A stretch of 64,000 nt of DNA, taken from the NCBI GenBank assembly GCA_947627185.1, contig CANQVF010000006.1:26533-90532 (forward strand), given 5' to 3'. The translations under genes and the position numbers were made by a program. The DNA is from an uncultured Clostridia bacterium. Its GTDB lineage: Bacteria; Bacillota; Clostridia; TANB77; CAG-508. Positions 1 through 64,000 of the stretch are shown here, one piece after another (the stretch's first letter is position 1; each line of letters opens with the position of its first letter). A model generated the notes under the pieces. It saw only the letters and a program-made list of their open reading frames with translations. It was not told the DNA's origin and did not search any database.

Positions 1-2
1 AC

Positions 3-2282
3 ACATGGTTTAATAAAAATTACACAAATAATAAAAATGATTTAATTGCTTATTTTTCAGCTGAATATGGTTTAGATGAGATAGTTCCAATTTATTCTGG
101 AGGACTAGGTATTTTGTCTGGTGATCATCTAAAATCAGCAAGTGATTTAGGATTACCATTTGTTGCAATAGGATTATTATATAAAAATGGTTATTTTCAT
201 CAAAGAATAAATTCACGTGGTGAACAATGTTCAGAATATTATAATATAGATTTATATAATCTACCTATTTTACCGGTTAAAGATAATATGGATGATGATA
301 TAATAATAGATATTCCATTAGATGGAAAAACTTTATATCTAAAATTATGGCAAATTAATGTTGGAAGAATAAAATTATACTTATTAGATTCAGATATTGA
401 ACAAAATGATGAAGATTTTAGAAATATAACTCTTCGCTTATATGGTGGAGATAAAGAAATGAGAATACGTCAAGAAATTGTTTTAGGTATGGCAGGAGTT
501 AAAGCTCTAAAAACATTAGAATATTCTCCAACAGTATATCATATGAATGAAGGACATTCTTCTTTCTTAATATTAGAACTTATTAAAAATATTATGGAAG
601 AAAAACAAGTATCTTTTGAAATAGCAAGAGAAATAGCTACAGTTCAAACTGTATTTACTACTCATACACCAGTTCCAGCTGGAAATGATATTTTTGATAT
701 AAGTTTAGTAGAAAGATATTTTAATGGCTTTTGGGATAAATTAGGAATAACAAAGGAAGAATTTTTAAAATTAGGTATGCCTGGAGAAGATTTAGAACCA
801 GGATTTAATATGGGAATTCTTGCTTTAAAAGTAGCAGGCAAGAAAAATGGTGTAAGTAAATTACATGGCGAAGTATCTAGAGAATTATTTAGCGATGTTT
901 GGCCAAATATTGCAGAAGATGAATCACCAATTACTTATATTACAAATGGTATTCATACATGTACATGGCTTGCTCCAAACATTAAAGAATTATATAACGA
1001 ATATTTACCACCATATTGGCAAGATAATATTCAATTTAATTCTACTTGGGAAAAAATAGATAATATACCTAATGAAAAATTATGGGCAGCACATATTGAA
1101 AGAAAAGAAAAATTAATTAAGTTAATTAAAGAAAATGTTACAGAAAGATATGTAAAAAGTGGTATAGGATATGATCAAATAGCAGAAATTGTAAATCAAC
1201 TAAATCCTAAGGCTCTTACAATTGGTTTTGCTAGAAGATTTGCTACTTACAAAAGAGCAACATTAATTTTTAAAGATATTGCTAGATTAACTCAAATATT
1301 AAATGATGAAAAAAGACCAGTTCAATTAGTATTCGCAGGAAAAGCACATCCAGCTGATAAAGAAGGACAAGATTTAATAAAATATATACATGAAATTTCT
1401 TTAATGCCACAATTTAAAGGAAAGATCTTTATTTTAGAAAACTATAACATAGGTATTTCTAGATATTTAGTAAGTGGAGTAGATGTTTGGCTTAATAATC
1501 CTAGAAGACCTATGGAAGCATCAGGTACTTCAGGAGAAAAAGCTTCTGTAAATGGAGTTGTAAATTTTAGTGTTTTAGATGGTTGGTGGTGTGAAGGTTA
1601 TACAGGCACAAACGGATGGACTATTGGAACAAATGCTAGATATGATTCTTATGAAGAACAAGATAAAGCAGATAGTAATAGTTTATATCATACTTTAGAA
1701 AATAGAATTATACCAACTTATTATAATCAAGATAAAGATGGTATTCCAAAAGATTGGATTTCATATATGAAAAATTCTATAAAAACTACTGGTGGAAAAT
1801 ACAGTACAGCTAGAATGGTTTCAGAATATGTAGATGAATTGTATATACCTTTATGCAATTTAAGAAAAGCATATTTTGAAGACCTATCAAATGTAATTGA
1901 ATTTGCAAAATGGAAGAAAAATGTAAAACAAAATTGGGATAAAATAGAACTTGTTCAAGACAGAAATGTTGATAATGCTAAATTAGTAGCAGGAACACAA
2001 ATAACTGTAAATTGTAAAGTTTATTTACCTAATATAGATGAGTCTAATGCAGATGTTCAAGTATATTTTGGACAATTTTTAGAAAATGGAACTGTTAGAA
2101 ATGTTTATACTGAAACAATGAACAAAATTGAAGAAAATAAAGAAGAAAATACTTGCACATATGAAGCAGTATTAGAATTAAAAACAGGTGGAAATTATGG
2201 TTATACTTTTAGAGTTATGCCAAAACACCCAATGTTAGTAGATTCAGAAAATTTAAATCTAGTTAAATGGATAACAAAATAA
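3..2282 (+). CDS. glgP: Alpha-glucan (glycogen) phosphorylase, 5'-truncated by window edge
   Basis: Frame stays open upstream of the track ORF (TWFNKNY..AYFSAEYGLDEIVPIYSGGLGILSGDHLKSASDLG); motifs NEGHSSF, TNGIHTCTW, NNPRRPMEASGTSGEKASVNG. Confidence 0.95.
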   Translation, partial: TWFNKNYTNNKNDLIAYFSAEYGLDEIVPIYSGGLGILSGDHLKSASDLGLPFVAIGLLYKNGYFHQRINSRGEQCSEYYNIDLYNLPILPVKDNMDDDIIIDIPLDGKTLYLKLWQINVGRIKLYLLDSDIEQNDEDFRNITLRLYGGDKEMRIRQEIVLGMAGVKALKTLEYSPTVYHMNEGHSSFLILELIKNIMEEKQVSFEIAREIATVQTVFTTHTPVPAGNDIFDISLVERYFNGFWDKLGITKEEFLKLGMPGEDLEPGFNMGILALKVAGKKNGVSKLHGEVSRELFSDVWPNIAEDESPITYITNGIHTCTWLAPNIKELYNEYLPPYWQDNIQFNSTWEKIDNIPNEKLWAAHIERKEKLIKLIKENVTERYVKSGIGYDQIAEIVNQLNPKALTIGFARRFATYKRATLIFKDIARLTQILNDEKRPVQLVFAGKAHPADKEGQDLIKYIHEISLMPQFKGKIFILENYNIGISRYLVSGVDVWLNNPRRPMEASGTSGEKASVNGVVNFSVLDGWWCEGYTGTNGWTIGTNARYDSYEEQDKADSNSLYHTLENRIIPTYYNQDKDGIPKDWISYMKNSIKTTGGKYSTARMVSEYVDELYIPLCNLRKAYFEDLSNVIEFAKWKKNVKQNWDKIELVQDRNVDNAKLVAGTQITVNCKVYLPNIDESNADVQVYFGQFLENGTVRNVYTETMNKIEENKEENTCTYEAVLELKTGGNYGYTFRVMPKHPMLVDSENLNLVKWITK

Positions 2283-2288
2283 AGTTAA

Positions 2289-2326
2289 AAATAGAGTATA
2301 TTTTCTAATATACTCTATTTTTTTTA
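2289..2326 (+). terminator. Rho-independent terminator after glgP
   Basis: ATAGAGTATATT-ttct-AATATACTCTAT followed by T-run. Confidence 0.9.
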
Positions 2327-2355
2327 TAAAATTTAAAAAAAATATAAAAAAATAC

Positions 2356-2384
2356 TTTACAAATAAAAAATATCGTGCTATAAT
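2356..2384 (+). promoter_or_regulatory. Sigma70/SigA-type promoter
   Basis: TTTACA, 17-nt spacer, TATAAT; about 320 nt before the next coding start. Confidence 0.75.
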
Positions 2385-2710
2385 CTCACCCAAGTTAAAT
2401 ATTTTTAACTACATTTATATCTAAATAAATACTATTCTAGTATTTATGTTTTCCAGATTATTAAAATTAAATATATTAAAATTAAAATTTTTGTTATGCC
2501 CCAAATCAATCATTTTTAATAGATTTATTTCTATTAACTTATTTCTATGCTTTGAACTTACTTAAATTTTTAAGTAAAATCCAAATTCAGAGATAGTATT
2601 ATTTAATTTAAATTCAGAAAATAATTGTTTATTTTTGCCCCTAAATAATTATAAATAAGATTTGTAGTTTAAAAATATTTAACTTTAATTTAAAAAAAGG
2701 AGGTTAAAAA

Positions 2711-3268
2711 ATAAAAAGAATTATTGGAATTTTATTTTGTATAACTGTAATTATTATATCTTTTTCCACAGGTTATATATTTGAAAAATCATATAAATCA
2801 AATAAAAAATTAATAACTAATGTTGCTAAATGGTCTTTTAATTCTAATAATACAGAACAAATAATTAATTTATCTCAAGAAAAAATATTGCCAGGGTCAA
2901 AAGGAAATTTTAAAATAGAAATAGATGCAACTGGCTCTGAAAGTGAAATAAATTATCAAATAATTGTATTAGAAGAAAAAAATATTCCAAAAAATTTTGA
3001 ATTTTATGCAGAAATTTATAATGAAAAAAATGAAATGATTGAAAAAACAGATAAATATGAAAATCTTTCTAATTTAGCTAAAGAAAAACTTTTTGGAAAT
3101 ATAAGCTTAGAGAAAAATAATCAAAAAAGAAATATAATTATTTATTGGAATTGGAAAGATGAGCAAAATGATATTTTTTTGGAAATGAAAGATGGAACCA
3201 TTTCCTTAAATGAAAATTCATCTTTAGAAAGTGGTTTTTGTATTGAAATTATAGGTAAACAAATTTAA
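2711..3268 (+). CDS. Secreted TasA/camelysin-like protein with N-terminal signal/TM segment; probable ATA start
   Basis: The track ORF (2888) lacks the N-terminus; same frame is open from 2708 and encodes (I/M)KRIIGILFCITVIIISFSTGYIFEKSYKSNKKLITNVAKWSFNSNN...; AGGAGGT 6 nt before ATA at 2711. Confidence 0.7.
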   Translation: MKRIIGILFCITVIIISFSTGYIFEKSYKSNKKLITNVAKWSFNSNNTEQIINLSQEKILPGSKGNFKIEIDATGSESEINYQIIVLEEKNIPKNFEFYAEIYNEKNEMIEKTDKYENLSNLAKEKLFGNISLEKNNQKRNIIIYWNWKDEQNDIFLEMKDGTISLNENSSLESGFCIEIIGKQI

Positions 3269-3366
3269 TTCTAATAATAATACAAATGATAATTAATTAC
3301 CTTTTTATAAAAATAAATTTTAAATTATAAATTCATAATTAAAATCTTATAAACTTTATGTATTAA

Positions 3367-3442
3367 AGGTGGCATGTAGCCACATGCCACTTAAAATTTT
3401 CTATTAAGAGTATAAAGATGTATTTTTAATAGAGAATTTTAA
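3367..3442 (+). promoter_or_regulatory. Two adjacent strong hairpins in the leader of the next gene
   Basis: GTGGCATGT-AGCC-ACATGCCAC (3369-3390), then a 17-bp stem with one G-U: TTAAAATTTTCTATTAA / TTAATAGAGAATTTTAA. Confidence 0.7.
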
Positions 3443-3474
3443 GAAATTATATAAAGTATTTATATGGAGAGAAA

Positions 3475-3960
3475 ATGAAAAACATAAAGAAAAAAGTTTT
3501 AATTTTATTGGTTATATTTACTTTAACAATACTACCAATAAATTCTATAGCAAAATATTATGAGGAAATTAAAAATATTAAATTATATTTTTATTTAGCT
3601 AAACCTATTTTAAAAATTGAAAAATCCCAAAATACAATTATAAAAGAAATATCAAGAAAGAGTGAAATAGAAAATTTTTATTTTACAATAAAAAATTATG
3701 AATTAATAAATAATGAGAAAGTAATTTCTGAAGTTCCATTTTTTATTGATTTAGAACTTAATAATTCAAATAAAAATTTTCCAATAGAATATAAAATTTA
3801 TGATTGTGATACTGGAAATGAAATAAAAAATAAAATTTTTGTTGATAAGAATATTGAATTCGAAAAAAGATTAAAAATTATTGCTGTTTGGAATAAAAAT
3901 CCCCCAAATAGTGAGTATAATGAAACTAATATAATTTTTAATGTAGAGCAAGCAATATAA
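3475..3960 (+). CDS. Secreted beta-sandwich-like protein (camelysin/TasA-like family)
   Basis: Signal peptide MKNIKKKVLILLVIFTLTILPINSIA; 'LAKPILKIEKS...FYFTIKNYE' pattern typical of such exported proteins. Confidence 0.6.
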   Translation: MKNIKKKVLILLVIFTLTILPINSIAKYYEEIKNIKLYFYLAKPILKIEKSQNTIIKEISRKSEIENFYFTIKNYELINNEKVISEVPFFIDLELNNSNKNFPIEYKIYDCDTGNEIKNKIFVDKNIEFEKRLKIIAVWNKNPPNSEYNETNIIFNVEQAI

Positions 3961-4006
3961 AATTTTATAAGAATAAATTGAATTAAAATTTAGAAAAGAG
4001 AAAAAT

Positions 4007-4222
4007 ATGAAAAGTATATATTATCAATTATCTTTTAGAATATTAATTGTAATTATTTTTTTAATAATGATTATTATAACTACCTTTAATATAGGAAAAA
4101 AATTTTATTATATTAAAAATACATTACAAAATAGCGAAAAAATTTATTACAAAACAGAAATTGCAAAATGGAATTTTAATGTAAAAATTTCAGTAGAAGA
4201 AGAGGTATTTAATTATGAGTAA
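4007..4222 (+). CDS. Small membrane-anchored protein with AKWNF motif
   Basis: N-terminal TM plus 'EIAKWNFNVKIS', matching NVAKWSFN of the 2711 ORF. Confidence 0.55.
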   Translation: MKSIYYQLSFRILIVIIFLIMIIITTFNIGKKFYYIKNTLQNSEKIYYKTEIAKWNFNVKISVEEEVFNYE

Positions 4223-4424
4223 AAGAATTTATATAATAATATTTATTGTTATATATTTATTTATAATATTGCAAACAGAGGTTTATGGTATTTATAAAAT
4301 GTCATACAAAATATTAGCATATAAGATAAAAATTAAACAAGAAGAAATACAAGAAGTACAATTAGAAGAAATACAAGAAAATGAAGAAAATACTGATGGT
4401 TTTATAGTAGAAATTCATAAATAG
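4215..4424 (+). CDS. Small single-TM protein with charged tail
   Basis: Overlaps preceding stop (ATGAGTAA); hydrophobic N-terminus, EEIQE repeats at C-terminus. Confidence 0.5.
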   Translation: MSKRIYIIIFIVIYLFIILQTEVYGIYKMSYKILAYKIKIKQEEIQEVQLEEIQENEENTDGFIVEIHK

Positions 4425-4455
4425 CAAATATTACACATATTTAAATTATTTTGGC

Positions 4456-4484
4456 TTGTGAAAAAAATTTATAAATGGTATAAT
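4456..4484 (+). promoter_or_regulatory. SigA-type promoter
   Basis: TTGTGA-17-TATAAT. Confidence 0.7.
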
Positions 4485-4564
4485 ATATAATATTTTAAAA
4501 TAATTATCATTTAAGAAAGGAGTGTATGATTATTTAATTTTTTTAAATATCATACAGAAAATAA

Positions 4565-5425
4565 ATGTTATTTTCACAGCACAAAATGAAAACATATGCA
4601 TTTGTTGGACCTTCTGGTACTGGTAAAAGTTATAGAGCGCAGATGGTAGCAAATGAAAGAGGAATAAATTATATTATTGATGATGGATTATTAATATCTG
4701 GTAATGAAATATTAGCTGGAATTTCTGCTAAGAAAGCACCTACAAAGATAGAAACTGTTAGAAATGCATTATTCCAAAGTGAAGAACGAAAAAAAGAAAT
4801 TCAAGATGTAATAAAAAAAAGAAAACCAGATAGCATTTTAATATTAGGAACTTCTGATGAAATGGTAAAAAAAATTGTGGAAAATTTAGGATTTGAACCA
4901 ATTACAGAGACAATATATATAACAGATGTTGCAACAGAAGAAGAAATGGCAATGGCAAGGGATATAAGGGTACATCAAGGAAAACATGTTATACCTGTTC
5001 CTACTTTTGCATTAAAAAAAGATTTTTCTGGATATTTATTAGATCCACTTCAAATTTTTAAATCAAAAGGAAAAGGAAAGGCACCATATATTTCTGAAAA
5101 ATCTATTATAAGACCAACTTTTAGTTATATGGGAAATTTTAAAATTTCAGATACAGTTTTTAAACAAATTATTGATTGTGTAGTAGAAAAAAGTGAAAGT
5201 GTTCATAAAATTCATAGGGCTATTATAAAAAAACACGAAGAATTAAATGATGGTATATATATTTATATAGAAGTAATTATTAATTATGGTTACAATGTTA
5301 ATGAAACAATGCAAATTTTAAAACAAAAAATTATTAAGGAAATAGAAAAAATGACTTCTATGAATGTACTTGGTATGGAAATTGTAGTTAAAGGTGTAAA
5401 TTTAAATGAAAATATAAATAAATAA
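4565..5425 (+). CDS. P-loop ATP-binding protein with C-terminal Asp23/Gls24-like region
   Basis: Walker A GPSGTGKS; C-terminal 'DGIYIYIEVIINYGYNVNETMQILKQKIIKEIEKMTSMNVLGMEIVVKGV' resembles Asp23/Gls24 domains. Confidence 0.8.
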   Translation: MLFSQHKMKTYAFVGPSGTGKSYRAQMVANERGINYIIDDGLLISGNEILAGISAKKAPTKIETVRNALFQSEERKKEIQDVIKKRKPDSILILGTSDEMVKKIVENLGFEPITETIYITDVATEEEMAMARDIRVHQGKHVIPVPTFALKKDFSGYLLDPLQIFKSKGKGKAPYISEKSIIRPTFSYMGNFKISDTVFKQIIDCVVEKSESVHKIHRAIIKKHEELNDGIYIYIEVIINYGYNVNETMQILKQKIIKEIEKMTSMNVLGMEIVVKGVNLNENINK

Positions 5426-5460
5426 ATAAAGCACTAAAAAATATTAAAAGGAGTATATTT

Positions 5461-6144
5461 ATGGCTTTTGTTGTTGCAATAGATGGACCAGCTGGTAGTG
5501 GAAAAGGAACTATTACTAAAATAGTTGGAGAAAAAATGAATTTAGTAAATATAGATACAGGCGCAATGTATAGATGTGTTACTTTAGAATGTTTGAATAA
5601 AAATGTTAAAGAAAGTGATATAGATAAAATTTTAGAAATTTTAGAAAATATAAATATTGAATTAAAAAAAGAAAAAGGTGAAAATTTAGTATTTTTAAAT
5701 GGAAAAGATGTTACTGAAGAAATTAGAACAACAAAAGTAAACGAAAATGTTGCAAAATTTGCTGCTGTTAAAGTAATAAGAGATAAAATAACTCCAATGC
5801 AAAGAAAAATGGGAGAGATACAAGATGTAATTATGGAAGGAAGAGACATTGGAACAGTAGTTTTTCCAGATGCTGATGTAAAAATATTTTTGGATTGTTC
5901 TTTGGAGGAAAGAGCAAATAGACGTTATAAACAAAATATACAAAAAGGAATAAATTCAAGTTATGAAGAAGTTTTAGAAAGTATAAAACAAAGACATAAA
6001 TTAGAAACAGAAAGAGATGTTGCTCCTTTCGTAAAAGCGGAAGATGCTATATATGTAGATAGTACAAATTTAACTATTGAAGAAGTTACTGAAAAAATTA
6101 TAGAAATTATTTCTAAAAAGAAATTAGAAAAAAATAATGAATAA
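5461..6144 (+). CDS. cmk: Cytidylate kinase
   Basis: AIDGPAGSGKGTITK, NIDTGAMYRCVT, MEGRDIGTVVFPDADVKIFL. Confidence 0.96.
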   Translation: MAFVVAIDGPAGSGKGTITKIVGEKMNLVNIDTGAMYRCVTLECLNKNVKESDIDKILEILENINIELKKEKGENLVFLNGKDVTEEIRTTKVNENVAKFAAVKVIRDKITPMQRKMGEIQDVIMEGRDIGTVVFPDADVKIFLDCSLEERANRRYKQNIQKGINSSYEEVLESIKQRHKLETERDVAPFVKAEDAIYVDSTNLTIEEVTEKIIEIISKKKLEKNNE

Positions 6145-6167
6145 AACTTAAAAGTTAAGAGGTATAT

Positions 6168-6794
6168 ATGAAAGAGTTTTTTAAAGGAATTGGTAGAGTA
6201 ATTATTAGAACTGCTATATTTGCATATTGCAAAATTGTATATAGAATAAAAATTATTGGAAAAGAAAATATACCAAAAGAAGGGGCACTTTTATTTTGTG
6301 GAAATCATAGAAATTACTTAGACCCGCCTTTAATAGTAGTTACTGCTGGAAGACATATGAGATTTCTTGCAAAAGAAGAATTAAGAAAAAATCCATTATT
6401 TGCTTTTTTAGGAGTTGTTTTTGATGGAATATATGTTAAAAGAGATGAGAAAGATATTACAGCTTTAAAAGAATCATTAAAAACATTAAAATCAGGTGGA
6501 TGTATAGGATTGTTTCCGGAAGGTACTAGAAATGGTTTAGAAAAAAATGATGGAAAAATAAAAAATGGTGCTGCATATATGGCTTTAAAATCTAATGCAA
6601 AAGTTGTACCAATAGGAATAGTAGGAGAAGCAAAACCATTTACAAAAAATGCAATTATATATGGAAAACCAATAGATTTATCAGAATATGCATCAAATAA
6701 AAAAATAGAAAAAGAAACTGAGGAAAAGGTAAGTGAAATTATAAAAGAAGAAATAATAAAATTATCAAGTACAGAGATTAAGAAATTAACATAA
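6168..6794 (+). CDS. plsC: 1-acyl-sn-glycerol-3-phosphate acyltransferase
   Basis: NHRNYLDPP (NHx4D-type) and FPEGTRN motifs; follows cmk. Confidence 0.93.
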   Translation: MKEFFKGIGRVIIRTAIFAYCKIVYRIKIIGKENIPKEGALLFCGNHRNYLDPPLIVVTAGRHMRFLAKEELRKNPLFAFLGVVFDGIYVKRDEKDITALKESLKTLKSGGCIGLFPEGTRNGLEKNDGKIKNGAAYMALKSNAKVVPIGIVGEAKPFTKNAIIYGKPIDLSEYASNKKIEKETEEKVSEIIKEEIIKLSSTEIKKLT

Positions 6795-6800
6795 TTTCCG

Positions 6801-6829
6801 TTGACAAATAAAAATAGCTAGTATATAAT
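6801..6829 (+). promoter_or_regulatory. Consensus SigA promoter of typA
   Basis: TTGACA-17-TATAAT. Confidence 0.85.
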
Positions 6830-6969
6830 AGTATAGTTAAATTTGAAGAAAATCAAGTTTAACTATTTTTATTGTGTTAATAGATTTTGTAATAAAATAA
6901 AAATTTTAAAACTAAATTTTAAAACAAATTAATTATAATAATGTATAAAGAATAAAAGGGGTAGTAAAA

Positions 6970-8790
6970 ATGAATAACCAAAAGATTAGAAATGTAGCAA
7001 TAATTGCACACGTTGACCATGGAAAAACAACTTTAGTTGATGCAATGCTTAAACAAAGTGGTATATTTAGAAGCAATGAACAAGTTGAAGAAAGAGTTAT
7101 GGATTCTAATGACTTAGAAAAAGAAAGAGGAATTACAATTCTTTCTAAAAATACTGCTGTACATTATGGAGATATAAAAATAAACATTGTAGATACACCA
7201 GGACATGCAGATTTTGGTGGAGAAGTTGAACGTGTTTTAAAAATGGTAGATGGTGTTGTTTTATTAGTTGATGCTTTTGAAGGGGCTATGCCTCAAACTA
7301 GAGAAGTTTTAAAAAAATCATTAGCATTAAACTTAAAACCAATTGTTGTTATAAATAAAATAGATAGACCAGGTGCACAACCTTACAAAGTTGTTGATCA
7401 AGTTTTAGAATTATTTATAGAACTTGGAGCAAATGATGAACAATTAGAATTTCCAGTTGTATATGCATCTGCAAAACAAGGTATTGCAACATTAGATCTA
7501 GATAAACCTGGAACTGATTTAAAATGTTTATTTGAAACAATAATAAATTCTATAGATGCACCAAGTTGTGAAATGGAAGGACCAATGCAAATGTTAGTTT
7601 CTAATATAGATTATGATGACTATATTGGAAGAATTTCAATAGGTAGAGTTGAAAGAGGAGAAATTAATTTAAACATGCCTGTTGCAATTTGCAAAAATGA
7701 TAAAACATTAAATGCTAGAGTAACAAAATTGTATTTATATGATGGTTTAAAAAGAATAGAAGTTGAACATGCAGAAGCAGGAGATATTGTTGCATTATCT
7801 GGTGTTGCTGATATTAATATTGGTGATACAATATGTGATTATGAACATCCTGAAAAAATTCCGTTTGTAGATATAGATGAGCCAACAGTATCTATGACAT
7901 TTAGTGTTAATAATGGACCTTTTGCAGGAAGAGAAGGAAAATTTATTACTTCAAGACATATTAGAGACAGATTATTTAAAGAATTAGATAGAAATGTTAG
8001 TTTAAGAGTAAAAGAAACAGATTCACCAGATTCTTTTGAAGTTTCAGGAAGAGGAGAATTACATTTATCTGTGCTTATAGAAACTATGAGAAGAGAAGGA
8101 TTTGAACTTTTAGTTTCAAGACCAAAAGTTATTTTAAAAGAAATTAATGGTGTAAAATGCGAACCAATAGAAAGATTAGTTGTAAATGTTCCAGATGATT
8201 GTGTTGGAAATGTTATAGAAAAATTAGGAAAAAGAAAAGCTGAAATGATTAATATGGAACCAGCAGAAGATGGACATACTAAATTAGAATTTAAAATTCC
8301 AGCTAGAGGAATTATAGGTTATAGAACAGAATTCTTAACAGACACAAAAGGTGAAGGAACAATGAATCATATTTTTGATTGTTATGAAGAATTTAAAGGA
8401 GAAATTCAAGCAAGAACAAGAGGAACAATAGTTGCTTTTGAAAATGGAAAATCTATTACTTATGGTTTATATAATGCTCAAGATAAAGGAGATTTATTTA
8501 TAGGACCAGGTGTTGAAGTTTATGAAGGTATGATAGTTGGATTAAATTCTAGAGGAGAAGATTTGGCCATAAATGTATGTAAAGAAAAACACTTAACAAA
8601 CACAAGAGCTTCTGGTTCTGATGAAGCATTACGTTTGGTTCCACCAATTCAAATGTCTTTAGAAAAAGCTATTGAATTTATACAAGATGATGAACTTGTT
8701 GAAGTAACACCTAAAAGCATTAGATTAAGGAAAAAAATACTTAATAATAAAGATAGAGAAAGATCTGCAAGAGCTAATATGAATAAATAA
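6970..8790 (+). CDS. typA: Ribosome-associated GTPase BipA/TypA
   Basis: [37 protein letters not shown]; full-length BipA architecture. Confidence 0.97.
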
Positions 8791-8791
8791 T

Positions 8792-8839
8792 AAAAACCCC
8801 GCTTTGTAACGCGCACGAACGATACTAAGCGGGTTTTTT
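8792..8839. terminator. Terminator between convergent genes
   Basis: CCCGCTT ... AAGCGGG followed by TTTTTT; A-run on the other side. Confidence 0.8.
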
Positions 8840-8845
8840 CAAAGG

Positions 8846-9160
8846 TTAGTTTTTCTTTGAAGATTGTGGGGAATAGTATAATAATTCATGCTCCCCTACA
8901 AGATTAGGTGCCTTTCTGTACGCAATGAATGGCTTGTTTACATCAATGTGTGATATGGAAAGATACTCACCACTTTGAATCATGTCATACAGATAGACAT
9001 TCTTTTCAAAAAAGGAAAAATCTGTTTTCGGACTTTCTAAGCTTTTAATACTGAAAATCAAATTCATGTGCTCTGCCGAAGATGCTAGAAGCATCCGGTC
9101 AATCAAATCAACGCCAAAGTCCTCTAGAATGTCAAATGCTTTTTGTTTTTTGTAGTTCAT
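8846..9160 (-). CDS. Uncharacterised 104-aa protein (orphan)
   Basis: Only plausible minus-strand gene; GGAGG SD and consensus promoter on the same strand; higher GC than neighbours. Confidence 0.8.
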   Translation of the reverse strand: MNYKKQKAFDILEDFGVDLIDRMLLASSAEHMNLIFSIKSLESPKTDFSFFEKNVYLYDMIQSGEYLSISHIDVNKPFIAYRKAPNLVGEHELLYYSPQSSKKN

Positions 9161-9204
9161 TTCCTTTCCTCCAATCCTTTTGATAAAAAAACCGTGCTAA
9201 ATTC

Positions 9205-9233
9205 ATTATACCATATATTAAGGCAAATAACAA
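9205..9233 (-). promoter_or_regulatory. SigA-type promoter for the minus-strand gene
   Basis: Reverse complement TTGTTA-17-TATAAT. Confidence 0.75.
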
Positions 9234-9342
9234 ATTAATAGTTGTTGAAAGCTTATTTAAGAAAAATATAATTAAATATTAAAATAAAATTAAAAATAAA
9301 GATTACTATAAATTTAAAAATATAAAATTAATGGAGAAAAAA

Positions 9343-9945
9343 ATGATTAATTTAGAAGAATTTAAAATAATGAAGAAAAAAGCTTTAGAAAATCATATTC
9401 CAATTATAATGGATGATACTTTAGAAAAAATAAAGGAAATTTTGAAGGAAAAAAATCCTCAAAGAATTTTAGAAATTGGAACAGCAGTTGGATATTCAGC
9501 AACATGTTTTGCAATGTATACATCAGAGAACTGTATAATAGATACAATAGAACTAGATGAACAAAGGGCAAAAGAAGCAATTCAAAATGTAAAAAAAATT
9601 GGTGTAGATAAAAAAATAAATATTATGATTGGCAATGCTGTAGATATACTTCCAACACTAAAAAATGAATATGATTTAGTATTTATTGATGCAGCAAAAA
9701 GCAAATATTCTATTTTTCTAGAAGAAGGACTAAGACTTATTAAAAATGGAGGAATTATTTTAGCTGATAATATTTTGTACAAAGGTTATGTTATGAGTGA
9801 TTATAATAAACACAAACAAAGAACAGCTGTAAGACATTTAAGAGAATATATAAAAGAAGTTACAGAAAATCCTAATTTAGAAACAGAAATTTTAGAAATA
9901 GGAGATGGATTAGCAGTAACAAAAGTAAAGAATAAAGTTCTTTGA
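9343..9945 (+). CDS. SAM-dependent O-methyltransferase (TrmR/YrrM or caffeoyl-CoA OMT family)
   Basis: RILEIGTAVGYSA, DLVFIDAAKSKY, GGIILADNIL; start chosen after GGAG. Confidence 0.88.
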   Translation: MINLEEFKIMKKKALENHIPIIMDDTLEKIKEILKEKNPQRILEIGTAVGYSATCFAMYTSENCIIDTIELDEQRAKEAIQNVKKIGVDKKINIMIGNAVDILPTLKNEYDLVFIDAAKSKYSIFLEEGLRLIKNGGIILADNILYKGYVMSDYNKHKQRTAVRHLREYIKEVTENPNLETEILEIGDGLAVTKVKNKVL

Positions 9946-9988
9946 TTGACTAATTTTATAGATTGTAATAAAATGTTTTAAACATTTT
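9946..9988 (+). promoter_or_regulatory. Promoter of glmU overlapped by a palindrome
   Basis: TTGACT-17-TAAAAT; AAAATGTTT-TA-AACATTTT at 9970-9988. Confidence 0.65.
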
Positions 9989-10044
9989 GTATAAATTTAA
10001 AATAAAATAAATATATAAACTTTTAAAGAATAAGAGGTGTTTTT

Positions 10045-11316
10045 ATGATTATTGATAATGAAGAAATATTTGTTACTACAATAATAATGGCTGCTGGAAA
10101 AGGAACAAGAATGAAATCTAATAAATCAAAATTAGTCCATAAAATTTATGATAAAGAACTTGTAAAAAGAGTTGCAGAAGTAGCTGAAAAAGTAGGTTCA
10201 GATGAAATAATTACAGTTGTTGGACACTTGAGAGAACAAGTAGAAGCTGTTCTTGGTAATTCTGTAAAATATGCTTATCAAGAGGAACTTCTAGGTACTG
10301 GTCATGCTGTTATGCAAGCAACTAAATTTTTAGAAGGAAAGAAAGGAAAAGCAATCATACTTTATGGTGATGTTCCGATTTTAAGACCAGAAACTTTAAA
10401 AAATTTATTGTCAAAAAGTATAAAAAACAAAGAATATGCTACTCTTTTAACAGCAATTTATGAAAATCCTACTGGATATGGAAGAATTATTCGTGATGAA
10501 GGTGGAAATATTAAGGCAATTGTTGAAGAAAAAGATGCAAATATGTTTGAAAAAGAAATAAAAGAAATAAATTCTGGAATTTATTGTTTTGATATAGAAG
10601 AACTATTATATGCTTTAAAAAAATTAACACCTAATAATGTTCAAGGTGAATATTACTTAACTGATGTTATAAAAATAATGAATGATAAAGGTTTAAAAAC
10701 AGGTGCTGTTATTGTAGAAGATAATACAGAAATATTGGGTGTAAATGATAGAACACAATTGGAGCTTTTAACAAGAGTTTTAAGAATGAGAATTAATGCT
10801 TATCATATGTCAAATGGTGTTACTATTGAAGATTCTAATTCAACTTATATTCATGATGATGTAAAAATAGGAGTAGATACTGTTATACATCCAAATACAA
10901 CAATAAAAGGTGGTGTTGTAATAGGAAATAATTGTGAAATAGGACCAAATGCATATATTAGAGAAAATTGTATGATTGGTAACAATGTAAAAGTTGGAAA
11001 CTTTGTAGAAATTAAGAAAACAAAAGTTGGAGACAGAACAAAACTACCACATTTTATTTATTTTGGTGATACAGAAATTGGAGAAGATTGTAATGTCGGA
11101 TGTGGTACAATAACTTGTAATTATGATGGAAAAGAAAAACATCAAACTAAAATAGGAAATAGAGTTTTTATTGGTTCAAATGTAAATTTAGTTGCACCAG
11201 TCATTTTAGGTGATGATGTTTTGATAGCTGCTGGTTCTACAATTACTGAAGATGTTCCATCAGGAAAAATGGGAATTGCAAGGGAAAGACAAATAAATAA
11301 AGATAGAAAAAAATAA
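10045..11316 (+). CDS. glmU: Bifunctional N-acetylglucosamine-1-phosphate uridyltransferase / glucosamine-1-phosphate acetyltransferase
   Basis: MAAGKGTRMKS; C-terminal left-handed beta-helix hexapeptides; FGDTEIGEDCNVGCGTITCNYDG. Confidence 0.96.
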   Translation: MIIDNEEIFVTTIIMAAGKGTRMKSNKSKLVHKIYDKELVKRVAEVAEKVGSDEIITVVGHLREQVEAVLGNSVKYAYQEELLGTGHAVMQATKFLEGKKGKAIILYGDVPILRPETLKNLLSKSIKNKEYATLLTAIYENPTGYGRIIRDEGGNIKAIVEEKDANMFEKEIKEINSGIYCFDIEELLYALKKLTPNNVQGEYYLTDVIKIMNDKGLKTGAVIVEDNTEILGVNDRTQLELLTRVLRMRINAYHMSNGVTIEDSNSTYIHDDVKIGVDTVIHPNTTIKGGVVIGNNCEIGPNAYIRENCMIGNNVKVGNFVEIKKTKVGDRTKLPHFIYFGDTEIGEDCNVGCGTITCNYDGKEKHQTKIGNRVFIGSNVNLVAPVILGDDVLIAAGSTITEDVPSGKMGIARERQINKDRKK

Positions 11317-11379
11317 ATATAAGGAGAAAAATAAGTAATAGCTATTTATATTATAGTTATTACTTATAATAATGTAAAA

Positions 11380-12564
11380 ATGAATAATAAAAAAACATAC
11401 GAAAAAATTATTGAAAATAGATTTACAATATCAGGAATATTAATTGTTGTCTTAGGAATTGTAGGATTTTTTATTAATAATATAAATATTAAAGATTGGT
11501 TTTTAACTACTGATAAATTATTTTGTTTTTGGTGGAATATTAAATTTTTTGCATTATTTTTATTAAGTTATGATTTATTTTTTATTATTTCTAACCAAAA
11601 TAAAAAATTATCACTAATAGGTACAATATTAATTGTTTTTTCTAGTGTTGTTCAATGGAATATGAATAATATAGATTCTTTAATAATAGCAGAATTATTA
11701 ACTGTGCTTGTTCAAAAATTTTTTGAAAAAGATAAAAAAATTTTAATTTCAATTTTGTTTATTATTTTTTCAATTATATATACATTTACATTTAGACCTT
11801 ATGCAATAGCTTTTGGATATTTATTTTTAGCTTTAATTGTATGGATAATATTAAAAAATGTTTATCTTATTAAAAATAATAAAAAAGAAATTTTATTAGG
11901 AATTTTTACTTTTTTGTTAAGTGCAGTTGCAATGATAATTTGCTATTGTTTTTTTAATAACAATAATATTGAATATTTAGAAATGAAGCAAAAAGGAATA
12001 TCAATTTTATATTCTTACTTATATAGCATATTATTACCTTTTTATAATTTAGAAGGAAAAGAATTAATTAGTAGTTTTATGTGTGTTTTTCCAATTCCAA
12101 TGATTATTTCACTATATTATTTATATAAAAAAGAAAATCATTCAGAATTTTTATTACCATTAACAATGGTAATTGTTTTAGAAACAGCATTTTGTATATC
12201 TGGATTTCCAGAAATAATTTCTAAAGTAACTTTATTTTCAGAAACAAATGCTTTAAGAACAATGGCATCTGTTTCACTTGGAAATTTGTTTTTAATATTT
12301 TATTTTTTAGGAAATATTGATGAAGAACTATTTAAAATAAAATATTCAATGAGAATTACCATATTAGTTACTTGCACATTGATATTTATTAATTTTCCAA
12401 TAGCTTTTGCAAGTAAAAAATATATGTATTTATTTGTATGTGAACTTACAACACTTACATTTTTATTTTTAAATTATTCTGATAAAAAATATCAAAAAGT
12501 TTTTCTGTTTTTTTTAGTATTATTTACATTAATATCAGGAATACCTGTTAATTTTATAGTCTAA
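11380..12564 (+). CDS. Polytopic membrane protein; truncated relative of the 47516 GT-C/YfhO-like protein
   Basis: 'FSSVVQWNMNNIDSLIIAELLTVLVQKFFEKDKK' aligns with 'FSSAVQWWYCMDTLLWGQIAIVLIDKFMNTDKK' of 47516. Confidence 0.75.
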   Translation: MNNKKTYEKIIENRFTISGILIVVLGIVGFFINNINIKDWFLTTDKLFCFWWNIKFFALFLLSYDLFFIISNQNKKLSLIGTILIVFSSVVQWNMNNIDSLIIAELLTVLVQKFFEKDKKILISILFIIFSIIYTFTFRPYAIAFGYLFLALIVWIILKNVYLIKNNKKEILLGIFTFLLSAVAMIICYCFFNNNNIEYLEMKQKGISILYSYLYSILLPFYNLEGKELISSFMCVFPIPMIISLYYLYKKENHSEFLLPLTMVIVLETAFCISGFPEIISKVTLFSETNALRTMASVSLGNLFLIFYFLGNIDEELFKIKYSMRITILVTCTLIFINFPIAFASKKYMYLFVCELTTLTFLFLNYSDKKYQKVFLFFLVLFTLISGIPVNFIV

Positions 12565-12610
12565 AAAATGTGAAAATTTTGTGATGAATGTGGAAAATAT
12601 GTAAAAACCT

Positions 12611-12638
12611 TTGACAAGTGTTTTTGCTATGATATAAT
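12611..12638 (+). promoter_or_regulatory. SigA promoter of rml operon
   Basis: TTGACA-16-TATAAT. Confidence 0.85.
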
Positions 12639-12702
12639 GTGTGCATTGAAATAATAAAAAGAAAGGATGTTAGATATAAGTTCTAACAAAATAAAAGATA
12701 AT

Positions 12703-13563
12703 ATGAAAAAAGTGTTTTTAATTGGAGCAGATGGAATGCTTGGAGGAGAATTAAAAGAAAGATTAGAAAAAAATTATGAAGTAGTAGGAACAACAATAGA
12801 AACTTTAGACATTTGTGATAAATCAGCAGTTCTTGCTAAAGCAAAAGAAATAAAGCCATATTTTATAATTAATTGTGCTGCATTTACAAATGTTGATGCT
12901 TGCGAAGTAAAAGAAGATTTAGCATTAGCTGTTAATGGAACAGCATTAGAAAATATTGCTGAAGCTGCAAAACAAGAAAATGCTACATTAATACATATTA
13001 GTACAGATTATGTTTTTGCAGGAAATAAACCAATAAATGAAATATACACAGAAGATATGGAGCCAAATCCAGTTAGTGCTTATGGTAGAACAAAATTAGT
13101 TGGTGAACAAAATGCTAAAAAAGCAGGAAAATATTATATTTTAAGAACAGCTTGGCTTTATGGATTAGGTGGAAAAAATTTTGTAAAAACAATGCTTAAA
13201 TTATCTGAAAATCATGATGAAATATCTGTTGTAGATGACCAACACGGAAGCCCAACTTCAACAACAACACTTTGTGAAATTATAGAAAAAATCATGGAAA
13301 AAGAACCAGAGTATGGTATATATCATTCAACAAATGAAGGCTTTACAACATGGTGTAAATTTACAAAGAAAATATTTGAATATGCTAACATTAAAACAAA
13401 TGTTAAAGCAATAACTTCAGAAGAATATAAAGAAATGTATCCTGCATCTAGTGATAGACCAAAGAATAGTCAGCTATCAAAAGATAAATTAAAAAGTGTT
13501 GGAATAATTCCAGCAAATTGGGAGGATGCTTTAAAAGAATATTTAAAGGAGGAATTAAAATAA
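12703..13563 (+). CDS. rfbD: dTDP-4-dehydrorhamnose reductase
   Basis: [33 protein letters not shown]; start chosen at MKKVFLIG rather than track start 12667. Confidence 0.93.
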
Positions 13564-14480
13564 TGAAAGGTATTATTTTAGCAGGAGGTAGTGCTACAAG
13601 ATTATATCCTATAACACTAGCTGTATCAAAGCAAATGTTACCAGTATATGATAAACCAATGATTTACTATCCTTTGTCAACTTTAATGATGGCAGGAATT
13701 AGAGAAGTATTAATCATTTCTACACCAGTTCATTTACCAGCATTTAAAAGTCTATTAGGTGATGGTTCTAGATTTGGAATGAAATTAGAATATAAAGTTC
13801 AAGAAAAACCTGTTGGACTAGCTGATGCTTTTATACTTGGAGAAGAATTTATAGGAAAAGATAATGTTGCTTTAATATTAGGTGACAATATGATATATGG
13901 TTCTAGAGTTGAAAGAGTTTTAAAAGCTGCTAGTCGTTTAAAAGAAGGTGGAATTATTTTTGGATATCAAGTTGCAGATCCAACATCTTATGGAGTTGTA
14001 GAAATTGATAAATCTGGTACAGCCTTATCCATAGAAGAAAAACCAGAAAATCCAAAATCAAATTTTGCAGTTCCAGGAATTTATTTTTATGATAATGAAG
14101 TTGTAAAAATTGCAAAATCTATAAAACCTTCAGATAGAGGAGAATTAGAAATAACAGATGTAAATAAAAAATATATGGAGCAAGGCAAATTGCATGTTAT
14201 ACCATTAGGTAATGGCTATGCTTGGTTTGATACAGGTTCTGCTGATAGATTATCAGATGCTTCAGATTATGTAAAAGCAATAGAATTAAGACAAGGAACA
14301 CAAATAGCATGTTTAGAAGAAATTGCATATAGAAATGAATGGATTTCTAAAGAAAGTTTATTAGTTGAAGCGGAAAAATACAAAAAAACAGAATATGGAA
14401 AATATTTAAAAAGAATAGCACAGCAAGATTATAGAGAATATAAAGAAATATATGAAAGTAATTTGTTTGATGCAAATTAA
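13563..14480 (+). CDS. rfbA: Glucose-1-phosphate thymidylyltransferase
   Basis: [47 protein letters not shown] overlap with rfbD. Confidence 0.97.
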
Positions 14481-14494
14481 AATTGAAAATACAT

Positions 14495-14537
14495 ATAATA
14501 TTGAGCTGTAAATTTTTTACAGCTTAATATTTTTTAA
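14495..14537 (+). terminator. Terminator after rfbA
   Basis: AATATTGAGCTGTAAA-ttt-TTTACAGCTTAATATT then T-run. Confidence 0.8.
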
Positions 14538-14549
14538 TAACATATATAC

Positions 14550-14578
14550 TTGAAAAATAATATATTTTTTGATATAAA
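14550..14578 (+). promoter_or_regulatory. SigA-type promoter of rfbC
   Basis: TTGAAA-17-TATAAA. Confidence 0.65.
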
Positions 14579-14614
14579 ATAGTAGATAAATTTTAAAAAG
14601 TAAAGGAGAAAAAA

Positions 14615-15199
14615 ATGGGCAAATTTACTAGAATTGATACTTCAATAGATGGAGTTTATGTAGTAGAACCAACAGTATTTGGAGATAACAGAGGTTATTT
14701 CATGGAAACATATAGTAAAACAGATTTTGAAGAAATTGGAATAACAAATGATTTTGTGCAAGATAATCAATCAAAATCAAAAAAAGGAGTTTTAAGAGGA
14801 TTGCATTTTCAAAAAGAAAATACACAAGCTAAACTTGTTAGATGCATAAAAGGCGAAGTATTTGATGTTGCAGTTGACTTAAGACCAGGAAGTAAAACTT
14901 ATGGAAAATGGGAAGGTGTAATCTTATCTGAAGAAAATAAAAAGATGTTTATGATTCCTAGAGGATTTGCTCATGGATTTTTAGTTCTTTCAGAAGAAGC
15001 AGAATTTAGTTATAAATGTGATGATGTATATAATCATTCAGCAGAAGGCGGATTGAAATGGAATGATCCAGAAATAGGTATTGTTTGGCCAGAAGTTCCA
15101 GGAATGAAACCAGATGAATATTTAACATCAGAAAAAGATGGTAAATGGCCAACACTTAATGAATTAAGAAATACAGATTTATTTTCTAATTTAAAATAA
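14615..15199 (+). CDS. rfbC: dTDP-4-dehydrorhamnose 3,5-epimerase
   Basis: FVQDNQSKSKKGVLRGLHFQ, VDLRPGSKTYGKW, IPRGFAHGFLVLSEEAEFSYKCDDVY. Confidence 0.96.
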   Translation: MGKFTRIDTSIDGVYVVEPTVFGDNRGYFMETYSKTDFEEIGITNDFVQDNQSKSKKGVLRGLHFQKENTQAKLVRCIKGEVFDVAVDLRPGSKTYGKWEGVILSEENKKMFMIPRGFAHGFLVLSEEAEFSYKCDDVYNHSAEGGLKWNDPEIGIVWPEVPGMKPDEYLTSEKDGKWPTLNELRNTDLFSNLK

Positions 15200-15236
15200 A
15201 TTTATGTATATGCGTTTTTGATGGATGGAAATTAAA

Positions 15237-16016
15237 ATGATAGATATAGTAAAAGCCAAAAAATATTTTAAAGAATATGTTTCAAAATATGATGTACTAG
15301 ATTCAAGAATTAAACTAAAAATTATTCATATAAATCATGTTTCAGAAAATTCAAAACAAATTGCTAAATTTTTAGATTTATCTAAAGAAGAACAAGATTT
15401 AGCAGAATTAATAGGATTACTTCATGATATAGGAAGATTTGAACAATTAAGAATATATGGTACTTTTTCAGATAAAGTTAGTATAAATCATGCTGAAAAA
15501 GGGGTAGAAATATTATTTAAAGATAATATAATTAGAAACTTTATTGAAGATACAACTTATGATGATATAATATATAAAGCTGTTAAAAATCATAATTTAC
15601 TTAAAATTGAAGAAAATCTTTTATCTAAAGAAGAATTATTACATAGCAAAATAATTAGAGATGCAGATAAATTAGATATTTTTAGAGTGTTTTTAGAGAG
15701 TAAATTAGAAGATTGTGTACACATAGAAACAGAAGATGTATCAAAAGAAATTTTAAGTGAAGAATATTTTGAAGATTTTTCAAAACAAAAATTATTATTG
15801 TATGCTAATATAAAAACTAATATGGATTTTATGGTTGCTTGTTTATCTTATATATATGATTTTAATTTTGTTGATACTTTAAAAATTGTTAAAGAAAAAG
15901 ATTATATAAATAAAATTATTAAAAAAATAGATGCTAAAGACCCATATACAAAAGAAAAATTAGATGAAATTGGTGTTATGGCTATGAACTTTATAAATAA
16001 AAGAATAAATAATTAA
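15237..16016 (+). CDS. HD-domain phosphohydrolase family protein
   Basis: HINHV...LIGLLHDIGRFEQ...HNLLKI...IIRDADKLDIFRVF. Confidence 0.85.
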   Translation: MIDIVKAKKYFKEYVSKYDVLDSRIKLKIIHINHVSENSKQIAKFLDLSKEEQDLAELIGLLHDIGRFEQLRIYGTFSDKVSINHAEKGVEILFKDNIIRNFIEDTTYDDIIYKAVKNHNLLKIEENLLSKEELLHSKIIRDADKLDIFRVFLESKLEDCVHIETEDVSKEILSEEYFEDFSKQKLLLYANIKTNMDFMVACLSYIYDFNFVDTLKIVKEKDYINKIIKKIDAKDPYTKEKLDEIGVMAMNFINKRINN

Positions 16017-16034
16017 TTTTTTAGGAGGAAAAAA

Positions 16035-17006
16035 ATGAAAAATATATTAGTTACAGGTGCAGCAGGTTTTATAGGTGCTAATTTTGCAGAATTAATGGTA
16101 AAAAAATATGAAGGTAAATATAACATTATAGTATATGATAAATTAACTTATGCAGGAAACTTACATAATTTAGATGGAATAAAAGATAAAATTACTTTTG
16201 TAAAAGGAGATATATGTGATTTTGATTTTGTAATGGAAACATACAAAAAATATAATATTGATAGCATAGTTCATTTTGCAGCAGAATCACATGTAGATAA
16301 TAGCATTAAAAATCCTTTTATATTTACACATACAAATGTAATTGGAACACACACACTTTTAGAAGCTGCAAAACAATTTTGGGGTGAAGGAAGTGAGAAT
16401 AAATTTGTACATGTTTCAACAGATGAAGTTTATGGAACACTTGGAGAAACAGGATATTTTACAGAAACTTCTCCTATTAAACCAAATAGTCCATATTCAG
16501 CATCAAAAGCATCATCAGATTTAGTTGCTTTAGCTTATAGTGAAACATATAAAATGAATGTAAGTGTAACAAATTGTTCAAATAATTATGGACCATATCA
16601 ACATCATGAAAAATTAATACCACACATGATTTCTATGGCATTAAAAGATCAAAAATTACCAGTATATGGACAAGGATTAAATATTAGAGATTGGCTTTAT
16701 GTAGAAGATCATTGTGAAGCTATTGATATAATTTTACATAAAGGTAAAAAAGGTGAAAGATATAATATTGGTGGACACAATGAAAAAAGGAATATAGAAA
16801 TAGTAAAACTAATTTTGGAAAGACTTGGAAAACCAGAATCACTAATTTCTTACGTTGAAGATAGAAAAGGACATGATTATAGATATGCAATTGATCCTAC
16901 TAAATTAAAAAATGAGTTTGGTTGGGAACCAAAAACAATGTTTAAGGATGGAATTGTTAAAACTATAGATTGGTATTTAGCACATCCTGAATATTTAATG
17001 AAATAA
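16035..17006 (+). CDS. rfbB: dTDP-glucose 4,6-dehydratase
   Basis: ILVTGAAGFIGANF, HFAAESHVDNSI, STDEVYG, YSASKASSDL. Confidence 0.96.
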   Translation: MKNILVTGAAGFIGANFAELMVKKYEGKYNIIVYDKLTYAGNLHNLDGIKDKITFVKGDICDFDFVMETYKKYNIDSIVHFAAESHVDNSIKNPFIFTHTNVIGTHTLLEAAKQFWGEGSENKFVHVSTDEVYGTLGETGYFTETSPIKPNSPYSASKASSDLVALAYSETYKMNVSVTNCSNNYGPYQHHEKLIPHMISMALKDQKLPVYGQGLNIRDWLYVEDHCEAIDIILHKGKKGERYNIGGHNEKRNIEIVKLILERLGKPESLISYVEDRKGHDYRYAIDPTKLKNEFGWEPKTMFKDGIVKTIDWYLAHPEYLMK

Positions 17007-17009
17007 AAA

Positions 17010-18776
17010 ATGGTGAAAAATATGCAAGTTTTAAAAATTATATTATTATTAATTTCTTTTGCAGGGTATTACTTATTTTTTAAGAAAAAAACAGAAATTA
17101 AAGAAGAATTTATACCAATACTTGTATTTTCTACAATAGGTGTTATAGAATTTTTAGCTGGAATATTAAATTTCATGAAATTAGCAACTATATTTATATG
17201 TGGTATTGGTATATTATTTTTTATAAAAGAATTTTATATAATAATAAAAAACAAAGAAAAAATAAAATGTAATTTTAAAGTCTTAATTTTTATAATTCTA
17301 GCACTAGCATTCTTATTTATTTTAAAAGATAAATATTTAATTCATTATGATAATTTTTCACATTGGGGAATGATAGTTAAAGAAATTTTATTAGAAAATA
17401 GATTACCAAATTTTAAATCTACTCAAATAATTTTCACAGCATATCCACCAGGAACTGCTTGTTTTATTTATTACATCTGTAAATTTATTGGCAGTTCTGA
17501 AGGAATGATGTTATTCGCACAAAGCTTGCTAATCTTGGCAGGACTTTATACATTTTTAGTATTTTGTGATAAAAATAAAATTATAAATTACGTTTATGTA
17601 ATTATAATGAGCATATATTTATTAATTGGAAACATATTTATAGATCAATTATTAGTAGATACTATAATACCAATTATGGCTTTATCTTCTTTATGTATAA
17701 TAATAACATATAAAACAGATAACAAAAAAGCATTGGTATATAATATACCAATACTATCATTACTAATGATAGTAAAGAACTCTAGTGTGTTTTTTATAAT
17801 AATTGATTTAGTTGTTTGGTTTATATATTTTATAAAAAATGCTGGTATAAAAAATATATATAAACAAAAATATATATTATTAATTTTATTGCCATTTATA
17901 TTAATGTTTTTATGGTCTTGTCATACAAAATTAGTTTTTGATGAGCCTCAGAATTCAAAACATGCGATGTCAATTTCAAATTATGCAAATACTTTTAAAT
18001 CAAAAGATAATTCGGATTTTAATTTTATTTTTGAAAAAATGATTGAAAAAATGACATCATTAGAAAATAAAGAAAATGAAATTATTTTAATATCTGCTTT
18101 AAGTTTTGTAATAATGTTTGCTCTTGCTTTTAAGAATAAAGAGAAAAGAAATAATATTATTTGGTATTTTGTTTTATTTTTAATTACATATATTTTATAT
18201 CAAGTTAGTTTGTATTGTATGTATTTGTTTTCTATGCCAATTAATGAAGCAAGAACTTTATCTGGATATTCAAGATATTACAGTACTTTATCATTATTTT
18301 TATATGGTATATCAGTAATTACAATATTAAATTTTGAAAAAATAGAATATAAACAAAACAACAAAATTAAAAATATATTTATAAAAATGATATTTTTAAT
18401 TTTTATTGTATTTCCAGTTATTTTATATAGAGATAATTTAAATTTATTCTTTTGCTCTAAACAAAGTGATTCTAAAAATTATTTAAGATATGAAATAGTA
18501 AATATAAAAGAAAAAAATAATATAGAAGAGAAAAAGAGTTATTTAATATATATTTCTAACGATAAAAATGTTGATGCTGATTATTTAACTCATATGTGTG
18601 AATATGAATTTAGAACTATAAATGTAAAAATTATTAATAATTTTGATGAATTAAGAGATATGAATGAAATATTTGATTATGATTACTTTATATTATTAAG
18701 AAAAGATGAAAAAACATTAGAATTTATAAATATAATTAAAGGAGATATAAATCAAGATGTTATTAGATTTAGATAA
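17010..18776 (+). CDS. Polytopic membrane GT-C-like glycosyltransferase or polymerase
   Basis: Many TM segments; extracytoplasmic HYDNFSHWGMIVKEILLENRLPNF motif. Confidence 0.65.
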   Translation: MVKNMQVLKIILLLISFAGYYLFFKKKTEIKEEFIPILVFSTIGVIEFLAGILNFMKLATIFICGIGILFFIKEFYIIIKNKEKIKCNFKVLIFIILALAFLFILKDKYLIHYDNFSHWGMIVKEILLENRLPNFKSTQIIFTAYPPGTACFIYYICKFIGSSEGMMLFAQSLLILAGLYTFLVFCDKNKIINYVYVIIMSIYLLIGNIFIDQLLVDTIIPIMALSSLCIIITYKTDNKKALVYNIPILSLLMIVKNSSVFFIIIDLVVWFIYFIKNAGIKNIYKQKYILLILLPFILMFLWSCHTKLVFDEPQNSKHAMSISNYANTFKSKDNSDFNFIFEKMIEKMTSLENKENEIILISALSFVIMFALAFKNKEKRNNIIWYFVLFLITYILYQVSLYCMYLFSMPINEARTLSGYSRYYSTLSLFLYGISVITILNFEKIEYKQNNKIKNIFIKMIFLIFIVFPVILYRDNLNLFFCSKQSDSKNYLRYEIVNIKEKNNIEEKKSYLIYISNDKNVDADYLTHMCEYEFRTINVKIINNFDELRDMNEIFDYDYFILLRKDEKTLEFINIIKGDINQDVIRFR

Positions 18777-19845
18777 AAATGATAAAGTTTTTATACTAAT
18801 ACCATCACTTAATCCAACTAATGATTTAATTAAATATATAGATGAACTAATTGAAAATAATTTTAAAAACATAATTGTTGTAAATGATGGAAGTAAAAAA
18901 GAATGTGATGAAATCTTTAAAGCAATAGAAAATAAAAAAGAATGTATTTTATTAAAACATGAAACTAATTTAGGAAAAGGAAAAGCTTTAAAAAGTGGAT
19001 TAGAATATTTTAAAAATTTAAATAATTTTAATGATTTTTTTGGAATAATTACAGTAGATTCGGATGGACAACATTTAGTTTATGATGTTAAAAAAGTAGC
19101 TGAAAAAATGAAAGAAAATTCTAATTCTTTAATATTAGGAACAAGAAATTTTTTAGAAAGTAATGTTCCACCTAAAAGTAGTTTTGGAAATAAGGTAACC
19201 TCAAGTGTTTTTAAAATATTATATGGAACTAAAATATCAGATACTCAAACAGGTTTAAGAGGAATACCAAATTCTTTAATAGAAGAATTTATGCATATTT
19301 CAGGAAATAGATTTGAATATGAAACAAATATGTTAATAGAATGCATATTAAATAAAATAGAAATAATAGAAGTTCCAATTACTACTGTTTATATAGATAA
19401 TAATTCTGGTACAAGCTTTAGACCAATACATGATTCAATATCAATTTATTGGAAGATTTTAAATTCATTTATAAAATATTCCGCTGTATCTATAATATCA
19501 TGTATTATTGATATTTTACTATTTCAAATATTTTTAATGAGTTTAAAATTTGAATTATCAAGTACAACAATCATTACTATTTCTACTGTGCTTGCAAGAA
19601 TTATATCTTCACTAATTAATTATATATTAAATAAAAAAGTATCATTCAAAAGTAAGAAAAATGTAAAAAATACTATTATAAAGTATTATGTATTATGTTT
19701 AATTAATATGATTGTTTCAGCAAGTTTAGTTTCATTGATATACTATTTTACAGGAATAAAAGAAGTTATAATAAAAATTATAGTAGACACAATTATTTTC
19801 TTTACAAATTACAGAGTTCAAAGAGTATTCATATTTAACAAATAA
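18757..19845 (+). CDS. GT2 (polyprenyl-phosphate glycosyltransferase-like) fused to GtrA-like membrane domain
   Basis: N-terminal IPSLNPTNDLIKYIDEL..VVNDGS..VDSDGQH; C-terminal four-TM GtrA-like region. Confidence 0.85.
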   Translation: MLLDLDKNDKVFILIPSLNPTNDLIKYIDELIENNFKNIIVVNDGSKKECDEIFKAIENKKECILLKHETNLGKGKALKSGLEYFKNLNNFNDFFGIITVDSDGQHLVYDVKKVAEKMKENSNSLILGTRNFLESNVPPKSSFGNKVTSSVFKILYGTKISDTQTGLRGIPNSLIEEFMHISGNRFEYETNMLIECILNKIEIIEVPITTVYIDNNSGTSFRPIHDSISIYWKILNSFIKYSAVSIISCIIDILLFQIFLMSLKFELSSTTIITISTVLARIISSLINYILNKKVSFKSKKNVKNTIIKYYVLCLINMIVSASLVSLIYYFTGIKEVIIKIIVDTIIFFTNYRVQRVFIFNK

Positions 19846-19850
19846 AATAA

Positions 19851-19892
19851 AAAAAACTCCATTTGTTAAAATACAAATGGAGCTTTTTTTAT
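19851..19892 (+). terminator. Rho-independent terminator
   Basis: CTCCATTTGT-taaaat-ACAAATGGAG then T-run. Confidence 0.92.
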
Positions 19893-20026
19893 AAAGATTA
19901 TTGTAATTTAAAAATATTAAATAAAAAAATATTTTTTTTACTTAAAAATTAGTATATTAACTTGAAGAAAATTAAAGAAAATGATAAAATATGAAAGATT
20001 TAATAGGTGAAAAAGAGGTATAAAAA

Positions 20027-21901
20027 TTGGACAAAATAAAAAAACTTAGTAAATATAGAAATATAATTTTAATTTTTTTAGATATATTATGCATAGCCTT
20101 TGCTTATTATTCAGGAATTGTTTTGTTAAATAATGGTTCACTTAGATTAGATGCATATTATACTAGAAGATTTTTTAATACTTTATTAATCTCATCAATT
20201 GTATATCAGATTGTATTTTGGATTACAAGAAGATATAAAAATATTATAAGATATGAAGATGGAAAAGACTATTTAATATATTTTATCTTATGTATAATAT
20301 CAGCTTTTATTGTTTCAATTGTGAGAAAAGTTTTTCATATATTTATGGTAGAAACCACAAGATTAATTATTTTAGCAGGAATTTTTATTGCTATTCTTAT
20401 GATTTCTTATAGAATTATTTTAAGATATATTTTAGTAAATGATATTTTTAAAACAAAAGAGACAAATGTTGAAACTCAAAGAAATTTACTTATTATAGGA
20501 GCTGGAAATGCTGCTCATGAAATTATAAAAACAATTCATTCAAATATGAAAGAAATTTATAATATTATTGGTATAATTGATGATAATCCAAAAAGATTAA
20601 ATTATAGTGTCTCAGGAGTAAAAATTATTGGAAACAGGAATGACATAATTAAAATTTGTGAAGAAAATAAAGTGGATCTAATTTTCTTTTCTATTGCTAA
20701 TATAGATAATGAAAATAAAAAACAAATATTAAATATATGTCAGAAAACAAGAGCAAAAGTTAGAATTTTGCCTGGAATGCAAGAAATAATTAGAAATAAA
20801 AAATTATTTGAAAATTTAAGAGATGTTGAAATAGAAGATATTTTAGGAAGAGATCCGATAAAATTAGATAATAACAATATAGAATCCTTAATAAAAGATA
20901 AAACTATATTAATAACAGGAGCAGGAGGTTCAATTGGTTCTGAACTTTGTAGACAAATTATAAAATATAAACCAGAAAAACTGGTAATGCTAGATATTTA
21001 TGAAAATGGTTTGTATGATATAGAAATTGAATTAAAAACAAAATATCCAAAATCAAAAATTGAAGCAATAATTGCTAGTGTTAGAGATAAAAAAAGATTA
21101 GAAGAAATTTTTGAAAAATATAATCCTTATTTAGTATTTCATGCAGCAGCACATAAACATGTTCCTTTAATGGAAAATAGTCCATTAGAAGCAATAAAAA
21201 ATAATATTTTTGGAACATATAATGTTGTAAATACATCAGATAAATTTAATGTTAAAAGATTTATTTTAATTTCAACAGATAAAGCTGTAAATCCAACAAA
21301 TATAATGGGTGCAACAAAAAGAATGTGTGAAATGATTGTACAAGCTAAAAATAAAGTAAGTAACACAGAATTTGTAGCTGTTCGTTTTGGAAATGTTTTA
21401 GGAAGTAATGGCTCTGTTGTTCCATTATTTAAAAAACAAATTATGGATGGTGGGCCAGTTACTGTTACACATAAAGAAATAACTAGATTTTTTATGACTA
21501 TTCCAGAAGCAGTAGAATTAATTCTTCAAGCAATTACATATGCGAATGGTGGAGAAATATTTGTTTTAGATATGGGAGAACCAGTTAAAATTTATGATTT
21601 AGCAACAAGTTTAATAAGGCTTTCTGGATATGTTCCAAATGAAGATATAGAAATTAAAATAACAGGCTTAAGACCTGGAGAAAAGTTATATGAAGAGCTT
21701 TTAATGGGTGAAGAGGGCCTTCAAAAAACAGCTCATGATAAAATATTTGTTGCAGAGCCAATGGATATAACAATGGATGATATAAAAGAAAAGTTAGAAA
21801 AATTAAATAATTTGTTAAATAAAGAAAATGCAGATTTAAAAGACACTAAATCTGTTATGAAAGAAATTATACCAACATATCATGAAGAAAATAATAAATA
21901 A
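20027..21901 (+). CDS. Membrane-bound nucleotide-sugar 4,6-dehydratase (PglF/CapD/WbpM-like)
   Basis: N-terminal TMs, two Rossmann motifs (LIIGAGNAAHE; ILITGAGGSIGSELCRQ), VFHAAAHKHVPLME; TTG start after GAGG. Confidence 0.93.
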   Translation: MDKIKKLSKYRNIILIFLDILCIAFAYYSGIVLLNNGSLRLDAYYTRRFFNTLLISSIVYQIVFWITRRYKNIIRYEDGKDYLIYFILCIISAFIVSIVRKVFHIFMVETTRLIILAGIFIAILMISYRIILRYILVNDIFKTKETNVETQRNLLIIGAGNAAHEIIKTIHSNMKEIYNIIGIIDDNPKRLNYSVSGVKIIGNRNDIIKICEENKVDLIFFSIANIDNENKKQILNICQKTRAKVRILPGMQEIIRNKKLFENLRDVEIEDILGRDPIKLDNNNIESLIKDKTILITGAGGSIGSELCRQIIKYKPEKLVMLDIYENGLYDIEIELKTKYPKSKIEAIIASVRDKKRLEEIFEKYNPYLVFHAAAHKHVPLMENSPLEAIKNNIFGTYNVVNTSDKFNVKRFILISTDKAVNPTNIMGATKRMCEMIVQAKNKVSNTEFVAVRFGNVLGSNGSVVPLFKKQIMDGGPVTVTHKEITRFFMTIPEAVELILQAITYANGGEIFVLDMGEPVKIYDLATSLIRLSGYVPNEDIEIKITGLRPGEKLYEELLMGEEGLQKTAHDKIFVAEPMDITMDDIKEKLEKLNNLLNKENADLKDTKSVMKEIIPTYHEENNK

Positions 21902-21970
21902 TTTTAATAAATTTATTTAAATGCACAGATTATTTTGCTATTAGTGAAATAAGAAAGGAAGTATATAAAA

Positions 21971-23095
21971 ATGAAAAAAATATATTTGGCATCACCTCAT
22001 ATGTCAGATGAAAAATATGAAGAAAAATTTGTAAAAGAAGCTTTTGATACAAACTGGTTATCAACAGTAGGAGAAAATTTAAATAAATTTGAAGAAAGTG
22101 TTAGAAATTATTTGGGAATAAAAGCATCTGTTGGACTTTCTAGTGGAACTTCAGCAATGCATTTAGGATTAAAAGCATTGGGAGTATCAAAAAATGATAT
22201 AGTTTTCGTTTCAGACCTTACATTTTCTGCAAGTGTAAATCCAATTATATATGAGAATGCAACACCTGTTTTTATTGATTCAGATTATGAAACTTGGAAT
22301 ATGGATCCAAAAGCTTTAGAAAAAGCATTTGAAAAATATCCTAACCCTAAAGCTGTAATTGTAGTTCACTTATATGGTAGAGTATCTAATATGGATGAAA
22401 TTTGCAAAATCTGCAGAGAACATAATGTACCAATTTTAGAAGATTCAGCAGAAGGATTAGGCTCAAAATATAAAGAAAAATTTTTAGGAACTTTTGGAAA
22501 ATGCTCTGCACTTTCTTTTAATGGAAATAAAATAATTACTACAACTGGTGGAGGAATGCTAGTATCTGATGATGAAGATTTGGTAAGTAAAGTAAAATTT
22601 TGGTCAACTCAAAGTAAAGATCCAGCAAGATATTATCAACATTCAGAAATAGGATATAATTATAGAATGAGCAATGTTTTAGCTGGAATTGGTAGAGGAC
22701 AAATGATGGTTTTAGAAAATAGAGTTGCTAAAAAAAGAGAAATTTTTGATACTTATAAAAAAGCTTTTAAAGATATAGAAGATATTGAAATAACTGATGA
22801 AAAAGAATATGAAAGATCAAATCGTTGGCTTTCAACAATAACATTAAAGAAAAATTCAAAAGTAAAACCTTTAGATATAATAGAAAGTTTGGAAAAAGAA
22901 AATATTGAAGCAAGGATGGTTTGGAAACCAATGCACATGCAACCAATATTTGAAAAATATGATTTTATTACTTTGCAAGATGAAGTAAGTGTTGGAGAAG
23001 ATTTATTTACAAGAGGAGTATGTTTACCATCAGATACAAAAATGACTAATGAAGATTTAGAAAGAGTTATAAATATTGTGAGAAAATTATTTTAA
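21971..23095 (+). CDS. DegT/DnrJ/EryC1 (PglE-like) PLP aminotransferase
   Basis: MKKIYLASPHMSDEKYEEKFVKEAFDTNWLSTVGENL; LSSGTSAMHLGLKALGV; SFNGNKIITTTGGGML. Confidence 0.95.
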   Translation: MKKIYLASPHMSDEKYEEKFVKEAFDTNWLSTVGENLNKFEESVRNYLGIKASVGLSSGTSAMHLGLKALGVSKNDIVFVSDLTFSASVNPIIYENATPVFIDSDYETWNMDPKALEKAFEKYPNPKAVIVVHLYGRVSNMDEICKICREHNVPILEDSAEGLGSKYKEKFLGTFGKCSALSFNGNKIITTTGGGMLVSDDEDLVSKVKFWSTQSKDPARYYQHSEIGYNYRMSNVLAGIGRGQMMVLENRVAKKREIFDTYKKAFKDIEDIEITDEKEYERSNRWLSTITLKKNSKVKPLDIIESLEKENIEARMVWKPMHMQPIFEKYDFITLQDEVSVGEDLFTRGVCLPSDTKMTNEDLERVINIVRKLF

Positions 23096-23117
23096 ATTAT
23101 AGATTATAGACTATGGA

Positions 23118-23304
23118 TTATAAATAATTATATTTATTGTTCATTCCAATTTCTCGTTCAAACAATTATCACATAATTGCTAAATAATTTTTTTGGCACC
23201 CTTCCATCAAAAGATGAACTCTTTCCAAAAAAATTATTAATCAATTTCAGCTCAATTGTTTTCAATTCGAAATTTTCATTTACAATAAATATAATTATTT
23301 ATAA
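23118..23304. repeat. MITE-like or structured intergenic element with 23-bp perfect terminal inverted repeats
   Basis: TTATAAATAATTATATTTATTGT (23118-23140) is the reverse complement of ACAATAAATATAATTATTTATAA (23282-23304); inner AATAATTTTTTTGG / CCAAAAAAATTATT. Confidence 0.75.
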
Positions 23305-23340
23305 GTTTTTATCAATAAAATTATGTTAAATGGAGAAAAA

Positions 23341-23956
23341 ATGTATAAAAAATTTTTTAAAAGATTTTTAGACATAATTATTAGTTTAATAAGTTTAATT
23401 ATTTTATCACCAATAATGTTAATTGTAGCAATATTAGTAAGAATAAAACTTGGAAGCCCAATAATTTTTAAACAAGAAAGACCTGGTAAAAATGAAAAAA
23501 TATTTAAGCTTTATAAATTTAGAAGTATGTCAGATAAAAAAGATAAAAATGGAAAATTACTTCCAGATAGTGAACGATTAACGAAATTTGGAAAAATATT
23601 AAGAAGTACAAGTCTAGATGAACTTCCAGAACTTGTTAATATTTTAAAAGGAGATATGAGCTTAATTGGACCAAGACCACTTGCTGTTTCATATTTACCT
23701 TACTATAATGAAAAAGAAAAGCATAGACATGATGTAAGACCAGGTTTAACTGGACTTGCTCAAATAAATGGAAGAAATGCTTTAAATTGGGAAAAAAGAT
23801 TTGAATATGATTTAGAATACGTAAATAATATTACTTTTATTAATGATTTAAAAATATTATTTAAAACATTTTTTAAAGTTTTAAAAAGAGAAAATGTTGT
23901 AACTAGAGGAACAGGAAAAACAATAGATTTTGATGAATATAGGAGAAATAATTTGA

Positions 23957-23976
<20 letters not shown>
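23341..23976 (+). CDS. Phosphoglycosyl transferase (PglC/WcaJ-type sugar transferase)
   Basis: KRFLDIIISLISLIILSPIM, FKQERPGKNEKIFKLYKFRSM, GDMSLIGPRPL, RPGLTGLAQINGRN. Confidence 0.95.
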
Positions 23977-25008
<1,032 letters not shown>

Positions 25009-25012
<4 letters not shown>

Positions 25013-26274
25013 AAAAAAGAGTATTAGTATTAAATTGTGGTTCTTTGGCAGGAACAGATGTAAATACTGCTTTGAAATTTAATGATGAATTTGAGGTATG
25101 GGGTGCTTCAATATATAAAAATCATGGAATTTATGTATATAAAAATTATATTGAAGATATACCTAATATAAAAGATAAGAATTTTATTAAAATTTTAAAT
25201 GAAAAAATACAAGAATATGATATAAAGTTTATTTTTTCAACACATGAAGATATGGTGTTATTTTTACAAGAACATAAAAAAGAAATAAATGCAGTAATTG
25301 TATCTTCAAATTATGATACAGCTTTACTTTGTAGATATAAATCAAAAACTTATGAAAAAATGAAAGAATACAATTTTATTCCAAAAACATATAAAAAAGA
25401 AGAAGTAAAAGAATTTCCAGTTTTTGTAAAAAAAGATACAGACCAAGGTGGAAGACATGCACACAAAGTAGAAAATCAAAAAGAGTTAGATTTATATGCA
25501 GAAGATGAAGATATGATAATTTGTGAATATCTTCCAGGAGAAGAGGTAACAGTTGATTGCTTTACAAATAAAAATAGAGAACTTCTATTTTGTAACCCAA
25601 GAGCAGCAGATAGAATGCTTGCTGGAATAGATGTTCATGCTAGAAGAATAGAGTTATCAAAAGAAATTAAATACATTGCTGATTCTTTAAATAAAGAAAT
25701 AGAATTTAGGGGCTTTTGGTTTTTTCAAATAAAAAAAGATGTAGATGGAAAATATAAATTACTAGAAATAAGCACAAGACTTCCAGGAGCTTTTAGTTTA
25801 AGTAGATGTTTAGATGTTAATTTACCGCTTATGGCATTAAAAGATTTTGATGGACAAGATGTAAAATTAACTTTTAATGATATAAATATTGAAGCAGATA
25901 AACAATTTTTTGGAAAATATTCTTTAGGATTAGAATATGATACAGTTTATATTGATTTTGAAACTTGTTTTGAATCAAAAGAAAAAGTAGATACTTTTCT
26001 AATGATGTTTTTATATCAATGCGTAAATAAAAATATAAAAATAAATTTATTATTGCAAAGTGATAATTTAAAAGTTTTAGATAAAAACAAAATTTCAAGG
26101 AATTTATTTGATGAAATAATTGAAATTGAAAGAAAAGATATTAAAAATATTTTAGAGAAAAAAAGTATTTTAATATCTAATGATGAAGATTTAAAAAATG
26201 AAATAAGAGAAAAAAATAAATATAATTGTTTTAGTACATCAATAATTGAAAGCTTAATTGATTGGAGAGCATAA
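25009..26274 (+). CDS. ATP-grasp protein with C-terminal HAD-like region
   Basis: N-terminal LVLNCGSLAGTDVNTAL; FPVFVKKDTDQGGRHAHKV, EYLPGEEVTVDCFT, KLLEISTRLPGA; C-terminal VYIDFETC..FLYQCVNKNIKINLLL..SLIDW. Confidence 0.8.
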
Positions 26275-26276
26275 AA

Positions 26277-27317
26277 ATGGAAATTGGAAGTGAGTTTTGG
26301 AAATATGAAGATAATTTAATTTCAAATAATACAGATTTTTGGAATCTTGGAGAAGATACAAAATTTGTGTTATCTGGAAGAACAGCAATATATTTTGTTT
26401 TACAAAATATATTGTTAAATCATGATATAAAAAAAGCTTATCTTCCAACTTATTGTTGCAATTCTATGATTAAGCCTTTTATAGATTTGGGAATAGAAAT
26501 AGAATATTATGATGTTTATTATAATAATGGATTAAAATATAATATAAATTTAGATGAAGATTTTGATATATTTTTTGCTATGAATTATTTTGGATATTCA
26601 TCTACAAATATGGAAAAATATATTAAAACTTTTAAAGAAAAAGGTAAAATTATAATCGAAGATATAACACATAGCTTTTTTAGCTCAAAAAAATTTAGTA
26701 TATATTCAGATTATTTAGTAGGAAGTTTAAGAAAATGGTTTCCAGTTACAAGTGGAGGAATAGCTGTAAATAGAAAAACAAAATTTGAATTAAAATTAAA
26801 TGATAATACAAATGAAAAAATAATTTCTTTAAGAAAAAAGGCAATGGAGAATAAATCTAAATTTATAAATAATAATGAAAATTTAAAAGAAACCTTTTTA
26901 AATCAATATTCAAAAAGCGGTAAACTATTGGAAAATGATTATAAAAATTATAGTATAGATAATGATTCTTTAAAAATAATTATGGGAATAAATTTAGAAA
27001 AAATAATTTCAAGAAGAAAAGAAAATTCAAATATTATATATGAAAAATTGAAAAATATATCTAGCATTGAATTTTTAGAAAAATATAATGAAAATGATTG
27101 TTTATTATTTGTTCCAATAATTTTAGAACACAACTTAAGAAATGAATTAAGAAAATATTTAATAGAAAATGAAGTTTATTTACCTGTACACTGGCCATTA
27201 GAAGAAAAATTAAATAATGTTTTTGAAAAAGAATTATCTTTAGTTTGTGACCAAAGATATACAAAAGAACAAATTTCAAAATATGTTGATATGATAATTA
27301 ATTTTTTTGAAAAATAA
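26277..27317 (+). CDS. DegT/DnrJ/EryC1-like PLP-fold protein
   Basis: FVLSGRTAIYFVLQNIL, YLPTYCCNSMIKPFIDLGI, IIIEDITHSFFS, SLRKWFPVTSGGIAV. Confidence 0.8.
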   Translation: MEIGSEFWKYEDNLISNNTDFWNLGEDTKFVLSGRTAIYFVLQNILLNHDIKKAYLPTYCCNSMIKPFIDLGIEIEYYDVYYNNGLKYNINLDEDFDIFFAMNYFGYSSTNMEKYIKTFKEKGKIIIEDITHSFFSSKKFSIYSDYLVGSLRKWFPVTSGGIAVNRKTKFELKLNDNTNEKIISLRKKAMENKSKFINNNENLKETFLNQYSKSGKLLENDYKNYSIDNDSLKIIMGINLEKIISRRKENSNIIYEKLKNISSIEFLEKYNENDCLLFVPIILEHNLRNELRKYLIENEVYLPVHWPLEEKLNNVFEKELSLVCDQRYTKEQISKYVDMIINFFEK

Positions 27318-27377
27318 ATTATTTTAAAGCTATTTTGAAATAGTAAAGTATACTAAAATTATTTAATGGAGAGAAAA

Positions 27378-28361
27378 GTGAAAGATATATATTTTGATAA
27401 GAATTATGGAAAGTTATATGAAAAAGCTGATAATGGAAAAGCACAAATTTTTGAATTTGAAAATGAATATGGAAAAATTTCTAATCAGTTTTTAATAAGA
27501 GAAATTCCAGAAAAAATAGATAGAAAAACATATTATGATTTAATTACACCTTATGGATATGGTGGACCGATTATTGAAAATTTAACTGGAAATAAAGAGA
27601 AATTAATAAGTGAATTTGAAAATGAATTTTCTAAATATGCAAAAGAAAATAATATTGTTAGTGAATTTGTAAGATTTCATCCAATAATAAAAAATTATGA
27701 AGATTTTGGAAAAATGTATAATAGCATATATATGAGAAAAACTTTGGGAACTAATATTGAAAAATATGATGATCCTGTACAAGCTGAATTTTCTAAAAGT
27801 TCTAGAAAAACAATAAGACAAATTTTAAAGCAAGGAGTTACTTATAGAATAATTGAAAATCCAGAAAATTTAGATGAATTTAAAAGAATATATTATTTAA
27901 ATATGGAAAGAAAAAGTGCAGAAGAATATTATTTTTTTGATGATAATTATTTTAACTTAATATTAAAAAATTTTAAAAATAATATAATTTTGGCTCAATC
28001 TATTTATGAAAATAAAGTTATAGCATCAGGATTATATTTTATATGTAATGGAATAATTCATGTGCATTTATCAGGAACAGATACAAAATATTTATATTTA
28101 TCTCCAGCTTATATACTAAAATATGGAACGGTATTATGGGCTAAAGAACATAATTATAAACTAATTCATTATGGTGGTGGTTTATCAAATTCGGAAGAAG
28201 ATTCATTATATATATTTAAAAGAAAATTTGCTCAAAACACAGATTTTGATTTTTATATTGGTAAAAAGATTTGGAATGAAGAAATTTATAATAAATTATG
28301 TGATATGAAAAATATAGATAAAAACGAAAGTTTTTTCCCTGCGTATAGAAAAAATAATTAA
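27378..28361 (+). CDS. FemAB/GNAT-fold acyl- or aminoacyl-transferase-like protein
   Basis: FSKSSRKTIRQILKQGV, YLNMERKSAEEYYFF, GLYFICNGIIHVHLSGTD, HYGGGLSNSEEDSLYIFKRKFA; GTG start after GGAGAG. Confidence 0.8.
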   Translation: MKDIYFDKNYGKLYEKADNGKAQIFEFENEYGKISNQFLIREIPEKIDRKTYYDLITPYGYGGPIIENLTGNKEKLISEFENEFSKYAKENNIVSEFVRFHPIIKNYEDFGKMYNSIYMRKTLGTNIEKYDDPVQAEFSKSSRKTIRQILKQGVTYRIIENPENLDEFKRIYYLNMERKSAEEYYFFDDNYFNLILKNFKNNIILAQSIYENKVIASGLYFICNGIIHVHLSGTDTKYLYLSPAYILKYGTVLWAKEHNYKLIHYGGGLSNSEEDSLYIFKRKFAQNTDFDFYIGKKIWNEEIYNKLCDMKNIDKNESFFPAYRKNN

Positions 28362-28408
28362 TCTTAAGATTATATTAAATCCTAAAATAAAAATGGAGAT
28401 GAAGTATA

Positions 28409-29605
28409 ATGAAAAAAAAGATTTTAATAATTGCAAATTTTACAAGACTTCCCTGGGAACATGGAAATAGTAGATTTCCATACATAATAAATTTAATTAA
28501 TAAAGAAAAATTTGATGTTGAACTTATAACTTCGAAATTTTCTCATGGTGAAAAAGTACATAGGACAGGTGAAATTAAAGAAAATTTAGACTATAAAATT
28601 ACATTAATAGATGAGCCTGGTTATAGAAAAAATGTGTCACTTAAAAGATTTTATAGTCACAGTAGGTTTGCTAAAAATGTAAAAAAATATTTAGAAACAA
28701 TAGAAAAACCAGATATAATTTATTCTGCAGTACCATCATTAGATGTAGCATATATTGCTGGAAAATTTGCAAAAGAAAACAATATAAGATTTATAATAGA
28801 CATACAAGATTTATGGCCAGAAGCTTTTAAAATGTTATTTAATGTACCAATAATAAGCAATATTATTTTTTATCCAATGACAAAAAAAGCAAACAAAATA
28901 TATGAAATGGCAGATGACATAGTTGCAGTTTCAAACACTTATGCTGATAGAGCAGGTTTAGTAAATAAAACATATAAAAATAAAATAAGTGTTTTTTTAG
29001 GAACAGACTTAGAAAATTTTGATAAATTTAAAGAGGAAAATAAAAATGATAAATTTGATGATGTACTAAGAATAGCTTATGTTGGAACTCTAGGGCATAG
29101 TTATGATTTAAAATGTGTAATAGATAGTATAAAGATTTTACAAGAAAGAAATATAAAAAATATATTATTAGTTGTAATGGGTAAAGGACCTTTAAGAGCT
29201 GAATTTGAATCTTATACTAAAGAAAAAAATGTTAATGCTGAATTTGTAGGTTATTTAAATTATGAAGAAATGGTTGGTAAACTTTGCTCTTGTGATATAG
29301 CAGTAAACCCAATAACAAAGGGAGCTGCTCAAAGTATTATCAACAAAGTTGCAGATTATGCAGCAGCAGGGCTTCCAGTTATAAGTACTCAAGAGTCAAA
29401 AGAATACAGAAAATTAGTTGATGATTATCAAATTGGTTTTAATGTAGAAAATGGAAATATTGAAGAGATGGCAAATAAAATTGAAATTCTTCAAAATGAT
29501 AGGGAATTAAGAGAAAGATTAGGATTAAATAATAGAAAGTTAGCAGAAGAAAAGTTTGATAGAAAAGAAACTTATTTAGAAATTAAAAATTTAATAGAAA
29601 ATTAG
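28409..29605 (+). CDS. Glycosyltransferase family 4
   Basis: IIDIQDLWPEAF, VAYVGTLGHSYDLK, GKGPLRAEFE, AAAGLPVIST. Confidence 0.92.
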   Translation: MKKKILIIANFTRLPWEHGNSRFPYIINLINKEKFDVELITSKFSHGEKVHRTGEIKENLDYKITLIDEPGYRKNVSLKRFYSHSRFAKNVKKYLETIEKPDIIYSAVPSLDVAYIAGKFAKENNIRFIIDIQDLWPEAFKMLFNVPIISNIIFYPMTKKANKIYEMADDIVAVSNTYADRAGLVNKTYKNKISVFLGTDLENFDKFKEENKNDKFDDVLRIAYVGTLGHSYDLKCVIDSIKILQERNIKNILLVVMGKGPLRAEFESYTKEKNVNAEFVGYLNYEEMVGKLCSCDIAVNPITKGAAQSIINKVADYAAAGLPVISTQESKEYRKLVDDYQIGFNVENGNIEEMANKIEILQNDRELRERLGLNNRKLAEEKFDRKETYLEIKNLIEN

Positions 29606-29651
29606 AGAATTTAGTAAAAATATATGAAAATTTAATTACTAATTAAAAGGA

Positions 29652-30872
29652 ATGAATATGGATTTTATAAAAAAATACAAAAGTTTTTTATCTGATATGA
29701 TTTTAAATATGATAGGGTTTGGAATATATATTGTTTCACAACAAATTTTATTACTTCCAATACTTGCAAAAATGGTAAATGATGATATATATTCTAGTAT
29801 AGTTTTATACATATCAATTTTAAATGTTGTGTGCAATGTAACAGGTGGAGAACTTGGAAATGTTAGATTAGTTAGAGATAGTGAATATAAGGAAAAAAAT
29901 TTAATTGGTGATTTTACTAGAATATTATTAATGCTTTCAACAGTAATAACAATATTTGTTTTTCCAGTTTTAATTTTATTAAAATATAGTGTGTTTGGAA
30001 GCATTATTTTTACAATAACTATTTTATTGGCAAATATAAGACTTTATGCTACTTGTTTTTATAGATTAGAGAAAAAGTTTAGTAAAGTAATTTGGCAAAA
30101 TGTTTATTATTTAATTGGAATTATTATCAGTTTAATTTTATTTAAATTATTTGAAAACATTTATTTATTGTTATTTATTCCTGAATTAATTTCAAGTATA
30201 TATGCATTAAAAAATTCTGATATTTTGAAAATGAAATTAAAAAAGACAATTGAAATGATAAATACAATAAAAAAATTCTTTCAACTTGGATTTGTATCTT
30301 TGCTTACAAACTTAATGAATTACTTTGATAAATTTTTAATATATCCAATGTTTGGAGCAACTTTAGTTGCAATATATTATGCAGTAAATTCAATGTCTAA
30401 AATTGCGAGTTTAATAACAAATCCAATGTCTAGTGTTATTTTATCTTGGGTTTCAAATACAAATGAAAAAGATAAGAAAAATAAAATTTTAAAAATGACT
30501 TTAATTTCAAATATACCAGTATTATTAATTGTAACATTACTTACAATACCATTAACATATATAGCACTTAAAATATTATATAGTCAGTATATGGAAAGTG
30601 CTTTAAGTTTAATTATTCCAATAGCAATTACAACAGCTTTTGGAACGGCTTCAACACTCGTTAAATCTGTATTATTAAAATATAGTAATACTAATAAATT
30701 AGTATTTACTTACATATTATATTTTACAATTTTTATAATATTAGGATATATTTTAAGTAAACGAAATGGATTAGTTGGATTTACTATGGCGAATTTAATT
30801 TCTAAAATTATTTTATGGTTTTCTTTTATAGTTTTATTGATAAAATCTAAAAAAGAATTATCTAGTAATTAA
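29652..30872 (+). CDS. Wzx-like polysaccharide flippase
   Basis: About 12 TM; MNYFDKFLIYPMFGATLVAIYYAVNSMSKIASLITNPMSSVI. Confidence 0.8.
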   Translation: MNMDFIKKYKSFLSDMILNMIGFGIYIVSQQILLLPILAKMVNDDIYSSIVLYISILNVVCNVTGGELGNVRLVRDSEYKEKNLIGDFTRILLMLSTVITIFVFPVLILLKYSVFGSIIFTITILLANIRLYATCFYRLEKKFSKVIWQNVYYLIGIIISLILFKLFENIYLLLFIPELISSIYALKNSDILKMKLKKTIEMINTIKKFFQLGFVSLLTNLMNYFDKFLIYPMFGATLVAIYYAVNSMSKIASLITNPMSSVILSWVSNTNEKDKKNKILKMTLISNIPVLLIVTLLTIPLTYIALKILYSQYMESALSLIIPIAITTAFGTASTLVKSVLLKYSNTNKLVFTYILYFTIFIILGYILSKRNGLVGFTMANLISKIILWFSFIVLLIKSKKELSSN

Positions 30873-30922
30873 TAAATTATATAATAGTTATTAAAATAAA
30901 TTTAAATATTAGGAGATAAAAT

Positions 30923-31978
30923 ATGATTATTTTAAAAGGATTAATAGCGATAATTGTTTTTTTAATAGTGCCATTTTTATTAGGATTGTTAATAACAAGA
31001 TTTACCAAAAATGAAAAAAATAATATTATACTTGCTTATTTAATAGGCTATTTAATAGAATTTGCAATATGTGAAATAATTTCTATTCTATTAATTTTTA
31101 TGCAAAAAGAATATAATGTGTTATTAATAACTTATGTTTTTATTATAGGAATTTTGAGTTTAATATCTTTTGTAATAAATTTTAAAAGTTTTAAAGAAAT
31201 AATTCTAGATAATATAAAAAAAATAAAAGAACTTCCTAAGTTATTATCAATAATCTGTATAGGATTAATATTAGTTCAAATGTTTATTTATGCATTTTAT
31301 ACTCACATAGATGATGATGATGCATTTTATGTAGGAACTTCTGTTACTACAGTTCAAACAAATACTTTATATAAATATTCACCAACAACAGGAATAACTT
31401 CTGGAGAAAATATTTTATTAAGATATAGATTAAGTCCATTTCCATTATATATGGCAGTGCTTTCTTCAATATTAAATATACATCCAACAATTGTAGCACA
31501 TACAATTTTTCCAGTTATAATTTTACCAATTATTTATAGTGTATATTATTTGTTATCAAAAGAAATTTTTAAAGAGGATAAAGAATCATCAATTTTATTT
31601 GTAATATTGATTAATCTTTTAAATATATTTGGTGGATATTCAATAAGAACTAATTTTGCATTTTTACTTTTCCGTATATGGCAAGGAAAAGCATTACTTG
31701 CAAATTTGTTAATACCATCAATTTGGTTATTTGTTTTAAAAGCACATAAAAATAATTATAAATTATTAGATTGTTTTATATTATTAATATTAGTTTTTGC
31801 AGCAAATTTAACAACAACCATGGCAATAGGTTTTGCACCAATTTCTTTGATGGGACTTGCTTTTGCATTAGAATTAATAGATTTTAATTTTAAAAAGTTC
31901 ATTAAAAATATTTTAAAATGCTTAGTATGTTGTATGCCTAGTATAATTTATGGTCTAATATATCTTTTGTTTAATTAA
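30923..31978 (+). CDS. DUF6077-like polytopic membrane protein, N-terminal part
   Basis: IDDDDAFYVGTSVTTVQTNTLYKYSPTTG..RYRLSPFPLYMAVLS; continues in the same frame after stops. Confidence 0.75.
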   Translation: MIILKGLIAIIVFLIVPFLLGLLITRFTKNEKNNIILAYLIGYLIEFAICEIISILLIFMQKEYNVLLITYVFIIGILSLISFVINFKSFKEIILDNIKKIKELPKLLSIICIGLILVQMFIYAFYTHIDDDDAFYVGTSVTTVQTNTLYKYSPTTGITSGENILLRYRLSPFPLYMAVLSSILNIHPTIVAHTIFPVIILPIIYSVYYLLSKEIFKEDKESSILFVILINLLNIFGGYSIRTNFAFLLFRIWQGKALLANLLIPSIWLFVLKAHKNNYKLLDCFILLILVFAANLTTTMAIGFAPISLMGLAFALELIDFNFKKFIKNILKCLVCCMPSIIYGLIYLLFN

Positions 31979-32002
31979 TTTAAAATGTGAGGAGAAAATG
32001 AA

Positions 32003-32761
32003 ATGTTTCAAAATAGCATAGAAATAATAAAAAATACATTTTTGGAATATAAAGGGCAAGGAATGTATATAGCCTTATTCTTAATTGGAATGTTATACAT
32101 ATTTTTAAAAGAAAAAGATAAGAAAATAAAAATATTTTTTGTTTTATATCCAATATTAATGATGTTTGTAACATTAAATCCAATATTTAATAAAGTAATA
32201 GGAAGCATTTTTAAACAAAGTACATATTGGAGAGTTTTTTGGATGATTCCATTAGGAATAGTAATATCATATTTCTTTGTATTATTTATAAAAGAAGAGG
32301 GAAAAGAAAAAATAAAAAAATTAATAATTTTTTTTAGTATAGTAGTAATAATCATGATGAGTGGAAAACTTATTTATAATAGTGAAAATTTTTCAAAAAC
32401 TGGAAACTTGTATAAATTGCCAGATGAAAATATTTTAGTTGCACAATTAATAGGAATAGATGAAGAAAATTACAAAAAAGCTATTGTACCAGAAACTTTA
32501 GTTGCATATATTAGACAAATAGATAGCAGTATTGATTTATTATATAAAAGAGATCCACAGGGAAGATATAATGAAATACCTGCTTGGAGAGCATTAACTT
32601 CTGGAAATGTAAAAGAACTTACAAAAATTGCATTAGAAGAAAAATGTAATTATATAGTTTTTAATAAGGCAATAACATTAACTGAAAAAATGGAAAATTA
32701 TAATTTTGAAAAAATAAATGAAACTCAAAATTATATAATTTATAAATATATTGAAAAATAA
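32003..32761 (+). CDS. DUF6077-like polytopic membrane protein, C-terminal part
   Basis: Same frame as 30923 ORF; FKQSTYWRVFWMIPLGIVISYFF; C-terminal soluble domain. Confidence 0.75.
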   Translation: MFQNSIEIIKNTFLEYKGQGMYIALFLIGMLYIFLKEKDKKIKIFFVLYPILMMFVTLNPIFNKVIGSIFKQSTYWRVFWMIPLGIVISYFFVLFIKEEGKEKIKKLIIFFSIVVIIMMSGKLIYNSENFSKTGNLYKLPDENILVAQLIGIDEENYKKAIVPETLVAYIRQIDSSIDLLYKRDPQGRYNEIPAWRALTSGNVKELTKIALEEKCNYIVFNKAITLTEKMENYNFEKINETQNYIIYKYIEK

Positions 32762-32796
32762 AAAATAATGAATATATTATAAAAAGGGAGAAAAGT

Positions 32797-33792
32797 ATGA
32801 AAATATTAGTAACAGGTGGATTAGGCTTTATAGGTTCACATACAGTAGTTGAACTTTTAAAAGAAAACAATGAAGTAATTATAGTTGATAATCTTTATAA
32901 TAGTAAAATAGAAGTATTGGAAAAGTTAGAAAAAATTACTGGTAAAAAAATAAAATTTTATAAATATGATTTGGTAAATAAAGAAGAAATAGAAAAAATT
33001 TTTAAAGAAAATGAAATAGATAGTGTAATACATTTTGCAGGATATAAAGCAGTTGGTGAATCAGTAAAAAAACCATTAATGTATTATTCAAATAATTTAA
33101 TTAGTACAATTAACCTTCTAGAAACAATGAATAAATATAATGTAAAGAAAATTGTTTTTAGTTCATCTGCTACTGTATATGGTAATCCAGGTGTTGTAAA
33201 ATATACAGAAGAATTGGGAAGAAAAGATGCAAGCAGTCCTTATGGAACAACAAAATGTATGATAGAAAAAATATTGGAAGATTTATATGCTTCAGATAAT
33301 TCATGGAATATTACAATTCTTAGATATTTTAATCCAGTAGGAGCACATGAGTCTGGATTAATTGGAGAAGAACCAAATGGAATTCCTAATAATTTAATGC
33401 CATATGTTATGAAAGTTGCATCAGGAAAGTTAGAAACTTTAAGTATATTTGGAAATGATTATCCTACACCAGATGGTACAGGCATAAGAGATTATATACA
33501 TGTAGTAGATTTAGCTAAAGGTCATGTAAAGGCTTTAGAAAAAATAAAAGAAGGATTAAATTATTATAATTTAGGTTCTGGAAAAGGAATAAGTGTTTTA
33601 GAACTTGTAAACACATTTGAAAAAATAAATAATGTAAAAGTAAATTATAAAATAGTTGGTAGAAGAGAAGGAGACTTAGCAGAATATTATGCAGATGCAA
33701 CTAAAGCTTTGAATGAGTTAAACTGGAAAACCGAAAAAACCTTAGAAGATATTTGCAAGGATTCGTGGAATTATGAAAAAAATAATAAATAA
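32797..33792 (+). CDS. galE: UDP-glucose 4-epimerase
   Basis: KILVTGGLGFIGSHTVVEL, HFAGYKAVGESVKKPLMYY, SSSATVYG, ILRYFNPVGAHESGLIGE. Confidence 0.97.
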   Translation: MKILVTGGLGFIGSHTVVELLKENNEVIIVDNLYNSKIEVLEKLEKITGKKIKFYKYDLVNKEEIEKIFKENEIDSVIHFAGYKAVGESVKKPLMYYSNNLISTINLLETMNKYNVKKIVFSSSATVYGNPGVVKYTEELGRKDASSPYGTTKCMIEKILEDLYASDNSWNITILRYFNPVGAHESGLIGEEPNGIPNNLMPYVMKVASGKLETLSIFGNDYPTPDGTGIRDYIHVVDLAKGHVKALEKIKEGLNYYNLGSGKGISVLELVNTFEKINNVKVNYKIVGRREGDLAEYYADATKALNELNWKTEKTLEDICKDSWNYEKNNK

Positions 33793-33861
33793 TATTGTTT
33801 AATTATTGGTGAAATTAAAAAACAATAAATATTATAAAATTAAATAAAAATGGATAATAAG

Positions 33862-33895
33862 AAAGCTTAAATATTTTTAATATTTAAGCTTTTTT
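33862..33895 (+). terminator. Terminator
   Basis: AAAGCTTAAATATT ... AATATTTAAGCTTTTTT. Confidence 0.85.
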
Positions 33896-33932
33896 GAGCA
33901 CATAAAATTCACAATTAATTTTCTTTAAATTG

Positions 33933-33961
33933 TTGAAAAGAATGTACTTAAATGATATAAT
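33933..33961 (+). promoter_or_regulatory. SigA-type promoter of wzm/wzt operon
   Basis: TTGAAA-17-TATAAT. Confidence 0.75.
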
Positions 33962-33999
33962 ACTTCAGTAAAATTATTAGGTAAAAAAGGGAATAAAAT

Positions 34000-34791
34000 A
34001 TGGAATTTTTTAAAATACTTTTTAAAAACAGAAAATTAGCAATAAAACTTGGAAAAAATGACTTTAGAAACAGATTTGCAAATACAAGTTTAGGAACTGT
34101 ATGGGGGTTTGCACAACCTTTTGTATTTATGATTACTTATGTAATTGTGTTTCAATATATTTTAAAATCTGGAAGTAGTGGTGAATATCCTTATGTTGTT
34201 TGGTTTTTACCGGGAATGTCAATGTGGATGTTTTGTAGTGATGCAATTCTTACATCAAGTAATTCAATTAGAAATTATAGCTATTTAGTAAAAAAAGTGG
34301 TTTTTCCGGTTGATATTATTCCTGTAATATCATTAACATCTGCTAGTTTTATTGGTGTATTTTTAATTACTATAGCAGTTGTAGTTGCATCTTTATTTGG
34401 ATATATACCAAATTTTTTAAATGTTATATATATTCTATTTTGTGCAATTTGTTTTATAATAGCTTTAACTAGATTTACATCTGCTTTAACTACTGTTGTT
34501 CCAGATTTTTCACAATTATTAAATATATTAATTCAGTTATGCATGTGGTTTACACCAATTGTATGGAACCTAGATTTTATTGTTGATTCAAAATTAATTA
34601 ATTTATTTAAATGTATGCCATTTACTTATTTAGTAGAGGGATTTAGACAAGCTTTTATGGAAAATTCAACAATCATTACAGAAGGAAATTATATGTTTAC
34701 ATGTGTTTTCTGGCTTATAACAATTTTAGTTTTCTTATGGGGAAACAAAGTATTTAATAAAACAAAAAAAGATTTTGCAGATGTATTATAG
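34000..34791 (+). CDS. ABC-2 polysaccharide export permease (Wzm-like)
   Basis: NDFRNRFANTSLGTVWGFAQPFVFMITYVIVFQYI; MPFTYLVEGFRQAFM. Confidence 0.93.
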   Translation: MEFFKILFKNRKLAIKLGKNDFRNRFANTSLGTVWGFAQPFVFMITYVIVFQYILKSGSSGEYPYVVWFLPGMSMWMFCSDAILTSSNSIRNYSYLVKKVVFPVDIIPVISLTSASFIGVFLITIAVVVASLFGYIPNFLNVIYILFCAICFIIALTRFTSALTTVVPDFSQLLNILIQLCMWFTPIVWNLDFIVDSKLINLFKCMPFTYLVEGFRQAFMENSTIITEGNYMFTCVFWLITILVFLWGNKVFNKTKKDFADVL

Positions 34792-34828
34792 TTTTCAAAA
34801 AAGATGTTATAACAAGAGAGGAAGTTAA

Positions 34829-35803
34829 ATGGAAAGTAAAACCATAGATATTTTACTTGCTACATATAATGGAGAAAAATATTTAAAACCACAATTAGAT
34901 AGTATTTTAGCTCAAACATATTCAAATTTTAGACTAATAATATCTGATGATTTATCATCAGATAATACTAGAAAAATTTTAGAAGAGTATAGTAAAAAAG
35001 ATAATAGAATTGTTTTATATTTTCAAGAAAAAAATCTTGGTGTAATAAAAAATTTTGAATTTTTATTAAAAAAAGTAGAAGCAGAGTATTATATGTTTTC
35101 AGACCAAGATGATATTTGGAAAGAAAGTAAAATAGAAAAATCAATTAAAAAAATAGAAGAAACTAAAAGCGATTTAGTATATTCTGATTTAGAAGTTGTT
35201 GATGAAGATTTAAGGGTAATTTATAAATCTTATTGGAAACTAAAAGGAATTTACAAAAAAATAAAAAAATATAATAATTTTGAAAGCTTATATTTAAATA
35301 ATTTTGTAACAGGTTGTACTATTCTTTCAAAAAAGGAATTAATTGATATTTTTTTACCACTTCCAAATACAAGTAAATATGTACTTCATGATTATTGGAT
35401 TCCATTAATTATTAGTCAAAAAGGAAAAATAAGTTATATTGAAGAACCGTTAATTAAGTATAGACAGCATAAAAATAATAAAATTGGTTCTAAAAAAAGA
35501 TCAGATGAATTAAATAATTTAGTTGAAATAAGAAATTTATTTATAGATGTAAAAAAGCAACATTTTAAAGTTTTTATAGAAAATGAAAATAAATTTATTG
35601 ATGAAAATATTAAAAAATTAAATAAAGAAGCTTTAAAATATTATGAAATGCTAGAAACTAAAAACATTATTAACTTTAAAAATTGGGCATTATTTTTTAA
35701 GCTTTACAAATATGAAGAATTTAATTATAAAATGCAAAATTTTTTAATTTTAAATATTCCAATTTTAGCAAAGTTATTATTTAAATTAAAAAAGATATTT
35801 TAA
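34829..35803 (+). CDS. GT2 (rhamnosyltransferase-like)
   Basis: DILLATYNGEKYLKPQLDSILAQTYSNFRLIISDD, FSDQDDIWKESKIEKS. Confidence 0.92.
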   Translation: MESKTIDILLATYNGEKYLKPQLDSILAQTYSNFRLIISDDLSSDNTRKILEEYSKKDNRIVLYFQEKNLGVIKNFEFLLKKVEAEYYMFSDQDDIWKESKIEKSIKKIEETKSDLVYSDLEVVDEDLRVIYKSYWKLKGIYKKIKKYNNFESLYLNNFVTGCTILSKKELIDIFLPLPNTSKYVLHDYWIPLIISQKGKISYIEEPLIKYRQHKNNKIGSKKRSDELNNLVEIRNLFIDVKKQHFKVFIENENKFIDENIKKLNKEALKYYEMLETKNIINFKNWALFFKLYKYEEFNYKMQNFLILNIPILAKLLFKLKKIF

Positions 35804-35825
35804 AATAGAAAATTAAGAGGGAAAA

Positions 35826-37121
35826 ATGAGTGATACAGTAATTAAAATTTCTAATTTAGTAAAAGAATATAAAATGTATTCAAGAAAAAAAGATAGATTG
35901 CTTGAGGCAATACTTCCTTTTTATGTAAAACATTCGACCTTTAAAGCTTTAGATGATTTTAATCTAGAAATAAAAAAGGGTGAGGTTTTAGGAATTCTTG
36001 GAAAAAACGGAGCTGGAAAATCAACTTTATTAAAAATGATTACAGGTGTTGTTTCTCCTACTTCTGGAAAAATAGAAGTAAATGGGAAGATAAGTTCATT
36101 ATTAGAGCTAGGTACAGCTTTTAATCCTGATTTAACAGGTTATGAAAATATTTATCAACATGGACAAGTTATGGGGTTATCAGACCAGGAAATTAGAGCC
36201 AAAGAAAAGGAAATAATAGATTTTGCAGATATAGGAGAACATTTATCACAACCTGTTAAAACTTATTCATCAGGTATGTTTGCAAGATTGGCTTTTGCTT
36301 GTGCAATTAATGTTGAACCAGATATTTTAATTGTTGATGAAGTTTTATCTGTTGGAGATATGGCATTTCAATTAAAATGTTTTAAAAAATTTGAACAATT
36401 TAAAAATGATGGAAAAACAATAATATTTGTTACACACAATATAAATGATATTATGAAAAATTGTAATAGAGTTATTATTTTGGAAAGTGGTAAGAAAACA
36501 TTTGATGGTACAGTAAAAGATGGTGTTAACAGATATAAAAAAATAATAGTTGGATTAGACCCAGATAAAAAAGAATTAGAGGATAATAAAGAAATAACTT
36601 TAGAAAAAAGTAAAAGCAGTAGTAGTGATAATTCTAAAAATTGGAAAGAAAAATTCAATCAAAATCCTAATATGATTGAATATGGAAACAAAGATGCTGA
36701 AGTTATTGATTATGGTATGTTTGATAAAGATGGTAATGCTGTAAATATGTTTGATAATGGAGATTATATAACTTTTAAATCTAAAGTAAAATTCAATAAA
36801 GAAGTTAAAGAACCAATTTTTACAGTAACTTTAAAAGATTTTAGTGGTAAAGATGTTACAGGAACTAATTCAAATATAGAAAAAATAGCAACAGGAACTT
36901 ATAAAAAAGGAGATATAGTAGTTATTGAATTTACTCAAAAGGTACCTGTTGCACCAGGAAAATACACTCTTTCTTTTAGTTGTACAAGATATAATGCAAG
37001 AGGAAACTTAGAAGCTTTAAACAGAAAATATGATGCTTTATTAATAGAAGTAATTACAACTAAAAATACTGTTGGATTAATTAGATTAGATTCTAATATT
37101 ACTATAAATAAAATAAATTAA
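35826..37121 (+). CDS. Polysaccharide ABC exporter ATPase with Wzt-type C-terminal carbohydrate-binding domain
   Basis: GKNGAGKSTLLKMITGVVSPTSG, SSGMFARLAFACAINVEPDILIVDEVLSVGD; C-terminal beta-sandwich region. Confidence 0.94.
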   Translation: MSDTVIKISNLVKEYKMYSRKKDRLLEAILPFYVKHSTFKALDDFNLEIKKGEVLGILGKNGAGKSTLLKMITGVVSPTSGKIEVNGKISSLLELGTAFNPDLTGYENIYQHGQVMGLSDQEIRAKEKEIIDFADIGEHLSQPVKTYSSGMFARLAFACAINVEPDILIVDEVLSVGDMAFQLKCFKKFEQFKNDGKTIIFVTHNINDIMKNCNRVIILESGKKTFDGTVKDGVNRYKKIIVGLDPDKKELEDNKEITLEKSKSSSSDNSKNWKEKFNQNPNMIEYGNKDAEVIDYGMFDKDGNAVNMFDNGDYITFKSKVKFNKEVKEPIFTVTLKDFSGKDVTGTNSNIEKIATGTYKKGDIVVIEFTQKVPVAPGKYTLSFSCTRYNARGNLEALNRKYDALLIEVITTKNTVGLIRLDSNITINKIN

Positions 37122-37188
37122 GGTTTATAGATTACCTCCAAAAATCTAAATATATAAAGGGGTTATGTATATACATATACGAAGTTAA

Positions 37189-40100
37189 ATGGAAAATTTA
37201 TTATCACAATTTAAAAAGAATATAATTTCTTGGTATCCAATTGAAGAAAAACAAAAAGTTTTAGAAATTGAAAATTCTGAAGAAGTAGTTAAAGAATTAA
37301 AGAAAAAAACTTCAGAAGTAGTATCAATAGATTTAAAACATATTTCTAACGCACCAAAAAATGAATTTGATTATGTGGTATTAATTGGTATTTTGGAAAA
37401 ATTAAGTACAGAAAACGAAATACTAAAAGTATTAAATTGTGCAAGTAAAAGCTTAAAACAAAATGGTAAAATACTTTTAGCTATGAAAAATAAATTTGGA
37501 ATGAAATATTGGTCTGGTGAAAAATTTAATTCTAAGGTAGAATCTTATGATACAATTGAAAATTCTAATGAAAATGTTTTAAGTATTACTAAAATAAAAA
37601 AGATATTAAATAATTTAAATTTAAAATATAAATTTTATTATCCATTACCAGATTATGAATTAACAAATGTTATATATACAGATGAATTTATGCCAAGTAA
37701 TGATAGTATAGATTCAAGAGTAATAACTTATTGTGAAAGTGGAAAAATACTTAATTTTTCTGAAAGAAAAGCTTATAAGCAATTAATAGAAAATGATGAT
37801 AAATTATTTCCTTTTTTCTCAAATTCTTTTTTTATAGAAATAGCAAATAGCTATGAGAATATTAAGTATGTAAGTTATAGTATTACTAGAAAAGAAGATT
37901 ATAGAATAAAAACCATAATTGAAAAAAATTATGCTTTTAAATATGCAGATAATGATAATTCTTTAAAACATATAAAAAATATAGCAAGAAATATAGAAGT
38001 GTTAGAAAATTCTAATATAAAATGCTTGGATAAATATGAAAACAATAAGATAATTAGCAATTATTTAGAAGATGCTAAGTCTTATGATAAAATTTTAATT
38101 GATATATATAATAAAGATGGATTAAATTCAGTTATTGAAAAAATTAAAGAATTTCAACATCTAATACTAGATAAATTAGAAAAAAATGGCGATAGTAAAA
38201 ATTCTATTTTTGAAAAATATGAAATTACTATAGATGAAGAAATGAAAAAAAATCTACACTTTATTAAAGATGGTGTAATCGATTTAATTTTTCAAAATTG
38301 TTTAGTAAAGAATGAAAATTTATTTTGTTATGACCAGGAATGGTATGAAGAAAATGTTCCAGTAGAATTTATATTATATAGAGCAATATTTTATTTTACT
38401 GAATTAAAAAAATGTGAAAATATTGATGAAATTTATAAAAAATTAGATTTATATAATTATGCTAATGTTTTTGAGCAATTAGAAAATAAAATACAAGAAA
38501 ATATATTAGATAAAAAAATATGGAATTTACATGCAAATTCTGTTAAAGATATAGGTAAAATTGATTTAATATTAAAAAATTATGAAGATAGAATAAGTGC
38601 AACTAATAATCATATTGAAAATTTAGAGAGCAGTATCGAAAACCTAGAAAGTAATATAGAACAATATGAAAAAAGTATAAAAGATTATAAAGATATTGTT
38701 GTTGACTTAAACAAAATGGTTAAAGATAAAGATGTGGCCATAGTTGACCTAAATAAGATAATGCATGATAAAAATATTACTATAGATGACTTAAATAAAT
38801 TACTTCAAGATAAAGATGTGGAGCTTGTTAATTATGCAAATCAATTAAGAACAATATCTAATTCTTTATCTTGGAAAATTACAAAACCATTAAGAATATT
38901 TTCTTGGATGTTTAATCCTTTTAATGGTGCAAGTTTTATAGATAGAATAATGCCACCAGGTGGAAAAAGAAGAATAGAATACGATAGAAAACAAACAGAA
39001 AAGAAATATGCAAAAAAAGTTGAAAATTATTTTAAATTGTCAGATGAAGAAACAGCTGAATTTTGGAAAGGGATTGATCATAGAAAATATTTAAAATATG
39101 AAAAGAATTTAGAAAGAAAAGAAAAAGATGAACTTTCCGACTATGAAAAATGGATAGAAGAAAATACTCCAAATGATCAAGAAATTGAACAACAAGAAAA
39201 AACAAGATTTAGAAAAAGACCTAAAATAAGTATTATTATTCCTTTATATAATACAGATACAGAATATTTTAGAGAATTACTATATACTGTTCATTCACAA
39301 ACTTATAAAAAGTGGGAACTATGTTTAGCAGATGGTAGTGAGAAACCTTTAGATGATATTATATCAATGACAAAAAATGATAAAAGGATAAAATATAAAT
39401 TTTTAGGTGAAAATAAGGGAATTTCTGAAAATACTAATCAAGCAATTGCAATGGCAACAGGAGATTACATATCTTTACTAGATCATGATGATATATTAGA
39501 TATAAGTGCTTTATATGAAGTAGTAAAAGTTATAAATGAGAATAAAGATGTGGATTTTATTTACTCAGATGAAGATAAATTTCAAGTTATGGATGAACCA
39601 TATTATGAACCACATTTTAAACCAGATTACGCACCAGATACATTAAGAGCTAACAATTATATATGCCATTATAGTGTTTTTAAGAAAAAATTGATGGATA
39701 AAATAGGAAAATTTGATTCTAATTATAATGGAGCACAAGATTTTGACATTATTTTAAAAGCAACTGAAAATGCTAAAAAAATAGTTCATATTCCAAAAGT
39801 ATTATATCATTGGAGAGTTCATAAAGGTTCAACTTCTATGGAAACAGAAGCAAAGCCTTATGCAATAGATGCAGGAAAAAGAGCAGTAGAAGATCATTTA
39901 AAGAGAATTGGATTAAAAGGAAAAGTATCTAATGGAGTTAATCCAGGTACTTATCAAATAGAATATGATATTATAGGAAATCCTAAAGTTTCAATATTAA
40001 TACCAAATAGAAATGGTATTGATCTATTAAAAACATGTATAGAATCAGTTATTTCAAAAACTACTTATTCTAACTATGAAATTGTAATAATAGAAAACAA

Positions 40101-40881
40101 TAGTAATGAAGAGAAAATTTTTAATTATTATAAAAAACTAGTTAAAAATCCAAAAATTAAAGTATTGAATTATAATAAAAATACAATTTTAACAAATGAA
40201 GGCGAAAGAAATCTGGAAAATGATGATGATATGGAAAACAGAGAAGGTTTTAATTATTCTAGATTAATAAATTTTGGAGTAAGAAATACAGACACAGATT
40301 TTATAGTTCAATTAAATAATGATACAGAATTAATAACACCAAATTGGCTTGAAAAAATGGTTGGATTTTGTCAAAGAAAAGATGTTGGTGCTGTTGGGGT
40401 AAAATTATATTATCCAGATGAAACGATACAACATGCAGGAATTATGGTAGGATGTCTTCAGGTAGCAGCACATATCTTTAGGGGATTACCTAAGAAAAAT
40501 CTTGGATATTTTGGAAGAGAAAATTTAATACAAAATATGAATGCAGTTACAGCAGCTTGCATAATGACAAAAAAATCTATATTTGAAGAAGTTGGTTATA
40601 TGAATGAAAAATTTGCTGTAGCATTTAATGATATAGATTTTTGTTTAAGAATTAGAAAAAAAGGATATTTAATTATTTATAATCCTTTTGTAGAATTTAC
40701 ACATTATGAATCTAAATCTAGAGGAAATGATAATGATCCAGATAAAATTGAAAGATTTAAAGGAGAAATTAATTTATTTTTAGAAACTTGGAAAGAAAAA
40801 CTACAGTCAGGTGATGAATATTATAATAAGAATTTTAGTTTAGATTCAGATCAATATGAGATAAAAGTAAACAATAAATAA
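37189..40881 (+). CDS. Multidomain protein: methyltransferase-like, kinase-like, coiled coil, two GT2 domains
   Basis: N-terminal VLEIENSEE..FDYVVLIGILEKL; DLIFQNCLVKNENLFCYDQEW; heptad-rich 470-560; two GT2 modules (SIIIPLYNTDTEYF..; SILIPNRNGIDLLK..). Confidence 0.8.
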   Translation: MENLLSQFKKNIISWYPIEEKQKVLEIENSEEVVKELKKKTSEVVSIDLKHISNAPKNEFDYVVLIGILEKLSTENEILKVLNCASKSLKQNGKILLAMKNKFGMKYWSGEKFNSKVESYDTIENSNENVLSITKIKKILNNLNLKYKFYYPLPDYELTNVIYTDEFMPSNDSIDSRVITYCESGKILNFSERKAYKQLIENDDKLFPFFSNSFFIEIANSYENIKYVSYSITRKEDYRIKTIIEKNYAFKYADNDNSLKHIKNIARNIEVLENSNIKCLDKYENNKIISNYLEDAKSYDKILIDIYNKDGLNSVIEKIKEFQHLILDKLEKNGDSKNSIFEKYEITIDEEMKKNLHFIKDGVIDLIFQNCLVKNENLFCYDQEWYEENVPVEFILYRAIFYFTELKKCENIDEIYKKLDLYNYANVFEQLENKIQENILDKKIWNLHANSVKDIGKIDLILKNYEDRISATNNHIENLESSIENLESNIEQYEKSIKDYKDIVVDLNKMVKDKDVAIVDLNKIMHDKNITIDDLNKLLQDKDVELVNYANQLRTISNSLSWKITKPLRIFSWMFNPFNGASFIDRIMPPGGKRRIEYDRKQTEKKYAKKVENYFKLSDEETAEFWKGIDHRKYLKYEKNLERKEKDELSDYEKWIEENTPNDQEIEQQEKTRFRKRPKISIIIPLYNTDTEYFRELLYTVHSQTYKKWELCLADGSEKPLDDIISMTKNDKRIKYKFLGENKGISENTNQAIAMATGDYISLLDHDDILDISALYEVVKVINENKDVDFIYSDEDKFQVMDEPYYEPHFKPDYAPDTLRANNYICHYSVFKKKLMDKIGKFDSNYNGAQDFDIILKATENAKKIVHIPKVLYHWRVHKGSTSMETEAKPYAIDAGKRAVEDHLKRIGLKGKVSNGVNPGTYQIEYDIIGNPKVSILIPNRNGIDLLKTCIESVISKTTYSNYEIVIIENNSNEEKIFNYYKKLVKNPKIKVLNYNKNTILTNEGERNLENDDDMENREGFNYSRLINFGVRNTDTDFIVQLNNDTELITPNWLEKMVGFCQRKDVGAVGVKLYYPDETIQHAGIMVGCLQVAAHIFRGLPKKNLGYFGRENLIQNMNAVTAACIMTKKSIFEEVGYMNEKFAVAFNDIDFCLRIRKKGYLIIYNPFVEFTHYESKSRGNDNDPDKIERFKGEINLFLETWKEKLQSGDEYYNKNFSLDSDQYEIKVNNK
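38701..38826 (+). repeat. Three in-frame 42-bp (14-aa) repeats in the coiled coil
   Basis: VDLNKMVKDKDVAI / VDLNKIMHDKNITI / DDLNKLLQDKDVEL. Confidence 0.85.
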
Positions 40882-40930
40882 AAAATCAATTTTTAGTTAT
40901 AAAAAAAGCATAATTTTGAGAGGAAAAAGA

Positions 40931-42874
40931 ATGAACATTATAAAACATAGAATTAATCAAATTAAATTTTATATTGGAAAATATGGTTTTATAAAAACAG
41001 TAAAAAAATGTATTAAGATTGTACTTAGAAAAATTATTAAATTTTTAAAAGGTGAAAAGGACTTACAATATGGTGATTATGGTGGTTGGATAAAATATAA
41101 TGAGCCTAAAGATGTTGATATAAAAAAGCAAATGGAAAAAGTTTTTTCTATTTCACCTAAAATAAGTATTGTAGTCCCAATGTATAATACAAAAGAAAAA
41201 TTTTTTAAGGGTTTGGTTAATTCAGTAATTGCTCAATCTTACTCAAATTGGGAACTTTGCTTAGCTGATGGAAGTCCAAAACAGAATGAAAATTTTAAAA
41301 AATATTATGAAAAGGATGAAAGAATAAAGTATAAGTTCCTTGGTGAAAATAAAGGAATTTCTGGAAATACAAATGAAGCAATAAAAATGGCAACTGGTGA
41401 TTTTATAGCACTTTTAGATCATGATGATTTATTATCAGAATATGCATTATATGAAGTGGTATATGCTATAAATAAATTTCCAAATTCAGAATTTTTATAT
41501 TCTGATGAAGATAAAATTGATGAAAATGATAATAGATATGATGCATATTTTAAGCCTGATTTTGCACCAGATACTTTAAGATGTCAAAATTATATTTGTC
41601 ATTTTAGTATTTTTAAAAAAGAATTAATGGAAAAATTAAATGGTTTTAAAGAAAATTATGATGGTGCACAAGATTATGATATTTTTTTAAGAATGTCAGA
41701 AATAACAAAACCAGAAAACATAACACATATTCCAAAAATTTTATATCATTGGAGAGTACATAATGAATCTACTGCTAAATTAAATAGTCATGCAAAAAAT
41801 TATGCTTTTGAAGCAGGAAAAAGAGCAATTGAGGACCATTTAAAAAGAATTGGACTAGAAGGAACTGTATCAAGTGGTTGTATAGAAGGAATATATAGAA
41901 TAGATTATAAAGTAAAAGATAATCCAAAAGTATCAATAGTTATTCCAAATAAGGATGGAAATAATATTTTAAAAACTTGTATAGATTCAATACTAAAAAA
42001 ATCTACTTATAAAAATTATGAAATTATAATTGTAGAAAACAATAGTGAAACAGAAGAAATTTTTAATTATTATAAAGAATTATTAAAAACAAATAAAATA
42101 AGAATTGCAAATTATAATACTGGAAAATTAATTGAAAATGAAGAAGAATCTAGTTTATCATATACTAAGAAAAATGAAATAAAAAATTTAAAACATGAAT
42201 TTAATTATTCAGCAATTATAAATTTTGGTGTTAAATTTGCAAATGGAGATTATGTAGTTCAATTAAATAATGATACAGAATTAATAACTTCAAATTGGCT
42301 TGAATTAATGCTTGGATTTTGTCAAAGAGATGATGTTGGAGCAGTTGGAGTAAAATTATATTATCCAGATGAAACAATACAACATGCAGGAATAATTGTT
42401 GGAATTGGAGGAATTGCTGGAAATAGATTTAAAAGTATTCCTAAAAGCGGACATGGATATTTTGCAAAAGAATCAATGATAGAAAACTTAAGTGCAGTAA
42501 CAGCTGCTTGTATTATGACACCAAGAAAAATTTATGATGAAGTTGGATTTATGGATGAAAAATTAGCTGTCGCATTTAATGATGTTGATTTTTGCTTAAA
42601 AATAAGAGAAAAAGGTTATTTAGTTGTATATAATCCTTTTGTTGAATTTTGGCATTATGAGTCAAAATCTAGAGGACAAGAAAACACACCATCTAAAATT
42701 AGAAGATTTCAAGGAGAAATGAGTAGATTCGAACAAAGGTGGCCTGAAATTTTAGATAGTGGAGACCCATACTATAATGTTAATTTAAGTTTAGACACAG
42801 AAGTATATCATATGAAAAATATAAAAGTTAATTATTATGGTGAAGAAGAAATAATAAAGAAAAAAAGAAAGTAA
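40931..42874 (+). CDS. Tandem-GT2 glycosyltransferase
   Basis: Two GT2 modules: SIVVPMYNTKEKFF..LLDHDD and SIVIPNKDGNNIL..QLNNDTEL; paralog of the 37189 C-terminus. Confidence 0.9.
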   Translation: MNIIKHRINQIKFYIGKYGFIKTVKKCIKIVLRKIIKFLKGEKDLQYGDYGGWIKYNEPKDVDIKKQMEKVFSISPKISIVVPMYNTKEKFFKGLVNSVIAQSYSNWELCLADGSPKQNENFKKYYEKDERIKYKFLGENKGISGNTNEAIKMATGDFIALLDHDDLLSEYALYEVVYAINKFPNSEFLYSDEDKIDENDNRYDAYFKPDFAPDTLRCQNYICHFSIFKKELMEKLNGFKENYDGAQDYDIFLRMSEITKPENITHIPKILYHWRVHNESTAKLNSHAKNYAFEAGKRAIEDHLKRIGLEGTVSSGCIEGIYRIDYKVKDNPKVSIVIPNKDGNNILKTCIDSILKKSTYKNYEIIIVENNSETEEIFNYYKELLKTNKIRIANYNTGKLIENEEESSLSYTKKNEIKNLKHEFNYSAIINFGVKFANGDYVVQLNNDTELITSNWLELMLGFCQRDDVGAVGVKLYYPDETIQHAGIIVGIGGIAGNRFKSIPKSGHGYFAKESMIENLSAVTAACIMTPRKIYDEVGFMDEKLAVAFNDVDFCLKIREKGYLVVYNPFVEFWHYESKSRGQENTPSKIRRFQGEMSRFEQRWPEILDSGDPYYNVNLSLDTEVYHMKNIKVNYYGEEEIIKKKRK

Positions 42875-42959
42875 ATTTAGGAATTATTACAAAATTATAT
42901 TTTAAATATGCTAATTTTTAGAATAAATTATCTAATTTTTTAAGGAAAGTTAAAATAAT

Positions 42960-44828
42960 ATGAAAAGAAATTTTGAGAAGGTTAAATATTATTTTAGACG
43001 ATATGGAATAATAGAAACTTTAAAAAAAATATTAAAAAGAATATTTCATATTACTGAAAATCGTATGTCTAATCAAGAACAATATAAGGCTTGGATGAAA
43101 AATAATTTACCAACAGAAAAAGATTATGAATTTCAAATAAATAGAAAATTTGATTCAAATCCTAAAATAAGCCTTGTAGTTCCAATGTACAATACAAATG
43201 AAGCTTTTTTTCAAGAATTACTAAATTCTGTTAAAAACCAAACTTATTCAAATTGGGAATTATGTTTAGCAGATGGAAGTGATATAGAAAATATTAATTT
43301 TAAAAATCTTTTTGAAAATGAATCTAGAATAAAATATAAATTTTTAAACAAAAATGAAGGAATTGCTGATAATACAAATGAAGCAATAAAAATGGCAACA
43401 GGTGATTTTATTGGCTTTTTAGACCATGATGATTTACTTTCTAGAGATGCATTATATGAAATAGTAAAAGTTATAAATGAAAATATGGGTGTAGATTTTA
43501 TTTATACAGATGAAGATAAAATAGATGAAAAAGGAAATTTTTTTGAACCATATTTTAAACCAGATTATTCTCCAGAAACTTTAGAATGTAATAACTATAT
43601 TACTCATTTTGTTGTTGTTAATTGTAATTTAATGAAAAAAGTTGGTTATATAAATTCTAAATTTAATGGAGCTCAAGATTTTGATTTTGTTCTTCGAGCA
43701 ACTCAAAAAGCAAATAAAGTTATACATATTTCAAAAATATTATATCATTGGAGAAGTGCAGAAAATTCTACAGCGAATATTGCTTCAGCCAAACCTTATG
43801 CCTATGAAACAGGAGTAGATGTTATAAAAGAAAATTTAAAACAACTTAAGAAAGATGCAATAGTAGAATATGGACAAGATGTTCCAGGAATATATAAAGT
43901 AAAATATAAGGTAATAGGAAAGCCAAAGGTATCTATCCTTATACCTAATAAAGATAATATAAAATTATTAAAAAATTGTATTACATCAATTTTAAAAATG
44001 ACAAGTTATAATAATTATGAAATAATTATTATAGAAAATAACAGTGAAAAAAATGAAACTTTTAAATTTTATAATGAGCTATTAAAAATAAATAAAGTAA
44101 AAATTTTAAATTATAATAAAAATACTATTTTAGATAATAATGGTGAAAAAGAAGTAAAATTTAAAAATAATTTAGAAAATGCAAAAGAATTTAATTATTC
44201 AAAATTAATAAATTTTGGTGTTAAAAATTGTAATGGAGAATATATTCTTCAACTTAATAATGATACAAAATTATTATCAAAAGATTGGCTTGAATTTTTT
44301 ATAGGATATGCACAGCAAAAAGAAATCGGAGCAATTAGTGGTAGACTTTATTATAATGACAAAACAATTCAGCATGCTGGGATTATAGTTGGTATTTCTG
44401 GAATTGCAGGAAATGCACTTGTGAATTTGCCTTATGGAAAACATGCTTATTTTGGAAGAGAATCAGCTATTAGAAATGTTTCAGCTGTTACTGGTGCATG
44501 TTTGTTTTGCAGAAAAGAACTTTATGAAGAAGTAGAATATATGGATGAAAACAATTTCAAAGTAGCTTTTAATGATGTTGATTTTTGTTTGAAGTTATTG
44601 AAAAAAGGATATAGAAATTTATATATTCCGTATGTTGAATTATTTCACTATGAATCTAAATCTAGAGGATATGAGTATTCTAAAGCAAAAGAAGAAAGAT
44701 TTAAATTAGAATGTGAAAATTTTAAAGAAAAATGGAAAGATTTTTTAGAAAAAGGTGATCCTTATTATAATAAAAATTTTACAAGAAAAACTTGTAATTA
44801 TGATATAGAAACTGAAAAAGTAATTTAA
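42960..44828 (+). CDS. Tandem-GT2 glycosyltransferase
   Basis: SLVVPMYNTNEAFF..FLDHDD and SILIPNKDNIKLL..QLNNDTKL; paralog of the preceding gene. Confidence 0.9.
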   Translation: MKRNFEKVKYYFRRYGIIETLKKILKRIFHITENRMSNQEQYKAWMKNNLPTEKDYEFQINRKFDSNPKISLVVPMYNTNEAFFQELLNSVKNQTYSNWELCLADGSDIENINFKNLFENESRIKYKFLNKNEGIADNTNEAIKMATGDFIGFLDHDDLLSRDALYEIVKVINENMGVDFIYTDEDKIDEKGNFFEPYFKPDYSPETLECNNYITHFVVVNCNLMKKVGYINSKFNGAQDFDFVLRATQKANKVIHISKILYHWRSAENSTANIASAKPYAYETGVDVIKENLKQLKKDAIVEYGQDVPGIYKVKYKVIGKPKVSILIPNKDNIKLLKNCITSILKMTSYNNYEIIIIENNSEKNETFKFYNELLKINKVKILNYNKNTILDNNGEKEVKFKNNLENAKEFNYSKLINFGVKNCNGEYILQLNNDTKLLSKDWLEFFIGYAQQKEIGAISGRLYYNDKTIQHAGIIVGISGIAGNALVNLPYGKHAYFGRESAIRNVSAVTGACLFCRKELYEEVEYMDENNFKVAFNDVDFCLKLLKKGYRNLYIPYVELFHYESKSRGYEYSKAKEERFKLECENFKEKWKDFLEKGDPYYNKNFTRKTCNYDIETEKVI

Positions 44829-44851
44829 AATATAATATGAAAGGTATAAAA

Positions 44852-45364
44852 ATGGAAGAGAATAAAGGTATTACATTAAAAATATTTGAAGCAATAGAAA
44901 ATTTCGGATTATGGATTTTAGAAAAAATTTATTTAAAAAAATTAGCTGATTTTTACAGAAATCATATAGAAGGTATGAGATATTTAATTTGTGGAGCATT
45001 ATCAACAGTAGTAAATATTTTAGCTTATGTTTTGGGAAGTTATGTAATTTTTAGAGGTATATCAGATGAAACTTTAAAAGTTAACATAAGTGAAATATTT
45101 GCATTTATATTAGCTTTAATTTTTGCTTATTGGGTTAATAAAACAATTGTATTTAATAGTAAATGTGAAAATATAAAGGCACTTATAAAAGAAATGATTT
45201 CATTTACATCTTGTAGAATTTTTACTGAAATTATAAGTATTGGTCTTATGAATTTAGCTGTAATTATAAATATGAATGATGTTATAATGAAAATAATTGC
45301 AAATATTGTGGTAATTATTTTGAATTTTATTTTAAGTAAATTAATTATTTTTAAGAAAAAATAA
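44852..45364 (+). CDS. GtrA-like membrane protein
   Basis: EGMRYLICGALSTVVNILAYVLG..FAYWVNKTIVFNSK; four TM. Confidence 0.88.
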   Translation: MEENKGITLKIFEAIENFGLWILEKIYLKKLADFYRNHIEGMRYLICGALSTVVNILAYVLGSYVIFRGISDETLKVNISEIFAFILALIFAYWVNKTIVFNSKCENIKALIKEMISFTSCRIFTEIISIGLMNLAVIINMNDVIMKIIANIVVIILNFILSKLIIFKKK

Positions 45365-45413
45365 TTAGTAATTTTATAAAGATATATTTATATTTAAAAG
45401 TTAAGCAAAATAT

Positions 45414-45441
45414 TTGAAAAAGTGTAAATATATGTTATAAT
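45414..45441 (+). promoter_or_regulatory. SigA-type promoter
   Basis: TTGAAA-16-TATAAT. Confidence 0.7.
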
Positions 45442-45481
45442 ATACACGTAAAAAATTAGGTTTTGAAAGGAAATAAATAAT

Positions 45482-46420
45482 ATGGACAAAGTTGCAATTT
45501 TAATACCTTGTTATAATGAAGCAAAAACAATAAAAAAAGTTGTAGAAGATTTTAAGAGAGAATTACCAGAAGCTACAATTTATGTTTATGATAATAATTC
45601 AAAAGATGGAACAGATAAAATAGCAAGAGAAGCAGGAGCAGTTGTCAGATATGAAACAAGACAAGGAAAAGGAAATGTTATAAGAACTATGTTTAGAGAA
45701 ATAGATGCAGAAGCTTATATCATGGTAGATGGTGATGATACATATCCAGCTGAAAGTGCAAAAGAAATGGTAAAAGCTGTTTTAGAAGAAAATGTAGATA
45801 TGGTAGTTGGAGATAGACTTTCATCTACGTATTTTAAAGAAAATAAAAGACCATTTCATAATGTTGGAAATGTAACTGTTAGAGCTTTAATAAATAGAAT
45901 TTATAAAAGTGATATAAGAGATGTTATGACAGGTTTAAGAGCTTTTAGTTATAAATTTGTAAAAACTTTTCCAGTTATGTCAAAAGGATTTGAACTAGAA
46001 ACAGAAATGACAATTCATTGTTTAGATAAAAATATGAAAACTAAAAATATAATTATTGAATATAGAGATAGACCAGCAGATAGTCCTTCAAAATTAAATA
46101 CAATTCCAGATGGAATAAAAGTTATAAAAACAATATTTGGATTTTATAAGAATTATAAACCAATGGAATTCTTCACATTACTTGCATGTTTATTATCAAT
46201 AATAGGACTAGCATTTTTTGTACCAGTATTTATAGATTTCTTACATAGAGGAGTTGTAAAAATACCAACACTTGTAGTTTCTGTTTTGTTTTTCTTATGT
46301 GCGGTACAATCTTTCTTCTCAGGAATGACTTTAGATAATATTATTAAAAATTCAAAGCAAACTTTTGAAATGAGACTAATAGATTGTGAAAGGGAATTAA
46401 AAGACAGAAAGGGAAAATAA
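45482..46420 (+). CDS. GtrB/DPM-like polyprenyl-phosphate GT2
   Basis: ILIPCYNEAKTIKKVVEDF, VDGDDTYPAES, VMTGLRAFS, two C-terminal TMs. Confidence 0.92.
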   Translation: MDKVAILIPCYNEAKTIKKVVEDFKRELPEATIYVYDNNSKDGTDKIAREAGAVVRYETRQGKGNVIRTMFREIDAEAYIMVDGDDTYPAESAKEMVKAVLEENVDMVVGDRLSSTYFKENKRPFHNVGNVTVRALINRIYKSDIRDVMTGLRAFSYKFVKTFPVMSKGFELETEMTIHCLDKNMKTKNIIIEYRDRPADSPSKLNTIPDGIKVIKTIFGFYKNYKPMEFFTLLACLLSIIGLAFFVPVFIDFLHRGVVKIPTLVVSVLFFLCAVQSFFSGMTLDNIIKNSKQTFEMRLIDCERELKDRKGK

Positions 46421-46421
46421 A

Positions 46422-47462
46422 ATGAAAAATGTGAAAGTTTCAATAGTTGTTCCTATATATAATCTAGAAGAGTATATACCAAGATGTTTAGATGCCTTAG
46501 TTAATCAAACATTAGAAGATATAGAAATAATTTGTGTAAATGATGGTTCAAAAGATTCTGCTCCACAAATTATTGAAGATTATAAAAAAAGGTATCCTAA
46601 CAAAATAAAAACTTTTCATAAAGAAAATGGAGGAGAATGGTCTGCTAGAACTTATGGATTAAAAAAAGCTACTGGTGAATATGTTGGATTTATAGATAGT
46701 GATGATATACCAGAAGTTACTTGGGCCGAAAAATTATATAAAGCTGCAAAAGAAAATGATGCAGACATTGCTTTTTGTGGATATGATAGAGTTGATTTAG
46801 ATACAGGAAAAACTGTATCTACAGAAATGACTCAATATGGTGTTATGAATAAAGAAGTCGACTGGAAAGATGATTTTATTGTTTATGCAAATCCTTCTTT
46901 ATGGAATAAATTATATAGATTAGAAAAAGTAAAACACTTAGAATTTTTACCTTTTAGAGGATGTAATGATACATTATTTTTGATTCATTCATATATGGAT
47001 GGTATAAAAAAACTAACATTTATACCAGATGTATTATACCATTATTATTTACGCTCAAGTTCTCAAATACATAATATGAATGAAAAAGACATTGAAAACT
47101 TAAAAAAATATTTAATAGTAACAAAAGAACATGCTATTCAAATAGGAAAGTACGATGAATATAAAGAAACATTAGCTTCAATGGCATTTTTGCATTTAGC
47201 TGTATCTTGGGCTTTTATGTTATCTTATGATAAATCAGTTAAAATTAATAAAGCTTTAAAAGAAATAACTAACTACTTAAATGAAAATTTTCCAGAATGG
47301 AGAAATTCAAAACATTATGGCATGTTTCATTGCTTTTCAAAGGGATTTAAATTTGTTGGTGTATGGGGAGTTCACTTTCTTTATAAAATTCATTTACCAA
47401 TAATTTATATAAAAGTTAATAGATTTTTATTAGATGTTTTAAAAAAAGAAGTTAAATGGTAA
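46422..47462 (+). CDS. GT2 glycosyltransferase
   Basis: VSIVVPIYNLEEYIPRCLDALVNQTLEDIEIICVNDGSKD, GFIDSDD. Confidence 0.93.
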   Translation: MKNVKVSIVVPIYNLEEYIPRCLDALVNQTLEDIEIICVNDGSKDSAPQIIEDYKKRYPNKIKTFHKENGGEWSARTYGLKKATGEYVGFIDSDDIPEVTWAEKLYKAAKENDADIAFCGYDRVDLDTGKTVSTEMTQYGVMNKEVDWKDDFIVYANPSLWNKLYRLEKVKHLEFLPFRGCNDTLFLIHSYMDGIKKLTFIPDVLYHYYLRSSSQIHNMNEKDIENLKKYLIVTKEHAIQIGKYDEYKETLASMAFLHLAVSWAFMLSYDKSVKINKALKEITNYLNENFPEWRNSKHYGMFHCFSKGFKFVGVWGVHFLYKIHLPIIYIKVNRFLLDVLKKEVKW

Positions 47463-47515
47463 ATGCATAATATAAAATTAAAAAAATATAAAAGATTTTA
47501 AAAGGAAATTAAAAA

Positions 47516-49738
47516 ATGAAAGAAAAACTTACTAAGTTTTTTAAAACTTTAGAATATAAAGTAAAAGAATTATATAAAAAAATATTAGAAAAATTTATAT
47601 ATTTTATAAAAAAAGAAAATTATACAAAAACAAAATTATTGTTAGTAGCTATTATTTCAGGATTAATGGCTATTATTTGTGAATATACAATATTTAGAAA
47701 AACACATCCTGCTTTTATTTCTAAAAATAGAATTATGCTTGTTTCTATTATATTTATGTTCATAGGAATACATTTCGTTTTTAAACTTTCAAAAATGTAT
47801 GAATTTATACATAAACATAGGTACAAAATTGCTTGTGCCTTTTTACTATTTGTAATGATATTTAAATATTCAGGTTCATCAATAATAAATTTTCATGAAT
47901 TTACAGCAATACAACCACATTCTGATGATTCAAGATATCATACATTACTTGGAAAAGCAAGAACAATTAGAACAGATGAATGGGCTACATCTACTATTTA
48001 TATTTTATCTCAAAGCAAAACAGAAGAACCATTTGAATATTTTGCTAATGTTTTAAGAGGAACTGAAACAGATATGTTTACAGTTGCAAATTCTCCAGTA
48101 AAAGATATTCTAATGCTTGGCAGACCATTTCAAATTGGTTTTATGCTATTTGGAAATGATGTGGGATTAAGTTTTTATTGGAATATAAGACTAGTTGCAA
48201 TGCTACTTAGCTCTTATGAATTATGTTTAATTCTTACAAAGAGAAATAAAAAAGTATCTTTATGTGGTATGCTTGTAATAACATTTTCATCTGCCGTACA
48301 ATGGTGGTATTGCATGGATACTCTTTTATGGGGACAAATTGCTATAGTTCTTATAGATAAGTTTATGAATACAGATAAAAAAATAAATAAATATTTATGT
48401 GCTATAGGAGTTTTAATTTCAGGGTTATCCTATATATTTGTGTTTTACCCAGCATGGCAGTTGCCTTTTGGATATGTATTTTTAGCATTAATTATATTCT
48501 TATTATTTAAAAATATTAAATATGGAAAATATAGATTTAATAAACATGATATTTTAGTTATATTAATAACTGTAGTTTGTTTAGGATTATTACTTTTGAG
48601 ATGGTATAGTCTATCAGGTGATACTTTAATTGCAGAAATGAGTACAGATTATCCAGGTGAAAGAAATGAAGTAGGCGGTGGAGCACTTAATTTATATTCA
48701 TATTTTTATAATATATTTTTTAGCTTTGAAGATTTTCCAAGCCCTTGTGAATATTCATCAATGCTATCTTTATATCCAATTCCTTTAATATTAGGATTAA
48801 TATATGTAATTAGAAATAAAAAAGATTTACATTTTTGGATACCAATGTTAATTGTTGGAATGTTTTTAACTGTTTGGTGTGTATGGGGATTTCCACCATT
48901 ACTTGCTAAAATTACTAAAATGTCTATGTCAACAGCAGGAAGAACATCTATACCACTTGGAACAGTTTGTATATATTTATTAATATATTTAATTGGAAAT
49001 TTTGAAAAAGAAGATAAATTATTAAATAAAAAATTAACATATGTTTTATCTATTGTAGCAACTATTTATATTATTTATAGAGCAATAAAAACATTAGGAT
49101 TTGTTCCAGATTTCAGTTTTTATTTAGATAGATATAAATTACTATTAGGTGGAGAAATATTCTTAGCTTTAATATTTGGAATATTAAATATTAATAATGA
49201 AAAAATAAGAAATTACACTTTATATGGTTTAATCGGAGTATCATTAATGAGTGGGCTAGCTGTAAATCCAGTTATTAGAACAACAGATATTTTATATACA
49301 AAACCTATTGCAAAAAAAATGCAAGAAATAAAAAAAGAAGATCCAGAAGCAATTTGGGTTGTTAATGAAAAAAATGGTGGTTGGTATATTAACGATTATG
49401 CTTTAGCAAATGGAGTAAGAGTTTTAAATTCAACACAACTTTATCCTAATATAGAATTATTTAAAAATTTGTTAGGAAATAAAGCTGAAGAATATAAACA
49501 AATATACAACAGATATGCACATATAAATCTTGAAATTTCCGATAAAACTACAAATGTTGAATTATTATATGCAGATCATATTTCAATTCAATTAAATTAT
49601 AATGATTTATCAAAAATTAATGTAAAATATATTCTTTCAAAAGAAGAATTTAGTCAAGATAGTTTTTTTGATAATTTTGAAAAAATATATAATGAAGATG
49701 GTATGTGTATATATAAAGTAATGGAAGGTATTGAATAA
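47516..49738 (+). CDS. Large GT-C/YfhO-like polytopic membrane protein
   Basis: Many TMs; RTIRTDEWATSTIYILSQ; VQWWYCMDTLLWGQIAIVLID. Confidence 0.75.
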   Translation: MKEKLTKFFKTLEYKVKELYKKILEKFIYFIKKENYTKTKLLLVAIISGLMAIICEYTIFRKTHPAFISKNRIMLVSIIFMFIGIHFVFKLSKMYEFIHKHRYKIACAFLLFVMIFKYSGSSIINFHEFTAIQPHSDDSRYHTLLGKARTIRTDEWATSTIYILSQSKTEEPFEYFANVLRGTETDMFTVANSPVKDILMLGRPFQIGFMLFGNDVGLSFYWNIRLVAMLLSSYELCLILTKRNKKVSLCGMLVITFSSAVQWWYCMDTLLWGQIAIVLIDKFMNTDKKINKYLCAIGVLISGLSYIFVFYPAWQLPFGYVFLALIIFLLFKNIKYGKYRFNKHDILVILITVVCLGLLLLRWYSLSGDTLIAEMSTDYPGERNEVGGGALNLYSYFYNIFFSFEDFPSPCEYSSMLSLYPIPLILGLIYVIRNKKDLHFWIPMLIVGMFLTVWCVWGFPPLLAKITKMSMSTAGRTSIPLGTVCIYLLIYLIGNFEKEDKLLNKKLTYVLSIVATIYIIYRAIKTLGFVPDFSFYLDRYKLLLGGEIFLALIFGILNINNEKIRNYTLYGLIGVSLMSGLAVNPVIRTTDILYTKPIAKKMQEIKKEDPEAIWVVNEKNGGWYINDYALANGVRVLNSTQLYPNIELFKNLLGNKAEEYKQIYNRYAHINLEISDKTTNVELLYADHISIQLNYNDLSKINVKYILSKEEFSQDSFFDNFEKIYNEDGMCIYKVMEGIE

Positions 49739-49740
49739 TA

Positions 49741-50649
49741 ATGAATGATAAAAAAGTAGCAGTTATAATGTCAACATATAATGGTGAAAAATTTGTTAGT
49801 GAGCAATTAGATTCTATTTTAAATCAAACATATTCAAACATTGAAATAGTTGTAAGAGATGATGGTTCTAAAGATAATACTGTGAATATAATAAAAGAAT
49901 ATCAAAAAAAATATAATAATATTAAACTTTATGAAGGAGAAAATATAGGTTTTATAAAAAGTTTTTTTGAACTTCTAAAACTTACAGAATCTGATTATTA
50001 TGCTTATGCAGACCAAGATGATGTTTGGCTTGAAAACAAAATAGAACTTGCTGTGAATTTACTTAATAATTTAGATGAATCTAAGCCTAATATGGCATTT
50101 GGAAATTCAGATTATTATGATGAAAATATGAAATTTATATCAAAAGGACCAAAAAACAAAAAGTTTTCATTTTTAACTGCTTTATTTTCTTGTGTTACAC
50201 AAGGAATGACAATGACAGTAAACAAAAAAACTAGAGATATGATTATTGAAAATATGCCAAAAAGTTGCTTTTTTCATGATTGGTGGACTTATCTTTTGTG
50301 TGTAAGTATGGGAAATGTAGCTTATAGCAATGAAACTGTTGTAAAATATAGAAGAAGAAAAGAAAATGCTACTTCAGAAGGACAAGGATATTTAAGACTT
50401 CTAATTTGGAGAATAAAAAATCTTTTATTTAAAGATGGAATGCAAGATATTAAGCAACAGATGATAAATTTTAAAGATTATTATTATTATGAATTATCAG
50501 ATGAAAATAAAAAAATAATAGATTTATTTTCAAATGAAGATTATAGTTTTCTTAATGCATTAAAAAAAGTTTTTTATAAGGGTAGAATTAGAACAAATAT
50601 AATAGATGATATGATGATTAGAATAATATTTTTAATAGGAGTTTTATAA
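49741..50649 (+). CDS. GT2 (rhamnosyltransferase-like)
   Basis: VAVIMSTYNGEKFVSEQLDSILNQTYSNIEIVVRDDGSKD, YADQDDVWLENK. Confidence 0.92.
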   Translation: MNDKKVAVIMSTYNGEKFVSEQLDSILNQTYSNIEIVVRDDGSKDNTVNIIKEYQKKYNNIKLYEGENIGFIKSFFELLKLTESDYYAYADQDDVWLENKIELAVNLLNNLDESKPNMAFGNSDYYDENMKFISKGPKNKKFSFLTALFSCVTQGMTMTVNKKTRDMIIENMPKSCFFHDWWTYLLCVSMGNVAYSNETVVKYRRRKENATSEGQGYLRLLIWRIKNLLFKDGMQDIKQQMINFKDYYYYELSDENKKIIDLFSNEDYSFLNALKKVFYKGRIRTNIIDDMMIRIIFLIGVL

Positions 50650-51914
50650 TGAATTCAGAAAAAAAGGCTTTCTTGAAAAATTTTATTTGGAATAGTTTAG
50701 GTACAGGAATAAACTCTTTTAATTCACTATTTTTTTTAATAATTGTAACAAGAGTAAATGATATACAAACAGCTGGAATATTTTCAATAGCTTATGCAAC
50801 TGCAACAATTCTTTATACATTAGCTATGTATTCTGGTAGACTTTGCCAAGTAACAGACATAGAAAATAAAATAAAAGATAAAGATTATATAGCAAATAGA
50901 GCACTTACTTGTTTTATAATGATAATAGGTGCTACTATATTTTTAACTTTAAAAAAATATTCTACTTTTAAAACTACAATATTTGCGTTACTTGCGATTT
51001 TTAAAGGACTAGAAGCTTTTTCAGATATACTTTATGGAATAATGCAAAAAAATGATATTTTATATAAGTCAGGGCAATCTTTAAGTTTAAAAGGTTTTAT
51101 AGGAATAGCATTATTTTTAATTGTAGATTTAATAACTCGTGACTTAAGACTTGCTTGTTTAGCAGTAATAATTGTAAATGTAGCAATATTGGTTATATAT
51201 GATTATTTCTTAATAACAAGAAAACTTATAGATAGAGAAAGTAAGTTAAATTATAAAAATGTTTTATCGATATTAAAAAGTGAATTTTTTGTATTTGTAA
51301 ATTCTTTTGCTGGTATATATATTTTGAATGCACCTAAATATGCAATTGATAATTTTTTAACAGAAGATATACAAGCAATATATGGTTATATAATGATGCC
51401 AGCTACTGTAATGACATTATTTACACAATTTATTGTAATGCCATTTTTAGGAAAAATGAAAGATTTATATGAGAAAAAAGATTTAAAGCAAATAGAAGAT
51501 GTAACTTTTAAGATAAAATTGGTAGTTATTGCATTTGGTGCTTTTGCAGTTTTAGCAGCTTTTTTATTAGGACCAGAATTTTTAGGATTAATTTATGGAT
51601 TAGATTTAAAAGCATACAGAATGAATTTATGTGTAATAATTGGTTCATATATATTCTATGCAATTTCTTATATAAATTTAGTAACTTTAACAACCATAAG
51701 ACATACATTTGTACAATTTGTAATATATGTGATTTCAATGATTATAGCATTTATAGGCTCAAATGTTTTAGTTAGAGTTTTAAATTTAGGAATAAATGGT
51801 GCAACTTTTTCATGCACAACAACACTCGCAATTCAATTTATAATGTATACAATTGTTACAAAAATAATTATTCATAAAGAGAAAAACAATTTAAATATAG
51901 ATGAAAAAGTATAA
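50649..51914 (+). CDS. Second Wzx-like flippase
   Basis: FIWNSLGTGINSFNSLFFLIIVTRVNDIQTAGIFSIAYATA; about 12 TM. Confidence 0.85.
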   Translation: MNSEKKAFLKNFIWNSLGTGINSFNSLFFLIIVTRVNDIQTAGIFSIAYATATILYTLAMYSGRLCQVTDIENKIKDKDYIANRALTCFIMIIGATIFLTLKKYSTFKTTIFALLAIFKGLEAFSDILYGIMQKNDILYKSGQSLSLKGFIGIALFLIVDLITRDLRLACLAVIIVNVAILVIYDYFLITRKLIDRESKLNYKNVLSILKSEFFVFVNSFAGIYILNAPKYAIDNFLTEDIQAIYGYIMMPATVMTLFTQFIVMPFLGKMKDLYEKKDLKQIEDVTFKIKLVVIAFGAFAVLAAFLLGPEFLGLIYGLDLKAYRMNLCVIIGSYIFYAISYINLVTLTTIRHTFVQFVIYVISMIIAFIGSNVLVRVLNLGINGATFSCTTTLAIQFIMYTIVTKIIIHKEKNNLNIDEKV

Positions 51915-51976
51915 GATTTCATTAAATAAAACAAAAGATATATTAAGAAGTTAAAATTAAATAAAAGGAGAAAAAA

Positions 51977-54157
51977 ATGGGGATTATATATATCTTAACA
52001 TTAATTTTGCTTGGAATAAGCTTTATGATGTATAAAAAATCAAGTGAGAAATTGAATTTTATAAAATGGTTTATTATTTATGCTGTTTCTTTGTTTGGAT
52101 ATAACATATTTATAGGTATGATTTTAGGATTGCTTAATATTACTTCTTATATATGGCTTTTGTCAATTATAAATATATTAGTTACAGTTTTTTTAGGATT
52201 TAAAGCAGTAAAAAATAAAGATTTTCAAAAATATTATATTAGAAAAATAGATGTTGTAGCAGTTCTATGCATTTTTATAATTTTTGCTGTAATGTTTGTA
52301 AAAGATTTATATATTTTTAATGGTGATATATCTCATATGGCAATGGATTCTGCTGTACACTATAGAGCTGCAAAACATTATTCAGATAATTTAAAAATAT
52401 TTATAAATGTAGAAGATAAAACTTTCTTTAATTTTAATGTGATGCAAACAGGTGCTTATATAAATGATGGTATTTTTATGAATGTAATAAATAGTATTAC
52501 AGGAATAAGTCATGAATATTTATATCAAGCATTTGAAACTTTAGTTTTGTTTTTTAGTGGACTTGCTTTTTATGCATCATTTTGTGAAAAAATTGAAACT
52601 AAAAGAGGTTTAATAGCAAGTTTAGTATTATTTGCTCTTTATATATATGGTTATCCATATAATTCTTGGATTTATGGATTTTCATATTTATCAGTGGGAA
52701 TAATGATTATTGCTATTATGATTCCAATTGTAGAATCTTTATATTCTGATGAAAAAATTACTAAAAAGATAACTATTCCTTTAATATTTTTAGCAGGTAC
52801 AGGATTAATCTTTTCATATTGTTTATTTGTGCCAGCTGTTTTTTCAGCAATATGCATTTATTGCTTTGTAAAAGATTTAAGTTTAAAAGAAAAAACATAT
52901 TTAAAATTTTTCAAGAAAACAACTTTAATAATAACTGGTTTACTTTTATTAGTAACAATTGCTGGAATAGGATATTTAGTAATTCCAACATTTTTTATAA
53001 AAGGTCAAACAAATTTAGTTGATGCTATAAAACTTGGTGGAGGAATATACCCTGGAACATTTGAAAATTTAATTCCGTATACACCATTCTTTGTTTTATT
53101 TTTAATTGAGATTGTAAAAAGAATAAAAAATAAAAAAATAAAATATTTGGATGTTTTTGGAGTTTTTATAATTTTATATTTATTGTTATTAATTTTAGGA
53201 GTAAAACTTAATTTAGCATCAGAATATTATATGTATAAAGTATATTTTATAATGTGGATGGTTACATTTGCTATAACTATAGATGTAATAAATTCAAATA
53301 TTAATAAAAAAATATTTAGAATTGATGTAATAGTTATATTTATAATATATGCTCTTTTGATTGCTAATTCAGTTGCAATAATAACTAATATTAATTTAGC
53401 AGAACCTGGTAAATATTCTTTAGCAGATTTATATAGTATGTTTTTAGATAGAATTTTTACTATATTTAATATATTAATCTTTTTATTGTTAGCAATTTTT
53501 ACGGTATTACCTCAACTAATAAATAAAATTAATTTCAGCAAAATAACAGATAAAATATCTAATAAATTTAAGTCAGACAAAATAAAAGCTTTTATTCAAA
53601 AAATTTCAAATTTTGAAATTAAGAGAATATGCATATCTGGTTATGTTTTCGTAATTTTATGGGGAGTTTTTGTTTGTGGATGGGTTTGGTTAAAATCAGG
53701 ACATCTAATAAGTGAAGAAACAAAACATAATTTACCAAATTTTGTTGGAATTTATTATAAAGAGAATTGTGAAAACAGGAAGTTAATAGATTTAACACAA
53801 AATCTTAATTCAAATCAAATTAAATTATTGAAATATGCAAGAGAAAATTTAAAAGATATGACAGTAGAAAATACAGAGCTTATGACAAAAGGATATTATC
53901 CTAGAATTTGGTCAGTAGCAATGCTAGAATTTTCAAGTGATAAAATAGAATATGGACAAGTTACTCAAGATACAAAAATTTATACTTTAAAAGATGCTTT
54001 AGATGATAGTGAAAAAATATATATTGTAAAATTGGTTTCTAGAGATGCAAACGATATGAAACAATATGAAGAAGATTTAAAAGATGCAAAACAAAATGAA
54101 AAAGTAGATATAGTTTATGAAAATGAAAATGGATATGTAGCTAAAATTAATAGATAA
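51977..54157 (+). CDS. GT-C-like polytopic membrane protein, paralog A
   Basis: MAMDSAVHYRAAKHYSDN..MQTGAYINDGIFMNV; many TMs. Confidence 0.7.
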   Translation: MGIIYILTLILLGISFMMYKKSSEKLNFIKWFIIYAVSLFGYNIFIGMILGLLNITSYIWLLSIINILVTVFLGFKAVKNKDFQKYYIRKIDVVAVLCIFIIFAVMFVKDLYIFNGDISHMAMDSAVHYRAAKHYSDNLKIFINVEDKTFFNFNVMQTGAYINDGIFMNVINSITGISHEYLYQAFETLVLFFSGLAFYASFCEKIETKRGLIASLVLFALYIYGYPYNSWIYGFSYLSVGIMIIAIMIPIVESLYSDEKITKKITIPLIFLAGTGLIFSYCLFVPAVFSAICIYCFVKDLSLKEKTYLKFFKKTTLIITGLLLLVTIAGIGYLVIPTFFIKGQTNLVDAIKLGGGIYPGTFENLIPYTPFFVLFLIEIVKRIKNKKIKYLDVFGVFIILYLLLLILGVKLNLASEYYMYKVYFIMWMVTFAITIDVINSNINKKIFRIDVIVIFIIYALLIANSVAIITNINLAEPGKYSLADLYSMFLDRIFTIFNILIFLLLAIFTVLPQLINKINFSKITDKISNKFKSDKIKAFIQKISNFEIKRICISGYVFVILWGVFVCGWVWLKSGHLISEETKHNLPNFVGIYYKENCENRKLIDLTQNLNSNQIKLLKYARENLKDMTVENTELMTKGYYPRIWSVAMLEFSSDKIEYGQVTQDTKIYTLKDALDDSEKIYIVKLVSRDANDMKQYEEDLKDAKQNEKVDIVYENENGYVAKINR

Positions 54158-54214
54158 ATTTTAAAATATTTTATAGATTTTAAAAATCTAAATTAAGTTT
54201 AAGGAAGAATTAAA

Positions 54215-56053
54215 ATGGGAATTTTTTATATCTTAACTGTAATTGCAATGCTTGTTACTTTTGTAGTCGTTAAAAAAAGTGATAAAATTTTAAATTTGGT
54301 AAATTGGATTATATTATCTTTAATTTCTTATTTAGGATTTAATATTTTTATATGTATGCTATTTGGAGCTATGAACATTACAACAAATTTATTATTTTTA
54401 TCAATAATAAATTTGATTGTGTCATTAGGATTTGGATTCAAAATATTTAAAGATAAGAAAATTCAACAATTTGAAATAAGAAAAAAAGATCTTATAGCTA
54501 TAATAGTATCTGTTTTTATTGTTTGCTATATGGCGGTTAATCAATATAAACCTCTTGCTAAAACTATGGCAAATGCATCAGTAGATTCAAGTATGCATTA
54601 TAGTGCAACAACACATTTTGCAGATAATATGAAAATTTTATCAAAAATAGATAATCAAACAGGATATAATTTTAAAACTATGCAAACAGGAGCATACATA
54701 AATACTGGTATTTTTATGAATGTTGTAAGGAGCATTTTTCCAGCTTTTAAAGATTATGTAACATTCAAAATTTTTGAAATGGGAATTTTATTACTTAACA
54801 TATTAGCATTTTACATGTTAATATCAGATAAATTAAAAACAAAAGGAAATGTTGTTTTTGGTTTATTATTTTTAATTTTGTATGGATTTGCATATCCATA
54901 TACTAGTTTATTATATGGATTTTCATATTTAAGTATATCAATTACTTTCGCAACAGGATTGTTTTATTTGGCAAAAATATATGATGAAAATAATGTGAGT
55001 TTTCCTATAATATTAAGTTTAATTATACTTATGGGTATAGGAATAATCTTTTCATATTGCTTATTTGTTCCAGCACTATTTTCATTTATTTGTATATATG
55101 TATTTTTAAAAGATTTAAAAAAAGAAGAAAAAACATATTTAAAATTTTTCAAGAAGTCAACACTTTTAATTACGGGATTACTTTTAATAGTAACATTTCT
55201 AGCAATATGTTATTTAGTAATTCCAACTTTTACAGATAGTGATCAAAACAAATTAACTGATGCAATTGGTTTTGTTGGAGGTAGTTATAAATCTTTATAT
55301 CAAGATTTCTTATTTTATATACCTTTTGTAATACTATTTATTTATAAAACTATAAAAGAAAAGAATGTAAATTATCAAATAGTTTCATTAGCTCTTTTAA
55401 TTTTTCAAACATTTATAACATTTTTAGGGTTAATAAATGGAATAGTATCAAGTTATTATTATTATAAAATTTATTATATAATTTGGACTTTATTAGTAGA
55501 TATTGCAGTTGAAGTTTTATGTGATATAAAAGAAAATAAAGAACTAGGTGTAGTTTTAAAAACAGCAGTAGTTACGTGGGTTTGTTTAATTTGTTTTGCT
55601 ATAAGTGGATGTGAAGAAAAATTATATACTAAAAATCCTACAATAATGGAAATACCAACAGAGGCAAGACTTTCAAAATTAGCAGGAATTTATTATGATA
55701 CAAATATTTATGGTATAAAAAATATTAATGTATCTTGTTTAGTAAATGAATACAGGCTTGAAATTGCAGAGCAAATGGGAAAACAAAGTGATATGACTTT
55801 AAAAAATATGTTAGTAGGAGGAATGAATACTAACTGTAAAGCTTGGATGTATGTAATTTCTGGAATTACATCAGGTGGAGAAACAATAAATGATTTACAA
55901 ATAGCTGTTGTTGAAACTAATATTGAAGATTGGATGAAAAAAGAAGATAAAAAATATTTTGTTTTATATGATGAAGCAAATACTTATGAAAATACTGATG
56001 AATATGAAGTTGTATTTAGTAATAGAGCAGGTGTTATTTTAAAGAAAAAATAA
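54215..56053 (+). CDS. GT-C-like polytopic membrane protein, paralog B
   Basis: ASVDSSMHYSATTHFADN..MQTGAYINTGIFMNV; tandem paralog of 51977. Confidence 0.7.
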   Translation: MGIFYILTVIAMLVTFVVVKKSDKILNLVNWIILSLISYLGFNIFICMLFGAMNITTNLLFLSIINLIVSLGFGFKIFKDKKIQQFEIRKKDLIAIIVSVFIVCYMAVNQYKPLAKTMANASVDSSMHYSATTHFADNMKILSKIDNQTGYNFKTMQTGAYINTGIFMNVVRSIFPAFKDYVTFKIFEMGILLLNILAFYMLISDKLKTKGNVVFGLLFLILYGFAYPYTSLLYGFSYLSISITFATGLFYLAKIYDENNVSFPIILSLIILMGIGIIFSYCLFVPALFSFICIYVFLKDLKKEEKTYLKFFKKSTLLITGLLLIVTFLAICYLVIPTFTDSDQNKLTDAIGFVGGSYKSLYQDFLFYIPFVILFIYKTIKEKNVNYQIVSLALLIFQTFITFLGLINGIVSSYYYYKIYYIIWTLLVDIAVEVLCDIKENKELGVVLKTAVVTWVCLICFAISGCEEKLYTKNPTIMEIPTEARLSKLAGIYYDTNIYGIKNINVSCLVNEYRLEIAEQMGKQSDMTLKNMLVGGMNTNCKAWMYVISGITSGGETINDLQIAVVETNIEDWMKKEDKKYFVLYDEANTYENTDEYEVVFSNRAGVILKKK

Positions 56054-56103
56054 TTATATAATATATTTGTATTAAAATTTACTATTAGAAAATGGGAGAA
56101 AAG

Positions 56104-56991
56104 ATGAAAGTTGCAGAAATTATAGTAAACTATAATGATGTAGAAGATACAGAAAAATACGTAAAAAGTATTTCTAATTTTTCTATTATAGATAGAATAG
56201 TAGTCGTAGATAATTTATCTACGACTGAAAATGCTTATTCTAGATTGAAACAATTAGAAAATAGTAAAATAAAGGTAATTAAATCAGAAAAGAATGGCGG
56301 TTATAATTATGGAAATAATTTCGGAATAAAATATTTAAAAAGTTTAAACGAAAACTATGATTATTATATTATTTCAAATCCTGATATAGACATATCTCAA
56401 GATGCAATAAAACATTGTTTAGATGAAATAGAAAAAGATGAAAAAATTGCAATTATTGCACCAAGAATGTTTAATAAAGAAAATAAACCAATTAGAAGAA
56501 GTAGTTGGAAAATAAGAACATTTTTGCTAGATGTTGTGCATTCTACTAGATTTTTAGAAATTCTTTTTTATAAAATACTTAGAAATGGAGAATATTCAAT
56601 CAAAGATTATGAAAAAAAATTATTAGAAGTAGAAGTTATATCTGGTGCATTTTTTATTATAAAAAGTGAAGTTTTAGAGAAAATTGATTTTTTTGATGAA
56701 AATGTGTTTTTATTTTATGAAGAAGATGTATTAGCCAAAAAAATTTTAAAAGAAAATTATAAAACTGTTTGTTTAACTAATGAAAAGTTTGTTCATTATG
56801 AGAGTCAAACTATTGGAAAAACTTTTAGTTATTATAAAAAAATGTTACAAATGTATAAAAGTAAAATGTATTATCATGAAAACTACAATAATATAAATGT
56901 ATTTCAAAAGATAATTTTTATGTTTCTTTTTTTACTAAGAAATATAGAACTTATAGTTGAAATTCCAATGAGAAAAATTTTAAAAAAATAA
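56104..56991 (+). CDS. GT2 (rhamnosyltransferase-like)
   Basis: AEIIVNYNDVEDTEKYV, ISNPDIDIS, FLFYEEDVLAKKI. Confidence 0.9.
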   Translation: MKVAEIIVNYNDVEDTEKYVKSISNFSIIDRIVVVDNLSTTENAYSRLKQLENSKIKVIKSEKNGGYNYGNNFGIKYLKSLNENYDYYIISNPDIDISQDAIKHCLDEIEKDEKIAIIAPRMFNKENKPIRRSSWKIRTFLLDVVHSTRFLEILFYKILRNGEYSIKDYEKKLLEVEVISGAFFIIKSEVLEKIDFFDENVFLFYEEDVLAKKILKENYKTVCLTNEKFVHYESQTIGKTFSYYKKMLQMYKSKMYYHENYNNINVFQKIIFMFLFLLRNIELIVEIPMRKILKK

Positions 56992-56999
56992 AAAATGAA

Positions 57000-57056
57000 G
57001 AGTAATTTATAATAAAAAGTGTGCAAAATTTTAATTATTGAATTACTCTTTTTTTA
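57000..57056 (+). terminator. Terminator at end of glycan locus
   Basis: AAGAGTAATT ... GAATTACTCTTTTTTT. Confidence 0.75.
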
Positions 57057-57102
57057 TGTATTTTAAAAGAATTACATTTATGTTAAAACTTTATAAAAAA
57101 TA

Positions 57103-57131
57103 TTGTAAAAATATACTATATGTGATATAAC
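57103..57131 (+). promoter_or_regulatory. SigA-type promoter of rlmN
   Basis: TTGTAA-17-TATAAC. Confidence 0.55.
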
Positions 57132-57161
57132 AATCGCATATAAGTATACTTGGGGGAACTA

Positions 57162-58196
57162 TTGAAAAAAAATATAAAAAATTATAATTTAGATAATTTA
57201 AAAGAAGAGCTAATTAAATTAAATGAAAAGCCATTTAGAGCAGAACAAATTTTTAAATGGTTATATGTAGAAAAAGTAACTTCTTTTTCAGATATGACAA
57301 ATTTATCTTTAGAACTTAGAAAAAAATTAGAAGAAAATTATTCTTTAGGATTATTTAAAATAGAAAAAAAATTAGAATCTATTGATGGTACAAAAAAATA
57401 CTTATTTGATGTGCAAGATACAGAAAAAAATTTAATTGAAAGTGTTTTAATGAGTTATCATCATGGATTTACAGCTTGTGTATCAAGTCAAATTGGTTGC
57501 AAGATGGGATGTAAATTTTGTGCTTCAACAGGAATACCTTTTTCTAGAAATTTAGAAGCTGGAGAAATTATTCAGCAAATACTAGAAATTGAAGAAGAAG
57601 AAAATCTTAAAATTTCTAATATTGTATTTATGGGAATTGGTGAACCTCTAGATAATTACGAAAATGTGATGAATGCAATTAGCATCATAAATAATCCAAA
57701 AGGATTAAATATAGGTGCAAGACATATTAGTATTTCAACTAGTGGTTTAGTTCCAAAAATATATGATTTAGCAGATAAACAAATTCAATGCACATTATCT
57801 GTTTCTTTACATAGTAGTAATAATAAAACAAGAAGTGAAATGATGCCTGTAAATAATTTATATCCAATAGAAGAATTAATAAAAGCATGCAAATACTATA
57901 TAGAAAAAACTAATAAAAGAATATCATTTGAATATGCTTTAGCTAAAGATAATAATGACAATATAGAAGATGCAAAACAATTAGTTAAATTATTGCATGG
58001 AATGCTTGCACATGTAAATTTAATTCCAATAAATAAAATAGAAGATGGAAAATATACCAAAAGTACAAATGAAAATATAATTAAATTTAGAGATTACCTT
58101 AATGATCATGGAATAGTGGCTACAATTAGAAGAGAACTCGGTTCTGATATATCAGCTGCCTGTGGTCAATTGAGAAAACAGAACTTGAAAGATTAA
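57162..58196 (+). CDS. rlmN: 23S rRNA/tRNA adenine-C2 methyltransferase (radical SAM)
   Basis: CVSSQIGCKMGCKFCAST, FMGIGEPLDNYENV, HISISTSGLVP; TTG start (57150 alternative). Confidence 0.96.
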   Translation: MKKNIKNYNLDNLKEELIKLNEKPFRAEQIFKWLYVEKVTSFSDMTNLSLELRKKLEENYSLGLFKIEKKLESIDGTKKYLFDVQDTEKNLIESVLMSYHHGFTACVSSQIGCKMGCKFCASTGIPFSRNLEAGEIIQQILEIEEEENLKISNIVFMGIGEPLDNYENVMNAISIINNPKGLNIGARHISISTSGLVPKIYDLADKQIQCTLSVSLHSSNNKTRSEMMPVNNLYPIEELIKACKYYIEKTNKRISFEYALAKDNNDNIEDAKQLVKLLHGMLAHVNLIPINKIEDGKYTKSTNENIIKFRDYLNDHGIVATIRRELGSDISAACGQLRKQNLKD

Positions 58197-58209
58197 AGAG
58201 GTGAGGTAA

Positions 58210-58974
58210 GTGAGAATTTTAGCAAAGTCTGATATTGGAAAAGCTAGAGATATGAATCAAGATAGTTATTACATATCAGATTTGGAAAAAGATGAATTAA
58301 AATTATATATTTTGGCAGATGGTATGGGCGGATATAAAGGTGGAGAAATAGCTAGCTCTTTAGCAGTTGCTAATGCTAGAAATTATATAATTAATCATTT
58401 CAAAAAGACTAAAAAAGATAGAGAAAGTATTTTAAAATTATTAAGATATGCTATAGAATATGCTAACATGATGGTATATGAAAAATCACAGGAAGATGAA
58501 GAATTAAAAGATATGGGTACTACTTTAGATATCTGTTTAATATATAATAATAAAGTATTTATAGGTCATGTTGGTGATAGTAGAGTTTATAGAATTCGTA
58601 AAAATATAATTAGAAAACTTACAACAGATCACAGTTATGTAGAAAAATTAGTAAAAGAAGGAACAATATCTAAAGAAGAAGCTTTTAATCATCCAAAAAA
58701 GAATATGTTAATGAAGGCATTAGGATGTAATTCACTTGTTGAGCCAGATGTTATATGTAAAGGATTCTTAAAAGATGATATATTACTTATGTGTTCAGAT
58801 GGATTAACAAATATGTTAAAAGAAAATGAGATATACAATTTGTTATTAAATAATCCAGATCATCCAGAAGAAGCTTTAATAAATAATGCAAATGAGTTAG
58901 GTGGATACGATAATATAACGGCAATTATTATAGACAATATAGAGATTAGTGAAGAAGAAACTAAGGAGAGATAA
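58210..58974 (+). CDS. prpC: PP2C-type Ser/Thr phosphatase
   Basis: SDIGKARDMNQDSY, LADGMGGYKGGEIAS, GHVGDSRVY, LLMCSDGLTNM; GTG start. Confidence 0.95.
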   Translation: MRILAKSDIGKARDMNQDSYYISDLEKDELKLYILADGMGGYKGGEIASSLAVANARNYIINHFKKTKKDRESILKLLRYAIEYANMMVYEKSQEDEELKDMGTTLDICLIYNNKVFIGHVGDSRVYRIRKNIIRKLTTDHSYVEKLVKEGTISKEEAFNHPKKNMLMKALGCNSLVEPDVICKGFLKDDILLMCSDGLTNMLKENEIYNLLLNNPDHPEEALINNANELGGYDNITAIIIDNIEISEEETKER

Positions 58975-58977
58975 GTT

Positions 58978-61020
58978 ATGAATCTTATTGGTAAAATGTT
59001 GAATAACAGATATGAAGTCCTAGAAAAAATTGGAAATGGTGGTATGGCTACCGTATATAAAGCTAAATGTCATGTATTAAATCGATATGTTGCAATAAAA
59101 ATTTTAAAAGATGAGTTTACAACAGATAGCGAATTTATAAAAAAATTTAATAGTGAAGCACAATCTGCTGCAAGACTTGCTCATCCTAATATAGTACAAA
59201 TATATGATGTTTGTAATGAAGATAATTTATATTATATAGTAATGGAACTTATTCAAGGAAAAACTCTAAAAGAAATAATAACAGAAGATGGTATTCTTTC
59301 TTGGAAATGGTCTGTAAATATTGCAATACAAATTGCTTCGGCTTTAGAAACAGCACACAAAAATAATATAATACATAGAGATATAAAGCCACACAATATA
59401 ATAATAACAGAAGATGGTATTGCAAAAGTAACAGATTTTGGAATAGCAAAAGCAGTTTCAAATTCTACTATAACAGCTTTTGGAACAACAATAGGATCTG
59501 TTCATTACTTTTCTCCAGAACATGCAAGAGGTGGATATACAGATGCTAAATCAGATTTATATTCATTAGGTATTGTTATGTATGAAATGCTTACAGGAAA
59601 AGTACCTTTTGATGCAGACACACCTGTATCTGTTGCATTAAAACAAGTTCAAGAGGAACCAGTAGACCCAATGAATTATAATCCAAACATACCAATTAGT
59701 GTAAATAGAATTATTTTAAAAGCTATGCAAAAAGATCCAAATCTTAGATATCAAAATGCAACAGAAATGCTTAAAGATTTATCTTTAGCTCTAAAAAAAC
59801 CAGATGAAGATTTTGTTATATTAGCAACTAGAAATGATGATTCTCCTACACAAAAAGTTCCTACAATATATGAATTAGAAATGGAAAAAAATAATGACAG
59901 AAAAGCACCAAGAGTTGAAAATAATAATAACAATAAGAAAGAAGGCAAAATAAAAGCTTTTTATACTAAACATAAATGGGCTAAACCTGTTACAATTATT
60001 TTAGTTTCTATTCTTATTTTTATAATAGCTATGTATGCTACAATAGCTGTATTAAATGGAACAAGACCTAATCAAGTAGAAATACCAAATGTTTCTGGTG
60101 CAGAAAATGCAGAAAGAATGAAAAAAGATGCAGCAATTAAAGTTTTAAATGATTTAGGCTTTAAAGATATTACTGTAGAAGAAGAATATAATGATGAAAT
60201 AGAAGAAGGATATGTAATTTCACAATCACCAGAATATCAATCTAATTATAGATTTAATTTAACTCAAAAAATTAAATTAGTAGTAAGTAAAGGACAAAAG
60301 ATTGTTACTTTACCTAATAAAATGATTGGTAAAAACATTAGTGATGTAAAAAAAGAATTAGATGAATTAGAATTAAAGTATGAAATAAAAGAAGAAACTA
60401 GTGAAAAAGTAGAAAAAGATATTGTTATAGATGTAGATCCTGAAGAAGGAGAAGAAATTACAGCAGCAACAACAATTAATCTTGTTGTTAGTTCAGGTAG
60501 TGCATATAAAGATGTAATAGTTCCAAGTGTTTTAAATGAAACACAAGAAAACGCAGTTAGTAAATTAACAGCTTTAAACTTAGTTGTAAATGTTAGTTAT
60601 GAAGAAAATGCATCAAAATCAGATGGTATTGTTACATCTCAAAGTGTAAATCCAGGAAAAACATTAAAAGAAGGAGATAAAATTGAAGTTGTTGTAAATA
60701 AACAACCTACAAGGTCAACATTAACTGTAAATGTAAATTTGCAATCTTTAATGGGATATACGGAACCTGCTCCAACAGTTCAAAATACAGCAGATGGTAA
60801 TACTGTTACAACAACTCCAGAAATACCAAAAGCAGCTGTAAAAATTGAAGTAGGTGAAGATACAATATTAAGTGATAGTTATTCAATGACAAAAACTGAT
60901 ATATCTGCTTCACATACTACTTCAGGTGTAAAAGAATTAAAAGTAAAAGTAGATGGGGTAACTAAATATACTCAAACAATAGACTTTAATAAAGGTAGTC
61001 AAACAGTAAATGTAAAATAA
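58978..61020 (+). CDS. prkC: PASTA-domain Ser/Thr kinase
   Basis: IGNGGMATVYKAK, IIHRDIKPHNI, DFGIAKA; TM followed by three PASTA repeats. Confidence 0.96.
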   Translation: MNLIGKMLNNRYEVLEKIGNGGMATVYKAKCHVLNRYVAIKILKDEFTTDSEFIKKFNSEAQSAARLAHPNIVQIYDVCNEDNLYYIVMELIQGKTLKEIITEDGILSWKWSVNIAIQIASALETAHKNNIIHRDIKPHNIIITEDGIAKVTDFGIAKAVSNSTITAFGTTIGSVHYFSPEHARGGYTDAKSDLYSLGIVMYEMLTGKVPFDADTPVSVALKQVQEEPVDPMNYNPNIPISVNRIILKAMQKDPNLRYQNATEMLKDLSLALKKPDEDFVILATRNDDSPTQKVPTIYELEMEKNNDRKAPRVENNNNNKKEGKIKAFYTKHKWAKPVTIILVSILIFIIAMYATIAVLNGTRPNQVEIPNVSGAENAERMKKDAAIKVLNDLGFKDITVEEEYNDEIEEGYVISQSPEYQSNYRFNLTQKIKLVVSKGQKIVTLPNKMIGKNISDVKKELDELELKYEIKEETSEKVEKDIVIDVDPEEGEEITAATTINLVVSSGSAYKDVIVPSVLNETQENAVSKLTALNLVVNVSYEENASKSDGIVTSQSVNPGKTLKEGDKIEVVVNKQPTRSTLTVNVNLQSLMGYTEPAPTVQNTADGNTVTTTPEIPKAAVKIEVGEDTILSDSYSMTKTDISASHTTSGVKELKVKVDGVTKYTQTIDFNKGSQTVNVK

Positions 61021-61030
61021 AATATTTTAT

Positions 61031-61101
61031 AGAGACATACAGTAAAAATATACTAAAATGATTATAAAATTTTAGATTTAATTTTCTATATGTCTCTTTT
61101 T
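61031..61101 (+). terminator. Terminator
   Basis: AGAGACATA ... TATGTCTCTTTTTT. Confidence 0.6.
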
Positions 61102-61115
61102 TAAAAGGAGAAATT

Positions 61116-61778
61116 ATGACTGAAATATCAGCATCATTATTAACATTAGATAAAGAAAATGCTATTAAAACAATGTATAATTTAGAGGCAGGAAAAATAA
61201 ATTATTTCCATATAGATGTAATGGATGGAAAATTTGTAGAAAAAAACACAACAGAAATAATGAAGGATTATGCATTAACAGCTTCACATATTTCTAATTT
61301 AGGTTTAGATGTTCACCTTATGGTAGAAAATGTAGAAGAATTTGTTGATGAATATTCAATGTTAGAACCAAAAATAATAACTTTTCATATAGAAGCTATG
61401 AATAATAATGAAGAAAGAATAAAAAATGTAATTTATGAAATTAAAAATATTGGTTCAAGAGTAGGAATTGCAATTAATCCAGATACAGATATTGAGAAAG
61501 TAAAAAAATATTTACCATATATTCATATGATACTAATTATGACTGTTGTACCTGGAAAAGGTGGACAAACTTTAATAGCAGAAACTTTAGAAAAAGTGAA
61601 AAAAGTAAAAGAATATATAGATGAAAATAATATAGATATAGATATTGAAGTAGATGGTGGAATTAATGATGAAACATCAAATAAAGCAATTGAATGTGGT
61701 GCAAATATTTTAGTTTCTGGAAAATATTTAATTTCTTCTGAAAACATAGGAGAAGCAGTGAGAAAACTAAAAGAATAA
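61116..61778 (+). CDS. rpe: Ribulose-phosphate 3-epimerase
   Basis: ISASLL, FHIDVMDGKFV, LDVHLMVE, VDGGI. Confidence 0.93.
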   Translation: MTEISASLLTLDKENAIKTMYNLEAGKINYFHIDVMDGKFVEKNTTEIMKDYALTASHISNLGLDVHLMVENVEEFVDEYSMLEPKIITFHIEAMNNNEERIKNVIYEIKNIGSRVGIAINPDTDIEKVKKYLPYIHMILIMTVVPGKGGQTLIAETLEKVKKVKEYIDENNIDIDIEVDGGINDETSNKAIECGANILVSGKYLISSENIGEAVRKLKE

Positions 61779-61811
61779 TATAAATAATAATTATAAAAAA
61801 AGGAGGAGAAA

Positions 61812-63152
61812 ATGAAAAAATTAACAAAAATTACATTAATTTTATGTGCTATTATTTTATTTATAACAAATGTTGTTTTAGCAACCGAAGATTCTGATTT
61901 GTTTCCTAATCAAAATGTTGTACTAGATGGAACACAAGATATGGTAAACAGTGAGCAAAATGAAGAAAATGGTATAATGCCAATTTCAGAAGAAATACCA
62001 GAAGAATGGCTTAGATCAACAAGTCTAGAAGGAAATTTTGTTCCAAATGATGGAGATATGTTTTTAGCAGAAGAAAGCATAGAAATTAATCAAAGAGTAT
62101 ATGGCGATTTATATTTATTTGGAAAAAATGTTGAAATTAATTCTGAAGACATTGATGGAAATATTTTTGTTATAGGTGAAAAAATAAAAATTTCTGGACA
62201 AATTTCTTCATACATAATTGCTTTGGGTGATAGCATTGAAATTTCAGGTACAGCTTCTGGTATATATGCAATATCAAATAGTTTTACTTTAACAGAAGGC
62301 TCACAAGTAATTAGAGATTTAAAAATTATTTCAGATGAGATTAATATTGATGGTATAGTAAATCGTAATGTTTCAGTGATTTCAGAAAATATTAATATGG
62401 GAATTAATTCAGCAATATATGGAAAACTTTTGTATGATGGAAACTTAAAAGGAAATAAAAATGCTATATTTGGTGAAACAGTTAAATATGAGATAGAAAA
62501 TGATGAAGAAAAAGATATACAAAAAAGAGATGAGAATAAAGAACTATTTTCAAATATTAAAGATATATTATTAAAATGTATAACAGCATTAATATTTATT
62601 GCGATAATATCACTTATAACTAAAAATGAAAAACCACAATTAGAAGAAATGAAGATAGAGGATTACATTAAAGACATATTTATAGGTTTAGGAATTTTGG
62701 TTGCAATACCTATTCTAGCAGTGATATTATTCTTTACAATTATAGGAATACCTTTTGCAATAATAGGAATTATGATATATGCAATTTTTGTATATTTGGC
62801 TAAACCATTTTTATGTTATGAAATTGCAAGAGTCTTATTAAAAGATTCAAATTCAAAAGCAAAAACAATATGGGGAGCAGTACTAGTATTCTTTATTATA
62901 GAAATATTAGGTTGTATTAATATAATTGGTGGCTTAATAAATGTATGTGCAAAATTACTTGGAATTGCTATTGAATTAAAATTCTTGTCTAATAAAAAAG
63001 ATTCAAAAGATAAAAAAGAAAATATTGAAAAAGTAGAAGATAAAAAAGAGGAAGTTATAGAAGTAAAACAAGAGAATAAAGAAGAAATCAAAAAAGAATT
63101 ATCTAACGAAGAAAAAGAAACTGAAGAAGAAAATAAAAAAGAAGAAAATTAA
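61812..63152 (+). CDS. Secreted/membrane bactofilin-like (polymer-forming) protein
   Basis: Signal peptide; repetitive beta pattern VYGDLYLFGKNVEINSEDIDGNIFVIGEKIKISG; C-terminal TMs and K/E-rich tail. Confidence 0.75.
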   Translation: MKKLTKITLILCAIILFITNVVLATEDSDLFPNQNVVLDGTQDMVNSEQNEENGIMPISEEIPEEWLRSTSLEGNFVPNDGDMFLAEESIEINQRVYGDLYLFGKNVEINSEDIDGNIFVIGEKIKISGQISSYIIALGDSIEISGTASGIYAISNSFTLTEGSQVIRDLKIISDEINIDGIVNRNVSVISENINMGINSAIYGKLLYDGNLKGNKNAIFGETVKYEIENDEEKDIQKRDENKELFSNIKDILLKCITALIFIAIISLITKNEKPQLEEMKIEDYIKDIFIGLGILVAIPILAVILFFTIIGIPFAIIGIMIYAIFVYLAKPFLCYEIARVLLKDSNSKAKTIWGAVLVFFIIEILGCINIIGGLINVCAKLLGIAIELKFLSNKKDSKDKKENIEKVEDKKEEVIEVKQENKEEIKKELSNEEKETEEENKKEEN

Positions 63153-63204
63153 AAAAAGTATTGTAAATTATTAATAATATTTAATAATTTACAAAAGGTA
63201 AGAT

Positions 63205-63837
63205 ATGAAAAGTAAAAAAGATGCAATAGAAATAATAAAAATTTTGAAACAATATTATCCAGATGCAACATGTAGTTTAGATTTTAAAAATCCTTTTGAA
63301 ATGCTTATATCTGTTATGCTTTCTGCACAATGCACAGATGAGAGAGTAAATAAAACTACACCAGAGCTTTTTAAAAAATATCCTACTCCAAAAGAAATGG
63401 CAAAAGCAGATATAAAAGATATAGAAAAAATAATTCATCCATGTGGTTTTTATAAAAATAAATCTAAAAATATAAAAGCATGTAGTCAAAAATTAATTGA
63501 AAAATTTAATGGTGTTGTTCCAGAGAATATGGAAGAATTGCAAAGTTTGCCTGGAGTTGGTAGAAAAAGTGCTAATGTTATTATGTTAGAGGCTTTTCAT
63601 AATCCACAAGGGATTGCAGTAGATACTCATGCAAAAAGAATATCTAATAAAATTGGATTTTCTAATAATCAAGAACCAGAAAAAATTGAGCAAGATTTAT
63701 TAAAACAAATTCCAAAAGAATATTACTATGATGTAAATCATTTACTAGTATGGCATGGGAGAAATATTTGTAATGCAAGAAATCCTAAATGTACTGAGTG
63801 TCCAGTAAATAAATATTGCAATTATTTTAAAAAATAA
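63205..63837 (+). CDS. nth: Endonuclease III
   Basis: SAQCTDERVNKTTP, LPGVGRKSANVIM, VDTHAKRISNKIG, 4Fe-4S CNARNPKCTECPVNKYC. Confidence 0.97.
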   Translation: MKSKKDAIEIIKILKQYYPDATCSLDFKNPFEMLISVMLSAQCTDERVNKTTPELFKKYPTPKEMAKADIKDIEKIIHPCGFYKNKSKNIKACSQKLIEKFNGVVPENMEELQSLPGVGRKSANVIMLEAFHNPQGIAVDTHAKRISNKIGFSNNQEPEKIEQDLLKQIPKEYYYDVNHLLVWHGRNICNARNPKCTECPVNKYCNYFKK

Positions 63838-63839
63838 AT

Positions 63840-63880
63840 AAAAAACCTCAAATATTTAATAATATTTGAGGTTTTTTTAT
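63840..63880 (+). terminator. Terminator after nth
   Basis: AAAAAACCTCAAATATT-taata-ATATTTGAGGTTTTTTT. Confidence 0.92.
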
Positions 63881-63923
63881 CTATATTTTTAAATATATAT
63901 CTTACTAATATATATTCAAAAAA

Positions 63924-64000
63924 ATATATTTTCTTAATCTATATTTAACAATATATATTTTCTTAATCTATATTTAACAATATATATTTTCTTAATCTAT
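63924..64000. repeat. 29-bp tandem repeat, truncated by window end
   Basis: ATATATTTTCTTAATCTATATTTAACAAT x2 perfect plus 19 nt of a third copy. Confidence 0.95.

Follow-up and report, generated by a model that had tools for sequence, protein, structure and literature searches.

The window analysed here, a 64,000-nucleotide stretch of DNA from a gut Clostridia bacterium, encodes a 1230-residue protein that is best read as a Gram-positive variant of the terminator-ruler-polymerases of O7 type, its predicted function resting on comparison with characterized systems. The protein probably acts as terminator, ruler and polymerase of a lipid-linked, probably rhamnose-rich surface glycan that the adjacent Wzm/Wzt transporter would export. 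We infer its activity from ORF6 of the Klebsiella pneumoniae O7 system (ORF6-O7); its sugar and its cap are predictions. The design of the machine is already known, having been proven in 2024 in the Gram-negative Klebsiella O7, and what appears to be new here is the Gram-positive lineage together with an apparently dead methyltransferase. If the reading is true, length control by a coiled-coil ruler and end capping, proven in Gram-negatives, extends to gut Gram-positives.

In the proposed mechanism, the fused GT2 modules and the neighbouring dual-GT2 proteins would lengthen the chain on its lipid carrier near the membrane, with the coiled coil keeping the N-terminal kinase at a fixed distance from the polymerase. 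When the non-reducing end of the growing chain reaches the kinase, it would be phosphorylated and growth would stop; the C-terminal domain of Wzt (Wzt_C) would then recognize the phosphorylated end and license export. The methyltransferase-like domain, its SAM binding gone, would be retained as a structural platform.

Domains of the fused protein

The gene (Table 1) joins a degenerate methyltransferase-like domain, a kinase-like domain, a coiled coil of 12 heptads, the motif SLSWKITKPLR and two GT2 modules with DHDD and NND motifs, in that order. An earlier note, made from the letters alone, had described the reading frame with its two GT2 domains, and Pfam confirms both. SLSWKITKPLR, at the end of the coil, is a candidate membrane-proximal element. 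The Gram-positive lineage of the host fits a PASTA-domain Ser/Thr kinase gene at 58978-61020 and the Clostridia titles of the protein's relatives. The same fusion of methyltransferase, kinase, coil and GT2 is seen again in several related genomes; an assembly artefact is rejected as its source, since it recurs in independent genomes.

Table 1. Coordinates of the fused gene, its parts and its neighbours in the window
Feature	Position	Strand	Basis or detail
rmlD, dTDP-rhamnose pathway	12667..13563	+	TIGR01214 1e-82, above cut-off
rmlA	13518..14480	+	TIGR01207 4e-136, above cut-off
rmlC	14615..15199	+	TIGR01221 1.4e-75; sole copy in genome (genome search)
rmlB	16035..17006	+	TIGR01181 1.5e-138
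Bac_transf phosphoglycosyl transferase	23323..23976	+	Pfam 2.1e-66
Wzm-type ABC-2 permease	34000..34791	+	Pfam ABC2_membrane 7.8e-17
GT2 glycosyltransferase between Wzm and Wzt	34829..35803	+	Pfam Glycos_transf_2 4.6e-29
Wzt-type ATPase with C-terminal Wzt_C domain	35826..37121	+	Pfam ABC_tran 5e-24, Wzt_C (PF14524) 3e-34
Wzt_C domain of Wzt, beta-sandwich, residues 283-421	36672-37088	+
Predicted fused terminator-ruler-polymerase protein	37189..40881	+	1230 aa, uninterrupted ATG ORF
Degenerate class I methyltransferase-like domain, residues about 1-150	37189..37638	+	Weak Pfam methyltransferase matches, residue table; SAM site lost
Kinase-like domain, residues 186-448	37744..38532	+	Invariant residues, AF2 pTM 0.82, Foldseek to LicA, PRPK, APH(3')
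Kinase residue codons	K251 (37939), D365 (38281), N370 (38296), D382 (38332), E384 (38338)	+
Coiled coil, residues 474-556, 12 heptads	38608..38856	+	Period 3.5, 0/20,000 shuffles
42-bp tandem repeat within coil (14 aa, two heptads)	38701..38821	+	TRF, 2.9 copies, score 130
SLSWKITKPLR motif, residues 559-569, at coil end	38863..38895	+	Conserved in close relatives
GT2 module A, residues 681-839	39229..39705	+	Pfam Glycos_transf_2 1e-36; DHDD at 39481-39492
GT2 module B, residues 932-1176	39982..40716	+	Pfam Glyco_tranf_2_3 9.6e-12; NND at 40315-40323
Paralogous dual-GT2 protein	40916..42874	+	58% identity to fused GT half
Second paralogous dual-GT2 protein	42960..44828	+	51% identity to fused GT half

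The N-terminal half had been read in the earlier note as a methyltransferase-like region with a degenerate motif I, followed by a kinase-like region. Searches with family profiles bear out the first part through weak matches to methyltransferases, and the kinase region has no credible match in Pfam or NCBIfam. Searching the PDB with sequence profiles likewise finds nothing credible for the kinase region, and the N-terminal half retrieves methyltransferases only. Conservation and predicted structure point to a kinase. Eight residues (R234, K251, D365, N370, D382, Q383, E384 and W385) are invariant in 36 aligned family members, and the D, N, D, E and W are also kept in an O7-type protein from Pseudomonas. 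The succession of D-L-x-x-x-N and Y-D-Q-E-W agrees with what kinase-like folds have in their catalytic and metal-binding loops. The model covering residues 1-574 is weak (pLDDT 62.6), and a kinase-only AlphaFold2 model of residues 186-448 (pLDDT 80.7, pTM 0.82) was built to avoid over-reading it. In the PDB, all 50 Foldseek matches listed for the kinase-only model are kinase-like enzymes, including LicA choline kinase (2.5e-4), PRPK, APH(3'), methylthioribose (MTR) kinase and macrolide kinases, with modest TM-scores of 0.40-0.43 for the best matches. Residues 186-448 are thus modelled as a kinase-like fold with its catalytic residues intact, as had been proposed, and the predicted structure gives no sign of an unrelated fold.

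The coiled coil runs through 12 unbroken heptads; its best period is 3.50 residues, a regularity that none of 20,000 shuffles equals. Among close relatives, the distance between the DQEW and SLSW anchors takes the values 135, 142, 163, 177 (the window protein) and 184 residues, which are identical modulo 7. Chance agreement of five length classes has a probability of about 4 in 10,000, assuming random in-frame indels. The one exception, L036 (131 residues), has a four-residue gap located before the coil. In the E. coli O9a system, insertions and truncations in the coil alter chain length, and one heptad corresponds to about 1 nm (PMC5082667). The coil of the window protein presumably sets chain length as well. 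Coils that differ by whole heptads in otherwise similar proteins form a natural ruler series, with no need for engineered indels.

Relation to characterized terminators

The nearest characterized relative is ORF6-O7, not WbdD. ORF6-O7 is a 1414-residue protein that combines a methyltransferase, an AmiN-like kinase, a CBM, a coiled coil and two dTDP-Rha GT2 modules (PMC11231755, Kelly et al. 2024). Its kinase and rhamnosyltransferase activities have been shown biochemically, the D441A substitution abolishes phosphorylation and export, and its product carries a methylphosphate cap (PMC11231755). Both proteins place a methyltransferase domain, an APH-like kinase, a coiled coil, a GT2 with DXDD and a GT2 with NXD in one polypeptide, in the setting of an ABC-transporter-dependent glycan. 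The kinase aspartate and metal site of ORF6-O7 are present in the window protein as D365, N370, D382 and E384, with D365 equivalent to the catalytic D441. The GT2 motifs appear as DHDD and NND and the dTDP-rhamnose genes lie in the window, so far as the predicted sugar specificity goes. Unlike ORF6-O7, the window protein has by sequence no functional SAM site, is about 50-60 residues shorter at the N-terminus and lacks the CBM-like Ig domain, its kinase leading directly into the coil (DSSP assigns helix to the model beyond residue 392). The host is Gram-positive, not Gram-negative, and extra dual-GT2 paralogues take the place of the ribofuranosyltransferase.

For alignments, ORF6-O7 was represented by a protein encoded directly behind Wzm/Wzt on a plasmid of Pseudomonas asturiensis (L038:7908-12281). 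This protein has Y28, Y66, G91, G93, E112 and Y158 in exactly the positions published for ORF6-O7, its D443 fits D441, and we infer that the two are orthologues. The window protein is co-linear with it (BLAST 6e-126 over the coil and GT part, 2e-11 at the N-terminus), and hhalign aligns the N-terminal half with the same surrogate over 435 columns (99.7%, 2e-25). The kinase domain alone gives a marginal hhalign result against the proteobacterial pair, a two-sequence profile (3.4%, E 0.013), so the O7-type membership of the kinase part rests on co-linearity, motifs and fold.

The earlier note had likened the protein to WbdD, and this likeness holds at the level of predicted structure, where comparison of the residue 1-574 model with WbdD 4azt gives a match (1.4e-5) over 499 columns spanning both domains. 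It does not hold for closest kinship, given the O7 relative, the APH/AmiN-like kinase and the GT2s of dTDP-rhamnose type; a profile search of the PDB detects no sequence similarity between the window protein and WbdD. With WbdA, in E. coli O9a and K. pneumoniae O3, WbdD is likewise a methyltransferase-kinase-coiled coil terminator and ruler served by a Wzt with a C-terminal recognition domain, yet it has no GT modules, a eukaryotic-type kinase and an active methyltransferase (PMC3482155, PMC5082667). WsaE, from the S-layer glycan system of Geobacillus stearothermophilus, is Gram-positive and combines an N-terminal methyltransferase with two rhamnosyltransferase domains beside wzm/wzt, but no kinase is described and its 2-O-methyl cap is active (PMC2943079). 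A methyltransferase-GT fusion beside Wzm/Wzt in a Gram-positive is therefore already precedented by WsaE. WbbB, from K. pneumoniae O12, likewise unites a polymerase, a terminator and a coiled-coil ruler in one chain, although its terminator is a Kdo transferase (GT99) and the GT families are unrelated (PMC11231755). A literature search, with subscription papers outside its reach, returned no description of such terminators in Firmicutes.

The methyltransferase-like domain and the predicted cap

Methyltransferase signals at the N-terminus are weak: Methyltransf_12 at 0.004, Methyltransf_11 at 3e-4 for an N-terminal piece, and Methyltransf_23 in 16 of 36 family members. Motif I reads LEIENSEEV. 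With the ORF6-O7 residues as reference across all members, the window protein has the equivalents of Y28, Y66, G91, G93 and Y158 missing or substituted, keeps the acidic position alone and has lost the adenine-side loop to a deletion. Almost all kinase-bearing Clostridia proteins carry such a pseudo-METHYLTRANSFERASE, with SAM residues mostly lost and kinase residues kept; L072 comes closest to an intact SAM site. The SAM residue set is retained by all 12 methyltransferases of this family that are encoded separately, two of which have D instead of E at position 112; L037:14971-15954 is one of the intact companions. Of the 32 family genomes, 7 have an intact gene of this kind besides the terminator, and a query search of the window's genome found no companion of this family. 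Three distant loci (L077, L078 and L080) pair a kinase lacking a methyltransferase with a separate intact one.

Judged by these residues, the methyltransferase half of the window protein is almost certainly inactive. The simplest reading is a division of labour in which methylation has been lost or relocated to another gene. In O9a, phosphorylation by itself suffices for chain termination (PMC3482155). Because the SAM site is lost and no companion methyltransferase was found in the genome, the cap is most likely an unmethylated phosphate monoester. The pseudo-methyltransferase yields a clear prediction on the cap and on what Wzt_C must recognize.

The same machine might instead add a methylphosphate cap, through residual activity of the methyltransferase-like domain or through an unrelated methyltransferase encoded at another site in the genome. 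We regard this as unlikely for the window protein, in view of the substituted residues, the deleted loop and the missing same-family companion. It would fit the methylphosphate made by ORF6-O7, and the separate methyltransferases in 7 of 32 genomes imply that methylation does belong to the system in some members. The match of the window's Wzt_C to the O9a domain 2r5o also leans this way. A wider extension of the phosphate-cap reading is plausible though tentative: Clostridia may hold a kinase-only lineage of terminator-rulers, with a pseudo-methyltransferase and an active kinase, methylation dropped or taken over by a separate gene, plain phosphate recognized by Wzt_C, and whole-heptad drift of the coil tuning chain length between species.

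Gene neighbourhood, co-occurrence and modular history

The fused gene had been placed directly after Wzm/Wzt. The Wzt gene, with its Wzt_C domain, does end 67 bp upstream, but a GT2 gene separates Wzm from Wzt. The best PDB match of this Wzt_C is 2r5o (1.1e-8), the cap-binding domain of the E. coli O9a Wzt, which fits the proposed recognition of a capped chain end. The rmlABCD set for dTDP-rhamnose is complete within the window and is the likely donor supply for the glycan, and the Bac_transf protein is a candidate initiator on undecaprenyl phosphate. Two more dual-GT2 paralogues come after the fused gene, and polymerization is for this reason probably shared between them and the fused GTs. 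The earlier proposal that one polypeptide polymerizes, caps and measures the glycan is consequently narrowed: kinase fold, coil anatomy, fused GT2s and linkage to Wzt_C agree with it, whereas polymerization is probably a joint task and the cap would be made by the kinase only.

Of 195 family genomes, 32 carry the methyltransferase-kinase module; 31 carry Wzt_C, and each of these has the module too. Wzt_C thus accompanies the module in 31 of 32 genomes, against 0 of 163 that lack it (Fisher 3e-35), and at genus level the two sets coincide (7 of 39 genera; 7/7 versus 0/32, 6.5e-8), p-values that overstate the surprise since the genomes are related. In G048, the module-positive genome that lacks Wzt_C, the module is fragmentary and sits at the edge of a 6.3-kb contig. 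Among the loci that were read, Wzt shares the strand of the terminator, mostly upstream and often less than 100 bp away, and where the terminator is unfused the next matching gene mostly encodes a dual-GT2 protein. In a phylum sample, Wzt_C accompanies the kinase in 5 of 10 genomes and is present in 40 of the 389 that lack it. Several distant methyltransferase-kinase forms carry a cytidylyltransferase-like domain in place of the GTs, and for two of them, L082 and L083, no Wzt_C was detected in their genomes. The full architecture is not routine without Wzm/Wzt, and the contrary possibility raised in the earlier note is rejected for it; Wzt_C is absent only beside distant forms with another C-terminus.

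These distant fusions, and the small-molecule kinases that are the nearest folds, would suit a kinase that acts elsewhere than at the chain end, on internal glycan or a sugar or lipid precursor, with the coil a mere linker. Such a role is improbable, as Wzt_C co-occurs almost perfectly within the family, coil lengths are quantized in heptads and a proven terminator has the same architecture (PMC11231755). A role as membrane scaffold of the polymerase assembly, with both N-terminal domains inactive, is very improbable: the methyltransferase half is degenerate already and WbdD too recruits its polymerase (PMC3482155), but the kinase catalytic residues are invariant in 36 diverse members and the methyltransferase residues are not.

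The history of the gene is modular. A single clade of 11 rows, supported at 98/96, takes in most fused proteins of the genus. Inside it, L034 and L035 have lost the GT half and kept the neighbouring dual-GT2 genes; not every member, then, needs the fused GTs. For these two, a split of the fusion is rejected: the gene that follows is orthologous to 40916-42874, and the GT half has been deleted. In L068, the terminator is joined to RgpF instead. This partner and the lost GT halves show that the terminator-ruler is modular and pairs with more than one kind of polymerase.

Alternative C-termini of the terminator-ruler

At two loci from other genomes, L034 (7965-9620) and L035 (8001-9620), the terminator has lost its glycosyltransferase half while the other dual-GT2 genes are kept; here the fused polymerase has been deleted in nature. 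At L068 (7459-11901), RgpF (rhamnan synthesis protein F) replaces the two GT2s as fusion partner of the same terminator-ruler module. More distant methyltransferase-kinase proteins (L076, L082 and L083) end in a cytidylyltransferase-like domain, and no Wzt_C was found in the genomes of L082 and L083, which suggests another use of the methyltransferase-kinase pair.

Accompanying genes

In a minority of genomes, the terminator is adjoined by a separate, short and intact methyltransferase of the same family (325-373 aa).

Genes beside the terminator and in the window's glycan cluster
Feature	Locus	Position
Separate intact methyltransferase next to terminator	L037	14971-15954
Separate intact methyltransferase next to terminator	L053, L060, L061, L064, L067, L069, L073	
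DUF6077 membrane protein	window, within glycan cluster	30923-31978
DUF7657/DUF7654 membrane protein	window, within glycan cluster	47516-49738

Within the window's glycan cluster, three ORFs of 421, 726 and 612 aa (50649-56053) had no Pfam matches. Consecutive window genes for Polysacc_synt_2, a DegT aminotransferase and Bac_transf (20027-23976) resemble a PglF/PglE/PglC-type initiation set.
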